Of a stretch of 21,311 nucleotides of DNA, positions 1 to 21,311 are shown in pieces. This DNA is from a virus. The stretch is taken from the IMG/VR virus record IMGVR_UViG_3300020478_000082, positions 1 through 21,311 of that record; one strand, 5' to 3'. How positions within the stretch are numbered: position 1 is the first letter of the stretch; the number at the start of each line of letters is the position of its first letter. A program made the position numbers and the translations under genes. A model generated the notes under the pieces. It was not told the DNA's origin. It saw only the letters and a program-made list of their open reading frames with translations, and made no database searches.

Positions 1-1
1 C

Positions 2-112
2 AATAGAATTGTTCCTGAAAGAAATACTTTACCACTGATATTAAACCGTCATCCCAATATAGTAAATCTAGGTGGTAAAGGAAATCGAAAACAGTTTGTA
101 TGGAGGGATTAA
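2..112 (+). CDS. 3' end of an unrecognised protein (partial)
   Basis: An open frame enters from the left edge and ends at TAA 110-112, directly before the terminase ATG. The 36 visible residues end in NIVNLGGKGNRKQFVWRD. A proline/leucine helix followed by a Gly-rich turn and an aromatic strand looks like the end of a winged-helix domain, similar in layout to the winged-helix part of the protein encoded at 1564-2862. Its position just before the terminase large subunit is where a small terminase or another DNA-binding packaging protein often sits. Too little is visible to assign a function. The last codons carry the GGAGG Shine-Dalgarno (102-106) of the next gene. Confidence 0.6.
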   Translation, partial: NRIVPERNTLPLILNRHPNIVNLGGKGNRKQFVWRD

Positions 113-1549
113 ATGGAACTAGAAAATTTAGACTTTACTCATGCAATGGATATGGAATTATCTAAACATTCATTTCCATATTTTTTTCAAAATGTATTAA
201 AAATGATGTATCCAGAATATATGAAAGAATGGCTAGAGTTAATGGAAGGAACAGATAGAACTGTTATTGTTTGTTCAAGAGACCACGGAAAATCTGTATT
301 TATGCATTCTTGGGTAGTTTGGAATTTAATATTTCAAGAACCTCCATTTCAAATGCTATATATCTCATCTAACCAAAAACAGACTATGGTACACATGAGA
401 GAAATAGATAGAATGTTTAACCTTCCACAATTAAAACAATTTAAACCCTCAAGAGGTTGGGCTATTGGAAACATTACATTAACCAATGGTAACTCTGTTC
501 TTGAAAGGTCAGTAGGTTCTCAGATTAGAGGACTTCACCCCCAAGAAATTATTATTGATGACCCTTTGAAAGAATTTAGTTTAGCTGCTATACAAAGAGT
601 AACAGATTGGTTCTTTGGTGACATGATTCCAACTTTGCACCATACAGCAAATCTAAGAATGATAGGAACTCCTTTTACATATACTGATATTTTTGCTCAA
701 TTAGAAGAAAATGAGGCATATACTGTTAGAAAATACCCGTGTTTTAATTCATTAGATGAACCCCTTTGGCCAGCAAGATGGGATTATGAAGCTTTAATGC
801 AAAGAAAAGCAGAAATTGGGTCATTAAAGTTTACAAGAGAGTATTTATGTATTCCAGTATCTACAGGAACTGCTTTATTTGGACAAGAACATCTAGAAAA
901 TGCTAAAAATAAAGATTTTATTCTAAAATTAGGACATAGAAAGGATAAAGGATATAAATATTATGTTGGAGTTGACCCAGCAATCTCTACTGATGGAGAT
1001 TATAATGTAATTATGGTATTAGAAGTAGATGATGAGATGAATAAGACGATTGTTCATGTTGATAGGTCTAAAAATGTGAAATTTAGAGAAAATATTGAAA
1101 AATTACGCTTAATTGGACAAGTGTTTCAACCAGACACTATCCTTTATGAAACAAATACCTTCGCTAAAGCCTTTACACAAGAATTAAGGGCTGTTTCAGA
1201 CTTAAATGTTAGAGATTTTGATACAACTAGAAGAAAGAAACAAGAAATTATATTAAACTTACAAATGAACTTTGAAAATAAAAAAATTAATCTTCCTTAT
1301 GGTGATAATAATAGTAGAAAGATGACTTCTATGCTCATTGAAGAATTATCTATGTTCTCAATAACCGATTCGGGAAGGTTTGAAGGTGTAGGGGCGCACG
1401 ATGATTTGGTAATGGCCCTTGCATTAGCAAATGCGGCCACACAGACCGCCTCCGAAGCATTCATACTACTTGATGACATGGAAATCTTTGGAGAGCCACA
1501 GAACGCGCCTATTGGCCCAAAACAGGGTCTTTTAGGACTGAATTTTTAG
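113..1549 (+). CDS. terL: Terminase large subunit
   Basis: This is the DNA-packaging motor: an ATPase that pumps DNA through the portal plus a nuclease that cuts concatemers. The 478-residue length is normal for the family. Seen directly: Walker A CSRDHGKS at residues 54-61, Walker B hydrophobics plus DD (EIIIDD, 145-150), and an RNase H-like nuclease domain beginning YYVGVDP (Asp288), with a second acidic residue in LYETN (Glu346) and the closing HDDLVMALALA (Asp430/Asp431). The ATG has GGAGG six bases upstream and touches the stop of the preceding gene. Walker B ends in DD where many terminases have DE, so the catalytic acid may be Asp150 or another residue. From about base 1365 onward the codons become clearly more GC-rich than in the rest of the gene. 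Confidence 0.95.
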   Translation: MELENLDFTHAMDMELSKHSFPYFFQNVLKMMYPEYMKEWLELMEGTDRTVIVCSRDHGKSVFMHSWVVWNLIFQEPPFQMLYISSNQKQTMVHMREIDRMFNLPQLKQFKPSRGWAIGNITLTNGNSVLERSVGSQIRGLHPQEIIIDDPLKEFSLAAIQRVTDWFFGDMIPTLHHTANLRMIGTPFTYTDIFAQLEENEAYTVRKYPCFNSLDEPLWPARWDYEALMQRKAEIGSLKFTREYLCIPVSTGTALFGQEHLENAKNKDFILKLGHRKDKGYKYYVGVDPAISTDGDYNVIMVLEVDDEMNKTIVHVDRSKNVKFRENIEKLRLIGQVFQPDTILYETNTFAKAFTQELRAVSDLNVRDFDTTRRKKQEIILNLQMNFENKKINLPYGDNNSRKMTSMLIEELSMFSITDSGRFEGVGAHDDLVMALALANAATQTASEAFILLDDMEIFGEPQNAPIGPKQGLLGLNF

Positions 1550-1553
1550 GACA

Positions 1554-1558
1554 GGTGA
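1554..1558 (+). promoter_or_regulatory. GGTGA ribosome binding site deciding the 1564 start
   Basis: GGTGA lies five bases before ATG 1564 and matches the GGAGGTGA Shine-Dalgarno. It overlaps an in-frame GTG at 1555 that would otherwise be read as the start. The same GGTGA-plus-ATG arrangement recurs before the genes starting at 5429, 12907, 13325, 14214 and 20651. Confidence 0.7.
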
Positions 1559-1563
1559 ACATT

Positions 1564-2862
1564 ATGGCGAAAAGGTCTGAACAACTTCAAGAACTGACTA
1601 ATAGACAAAAAGAAATAGAGGATATCGAAGAAAATATGAGTCGAATAGAAGACGATATGAAAACGGCATGGCTAGAACAGCAGCCTATTCGCAGCCATGA
1701 AGATATTGTAAAGGATTATGCTGATATTGCAAATATTAATCTTACTAGTGCAAAGGAATCTTTATCAGAATACCCAAAAAAGTATGAAATAGAAGGTAAG
1801 GATGTACCAACTCTAATTAAAGACATGAGAAAATATAGAAGGACTCTTAAGGGCGAAACTAAGGTAGCCTTTACTAATTCTATAGATAATTTAATTAAAG
1901 CTTATGCAGATTATTTAAACGATTGCATAGATAGTATCTATTGGGTTAAAAAGTATAAATACCCACTTAAACAGATGAACTATAATGAAGACAAGTTAGT
2001 AAAATTAAACTCTATTACTAAAGAAGAAGACAGAAGAGAAATAATAGACTGCCTTTGTAAATATTGGGAAGCAGAACAAAATAGAAGAGGTTTAAATTAT
2101 AATAAAGAATATTCAAGACTAACTAAAGAGATGAAGACCCATAAAAAACAATTCACCAATTTAATTAAACAAACCCCTATAAGTAGTTCGCCAAAGGACA
2201 CTATTAGGAAGGCCATCCTTGATTCTGTTTGTAATAATCCGGGCATCTCTTCTAGACAAATACATGAATCATTACCACAGAAATTATATGATAGGAGTTC
2301 ACCAAATATTATAGCAAAACTTGCAAAGGAACAAAATATAACAAATGTTGATGGAGCCTACTATAAAATAAACGATGATATTAAAAAGAACATTTGGGCT
2401 TATACTGCAGCATTTATTGATTCTGATGGTTATATAACAATGGACAAAAATCATAATCCAAGAGTTGGTTTAGTAGCAACAGGAGATAGAGGAAAGGCTT
2501 TCATGTTAGAAATGCATAAATCACTAGGAATGGGTAGATTACACTTAGACCAAAAATCACCACAAGACACTAGATTAATAAATAGACTTAACTTTTATTC
2601 TGGCCCAGAAATTAAAAAATTATTAACCAAATGTTTACCACATTTTAAATTAAAGAAAAACAATGCAAATACTTTATTAGAACTTATAAAAATAAAGAAA
2701 TATGATAAGAAAAAAGATTGGTATTCTGTCAGAAAAGATGAATTATTTAAATTGATGAAATATTATAATCATAGTGATAATGCTAAATTTGATTGGGCTG
2801 CTTGGGATATTGATATAGATTCAATTAATAAACTTGAAGAAAATAGTAAAATGGGAATTTGA
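1564..2862 (+). CDS. Coiled-coil / winged-helix / LAGLIDADG protein
   Basis: This 432-residue protein directly follows the terminase. Residues 1 to about 210 are charged and helical, with likely coiled coil near the N-terminus. About 215-275 looks like a winged helix (ISSRQIHESLP then an NVDGAYYKI wing). Residues 280-290, YTAAFIDSDGY, form one LAGLIDADG motif with both aspartates (286, 288), followed by a basic region. One motif per chain implies a homodimer in that family. It may be a homing endonuclease, or a resident packaging protein that has acquired the fold, such as a small-terminase substitute or end-cutting nuclease; the second is inference. I chose ATG 1564 because GGTGA (1554-1558) lies five bases before it; the upstream in-frame GTG at 1555 is part of that Shine-Dalgarno. 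Confidence 0.75.
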   Translation: MAKRSEQLQELTNRQKEIEDIEENMSRIEDDMKTAWLEQQPIRSHEDIVKDYADIANINLTSAKESLSEYPKKYEIEGKDVPTLIKDMRKYRRTLKGETKVAFTNSIDNLIKAYADYLNDCIDSIYWVKKYKYPLKQMNYNEDKLVKLNSITKEEDRREIIDCLCKYWEAEQNRRGLNYNKEYSRLTKEMKTHKKQFTNLIKQTPISSSPKDTIRKAILDSVCNNPGISSRQIHESLPQKLYDRSSPNIIAKLAKEQNITNVDGAYYKINDDIKKNIWAYTAAFIDSDGYITMDKNHNPRVGLVATGDRGKAFMLEMHKSLGMGRLHLDQKSPQDTRLINRLNFYSGPEIKKLLTKCLPHFKLKKNNANTLLELIKIKKYDKKKDWYSVRKDELFKLMKYYNHSDNAKFDWAAWDIDIDSINKLEENSKMGI

Positions 2863-2867
2863 AAGCA

Positions 2868-2942
2868 ATGTTAATTTCATTAATTAAAAGATTAGCAGAA
2901 ACATATCTAAATTGGTGGATATATATTTATATGGAGGCATAG
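2868..2942 (+). CDS. Possible 24-residue hydrophobic peptide
   Basis: A short open frame fills the only larger gap in the packaging region. It starts five bases after the LAGLIDADG gene stop and ends one base before the portal ATG. The product would be 24 residues with a basic stretch (LIKRLAETY) and an aromatic, membrane-like end (LNWWIYIYMEA). Spacing that exactly bridges two genes is typical of coupled small genes. The upstream site (TGGGAATTT) is weak, however, and the sequence is AT-rich enough to give such frames by chance. Its last codons also contain the GGAGG used by the portal gene. Treat as tentative. Confidence 0.22.
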   Translation: MLISLIKRLAETYLNWWIYIYMEA

Positions 2943-2943
2943 T

Positions 2944-4611
2944 ATGGCAGAAGAAAAAAGAAGATTTAGTTTAGGTAATTTGTTTAGGAGAAACACTCCT
3001 ACACCAAAAGACCCTAAAATATTTAATCCAGGAATACAAGAAAAATCTACAGATTACATGATTACATCTCCTGTTATATATCATGTAGCACAACAATCAG
3101 TTATTGTTAGAACTTGTACAACTCAATTAAAAAATGAAATATTTAGACGGGGTTATGTTTGGAAAGAAAAGTTTGCATATAAATGTAGAGAGTGTGGAAA
3201 TGAACATAAACAACCAGTAGAAAAATGTAGTGAATGTAATTCTGTTAGTTTAACTAAACCTAATAAAAAACAATTAAATTATGCTGAAAAACTTATGACT
3301 GGTTATATAAATAAAGCTGACCAATTATTTATAGATATTTTAAAAGAATTAGAAGATGATTTAAATATTATGGATGATGCATATATTATTTTAAAGAAAG
3401 AATATTATTTAGATAATACTGGACAAATTAAAATGCATAAAATTAAAGAAATGTTTAGAGGAGACCCAGTAACTATGTCTATTTATACAGATGAAGATGG
3501 TGAAAAAGGCACACATGGATTTACTTGTTTAAATCATAGAGAGCAAATCCATGATGACCCATTCCAAACTTGTGAAGAGTGCAATGCTTCTTTACATCCT
3601 GTTTATTATGTAAATAGGTGTAATGGAGAAGAACAACATTATTTAAAAGGAGAGGTATTACATTTTAGTAAATATAATCCTAGTAGATTATATGGTTTAT
3701 CACCAATACTAACTTTATGGAATCATATTACTACTTTAATTGCTATGGAAAACTATGTAAATTCTTCATACTCTAAAGCTAGAATGCCAAGAGGATTACT
3801 TGCTGTTCAGACTAGAAACATTGATTCAATGAAATCCTTTTGGCGAGGCGTTAAAGAGAAGATGGAACAAGACCCACATTTTATTCCTGTAATGGGTATA
3901 GAAGCAGAAAACGGTAAAGGTTCTATTGAATGGATTAAGTTTATGGATAGCCTAAAAGAAATGGATTATATATCTGTTAAGGATGATTTGAGAGATAGGA
4001 TTTCTGCTTTCTATGGAGTAAGTAAAATCTTTATGGCTGATAATACTACTAGCGGTGGATTAAATAATGAAGGTATGCAAATCCTTGTTACTAATAGGGC
4101 TGTAGAAATGGCACAAAATATCTGGAATACTTATGTGTTTCCATTTATAATTAAAGAGTTTGGTATAACAGATTGGACTTTAGAATTACCACCATCTGAA
4201 GAAGAAGATGAAGTAAAGAATATCAGAAAGAGAGAATTAGAAGTTCAAATAGCTGGCGGAATAAAGAACTTAGGGTTTGAAGTTAATATGGATGATAAAG
4301 GACGATTTACATATACAAAAGAAAAACCTGATATGAAAGGCGGTAAAGGCGGGGGCGGAGGACAAGAAGAGTTCCAAAGAGACCCTTATGCTGGCACTAA
4401 TATAGACCAATCACATTTAGGTGAAATGATGGAACAAGGTCAAAGACCAACACAAGAAGAAGCAGGAGTTCCAGCAAAAGTTAAATCTGAACCACCAAAA
4501 ACAAGAAATAAACCATCAAGTGTAACTGGCCCTGATAAAAGATTTACAGGATTACCTAAAGAAGCAGGTAATCAGAATGTTGATACAAGAACGGAGAGAA
4601 GAATACCATGA
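2944..4611 (+). CDS. Portal protein with zinc-ribbon-like insertions
   Basis: The portal is the dodecameric ring at the capsid vertex through which DNA enters and leaves. At 555 residues it is in the usual range. The central region carries a typical portal signature, LHFSKYNPSRLYGLSP, followed by helices (WNHITTLIAMENYVNSSYSK) and the KIFMADNTTSGGLNNEG segment. Two Cys/His clusters are inserted in the N-terminal half: Cys81, Cys84, Cys95, Cys98 and Cys195, His198, Cys210, Cys213. Each could hold one zinc ion. The C-terminal ~90 residues are Gly-, Pro- and Lys-rich and probably disordered. ATG 2944 has GGAGG ten bases upstream. The stop overlaps the next start (ATGA). Position after the terminase supports the call. 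Confidence 0.9.
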   Translation: MAEEKRRFSLGNLFRRNTPTPKDPKIFNPGIQEKSTDYMITSPVIYHVAQQSVIVRTCTTQLKNEIFRRGYVWKEKFAYKCRECGNEHKQPVEKCSECNSVSLTKPNKKQLNYAEKLMTGYINKADQLFIDILKELEDDLNIMDDAYIILKKEYYLDNTGQIKMHKIKEMFRGDPVTMSIYTDEDGEKGTHGFTCLNHREQIHDDPFQTCEECNASLHPVYYVNRCNGEEQHYLKGEVLHFSKYNPSRLYGLSPILTLWNHITTLIAMENYVNSSYSKARMPRGLLAVQTRNIDSMKSFWRGVKEKMEQDPHFIPVMGIEAENGKGSIEWIKFMDSLKEMDYISVKDDLRDRISAFYGVSKIFMADNTTSGGLNNEGMQILVTNRAVEMAQNIWNTYVFPFIIKEFGITDWTLELPPSEEEDEVKNIRKRELEVQIAGGIKNLGFEVNMDDKGRFTYTKEKPDMKGGKGGGGGQEEFQRDPYAGTNIDQSHLGEMMEQGQRPTQEEAGVPAKVKSEPPKTRNKPSSVTGPDKRFTGLPKEAGNQNVDTRTERRIP

Positions 4612-5204
4612 ATTGGAAAAATGTATTAAAAGCTGAATGGGATGCTAGTGATTCTACACAAGGATTACATGTTACTAAATTTTATATGTTTTTAAAGCGT
4701 TGGCTGGCAGAGGAGCATACTGAGAAATTTTTAGAATATTTCTGGTTATATGAAGACTTAGAATCATTTGAGAGAAGAGATGTTAAAAACTCTCTACAAG
4801 CTTTAATATCAGATACAGGTAGATGGGGACAACCATCAATGAAATATCCAGGTATAGAAATAATACACATGACTGATGATATGATAGCTCTTACTTTTGA
4901 TGATGATAAACATATTAAAGAAAGAGATGAATGGGTAAAACAGACTGAAGAATATAAAGTTCATGTAAAGAATACACGAGGTTATACTCCTTGGTGGGTT
5001 AAAAAGCCACCACACGATTCGGTAATTCAAAGAGCGTATAATAGATTAATGTCTATAATTAAGAAAAGTAAAAATAAAAAAACATTTACTCAAGCTCTTC
5101 GCCCTCCATCGAAGAAAAAGAAGAAGAAGTATGGAATGGGTGCAAAAAGATATACTGGCGGTTTGGGGAAAAGAAAATATAGTAAAGGAGGATATAGTAG
5201 ATGA
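4608..5204 (+). CDS. Unrecognised basic protein, minor head candidate
   Basis: I do not recognise this 198-residue protein. It starts with MNWKNVLKAEWD, much like the protein encoded at 6943 (MNWEKILLKA). The middle is mixed alpha/beta with several Trp residues (TPWWVKKPP). The last ~40 residues are extremely basic, with a run of six Lys followed by Gly/Tyr/Lys/Arg-rich sequence, suggesting nucleic-acid contact. Its ATG overlaps the portal stop by four bases (ATGA), and its own TGA overlaps the next ATG in the same way, so translation is probably coupled to the portal. By position it could be a minor capsid, ejection or portal-associated protein; that is inference. Confidence 0.8.
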   Translation: MNWKNVLKAEWDASDSTQGLHVTKFYMFLKRWLAEEHTEKFLEYFWLYEDLESFERRDVKNSLQALISDTGRWGQPSMKYPGIEIIHMTDDMIALTFDDDKHIKERDEWVKQTEEYKVHVKNTRGYTPWWVKKPPHDSVIQRAYNRLMSIIKKSKNKKTFTQALRPPSKKKKKKYGMGAKRYTGGLGKRKYSKGGYSR

Positions 5205-5419
5205 CAAAAACAGTAAAAGAGTTAGAAAAGGAATTAAAGATAGCAAGAAATGCTGAAAGAAATAGCGTTAAAATAACAAAGAATAAAAACTTTGATTATG
5301 TAGGGCCTGACCCAGACTCAGGCACAAAAGAAAGTCCGGCAAGTTCGGAAGTACCAGATTTTATTGGTAAGCCTAAAACTAAAACTAGTAAAAGGCTTCC
5401 TGATAGTTTACCCTATTAA
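5201..5419 (+). CDS. Small unrecognised charged protein
   Basis: This 72-residue protein has a short charged helix (KELEKELKIARNAERN) followed by a Pro/Ser/Lys-rich tail that is probably disordered. No domain is recognisable. A strong AAAGGAGG site sits before ATG 5201, and the start overlaps the preceding stop as ATGA. It belongs to the run of small proteins between portal and ligase and may be a structural or assembly accessory; nothing in the sequence decides this. Confidence 0.7.
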   Translation: MTKTVKELEKELKIARNAERNSVKITKNKNFDYVGPDPDSGTKESPASSEVPDFIGKPKTKTSKRLPDSLPY

Positions 5420-5428
5420 GGTGATTAA

Positions 5429-6946
5429 ATGGATTTTTTAGATGGATTACTTATAAGAGATACATCTCTTATATTAAAAGAAGATAGTCCGTCAGTACAA
5501 GATAAATTATTAGAAAAGGCTAAAGTGCATCAAAACAAACTTAGGCCATTTACAATGTCTGAAATAAAACAACATTTAGATAATGCAAAAGAAAATGTTA
5601 CTGGGAATATACAATTAAATAGAACAGAAGCACAACCAGATAAAGATGGCATTATGCCAACAACAACTACAGCAGGTGAAATATTAAAAATAAATGATGC
5701 AGTAATAATGTCTGCATTATGGCAAATAAAACCTCATCTAAATAAAGAATTATTTAATAAACTTCAAGAAATATTTAAACCTAGAAAAAAATCTAGTATT
5801 AAAATAAAAGGAATATCTACTGATGAGGAGAAAGTATTTGTTAGATTTTTAGATGCAATGGAAAGAGGCGACACGCTTTCTCCTACACTACAAAATGATA
5901 TGTTTGATTTTGGTTTATTAGATGTTAAGTTTTTATTGTTATTACAAGATGTAGGAACAAAAGGAGAGAGAAAACTTCATAATACTATTTATGATAGACT
6001 TGTAAAAATAGAATGGGAAAACAAACAAAAAAAAGTAGTACCGACAGAATTATTTGAAAGGTCTATGCAAAAATTAGAAGAGTTAAGTGGTATTTCTAGA
6101 CCAGATAAAAATTCAATTATAAGAGAATATAAATTACTAAGAGACCAAAAAAACTTATCTGTTGTTGATATAGCAAGGTTAGTTAATACTAAAAAATATA
6201 GGTTTCAAGGACAAACTACTAAAAAGCACTTATCTACAATAACAGATAAACTTAATGAATTATTAAATGATGAGTGGGATAATATATTAAATCTGTTTAT
6301 GAGGAATATAGAGATTTTAGATGAATCTACTAATGAATCTTTTACTGAAAAAAAATATGGAACTCAAAATTTAGATGATGAGTTAGTAGCAGAATGGAAT
6401 AGTTTAAAAGATAATAAAAATAATAAAACTAGTTATGAAGAAATTAGGGGGAAAAAATATAAATCTGCTATAAAGAAGTTAGAATTATCTTATAACCGAA
6501 TAAATAAATATTTTAAAGCAGCTAGAAGATTAACTCAATTATTAGAAGAAAATACCTTTGTTAGTGAAGATATAGATTATTCTTTAATAGAACAAGAAAA
6601 AGAATTTCATAATGATTATAAAAATATAAAAGATAACATAGAAGAATATGATAATTATGCTAAGCAAATAAAAGACCAAGAGAAGGCTGCATTACAAAGA
6701 CAAAAAGAATGGGAAGCCAAGAAAAAAGAAGCTCAAACAACAGATGTAAGAACTGAAAAGATTCCTATTAAAGATAATAAACAGGTTCAACATCAAAGTA
6801 AAGCTAATAAATTATCAGAAGAAGAAAAAAAACTTCAAATGCACCGCTCAACTAAAGAGAAATCAATAGATGAGTGGTTAAGCAGAATGGGAGTTCAAAA
6901 AGATAAATTAAAAGAAATATTAGAAGAAAGGAGGAAAAAAGAATGA
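5429..6946 (+). CDS. Large helical/coiled-coil unrecognised protein
   Basis: This 505-residue protein is rich in Lys, Glu, Asn and Asp, is largely helical, and I do not recognise it. Residues about 80-360 look like a compact helical domain. From about 380 to the end it is charged coiled-coil-like (KEKSIDEWLSRMGVQKDK and then a Glu/Lys/Arg-rich end). A short stretch near residue 439, DVRTEKIP, resembles the portal C-terminus (DTRTERRIP). ATG 5429 has GGTGA seven bases upstream. The stop overlaps the next gene's ATG. A long helical protein between portal and capsid genes could be an internal (ejected) head protein or a minor capsid protein; this is inference from position. Confidence 0.8.
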   Translation: MDFLDGLLIRDTSLILKEDSPSVQDKLLEKAKVHQNKLRPFTMSEIKQHLDNAKENVTGNIQLNRTEAQPDKDGIMPTTTTAGEILKINDAVIMSALWQIKPHLNKELFNKLQEIFKPRKKSSIKIKGISTDEEKVFVRFLDAMERGDTLSPTLQNDMFDFGLLDVKFLLLLQDVGTKGERKLHNTIYDRLVKIEWENKQKKVVPTELFERSMQKLEELSGISRPDKNSIIREYKLLRDQKNLSVVDIARLVNTKKYRFQGQTTKKHLSTITDKLNELLNDEWDNILNLFMRNIEILDESTNESFTEKKYGTQNLDDELVAEWNSLKDNKNNKTSYEEIRGKKYKSAIKKLELSYNRINKYFKAARRLTQLLEENTFVSEDIDYSLIEQEKEFHNDYKNIKDNIEEYDNYAKQIKDQEKAALQRQKEWEAKKKEAQTTDVRTEKIPIKDNKQVQHQSKANKLSEEEKKLQMHRSTKEKSIDEWLSRMGVQKDKLKEILEERRKKE

Positions 6947-7287
6947 ATTGGGAAAAAATATTATTAAAAGCACATAGCCCTATGTTAGATAAAGCTAGTC
7001 CAAAACAGAAAAAGAAAGTAAAAAAGATATTACAATCTACTCAACCATCTGAATATATGGGACAAGATTTTACTAAATTAGGAGATTTATTAGATGAATT
7101 AAATTCCTTAGATGTAAATAAATCTAAAGCTATGCAAAAGAAAATGGAACTTATGGAAGAAACAAATACTGATTTAGTTGCAAGAGCAGCAGAATTAAGA
7201 AAAGACTATGAAACTCTATACCGTCAATTAAGAGGGATGGTATATCCAAAAAGTAAAGGGGATTTAGGAGAGGAAAAAGATGAGTGA
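6943..7287 (+). CDS. Small helical protein with MNW start motif
   Basis: A 114-residue helical protein that I do not recognise. It starts MNWEKILLKAHSP, matching the start of the protein at 4608, and continues with Lys-rich, coiled-coil-like helices (LVARAAELRKDYETLYRQL). The start is well supported: AAAGGAGG (6927-6934) lies eight bases before ATG 6943, which overlaps the previous stop as ATGA. The stop overlaps the next gene by eight bases. Likely a minor structural or assembly factor by context only. Confidence 0.75.
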   Translation: MNWEKILLKAHSPMLDKASPKQKKKVKKILQSTQPSEYMGQDFTKLGDLLDELNSLDVNKSKAMQKKMELMEETNTDLVARAAELRKDYETLYRQLRGMVYPKSKGDLGEEKDE

Positions 7288-7525
7288 AGAAAGCACAGAG
7301 AATGAAATGTTACTATTGTTAAAAACATTAGTAAATAAAGTAAATGAATTGGAGAAAGCAGTTTATGATAAAGATAATCTATTAATGAAATCAGGTTATG
7401 TTGTTGTTGAAACTCCTTCTCCAATTATTTCTGTTTCTGAAACAGGAACAGATGTAGATGCTATCGCTAAGATGGATTGGGATGATATCGGTAAAATGAT
7501 GAATAAATTAGAAGGTGGTTATTAA
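7280..7525 (+). CDS. Small coiled-coil protein sharing the scaffold C-terminus
   Basis: An 81-residue protein with an N-terminal coiled coil (MLLLLKTLVNKVNELEKAV), a short extended linker (VVVETPSP) and a C-terminal motif KMDWDDIGKMMNKLEGGY. Linker and motif parallel the last ~50 residues of the protease/scaffold protein, which reads helix, KSQTVEIPEVD, then EMSWNDIHSFVSKYEE. In HK97-type phages the scaffold tail can contact the capsid protein, so this small protein may bind the inside of the procapsid or compete with or extend the scaffold; that is inference. It starts inside the previous gene with GGAGAGG upstream, and its TAA shares a base with the next ATG. Confidence 0.75.
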   Translation: MSEESTENEMLLLLKTLVNKVNELEKAVYDKDNLLMKSGYVVVETPSPIISVSETGTDVDAIAKMDWDDIGKMMNKLEGGY

Positions 7526-7740
7526 TGCCAGAAAAAGTGACAAAAGAAGAAAAGATAGCAGAGTTAATGTTAAAAGCAACAAAAGAAGCCGTTGAAATAC
7601 TTGGTAATAAGGATGATTTCAATGAAGAAGATTTAACTGGTGAAGATGTTAAATTAAGTAAACCTAAAGCAACTAAAGTTCCTGATGCTAAAGGTAGTGA
7701 TGAAGAAAAGACTAAGATTAGAGATGAGATTGAGGGATAG
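7525..7740 (+). CDS. Small acidic/lysine-rich unrecognised protein
   Basis: A 71-residue charged protein: one helix (KIAELMLKATKEAVEILG) followed by a hydrophilic, probably disordered tail. No family is recognised. Its ATG shares a base with the previous stop (TAATG), indicating translational coupling, and its stop is two bases before the ligase ATG. It is the last of the small genes between portal and ligase. Confidence 0.65.
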   Translation: MPEKVTKEEKIAELMLKATKEAVEILGNKDDFNEEDLTGEDVKLSKPKATKVPDAKGSDEEKTKIRDEIEG

Positions 7741-7742
7741 TT

Positions 7743-10256
7743 ATGCCGCTTTCTGGTGTCTTTGATAAGAAAAAGGATTCGCTTGCAAAGCGAGTGCTTA
7801 ACTTTTATGAAGATGTTAGATTTAATTATTTATCTGCAAGAGAAGACCCTAAAGCATACCGTAAAAATTGGCAAAATTCTATAGAAAAAATTAGAGAAGA
7901 TTTTGACGGCTTAAATGATTTTTCTAGAGAATTAAAGAAATATTTAAATGAAAAATTAGTGTTTGAAAAAGAAGTATTAAATCCTGAATCAGTACAAGCT
8001 AAAGAATTATTTGATGAAATTAAAGAATTGCGCTTTAATTCTAAAGAATTAAATGACCCGTTTGCTAAACAATTAGGAGATAAAGTAATAGAAAATCTAA
8101 TTGCAAAGCCCTCTATATATGCTATGTTTATACACTATGCATTACGCGCACACCCGCATTGCATTAAAGAAGAATCATGGGTGAAAAATGATAGGATGCC
8201 CGACACTATTACTGAGGGGGCTATGGGCTTAGACTTAGCAGTGTCAGATATTCCTTTGTATATCATAGAACATTATGGAGATGATTCTACAGAAAACAAA
8301 AGAATTAAATCTAAATTTAAATCAGCATTAGAAATACTAAAAGATGTTTATTTAGTAGACAATACTATAGAAAATTGGAAAGAATTAATAGAAATAGATT
8401 TAAAGAAAAGTAGTGAAGAAAAAGCAGAAATAGATTTTATAATTCCTAACAAACCCATGTATAGAATATTTGAAATAAATGATATTAAAGAATTAAAAGG
8501 ATTTAGTGGTGAATGGGTTGTTCAGGAGAAGTTTGATGGGATTAGAATTCAAATTCATAAGCAAGATTCCAATATAAAAATATACACTTATAATAAAAAG
8601 GATATAACTGATAAGTGTAAAAAGATTGTTGATAGATTAAAGGCTAAACAGTTTGGTGATGTAATTTTAGATGCTGAACTAATATTATATGATAATGATG
8701 AACCTTTACATAGAGCAGACACAATTGCTCATTTGTTTAAAAATAAATATAATGATGCAGAATTAAAGGCTAGAGTATTTGACATTATGCATCATGAAGA
8801 TAAAAGCGTTTCTGATGACCCCTTAAGAGAAAGAATTAATATATTATTTTATCAATTTGCTCAAAATTCTTCTGATGAATTATCATTCCCTAATAAGAAA
8901 AACACTAGAATGGCCGATTCATTAGAAGAAGTCAAAAAATATGGTAAAGAGATAATGGAATCTAGAACTGCTGAAGGGGTAGTTATCAAAGATATAGAAT
9001 CAACTTATTATATAGGAACTAAGAAAAATCCTAAATGGATTAAGTGGAAAAAATTTGTAGATTTAGATGTTATTGTCTTAGATAAAAAGAAAACTAAATC
9101 TAACTTGTATTCTTATTCTGTTGGAATTGGCCCACTTACAGGAGAAGAAGCCAGAGAACATGATGGAACAGAACATGAAGGAAAGACCTATCTAAAGGTT
9201 GGTAAAGCATTAAACACTAAAGAAAATGTAGAAATAGGTTCTATTATTAGAGTTAAAGTAGATGAAGTAAAACGAAAAGGTAAAGGCTATAGTTTATTTT
9301 CTGCTAAAGTTATTGAAATACCAGAAGTAGAAGCTCCTGAAAAATTAATCACATTAGAATTATTATCAAAAGATAGTAAGAAATCATTGGCTTATGATGT
9401 TCAAGATGCTTTATTAAAGTACACTATAACAGATGGCATACATGGTGAGGCAGAAATTATTTTAAAAGGAGACTATGAAGGCTTTACTATTTTTGGTTTT
9501 GATGGAGACCCACTAATGGAAAAGAATGCTTTATCAGATATAGATGATTGGAAAGACCAATTAACAGAAATAAATAAAACAAAGTCTTCTGAAGCTAGGG
9601 GAGCAATCAAAGAATTTTTGAAAGAGAAAGACCCCAAAGAAGAAGGAGTGCCTCTTTCTGATATATATGAATTTGTAAAGACCCATTCAAAACTTAAAAC
9701 ATATTTAAATGATTTATGGACTAATCAACCAAGAAGATTAAAAAATTGGATGAATGACCAAGATGAATTTGTTGCGTTAGATGGGCAAAAATATACATTT
9801 AATTCAAATCATATTTCAAAGAAAAAAGAAACTTCAAATGTAGGCACATTTAAATTAGTAGAAGCGGAAGATGATAATATCAATTTAATTATAAATATTA
9901 ATGATAAACAGATGGGATGGAATATTGATATAGAAGATACAGAAGACATTTTTAATTTGTTTGGGAAAGCTGGTAAATTTCCAGCCCAAGTAGCAAAGAA
10001 AACAATACAGAAGAAACTATTAGATAAAGGTAAAATTGAACTAGGTGTTCAAAAACATGGTTATCATGAATATAGAATAGATGGGGATAAGTTTGATACT
10101 AGATTACATTTTAGAGTAGTTCCTGTAAATGAACAAGATAAATGGTTAGTTTGGACAGGATACAAACAAGAGATGTTAGATAAGAAGGAAGATAAAGGTA
10201 TATGGGATATAACAGAGGATAGGTTTAAAAATTTAACCATGCAAATCCGTGAATAA
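7743..10256 (+). CDS. ATP-dependent DNA ligase with extra N- and C-terminal domains
   Basis: A ligase seals nicks in DNA through a covalent lysine-AMP intermediate. At 837 residues it is much longer than typical archaeal ligases (~550-600). All nucleotidyltransferase motifs are visible: I EKFDGIR with Lys263, III DAE (Glu312), IIIa VFDI (Phe346), IV EGVVIK (411-416) and V WIKWK (432-436), followed by an OB-fold region to about 545. Residues 1-230 do not resemble the usual ligase DNA-binding domain to me. The last ~290 residues include QKHGYHEYRI and FDTRLHFRVV, recalling the LigD 3'-phosphoesterase motif (H...H-x-D-x-R), with His772, Asp785 and Arg787 but Lys where the second His would be. 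It sits among head genes, suggesting a packaged or late-acting enzyme (inference). Confidence 0.88.
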   Translation: MPLSGVFDKKKDSLAKRVLNFYEDVRFNYLSAREDPKAYRKNWQNSIEKIREDFDGLNDFSRELKKYLNEKLVFEKEVLNPESVQAKELFDEIKELRFNSKELNDPFAKQLGDKVIENLIAKPSIYAMFIHYALRAHPHCIKEESWVKNDRMPDTITEGAMGLDLAVSDIPLYIIEHYGDDSTENKRIKSKFKSALEILKDVYLVDNTIENWKELIEIDLKKSSEEKAEIDFIIPNKPMYRIFEINDIKELKGFSGEWVVQEKFDGIRIQIHKQDSNIKIYTYNKKDITDKCKKIVDRLKAKQFGDVILDAELILYDNDEPLHRADTIAHLFKNKYNDAELKARVFDIMHHEDKSVSDDPLRERINILFYQFAQNSSDELSFPNKKNTRMADSLEEVKKYGKEIMESRTAEGVVIKDIESTYYIGTKKNPKWIKWKKFVDLDVIVLDKKKTKSNLYSYSVGIGPLTGEEAREHDGTEHEGKTYLKVGKALNTKENVEIGSIIRVKVDEVKRKGKGYSLFSAKVIEIPEVEAPEKLITLELLSKDSKKSLAYDVQDALLKYTITDGIHGEAEIILKGDYEGFTIFGFDGDPLMEKNALSDIDDWKDQLTEINKTKSSEARGAIKEFLKEKDPKEEGVPLSDIYEFVKTHSKLKTYLNDLWTNQPRRLKNWMNDQDEFVALDGQKYTFNSNHISKKKETSNVGTFKLVEAEDDNINLIININDKQMGWNIDIEDTEDIFNLFGKAGKFPAQVAKKTIQKKLLDKGKIELGVQKHGYHEYRIDGDKFDTRLHFRVVPVNEQDKWLVWTGYKQEMLDKKEDKGIWDITEDRFKNLTMQIRE

Positions 10257-10292
10257 GCCATACTTCATATAGTAGTCTGAGGAAGTGGGAAT

Positions 10293-11501
10293 GTGTCGCA
10301 AGTCGCTATGCTACAAAGTGATTCAGATGGAACATTTGACATATTAAAATCAGATGAATTAGTTATAGGTGGATATGCTTCTATTGAAGTTGTAGATAAA
10401 CAAAATGATTTAATTACTTTAGATGCATTAGAGGACGCAGTTGTAAAATACATGCAAATAAAGAAATATAGAAATGTAATGTCAAACCATTCAAATGTTC
10501 AAGTCGGAGAAGTAATAGAACAATATCGAGACAAAAATGGAACACTACACAAAACAGCAGTAGATGATGTAGGCTTTTATGTTGTAATTAAATTAAGAGA
10601 TGACATAGAAAAAGCAAAAGAAATTTCAAGAGGGATTAGAAAAGGAACCCTTCGTTCATTTAGTATAGGTGGACAAGCATTATCAAAAAGAAAAAAGACC
10701 AATGAAACATTTGGCGAATATAATGAGATAAATAAATTAGAACTCCATGAAGTAACAATTTGTGAAAAAGGAATAAACCCAGAAGCAAAGTTTGACATAT
10801 TAAAGGAGGAGCGTGATACCATGAGTGAAAAATTGGAAAAGACGCTGGAGGAAATTAATGAGCTAATGAAGCAAGTTAATGACCTTCAGAAAGAAGAACC
10901 GGTAGAGGAGGAGAAAGCAGAGTATATGGATACTGATGAAGAATCATCAGCAGAAGGCGAAAAGCTTACTTCAGATACAGATACTCCGGTAGAAGAGGAA
11001 GATGAAGAGTTAACCCTCTCCAACTTCGATAGTGAGGCAAAAGGTAGGACTGGGCCAGAGGGCTTTGTAGAAGCAGGTTTAATCGGTGAGGAATCACAAG
11101 GAAAGAAACTGCCTCAAGCAGCTCAAGTTGGGCCATTATACAAAGAGTGGAAGAATGAAGAATTTTCCACTTTAGACCTATCTTCTGCCAATGTAGAAAA
11201 GGCGTATGAGGCTTTTAAGGCAGAACAGCTAGAAAAGATGGCATACGAATCCTTAAAGAAGCAGTTTGAGACTCGCTTCGTTGAGGAGACATCTGTAAGA
11301 AAGGCAGATGTTGCAAGGCGTGAGTATGACGCTAAGAATGAGGTTGAAACACTAAGAGAGGAGTTCGCTACCCTTAGAAAGAGCCTAGAAGACAGGAATG
11401 ATGCAATTGTTAAGTCACAGACAGTTGAAATCCCAGAAGTAGATGTTTCTGAGATGAGCTGGAATGACATTCATAGCTTTGTTTCAAAATATGAGGAGTG
11501 A
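10293..11501 (+). CDS. Prohead protease fused to scaffold domain
   Basis: This is an HK97-type (S78-like) maturation protease that cleaves scaffold and capsid proteins inside the procapsid. Residues 1-165 are the protease: GGYASIEVVDKQND near the start, catalytic His66 in MSNHSN, and Ser124 in RSFSIGG, ending at LHEVTICEKGINPEA. Residues from 177 to 402 form an acidic, coiled-coil scaffold ending SEMSWNDIHSFVSKYEE. GTG 10293 is preceded by GAGGAAGTGGGA; the alternative is ATG 10308, which loses five residues. The gene lies directly before the capsid gene, as usual. Codon use changes at residue 177 from AAA/AGA-rich to AAG/CGY-rich, matching an internal start listed separately. Confidence 0.92.
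   Translation: MSQVAMLQSDSDGTFDILKSDELVIGGYASIEVVDKQNDLITLDALEDAVVKYMQIKKYRNVMSNHSNVQVGEVIEQYRDKNGTLHKTAVDDVGFYVVIKLRDDIEKAKEISRGIRKGTLRSFSIGGQALSKRKKTNETFGEYNEINKLELHEVTICEKGINPEAKFDILKEERDTMSEKLEKTLEEINELMKQVNDLQKEEPVEEEKAEYMDTDEESSAEGEKLTSDTDTPVEEEDEELTLSNFDSEAKGRTGPEGFVEAGLIGEESQGKKLPQAAQVGPLYKEWKNEEFSTLDLSSANVEKAYEAFKAEQLEKMAYESLKKQFETRFVEETSVRKADVARREYDAKNEVETLREEFATLRKSLEDRNDAIVKSQTVEIPEVDVSEMSWNDIHSFVSKYEE
10805..10809 (+). promoter_or_regulatory. Internal GGAGG ribosome binding site for scaffold
   Basis: A GGAGG core, within AAAGGAGGA, lies inside the protease reading frame 11 bases before the in-frame ATG 10821. It is among the strongest Shine-Dalgarno matches in the window. It falls exactly at the boundary between the protease fold and the coiled-coil scaffold. 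Confidence 0.6.
10821..11501 (+). CDS. Nested in-frame scaffold protein (internal start)
   Basis: ATG 10821 is in frame with the protease gene (residue 177) and is preceded by AAAGGAGGAGCGTGATACC, with GGAGG 11 bases before the ATG. The product would be 226 residues: MSEKLEKTLEEINELMKQ coiled coil, an acidic linker, a Gln/Ala region, a second long coiled coil (about 300-370 in parent numbering) and the C-terminal EMSWNDIHSFV motif. Lambda Nu3 inside gene C is the classic precedent for a scaffold made from an internal start of the protease gene. Codon preference shifts at this point to that of the neighbouring capsid gene, as expected if this part is translated much more than the protease. Internal initiation is inferred. 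Confidence 0.6.
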   Translation: MSEKLEKTLEEINELMKQVNDLQKEEPVEEEKAEYMDTDEESSAEGEKLTSDTDTPVEEEDEELTLSNFDSEAKGRTGPEGFVEAGLIGEESQGKKLPQAAQVGPLYKEWKNEEFSTLDLSSANVEKAYEAFKAEQLEKMAYESLKKQFETRFVEETSVRKADVARREYDAKNEVETLREEFATLRKSLEDRNDAIVKSQTVEIPEVDVSEMSWNDIHSFVSKYEE

Positions 11502-11506
11502 AAAGA

Positions 11507-12895
11507 ATGGCATATAACTATGTAAAAAGTATGAAAGATTTAGAAGCCGCAACCTACGGAGTTAGGGGCGGAGCAGGTGGTAATACCATGCTTAAGAGCG
11601 CAGGTATTGTTGCTGGTTTGCATACAGGTCATGGTGGTACAGAAACACCACAAGGAACTGTTGCAGGTGGCTTATCAAGCCTTTACAATTTAGTATATGG
11701 AAAGAAAGTTTGGTCAATGCTAAACCAAGAAGTTAACGCATTGGCTATGCTCGCAAAGAGGCCTTATACCTCTAGCGGGTGGAGAATAATGACAGATAGG
11801 CCTGAAGGTGGTTCAGCCTCTACATTTGCAGTATCTGGTGCTAATGCTGGTACTGGTGCAAATGCTCAAGGTGGAGCTACTCCAAGAGTGGACAAGATTG
11901 GTGGTGTTGTTGAGAATGCAAGGTTAGGAACAGAAATTCCTGCTATTGCTCCACAATACACTACTCTCTATACAAGCCCTAAAACTATTGCTCATATGTT
12001 TGAGTTCTCAGAACTTGCCCTTGAAATGGCTAAGATTGATGATGGTGTTGGTGACTTAAGAGCCTTAATCCGTGAGGATATGGGTAAGCACCATGCTGAA
12101 GCACAAAACAAGATGCTATTAATGCCTCTTGAAAACTATGATTTAACAGAGAATGGAAGCGATGGTGGAACAACAGTTAATGTTACTGCTAATTACACAT
12201 CGTTAATGAAGGTTGTTGCTTCTTCACAAGAATTAGAAGCAATGGTGGATGCATCTATGACTGATGATTCAGCATCAACAACAGATGGTTTGGTTGCCCA
12301 ATTAGTAACTCTATATGGAAACACAGACCGACAGTTAGTAAGCAACGCATACAATGAATCCTTTATGGATGCACAGGTGGATTACGGTTCATCTTATGCT
12401 GCTGGAGATGCTAGACCATTAACCCTAACTATTCTAAATAGTATGCTAAGGCAATTAAGAGAGAACGGCGGTAGCCCAAAGGTTATCTTAACTGGATATG
12501 ATACCATTCAGCACATTGGTGACCTATTACAGAGCCAAGAAAGGTTCTTAGACCGAAAGGAAATTATCCCTACCCATAATGGTGTTAGGGGTGTAAAGGG
12601 AGCAGAGGTTGGTTTCCGTGTAGCAACCTACTATGATATACCCTTAATTCCTTGTAAGGATATGCCTAAGACCGGATTAGGTTCTAATAAATTGAGTGAC
12701 CTGTTAATCTTAGATACTGACCACATTTGGCTTTCTGTAATGAAACCAACCCAATACTTTGAGGATGGAATTGACAATGGAAACCCATTTGGTGTTGGAA
12801 CACTAGGTAATCAGGCAATGTATAGAACCATTGCTGAAACTGGTTGTTCTTTCTTTAAGGGACAAGGTAAGATAACAAACATAACAAGTGCATGA
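11507..12895 (+). CDS. Major capsid protein (HK97-fold type)
   Basis: A 463-residue protein immediately downstream of protease/scaffold. Features consistent with an HK97-fold capsid protein: a Gly-rich N-terminal arm (GVRGGAGGNTMLKSAG) likely removed or rearranged at maturation, a central long helix region (DLRALIREDMGKHHAEAQNK), an A-domain-like segment (SPKVILTGYDTIQHIGDLLQ) and a C-terminal part with LILDTDHIWLSV. I see no obvious fold-independent motif, so the call rests on position, size and overall pattern. Codons are distinctly GC-richer (AAG, GAG, GGT, GTT) than most of the window, as expected for the most abundant virion protein. I chose ATG 11507 with GAGGAGTGA upstream over the in-frame GTG 11498, which overlaps that site. 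Confidence 0.88.
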   Translation: MAYNYVKSMKDLEAATYGVRGGAGGNTMLKSAGIVAGLHTGHGGTETPQGTVAGGLSSLYNLVYGKKVWSMLNQEVNALAMLAKRPYTSSGWRIMTDRPEGGSASTFAVSGANAGTGANAQGGATPRVDKIGGVVENARLGTEIPAIAPQYTTLYTSPKTIAHMFEFSELALEMAKIDDGVGDLRALIREDMGKHHAEAQNKMLLMPLENYDLTENGSDGGTTVNVTANYTSLMKVVASSQELEAMVDASMTDDSASTTDGLVAQLVTLYGNTDRQLVSNAYNESFMDAQVDYGSSYAAGDARPLTLTILNSMLRQLRENGGSPKVILTGYDTIQHIGDLLQSQERFLDRKEIIPTHNGVRGVKGAEVGFRVATYYDIPLIPCKDMPKTGLGSNKLSDLLILDTDHIWLSVMKPTQYFEDGIDNGNPFGVGTLGNQAMYRTIAETGCSFFKGQGKITNITSA

Positions 12896-12906
12896 GGTGA
12901 TTAAGT

Positions 12907-13260
12907 ATGGCATTAGCATATACAGTAACCATTCTTGCTGACCACAAAGGTATGACTACACCAAGAGTACATGGTGATGAATACTTTGTGGATGCATTGG
13001 TGGATGTTACATCTATTGTAGCAGCAGGTTCAGTAATACCTGCTTCTGCATTTGGATTAAGCAGAATTAATGCAGTTCATATAACTGGTTATGATAACGC
13101 CAATGCCGTTATGCCGCAAGTAGAGGTTAGTGCCGCAGGTGCTTATGAGAGTGGAACATCCTTTGCTCTCATGTTTACAGCACTAGATGGAACAAACGCT
13201 ACTTTGGCCAATGACGCTAATGGTGGAAGCACAAGAGTTCGTGTTTACGGAATACTCTGA
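12907..13260 (+). CDS. Small beta-rich capsid decoration candidate
   Basis: A 117-residue protein rich in Ala, Val, Thr and Gly with few charges, predicted mostly beta (AYTVTILADHKGM, RINAVHITGYDNANAVMPQV, ending GSTRVRVYGIL). The ORF directly follows the capsid gene with a GGTGATTAAGT leader, and it has the same GC-richer codon use, suggesting a high-copy virion protein. Such small proteins just after the capsid gene are often decoration or cement proteins; I cannot exclude a minor capsid or head-fibre role. No family motif is recognised. A strong hairpin follows the gene. Confidence 0.75.
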   Translation: MALAYTVTILADHKGMTTPRVHGDEYFVDALVDVTSIVAAGSVIPASAFGLSRINAVHITGYDNANAVMPQVEVSAAGAYESGTSFALMFTALDGTNATLANDANGGSTRVRVYGIL

Positions 13261-13273
13261 AATGAGTAGTAAT

Positions 13274-13309
13274 GTGGCCATTGGCCCCCTACGGGGGGTC
13301 ATTGGTCAC
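13274..13309 (+). terminator. 16-bp hairpin with cUACGg tetraloop after the capsid block
   Basis: Bases 13274-13289 and 13294-13309 pair over 16 positions (13 Watson-Crick, two G-U, one U-U mismatch) around a UACG loop closed by C-G, a member of the very stable UNCG tetraloop family. Five consecutive C-G pairs stand out in this AT-rich sequence. It lies in the 64-base gap after the probable decoration gene. No U-tract follows (CTAAATAGGTGA), so it is not a canonical intrinsic terminator. It may attenuate transcription, mark a processing site or protect the 3' end of the capsid mRNA. Confidence 0.6.
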
Positions 13310-13324
13310 TAAATAGGTGATAAA

Positions 13325-13771
13325 ATGGCTAAATTAAAATATAAAGGTAGAGAGAAGAAACGCTCTCTAATTAAAAGTATGTCTGTTAAATCAGGTGAAA
13401 CAATAGACATAAATCCAATTCATGCTTTATCTTATTTGGGGGCAGATGAATTTGAAATTCATTTTGAAGATAAAGATAAAGAAGCATTAAAGAAGTGTAG
13501 TAGGGGACAATCTAAACTTTTGAAAAAGGAGTTCGGGGGAGCAGGGCTTGAAGAAACATTAAAACTAATGTATCCTGAGAAGAAAAAGAGTTTTAAGCCC
13601 AAACTAATTAAGGAAGCAAATATTTCTAATACTAAATTAGAAGAAGTAAAAGAAGAAAAAACAAAAAAGGAAATAAAACCTGTATCTTCTAAAAAGATTC
13701 CTAAAGAGAAAAAAGAAGTAGTAAAGACTTCTATAAAGACTAAAAAGACAATAAAGGATTCCCAACTTTAA
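13325..13771 (+). CDS. Lysine-rich unrecognised protein
   Basis: A 148-residue protein. Residues 1-85 look folded (MAKLKYKGREKKRSL, then DINPIHALSYLGADEFEIHF); the rest is a Lys/Glu/Ser/Thr tail that is probably disordered. The first half has the look of small beta domains in structural modules, where a short polypeptide carries a Gly/Lys start. GGTGA precedes ATG 13325. It is the first gene after the hairpin and returns to AAA/AGA-rich codon use, unlike the capsid block before it. It may be a minor head protein or DNA-contacting internal protein; not decided by the sequence. Confidence 0.7.
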   Translation: MAKLKYKGREKKRSLIKSMSVKSGETIDINPIHALSYLGADEFEIHFEDKDKEALKKCSRGQSKLLKKEFGGAGLEETLKLMYPEKKKSFKPKLIKEANISNTKLEEVKEEKTKKEIKPVSSKKIPKEKKEVVKTSIKTKKTIKDSQL

Positions 13772-13815
13772 TAAGGGAACCGTTCTTAGACAAAATAAGG
13801 GAGGAACTGAGACAA

Positions 13816-14202
13816 ATGACTGCGGGAAGTTTATGCACTAAGACTCATGCTTTTGCTGCTGCTGGCTCAGATGCAACTATTAATAGCGTTGCAGGAAGAC
13901 AGGCAGTTCAATTAATAGGAAATGATGCACTTAATGCTGATGGAACGAAAGATTCTACTAAAGCAAAGATACTTTCATTTAAGGTTAGTAATAACCAAAC
14001 AACTGCTATGACTATTGATTTTATTGATGGTTGTGGTACATCAGCATTTAATGGTAAATTAATTCATAGAGTACATGTTGGTGCGGTTAGAGAAAACTTA
14101 GATTTCGACATGCATGGTGCAATAATATCAGACGGATTATATGTTCTAGTTACGGGGGCAGGAACAAAAGTAAATGTTTCAGTTTCTGCTCAATATAACT
14201 AG
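13816..14202 (+). CDS. Second small beta-rich structural protein candidate
   Basis: A 128-residue Ala/Gly/Thr/Val-rich protein that looks all-beta (AKILSFKVSNNQTTAMTIDF, then GLYVLVTGAGTKVNVSVSAQ). It resembles, in composition and size, the decoration candidate at 12907, but I see no convincing alignment between them. GGGAGG (13799-13804) lies 11 bases before ATG 13816. The pattern suits an outer capsid or receptor-facing virion protein with an immunoglobulin-like or jelly-roll sandwich; this is inference. The start is the first ATG after the site. Confidence 0.7.
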   Translation: MTAGSLCTKTHAFAAAGSDATINSVAGRQAVQLIGNDALNADGTKDSTKAKILSFKVSNNQTTAMTIDFIDGCGTSAFNGKLIHRVHVGAVRENLDFDMHGAIISDGLYVLVTGAGTKVNVSVSAQYN

Positions 14203-14213
14203 GTGAATTAATA

Positions 14214-14630
14214 ATGCCAGCTTTAGAGAAAGACACAAAACTTGTAATGACGATATTATTCGTCGGAGCAATTTGTGGCGTAAATGTTTTCTTTTACGCC
14301 GAGTTTGGTCATCTATTGGCTTTTAATCATTATTCACATGCGGTAGTTTTTGCTTTAATGACTATCGGTGGAATATTAGTGATGAAAGCAATATTTGACT
14401 TAATATTAAATGATTATATAGAAATGGCTTTGCTAGACAGAAGAATATCTGCATACTGGCACAAGCGTGGAAAAGACGAGCAACAAAGAGAAAGAGTTAG
14501 ACAAAGTTTACAACAGCATAATCAAACTTGGGGTAATTTAACACCCCAACAAAACTTTGCTGGAAATCAACCAATTGTGGTTGAAAACACTGAACCTAAG
14601 CCTTCTTTCTTGGCTCAAATTGAACAGTAA
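14214..14630 (+). CDS. Two-helix membrane protein
   Basis: A 138-residue protein with two clear membrane segments, about residues 10-29 (LVMTILFVGAICGVNVFFYA) and 42-65 (HAVVFALMTIGGILVMKAIF), then a charged, Gln-rich soluble tail (RRISAYWHKRGKDEQQRERV). With a short loop between helices, both ends would face the same side, and the basic region after TM2 suggests the cytoplasm. GGTGA precedes ATG 14214. It starts a cassette of two membrane proteins and a small GTPase. Possible jobs are membrane anchor, entry pore or holin-like exit protein; none is proven. The gene contains an 8-bp perfect inverted repeat at 14277-14300. Confidence 0.8.
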   Translation: MPALEKDTKLVMTILFVGAICGVNVFFYAEFGHLLAFNHYSHAVVFALMTIGGILVMKAIFDLILNDYIEMALLDRRISAYWHKRGKDEQQRERVRQSLQQHNQTWGNLTPQQNFAGNQPIVVENTEPKPSFLAQIEQ

Positions 14631-14638
14631 GTGAGAAC

Positions 14639-14857
14639 ATGTTGGATGCAATAGCATTTGGAATGGATGAAACTGCTTTAGCATACGATATGCAAAGAGC
14701 ACATTCAGCAGATGTTTGGTTTTTACGAGCTAGGTTTTATTTTTGGGGTATTATTGGATGTTTAACAAGTTTTGCTCTAGGCCAATTTATGGCTTTAGCA
14801 GGAATAAATATATTAGGAGAATTATGGGAGGGCTTTTGGGCATTAATATATCATTAA
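14639..14857 (+). CDS. Small membrane protein
   Basis: A 72-residue protein with an amphipathic N-terminal region (MLDAIAFGMDETALAYDMQR), one clear hydrophobic span at about 31-58 (FYFWGIIGCLTSFALGQFMA) and an aromatic end (LWEGFWALIYH). It lies eight bases after the preceding membrane-protein gene and 13 bases before the GTPase gene, so the three are probably made together. A second ATG at 14663 would remove eight residues. The weak GTGA site lies five bases before ATG 14639. Not recognised as a known holin. Confidence 0.72.
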   Translation: MLDAIAFGMDETALAYDMQRAHSADVWFLRARFYFWGIIGCLTSFALGQFMALAGINILGELWEGFWALIYH

Positions 14858-14870
14858 GGAGGTATATATT

Positions 14871-15539
14871 ATGTCTGTAATGACCGGATTTGTAATTCTT
14901 TGTATTGAAAAAATAGGAATATTGTGGAAAAAAATAAACCCTCACCCGTTTGGAGTATATGGAGCAACTCAAGTAGGAAAAACTACATTACATCATCAAC
15001 TAAGAACTAGAGGCGAAGTGCCAGAAATTAAAGAAAGAACAGTTGGTAGAGAAAGAGCATTAAGAAAAACAATAAAAATTGATGGAGATACACATACTAT
15101 AAGAACTTCAGATGTTGGTGGAGAAAACTTATATTGGGGTGAATGGCTACAAGACATGAAATCAAGAAAGGTAAAATATATTATTTTTATGATAGACGAC
15201 AGACATTTATCTAAACACATTGATATTGAACAACAATTATGTTGGAAGTTTTTAGTAGATGCAATTTGTTCACCTTATTGGGATATGATTAATAAAAGAA
15301 AAAAGAAACACAAACATGATTATCCAATAGCATTAGGAATTTGGGCAAATAAATTTGATTTGTGGAAAGACAGATATTCATATAATGACATTCAAAAACA
15401 TCCAATATTTGATTCATTTCAAGACGGAATTCAAAGATTAAATGATAAAGGAATACCAACTCATAAATATATAGTAAGTGCAAAATCAGATGCTGAAATG
15501 GTATATAGAGGAATCACAACAATGATAGAGGACTATTAA
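14871..15539 (+). CDS. Arf/Ras-like small GTPase
   Basis: A 222-residue protein with all five GTPase motifs in order: G1 GATQVGKTT (31-39), candidate G2 Thr57 in ERTVG, G3 DVGGE (81-85), G4 NKFD (160-163) and G5 SAK (203-205). DVGG is the form found in Arf/Sar/SR-beta-type GTPases; the residue after it is Glu rather than the usual catalytic Gln, so hydrolysis may be slow or need a partner. The N-terminus (MSVMTGFVILCIEKIGILW) is hydrophobic or amphipathic and could be a membrane helix, as in Arf. The gene has the best Shine-Dalgarno in this region, AAGGAGGT (14856-14863), and follows two membrane-protein genes. Role in the virus unknown; membrane-linked entry, assembly or egress is inferred. 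Confidence 0.85.
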   Translation: MSVMTGFVILCIEKIGILWKKINPHPFGVYGATQVGKTTLHHQLRTRGEVPEIKERTVGRERALRKTIKIDGDTHTIRTSDVGGENLYWGEWLQDMKSRKVKYIIFMIDDRHLSKHIDIEQQLCWKFLVDAICSPYWDMINKRKKKHKHDYPIALGIWANKFDLWKDRYSYNDIQKHPIFDSFQDGIQRLNDKGIPTHKYIVSAKSDAEMVYRGITTMIEDY

Positions 15540-15598
15540 TGATAACAGATAATTGTTCAATGTCGCTATATTGTAAATGTAAGGAGTGTAAAAAATGA
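15539..15598 (+). CDS. Possible 19-residue Cys-rich mini-protein
   Basis: A 19-codon frame exactly bridges two genes: its ATG shares a base with the GTPase stop (TAATG), and its TGA overlaps the next gene's ATG (ATGA). The peptide, MITDNCSMSLYCKCKECKK, has four cysteines, three of them in CKCKEC, which could bind one zinc ion. This double overlap copies the coupling used by clear genes elsewhere in the window. Against it: it is very short, has no Shine-Dalgarno of its own beyond coupling, and contains the AAGGAG site of the following gene. Confidence 0.3.
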   Translation: MITDNCSMSLYCKCKECKK

Positions 15599-16272
15599 GT
15601 ATGAATTATCAACCCCCGTCTTTAATTGGTGCAACAAATGCAACTGTAGCAAATGCCTTTTTGCCACCATTAAAATATGCTAGAGCAGCAGGGTCTATAA
15701 TGACCTATGAATATAAAAGTGATAAACCAAAGAAACAATTAAAAGAATTAGTTAAAGTTCTTTGGCCAGAAAGGAAAACTTTTTTAAAGATTCCTTTAGG
15801 ATATAAATTCAATACTAGAGACAGATGTGTTGTTTGTGGGACTCATAAGGTTTGGGAAGCATCCGACCCAATGAGACCAACAATACCACTTCATAAAGTT
15901 AGAAAAGGTTATCCAATGAGAGGAACTTATTGTGATAAACATGCTCAAATACACAAACAATATGAGATGTTAGAACAACAAATTATAGCTGATGAACATG
16001 GGTTATCCTTTAGTGCATATGTTCCTAAGCCTAAAGTGCCTAAAATGTTGCAATCAGCACCGCTAACTTCATTAAGGCAATCCGATATCGAGAGTTTGGC
16101 TGCAACCGGATGGACAATAAAACCCCCTGAAATGAGCGTAGAATCAGCCGAAGATGAATTATTTAGATTAACAATGGAAAGCCATTCAATTAATACAAGG
16201 ATATTAAAATTAATGACAGATGGAACTCAAGTTAAACAAGCTAAACAAATAATAGAAGAGGAGAATGAATAA
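15595..16272 (+). CDS. Zinc-binding unrecognised protein
   Basis: A 225-residue protein with a likely zinc site formed by Cys78-x2-Cys81 (RCVVCG) and Cys113-x2-His116 (YCDKHA). The first 60 residues are Pro/Ala-rich (YQPPSLIGATNATVANAFLP); after the zinc region there is a Pro/Lys linker and a helical, acidic C-terminus (QAKQIIEEENE). AAGGAG (15580s) precedes ATG 15595; an alternative ATG two codons later is possible. It is downstream of the GTPase and upstream of a coiled-coil protein, with which it overlaps. I recognise no family; a virion or assembly role is inferred from the operon. Confidence 0.75.
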   Translation: MSMNYQPPSLIGATNATVANAFLPPLKYARAAGSIMTYEYKSDKPKKQLKELVKVLWPERKTFLKIPLGYKFNTRDRCVVCGTHKVWEASDPMRPTIPLHKVRKGYPMRGTYCDKHAQIHKQYEMLEQQIIADEHGLSFSAYVPKPKVPKMLQSAPLTSLRQSDIESLAATGWTIKPPEMSVESAEDELFRLTMESHSINTRILKLMTDGTQVKQAKQIIEEENE

Positions 16273-16273
16273 T

Positions 16274-16996
16274 ATGGGAGTTTTTGGAACAAGTAATTCA
16301 AGTATTTCACAGCAAATAGAAGCTCAAGGAGCAGCTAATTTTAAAGCAACAAATAACTTATTAACACTACAAACAAATCATGTAGAAGAATTTTTTGAGT
16401 ATCATGGAGAAGGATTTTTATATGCTCTAGAAAAAATGCTTGAAGATATGACAGAAAGAGTAGTAAGTAGAATGTTATCTAAATTAAGATTTACACAAGG
16501 AGCTAGTGGAGAATTAGTAGTTCACTCTGATTGCTTAAGAGAATATGAAACAATAACACAAGAAAACATTCAATTAGATGTACAGGCAATTTTAGCAGCA
16601 GCAATCAATACTGAAGTTGTTATGCAAAGAAAGATGGCTAAACAACAGTATTTAGAAACTCAAGGTTTTAGTGTTAGTGCTCCTCAAGGACAAACTTCTA
16701 CTCCTTCAGTAAACTATAATACTTCTGGTGGAACCCCTAATCCTGGAGGATTAAACCCTTCACAGATTAGCGGTGGTAATCCAATGGTTCAAGCTAATAA
16801 TATGATGATGCAACAACAACAGGCTTTTAACAATCCTTCTGGTTATCCAATACAACCAGCAGGCTATGATAGCATGGGGAATGCTTATTGGATAGACCCA
16901 AATACAGGACAACCATCATACACCCCCCCTGGAAGTGGGCTAGGTTTAGCTAACATGATTTCTAAAGGGGCTGCATGGGCGGCTTGGTTAGCATGA
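16274..16996 (+). CDS. Helical protein with Gln/Pro/Gly-rich tail
   Basis: About 240 residues. Residues 1-130 are helical (EFFEYHGEGFLYALEKMLED, then ERVVSRMLSKLRF), and 130-220 are low-complexity Gln/Asn/Pro/Gly/Ser including a Met/Gln run. The last 17 residues are hydrophobic (GLANMISKGAAWAAWLA) and could contact a membrane or bind a partner groove. Start choice: AGGAG (16259-16263) is one base before ATG 16265, too close, but ten bases before ATG 16274, so I prefer 16274; the longer form adds MNN. The function is not recognised. Confidence 0.72.
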   Translation: MGVFGTSNSSISQQIEAQGAANFKATNNLLTLQTNHVEEFFEYHGEGFLYALEKMLEDMTERVVSRMLSKLRFTQGASGELVVHSDCLREYETITQENIQLDVQAILAAAINTEVVMQRKMAKQQYLETQGFSVSAPQGQTSTPSVNYNTSGGTPNPGGLNPSQISGGNPMVQANNMMMQQQQAFNNPSGYPIQPAGYDSMGNAYWIDPNTGQPSYTPPGSGLGLANMISKGAAWAAWLA

Positions 16997-17005
16997 GTGA
17001 TTTAA

Positions 17006-18826
17006 ATGTCTATTATTATACCTGACGATATTCGGTATAATAGAAGAGATTACTCTATAGGCGATGCATTAGAACTTAATGATGGAATGATGGGTTCTCA
17101 ACCAGAACGCCATCCATTATTTAAGTTAATGCTAAAATATATTGCATCACCGTTTAGTGATAACAATTACGATGAAATTGAAGATAATTTATTATATTAT
17201 CTAGATAGTTCATTTGTAATGAGGTTGGCTGAGAGAGACTCAGATATAGTTATTCCTGATGAAGAAACCTATGAAAGACATATAAATTATGCTTGGGAAC
17301 AATTACAAAGGCTTAGTACAGAACAGTTACTTAACCACCTAATGAATTATGTAGGGGATACAAAACAATTAAAACTTGCTTTAACACAAGGTCTTTTAGA
17401 TGAAGGAAAAAATACTTTAATACAAGATATTAATACTAAAATTGGCACAGACCATTTACTATCTGCTCATACTAAAGGTATAGAAAGTAAAAAAATATTT
17501 CAAGCCGCAGATAAAGGCGCAAAATATGAACCTGCATTAGATATAATTAATGATATTTTAACTGGTGAAGATGGAACACAAAACAAATACATGAAAATAA
17601 TGTTTGCAGATGGAGGTAAATTAGGTATTAAAACTAAAGTAAAACTACCACATGGTAAATCAATTGGGTTAGGTTTAACAGAAATAACTATTGATATAGA
17701 TTTTGAAGAACTGTTTAATACTTTATTTGAAAACGCTGGAATCCAACCTGTTAAAACTTCAATAGGATTTTCTTCAAGACAAAAAGAGTTTACAAAATCA
17801 TTTAACAAATATAAACCACATCCTGATTTTCCTTTAAACGAAGAAGATGAAGAAATAATTAGACATATTCAACTTAAACAAGAATGGAACCAGCTTCATA
17901 CAGAAGGTGAATTTAAAGATGAAGAATATGAAGGTTCATTAGAAGCAGAAGAAATCAAAGAAGAAATTAAAAGAGGAAGAATGAAAGACACTATGGATGT
18001 TGCAACAGATTTATTAGATGCTGGATTAATTACTTTTGAAAAATTTAAAAAGTTAGAAGATGAAGGAGAGGTTTTTCCTAAACTTCCCTATAAAGAACAT
18101 GAAATTAATTTAATTAGTGATATTGTTGACTGGAAAAAGAAAAACCTTGATGGAACAGGCCCTAACGAATTTGAATTAGAAGTTTATAGAAAGGAATCAG
18201 TAAAAGCTAAAAAAGAGGTTATGAGAGAATTTAATACTAGAGTATATCCTGTTATACATGGGCCTAAATATGGCCCATATGCCGATAGACAATTATTCTT
18301 AGACGATACTTGGAAAGAGTTTTTAGATGACGATAATAAAAACCCAATTATTAAACTAGATTTAAAAAATGCAGCAAGACATTCTAGAAAATTATATGAT
18401 GCATTAAATCAAGACGCATTAATTCCAAAAGAAGTAGGCATACTACAATTAAATATAATATCTTATATGCAATCCGAAGAAGAAATAGAAGACAGAAAAG
18501 AATTATTAAATGATGAAGATGAAGAAGTTAGAGCTAATTCAAAATTTTTATTAGATAAAATATTTAATGTATTTAAATTAGTTGGTGTTAATTATTCAGT
18601 AAAACAGCGTTATGATTTTAGAGATTGGACTGAAAGAAAACCAGAAAGAGGTAATAGACCAATGGAAGAACAAAAACCTAAATTTGGTAAACCAGGAAAA
18701 AGTTTAGGATTAACAGGTATGTCTGAAGCTGGAGGACAACCAACAAATGTTAGTGTTAAAACAAACACATTATTATATTATATTAAAAGGCAAATAGCAA
18801 ATTTACAGGGGGCATTAAATGGGTAA
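17006..18826 (+). CDS. Large acidic unrecognised protein
   Basis: A 606-residue acidic, mainly helical protein with no family I recognise. Visible regions: an N-terminal helical part (EQLLNHLMNYVGDTKQLKLA), a hydrophobic/beta patch near 205-245 (KTKVKLPHGKSIGLGLTEIT), a long Glu/Lys region about 270-345, a middle domain with VIHGPKYGPYADRQLFLDD and a Gly/Pro/Lys linker before a last helix (LLYYIKRQIANLQGALNG). It lies before the probable adaptor gene and overlaps it by eight bases. Size and place could fit a minor capsid, neck or internal protein, or a portal-associated protein. It is unlikely to be a tape measure because it precedes the tail-tube candidate. Confidence 0.75.
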   Translation: MSIIIPDDIRYNRRDYSIGDALELNDGMMGSQPERHPLFKLMLKYIASPFSDNNYDEIEDNLLYYLDSSFVMRLAERDSDIVIPDEETYERHINYAWEQLQRLSTEQLLNHLMNYVGDTKQLKLALTQGLLDEGKNTLIQDINTKIGTDHLLSAHTKGIESKKIFQAADKGAKYEPALDIINDILTGEDGTQNKYMKIMFADGGKLGIKTKVKLPHGKSIGLGLTEITIDIDFEELFNTLFENAGIQPVKTSIGFSSRQKEFTKSFNKYKPHPDFPLNEEDEEIIRHIQLKQEWNQLHTEGEFKDEEYEGSLEAEEIKEEIKRGRMKDTMDVATDLLDAGLITFEKFKKLEDEGEVFPKLPYKEHEINLISDIVDWKKKNLDGTGPNEFELEVYRKESVKAKKEVMREFNTRVYPVIHGPKYGPYADRQLFLDDTWKEFLDDDNKNPIIKLDLKNAARHSRKLYDALNQDALIPKEVGILQLNIISYMQSEEEIEDRKELLNDEDEEVRANSKFLLDKIFNVFKLVGVNYSVKQRYDFRDWTERKPERGNRPMEEQKPKFGKPGKSLGLTGMSEAGGQPTNVSVKTNTLLYYIKRQIANLQGALNG

Positions 18827-19916
18827 ACTAGGTTCAAAGAGTGATTTTATAGTAGGTTCTGAGTCTAATTATAGTCTAGGTATTGGTTATTATACTAGAC
18901 ATTTTGAAGTTTCTGAACTATTACAGTGTGGAGAATTTACAGATAGTACAACTCCTAGTAGGGGAGCAGTAGGCAATATTATTAAAAGAGTAGAAGGAAA
19001 AATTGATGATAAATTAAAAGTATCATTTAGACCTGAAATTATTGAAAAAGAAGTTCATGATTTTGACCCGTTTTTGATGGGGGCTTATCCTGTTACTCCC
19101 GCTAAAGATTATGTAGGGTTTATTCAACTTAATAGTGAAAAGGTTCGTAAAATACTTAGATTAGAAGTATGGCAAGGCAATGAATATGTAGATATGGCTT
19201 CTGCTTCTTGTATTTATACTCCTCCTACAACAGCACAAACAGGAACATATACTCTAAGATTTGATATTGGTAGTCCTGTTACTGTTTCTTTTACATTAAC
19301 AGAAAACACTGCTAATGGTTTTTATGACCAATTCGGACAGAAAACAACAGTATTAGAGATTTGTGCTGCAATTAATGAACACTATCCATCACATACTGCA
19401 CAGTTTACACAACAAAACACTCAAAAGACCACTGCTGCATCCACCGGCGCAGGAAATATCTCTGATTTTTTCTATGCCTGTCCAACCGAAGATGGTAAAT
19501 CAGTTTACATTTCTTCTAAACTTCCATCAGATGCTGGAACAATTTGTAGTTTAATTGAAACATTAGGTTCAGATACAACAACTTATTCATTTACTGATAA
19601 TGAAACAGGTGGAAGAACAGAAGAATTTTGGTCTCTCAAAGATGAGGGTAAGATATTTTTCAGAACAAACTATCCACATCACAATAAACACTCAATAAGA
19701 GTGGCTTATATTAGAGGAAGTAGTAGAATACCCTCTTCAATCCATGAAGCGACTACAAAGCTAGTTGCGGCAGAAGTATTAGTAACAGATGATAATACTA
19801 TATTGATTGCAGAAACCGGTTCTAATATAGATGTTGCTAAAAAGCATGAAATTCTTACTACTGAAGCAAAAGAAATTTTAGACGGTAAACGAAACCTAGT
19901 ATATTTAATTGAGTAA
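18819..19916 (+). CDS. Probable head-tail adaptor/neck protein
   Basis: A 365-residue protein. The C-terminal ~70 residues (SSIHEATTKLVAAEVLVTDD, ending KHEILTTEAKEILDGK) resemble the helical pattern of gp6/gp15-type head-tail adaptors, in which a Pro-x-x-(I/V)-x-x-A helix is followed by a charged helix. The N-terminal 120 residues look beta-rich. The middle (about 130-250) is Thr/Ser/Gly-rich beta, as in inserted virion domains. Gene order (before two small genes and the tail-tube candidate) fits the neck. ATG 18819 lies within the end of the preceding gene, with CAGGGGG upstream. The adaptor call is inference from pattern and order. Confidence 0.55.
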   Translation: MGKLGSKSDFIVGSESNYSLGIGYYTRHFEVSELLQCGEFTDSTTPSRGAVGNIIKRVEGKIDDKLKVSFRPEIIEKEVHDFDPFLMGAYPVTPAKDYVGFIQLNSEKVRKILRLEVWQGNEYVDMASASCIYTPPTTAQTGTYTLRFDIGSPVTVSFTLTENTANGFYDQFGQKTTVLEICAAINEHYPSHTAQFTQQNTQKTTAASTGAGNISDFFYACPTEDGKSVYISSKLPSDAGTICSLIETLGSDTTTYSFTDNETGGRTEEFWSLKDEGKIFFRTNYPHHNKHSIRVAYIRGSSRIPSSIHEATTKLVAAEVLVTDDNTILIAETGSNIDVAKKHEILTTEAKEILDGKRNLVYLIE

Positions 19917-19917
19917 T

Positions 19918-20133
19918 ATGAATGAACTAACACAACTTTTAAATCGCATTCACCCTAATTATAAAGAAATTGCTAATAAATGGCAAGATAGACAAAAAAT
20001 AGAAGAAGAACTTGGTATTCCTACTTCAGATTCTTTAACAGAACAGTTTATTACAGAAGAAGTAATTGACGGAATAGCTAAAGCACACCTTAACGATATA
20101 GATAACATGATAGGTGAGTTAGTTGGTAGATGA
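19918..20133 (+). CDS. Small helical neck-region protein
   Basis: A 71-residue all-helical, acidic protein (MNELTQLLNRIHPNYKEIAN, ending HLNDIDNMIGELVGR). I chose ATG 19918, one base after the preceding stop; the upstream in-frame TTG at 19909 lies inside the previous gene and has no Shine-Dalgarno. Initiation is probably by re-initiation after the adaptor gene. The TGA overlaps the next gene, which starts at TTG 20123. Position fits a head-closure or neck accessory protein; no family is recognised. Confidence 0.65.
   Translation: MNELTQLLNRIHPNYKEIANKWQDRQKIEEELGIPTSDSLTEQFITEEVIDGIAKAHLNDIDNMIGELVGR
20113..20117 (+). promoter_or_regulatory. GGTGA ribosome binding site for a TTG start
   Basis: GGTGA lies five bases before TTG 20123, inside the end of the preceding gene. 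The ATG at 20130 is in another frame. This site supports TTG as initiation codon. Confidence 0.55.
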
Positions 20134-20629
20134 AGTAACTTTTGTTTTAAAACTATTAGAAAATAATTGGGCTAGTAACTTAAGTGCTGGTTTAGATGGA
20201 CATAAGCCTGCAGCATCTTCTATTAACTTTATTGATGTTAGGTCAATAGAACCAAATAAAGGTCGCAGGGTTGATGCCGATGAAAAGGCAATAATTATCG
20301 TTTATGAGGATAGTGCTACCATAAGTCATCCTACTATTGATTGGGGAGTTAGAAACGAAGAGTATACCTTTACTATACATTTAAGGATATTACATCAAAA
20401 AGATTGGAGTGTCTTAACATATTCAAGAGATAGACTGCAAAGTTTATATCAAATAGTGCGTAGCATCCTAGAGAAGAACGGCTTAAGGCCAGAAGTTACT
20501 GTTGATGGTAATAAATACACAGCAGAATTAATAGAGATTACATCCAGAAGTGAAGCTAATGATAGAGGAAAACGATTATTAGGATATAAAATGGGTGTTG
20601 CCATGAAAAGGTTTGGAAGAACCACATAG
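20123..20629 (+). CDS. Probable tail-completion/tail-terminator protein (TTG start)
   Basis: A 168-residue alpha/beta protein: N-terminal helix (EVTFVLKLLENNWASNL), strands (DVRSIEP, KAIIIVYEDSA), then EYTFTIHLRILHQKDWSV, a long helix (RDRLQSLYQIVRSILEKNG) and a final strand (RLLGYKMGVAMKRFGR). This beta-alpha-beta order and size match tail-terminator or head-tail joining proteins of siphoviruses and myoviruses, and the gene is directly before the tail-tube candidate. No in-frame ATG is available near the 5' end; TTG 20123 has GGTGA (20113-20117) five bases upstream, so TTG is the probable start. Function is inferred by fold pattern and position. Confidence 0.6.
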   Translation: MVDEVTFVLKLLENNWASNLSAGLDGHKPAASSINFIDVRSIEPNKGRRVDADEKAIIIVYEDSATISHPTIDWGVRNEEYTFTIHLRILHQKDWSVLTYSRDRLQSLYQIVRSILEKNGLRPEVTVDGNKYTAELIEITSRSEANDRGKRLLGYKMGVAMKRFGRTT

Positions 20630-20650
20630 TTTGTAAGTAGGTGAAAAGAA

Positions 20651-21311
20651 ATGGTAGTAAATGAAATATATACAGGAGCAGGGTCATCAGTAACGATGAT
20701 ACCAGAAAGAGATTTTAAAATATCTGAAAATTTTGGAACGACAAAAGGAAGCAAAGAATTATTAGCAACTACTGCTAGTCAGACCACATTAACATGGTCT
20801 ACAGCAGGTGATGTTTTAGTTCCAAATATTTATAGAGGTTGTATGGCTAAATTAGATAGATATGATGCTAATGGAGCCACTCAAAATCATTCTCAGACTT
20901 TAATGATTGAAAGTAATACTTCTACTACCTTAGTATTTTCACAGGCTTTAGATTCAACAGGTTCATTTTGGTATGAATGTACAATTTTAGCGTTTGGTAC
21001 TCCAATGTATGCTGAACCAGCAACTAGTAATAAACACAATCTTTTAGCAGATAACTGGCTAGGATTAGTAACAACATTTACTCCACCATCAGTTGATGCT
21101 GAGATGAAACAATTAAATCTTGCACTTGGCGGAACAAGAAACTTTGGTTATCAATTTAAAGGAGCAGAAACTGTAGGTGAAGCATCAATTGATGTTTCAT
21201 TAAATAATGGTTCTTGGTTATATTATGCTCTTGGAAAGAAAACATATTCACATACACCGGGAGGCTCTAATACATTAAATGCTAGTTTACAAAATGGAAG
21301 TTCCTATGGTG
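20651..21311 (+). CDS. Probable major tail (tube) protein, 3' truncated by window
   Basis: An open frame starts at ATG 20651, with GGTGA seven bases upstream (20639-20643 region), and runs off the right edge after 220 codons. The product begins MVVNEIYTGAGSSVTMIPE and is Thr/Ser/Gly-rich and beta-rich, with QTLMIESNTSTTLVFSQA and, near the edge, GEASIDVSLNNGSWLYYALG. A Gly/Ser-rich beta protein of this size, placed right after the tail-completion candidate, fits the tail tube. It lacks its C-terminus here, so full length is unknown. A baseplate or another tail structural protein remains possible. Confidence 0.6.
   Translation, partial: MVVNEIYTGAGSSVTMIPERDFKISENFGTTKGSKELLATTASQTTLTWSTAGDVLVPNIYRGCMAKLDRYDANGATQNHSQTLMIESNTSTTLVFSQALDSTGSFWYECTILAFGTPMYAEPATSNKHNLLADNWLGLVTTFTPPSVDAEMKQLNLALGGTRNFGYQFKGAETVGEASIDVSLNNGSWLYYALGKKTYSHTPGGSNTLNASLQNGSSYG

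Follow-up and report, generated by a model that had tools for sequence, protein, structure and literature searches.

The DNA analysed here (the window) is a stretch of 21,311 nucleotides from an IMG/VR virus record, with a G+C content of 32.5%. It encodes the terminase large subunit, the portal, a prohead protease of S78 type and a capsid protein of SU10/HK97 type, which bears out the structural operon that the initial annotation had described around a gene for a complete, Arf-like small GTPase; the two membrane-protein genes that it had placed immediately upstream of the GTPase gene are also there (Table 1).

Table 1. Features of the window discussed in the text; positions are nucleotides of the window or, where marked, residues of the GTPase
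Feature	Position	Strand	Description
Major capsid protein (SU10/HK97 type)	11498..12895	+	nearest named relatives Druskaviridae; synteny anchor
TM138, membrane protein	14214..14630	+	two hydrophobic segments (10-28, 43-61), basic tail, variable linker, C-terminal FL
TM72, small membrane protein	14639..14857	+	one hydrophobic segment (38-56) by hydropathy
Small GTPase gene, 222 aa	14871..15539	+	start ATG, stop TAA; Ras-superfamily
GTPase, N-terminal helix	residues 2-22		predicted; amphipathic-type
GTPase, G1	residues 31-38
GTPase, switch I	residues 57-59		Thr57-x-Gly59
GTPase, G3	residues 81-85		DxGG[E/Q]
GTPase, G4	residues 160-163		NKxD
GTPase, G5	residues 203-205		SAK
g225, soluble protein	15595..16272	+	CxxC...CxxH
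g243	16265..16996	+	conserved N-terminal part, Gln/Pro/Asn-rich linker, strongly conserved Trp-containing C-terminus
g365	18819..19916	+	conserved, downstream of the block; shared with the four sister-clade loci read, none of which has the block

All five G motifs can be read in the product as described (G31ATQVGKT38, Thr57, D81VGGE85, N160KFD163 and S203AK205). A first scan for homologues gave 64 loci, and the window protein was aligned with genes from 32 of these (33 rows); a larger set of 220 loci gave 112 distinct complete GTPase genes. Across all 112, residues G31, G36, K37, T38, T57, G59, D81, G83, G84, N160, K161, D163, S203, A204 and K205 are invariant, and 71 positions of the alignment are at least 98% conserved. 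The Shine-Dalgarno sequence of the gene, AAGGAGGT, is the longest anti-Shine-Dalgarno match of the 25 starts checked, in line with its having been called the strongest nearby. The N-terminal helix is also predicted, with low confidence (block mean pLDDT of 48 and 55), and would be moderately amphipathic, its helix moment lying at a median of the 90th percentile against its own shuffles.

The Glu that follows DVGG in the window copy, in place of the usual Gln, is the commoner state in the family, with E at residue 85 in 74 of the 112 homologues and Q in the other 38. On a GTPase tree of 56 rows this alternation needs five parsimony changes, at least two of them forced by supported branches, so both residues appear to be accepted at the catalytic place. 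Ras with the Q61E substitution retains hydrolysis. A catalytically dead or decayed variant due to Glu85 was rejected because E and Q interchange on the tree.

Taken alone, the window protein scored under the Pfam cut-offs for Ras (E 0.00089), SRPRB (0.0014) and MMR_HSR1 (0.0021), and against curated cut-offs it reached 22.0 bits for small_GTP (cut-off 42.5) and 19.3 for Ras (cut-off 21.6). At E <= 0.1, and far more often than chance would allow, all 33 family members matched small_GTP of NCBIfam (E 2.2e-6 at best) and MMR_HSR1 of Pfam (1.3e-4 at best), and other Pfam models were matched by 30 (Roc), 28 (Ras), 26 (SRPRB) and 8 (Arf) of them. When whole records were searched, MMR_HSR1 was found in only 3 of 14 despite its matching every member in direct protein scans, which reflects the sensitivity limit of that search; the same limit applies to the lack of a Pfam Arf match in the whole-record search of the window record. 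Among PDB sequences the best matches were Ras proteins (KRas, E 0.096, for the window protein), with Arl10C close behind in a profile search.

An AlphaFold model made from the 33 rows (pLDDT 69.7, pTM 0.72) has its strands and helices in the order found in Ras. Foldseek placed Ras first (E 3.9e-7). VIA-align put Arf/Arl proteins on top, with Arl6 (2h57) at Z 15.8 (rmsd 2.8, 161 aligned), Arf6 at 15.2 (2.9, 158), a Lokiarchaeal RagA-like protein at 14.9 (3.6, 169), the Asgard GerdArfR1 (8oum) at 14.4 (3.1, 161) and Rab5 at 13.2 (3.5, 158), where Z differences within 1 are ties. As pLDDT falls below 50 in stretches of the P-loop and switch I (36-39 and 45-59), this fine ranking should not be over-read, and the lack of a Ras entry among the 50 VIA-align matches listed excludes nothing. 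All of those 50 are GTPases, or complexes or fusions with one.

Placement in a non-GTPase P-loop family was an outcome that the initial annotation had set against its own reading, and it did not come about. Such a protein, for example a kinase or an AAA-type ATPase whose GTPase motifs are coincidental, could account for the scores of the window protein under the curated cut-offs and for weak matches to ATPase_2 in 11 of the 33 members and to AAA models in up to five. However, the guanine-reading NKxD motif and SAK are invariant, small_GTP is matched by every member and a GTPase is contained in every structural match listed. This identity is therefore highly improbable and was rejected on the invariant motifs and the structural matches. 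The product is, judging from its motifs and profile matches, a true, divergent small GTPase of the Ras superfamily with a subfamily of its own, for which GTP binding and hydrolysis are predicted.

With Arf, Arl and Sar proteins, including Asgard ArfR, the viral family shares the highest VIA-align Z (14-16), DxGG at G3, TxG in switch I, a predicted helix ahead of the P-loop and, in its Gln-bearing copies, the catalytic residue. Unlike them, it has the Glu-bearing majority, a long interswitch, Ser or Thr at position 2 in 110 of 112 homologues and a poor fit to the Pfam Arf model. The marks of Arf/Arl proteins are a P-loop Asp, a Trp before the G3 Asp and an N-[VI] motif, Arl6 and Sar being among the exceptions to the last two (Neuwald 2010, PMC3012027, in the part of the paper available). 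None of the 112 homologues carries any of them: the P-loop position holds Ser (60), Thr (48), Gly (3) or Glu (1), no Trp precedes the G3 Asp, and the Asn of N-[VI] occurs in two with neither Val nor Ile next to it. The spacing from the switch I Thr to the G3 Asp is 24 residues in all 112. In Ras it is 22 residues and in Arf1 it is 19. As all three marks are missing, this is a viral GTPase with Arf-like anatomy, yet not an Arf, and Arf membership was rejected. The earlier description as an Arf-like small GTPase thus holds for a complete, conserved small GTPase with Arf/Arl on top structurally, but not as a family name, and the best sequence matches lean to Ras.

The Ras/Rab group shares with the viral family an RK..IDG-T interswitch, the canonical G motifs and the best PDB sequence matches. 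Ras differs in having DTAGQ at G3, where the viral proteins have DxGG, and the viral proteins have a lysine-rich insertion past helix 3 (137-152). In MglA, Thr78 stands in place of the G3 Asp. No viral homologue has a Thr there, the Asp being present in all 112, and no Pfam match to a roadblock (MglB) partner was found at E <= 1 among the window proteins scanned (all but ORFs 4608-7740 and 19909-20133). MglA membership was rejected on these two results; the residue number Thr78 is from the available part of PMC3000849. Canonical G motifs are also common to the viral family and the prokaryotic Rup GTPases (Wuichet and Sogaard-Andersen 2014, PMC4316618, as far as the text was available).

The GTPase gene is at the centre of a block of five genes in the order TM138-TM72-GTPase-g225-g243. 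The initial annotation had proposed a survey for the same gene between capsid and neck genes in related genomes. A capsid-anchored search gave 80 contigs, of which 27 were too short and were dropped, and in all 53 with at least 4.5 kb downstream the five genes are present in identical order. Neighbouring genes are rarer on the same contigs (g148 in 15, g128 in 31 and g606 in 17). Anchoring on distinct GTPase genes with enough flank gave the capsid gene upstream at 78 of 78 loci, both membrane-protein genes at 91 of 91, which agrees with the membrane linkage proposed earlier, and g225 with g243 at 80 of 80.

In a 35-row alignment of TM138, F132 of the C-terminal FL motif is invariant and L133 nearly so. 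TM72 has a conserved N-terminal stretch consisting of G8, E11, A15-Y16-D17 and R20-A-H-S-A-D25. Basic residues flank the hydrophobic segments of both proteins, which suggests that those parts face the cytosol. C78, C81, C113 and H116 of g225 are invariant in 45 of 45 rows, so that g225 is probably zinc-binding, and it is a candidate regulator or effector of the GTPase. The window copy of g225 matched no Pfam family, and the protein had no PDB sequence match and no convincing fold match (best Z 2.9). In BFVD, an unnamed viral protein (A0A516LDA5) is 51% identical to g225 and is the only match at E <= 0.001, so UniProt already includes a virus related to this one.

The GTPase has the lowest median dN/dS of the five genes (0.178 over 1777 pairs), which indicates purifying selection, followed by g225 (0.213) and the other block genes (0.29-0.32). 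Over 73 loci, its protein distances correlate with those of g225 (r 0.85), TM138 (0.78) and the major capsid protein (0.72), each correlation being above all 500 permutations, as vertical co-inheritance predicts. A stray host gene or an assembly artefact was rejected, since the block is found on many contigs, is under purifying selection and has correlated distances.

A further scan started from a more distant capsid and counted loci with about 3 kb or more downstream, leaving out shorter flanks. All 13 loci with a capsid identity of at least 58% have the block, whole in 12 and as its first four genes in one (L228) whose contig ends early. None was found in 27 sister-clade loci (capsid identity 42-46%, at least 3 kb downstream) or in the seven halovirus loci examined. 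Searching whole records for the GTPase gave the same pattern: it was present in all seven block-bearing records and was found in none of seven sister records (three of 88-92 kb and four of 37-64 kb) or four halovirus records.

Four sister loci were read gene by gene. They have homologous protease, capsid and g365 genes, and where the block would be there are two or three small post-capsid genes (g117-like in three of the four), then a protein of 788-951 aa and the g365 homologue. Nothing resembling the block genes was found in them by blastp; one ORF (788 aa, in L252) fits a loose P-loop expression, and a few ORFs have a hydrophobic segment, none of them like the block genes by blastp. As these relatives have homologous protease, capsid and g365 genes but no block, the block is not generic in head-tail assembly.

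Two changes suffice for the three groups on a 74-row capsid tree, so gain or loss affected the block as a whole. Support for the sister clade is high (100/99). Monophyly of the GTPase-bearing group is weakly supported (33/32), at the point where the long sister and halovirus branches meet, so that one gain, or an older gain with one loss in the sister clade, would both fit. The initial annotation had also set absence from related genomes together with decay against its reading. The gene is kept and under selection, so decay did not come true, but it is indeed absent from the sister clade.

The best named matches of portal and capsid are HCTV and HVTV (Druskaviridae), at about 25-29% identity. 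Like this kinship of capsid and portal, the ATP-dependent DNA ligase encoded in the window is a trait in common with Magrovirales. PolB was found in 10 of 12 block-bearing records, and in nine of the ten as two separate matches; the 21 kb window record is outside this search. The ten GTPase-bearing records among which these nine fall are those of L012, L015, L029, L063, L203, L113, L122, L119, L022 and L045. Three further block-bearing records have one partial PolB match each and the split was not seen there, while four sister records (L255, L252, L270 and L257) have a single longer match. The GTPase block and the PolB split may therefore mark the same divide. The legend of a figure on Aoguangviridae gives PolB-NTD/CTD (PMC10768690), which we read as separate genes. 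Taken together, capsid, portal and the mostly split DNA polymerase suggest magrovirus-like tailed viruses, and hence Poseidoniales archaea as hosts, since magroviruses have been assigned to Poseidoniales (PMC12999244, PMC13108676, and the available part of PMC10160649). This assignment is by shared features, with the reference genomes ON649702 and OR863078 outside the comparison. Just three of 14 records had chaperonin, which was tried as a magrovirus marker.

The same virion gene cluster is on two contigs (L067 and L068; NZMJ01000101.1 and NZMJ01000024.1) of a metagenome-assembled genome of Maricaulis sp. IN14. These are probably misbinned viral contigs, and they were the only ones that the search of genome contigs gave.

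In function, the nearest known parallel is ArvA (OapA, HVO_3014) of Haloferax volcanii, of which the following is given in the part of the paper available (Mills et al. 2024, PMC10927574). ArvA is a small GTPase of fewer than 250 aa with an N-terminal amphipathic helix, annotated as PF01926 and nearest to PF00025 by HMM search, and its loss abolishes the formation of RNA-associated vesicles. Its operon also holds ArvB (OapB) and the Zn-ribbon protein ArvC (OapC), suggested by the authors to be possibly a GAP, and 1,666 homologues of ArvA were reported in 14 archaeal phyla. Compared by description, the viral block shares with it a small GTPase, a predicted N-terminal helix of possibly amphipathic type, a zinc-type neighbour, a predicted membrane role and, probably, an archaeal host. 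It differs in having two membrane proteins and g243, and in being virus-borne and part of a virion operon. OapC (PF09845) and OapB (PF09846) were not found over the cut-off in any of 12 virus records, and membership of the Arv operon was rejected as tested; one weak OapC match (E 0.00175) contains an internal stop and lies about 50 kb from the GTPase gene in its record (G005). By analogy, the viral GTPase would work like ArvA without being identified as an ArvA.

Small GTPases are also encoded by giant viruses of eukaryotes, among them proteins of the Ras, Rab and Ran types in BFVD. There, 31 structural matches to the viral GTPase were obtained at E <= 0.001, all of them named as eukaryotic giant viruses. 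Unlike the family described here, these have eukaryotic hosts, and they are only 9-20% identical to it; they would lie outside a capsid-linked block and were presumably acquired independently. No PHROG family matched the GTPase convincingly, tblastn against INPHARED, a search that may leave out near records, gave no match at E <= 1, and the single plasmid match (E 2) was not meaningful. A small GTPase thus appears as unusual in a prokaryotic virus as had been claimed, with none outside this family in the PHROG, INPHARED and BFVD searches. In the titles and abstract openings among the literature matches listed, there was no mention of a small GTPase in a magrovirus or in another virus of prokaryotes, although key magrovirus papers may mention one; the word 'GTPase' is absent from the main texts of PMC10160649 and PMC5332604.

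The initial annotation had proposed a GTP-driven, membrane-linked step in entry, assembly or exit. We tentatively favour exit, giving it somewhat less than an even chance: the module would act as a GTP switch, recruited to the membrane to remodel it late in infection for egress, similar to ArvA. When GTP-bound, the GTPase would be kept at the host membrane by its N-terminal helix together with the cytosolic parts of TM138 and TM72, and there it would concentrate the module and bend or open the membrane at a late stage of infection. Virions could then exit through the remodelled membrane, with or without vesicle formation. Hydrolysis of GTP, aided by Glu or Gln 85, would reset the switch, possibly under regulation by the zinc protein g225. 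Since the sister clade makes a related capsid and tail without the block, yet every locus examined in the block's own lineage has kept it, a lineage-specific late membrane step fits best. From its place, the block is probably co-transcribed with the virion genes. It is doubtful that these viruses go so far as to leave by GTPase-driven budding or vesicle release in place of holin-endolysin lysis, which would be the first such system in a prokaryotic virus.

A location between head and neck genes fits a function in the virion or in assembly equally well, and that the sister clade manages without the block counts against the egress reading too. The GTPase, TM138 and TM72 could be components of the virion or tail that work at the host membrane while the genome is delivered. 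This is unlikely, although the block sits between capsid and neck/tail genes with which it is probably expressed, and TM138 and g243 have conserved C-terminal motifs behind variable linkers, as docking tails would; similar capsid and g365 genes occur in the sister clade without the block, and we know of no GTP switch in any tail-ejection apparatus. Similar genes without the block in relatives, protease included, also make it distinctly improbable that the GTPase sets the timing of a membrane-associated step in building the capsid or neck, a role for which the head/neck location, the fixed gene order and the linker and conserved C-terminus of g243 could speak. Rather unlikely as well is manipulation of the host, in which the GTPase would mimic or compete with a host vesiculation or signalling GTPase and so suppress vesicle decoys, keep out superinfecting viruses or divert the membrane traffic of the host. 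A Ras-superfamily switch with membrane partners, and the spread of ArvA homologues across archaea, are what such a role would lead one to expect, but placement in a virion operon and strict retention with the capsid are, in our judgement, unusual for accessory takeover genes.

To our knowledge, little has been learned of how tailed viruses of archaea get through the host membrane and out again. The five genes form a small set with which the use of GTP-driven membrane remodelling by archaeal viruses can be tested. Within the virion operon of this marine lineage, a divergent small GTPase is both fixed and under selection, and its membrane partners are defined. This suggests that small GTPases also occur in viruses other than the giant viruses of eukaryotes. 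Ras/Arf-type small GTPases figure prominently in eukaryogenesis and in archaeal membrane biology.

Some other genes of the window are also worth recording. The ORF between terminase and portal (1555-2862) contains an AFIDSDGYI stretch, which we take to resemble the LAGLIDADG motif of homing endonucleases, and had no Pfam match of homing-endonuclease type. Similar sequence occurs in 33 of the 220 loci (loci of one contig unmerged); in HVTV-1, HNH endonuclease genes flank the terminase on both sides. The portal (2944-4611) has an inserted zinc-ribbon-like CxxC...CxxC around residues 79-100, with a weak Pfam zinc-ribbon match. An ATP-dependent DNA ligase of 837 aa (7743-10256; DNA_ligase_A_M, 102.4 bits) is encoded within the head gene cluster, an unusual place for a replication enzyme, and was detected by tblastn in 181 of the 220 loci, again with loci of one contig unmerged.
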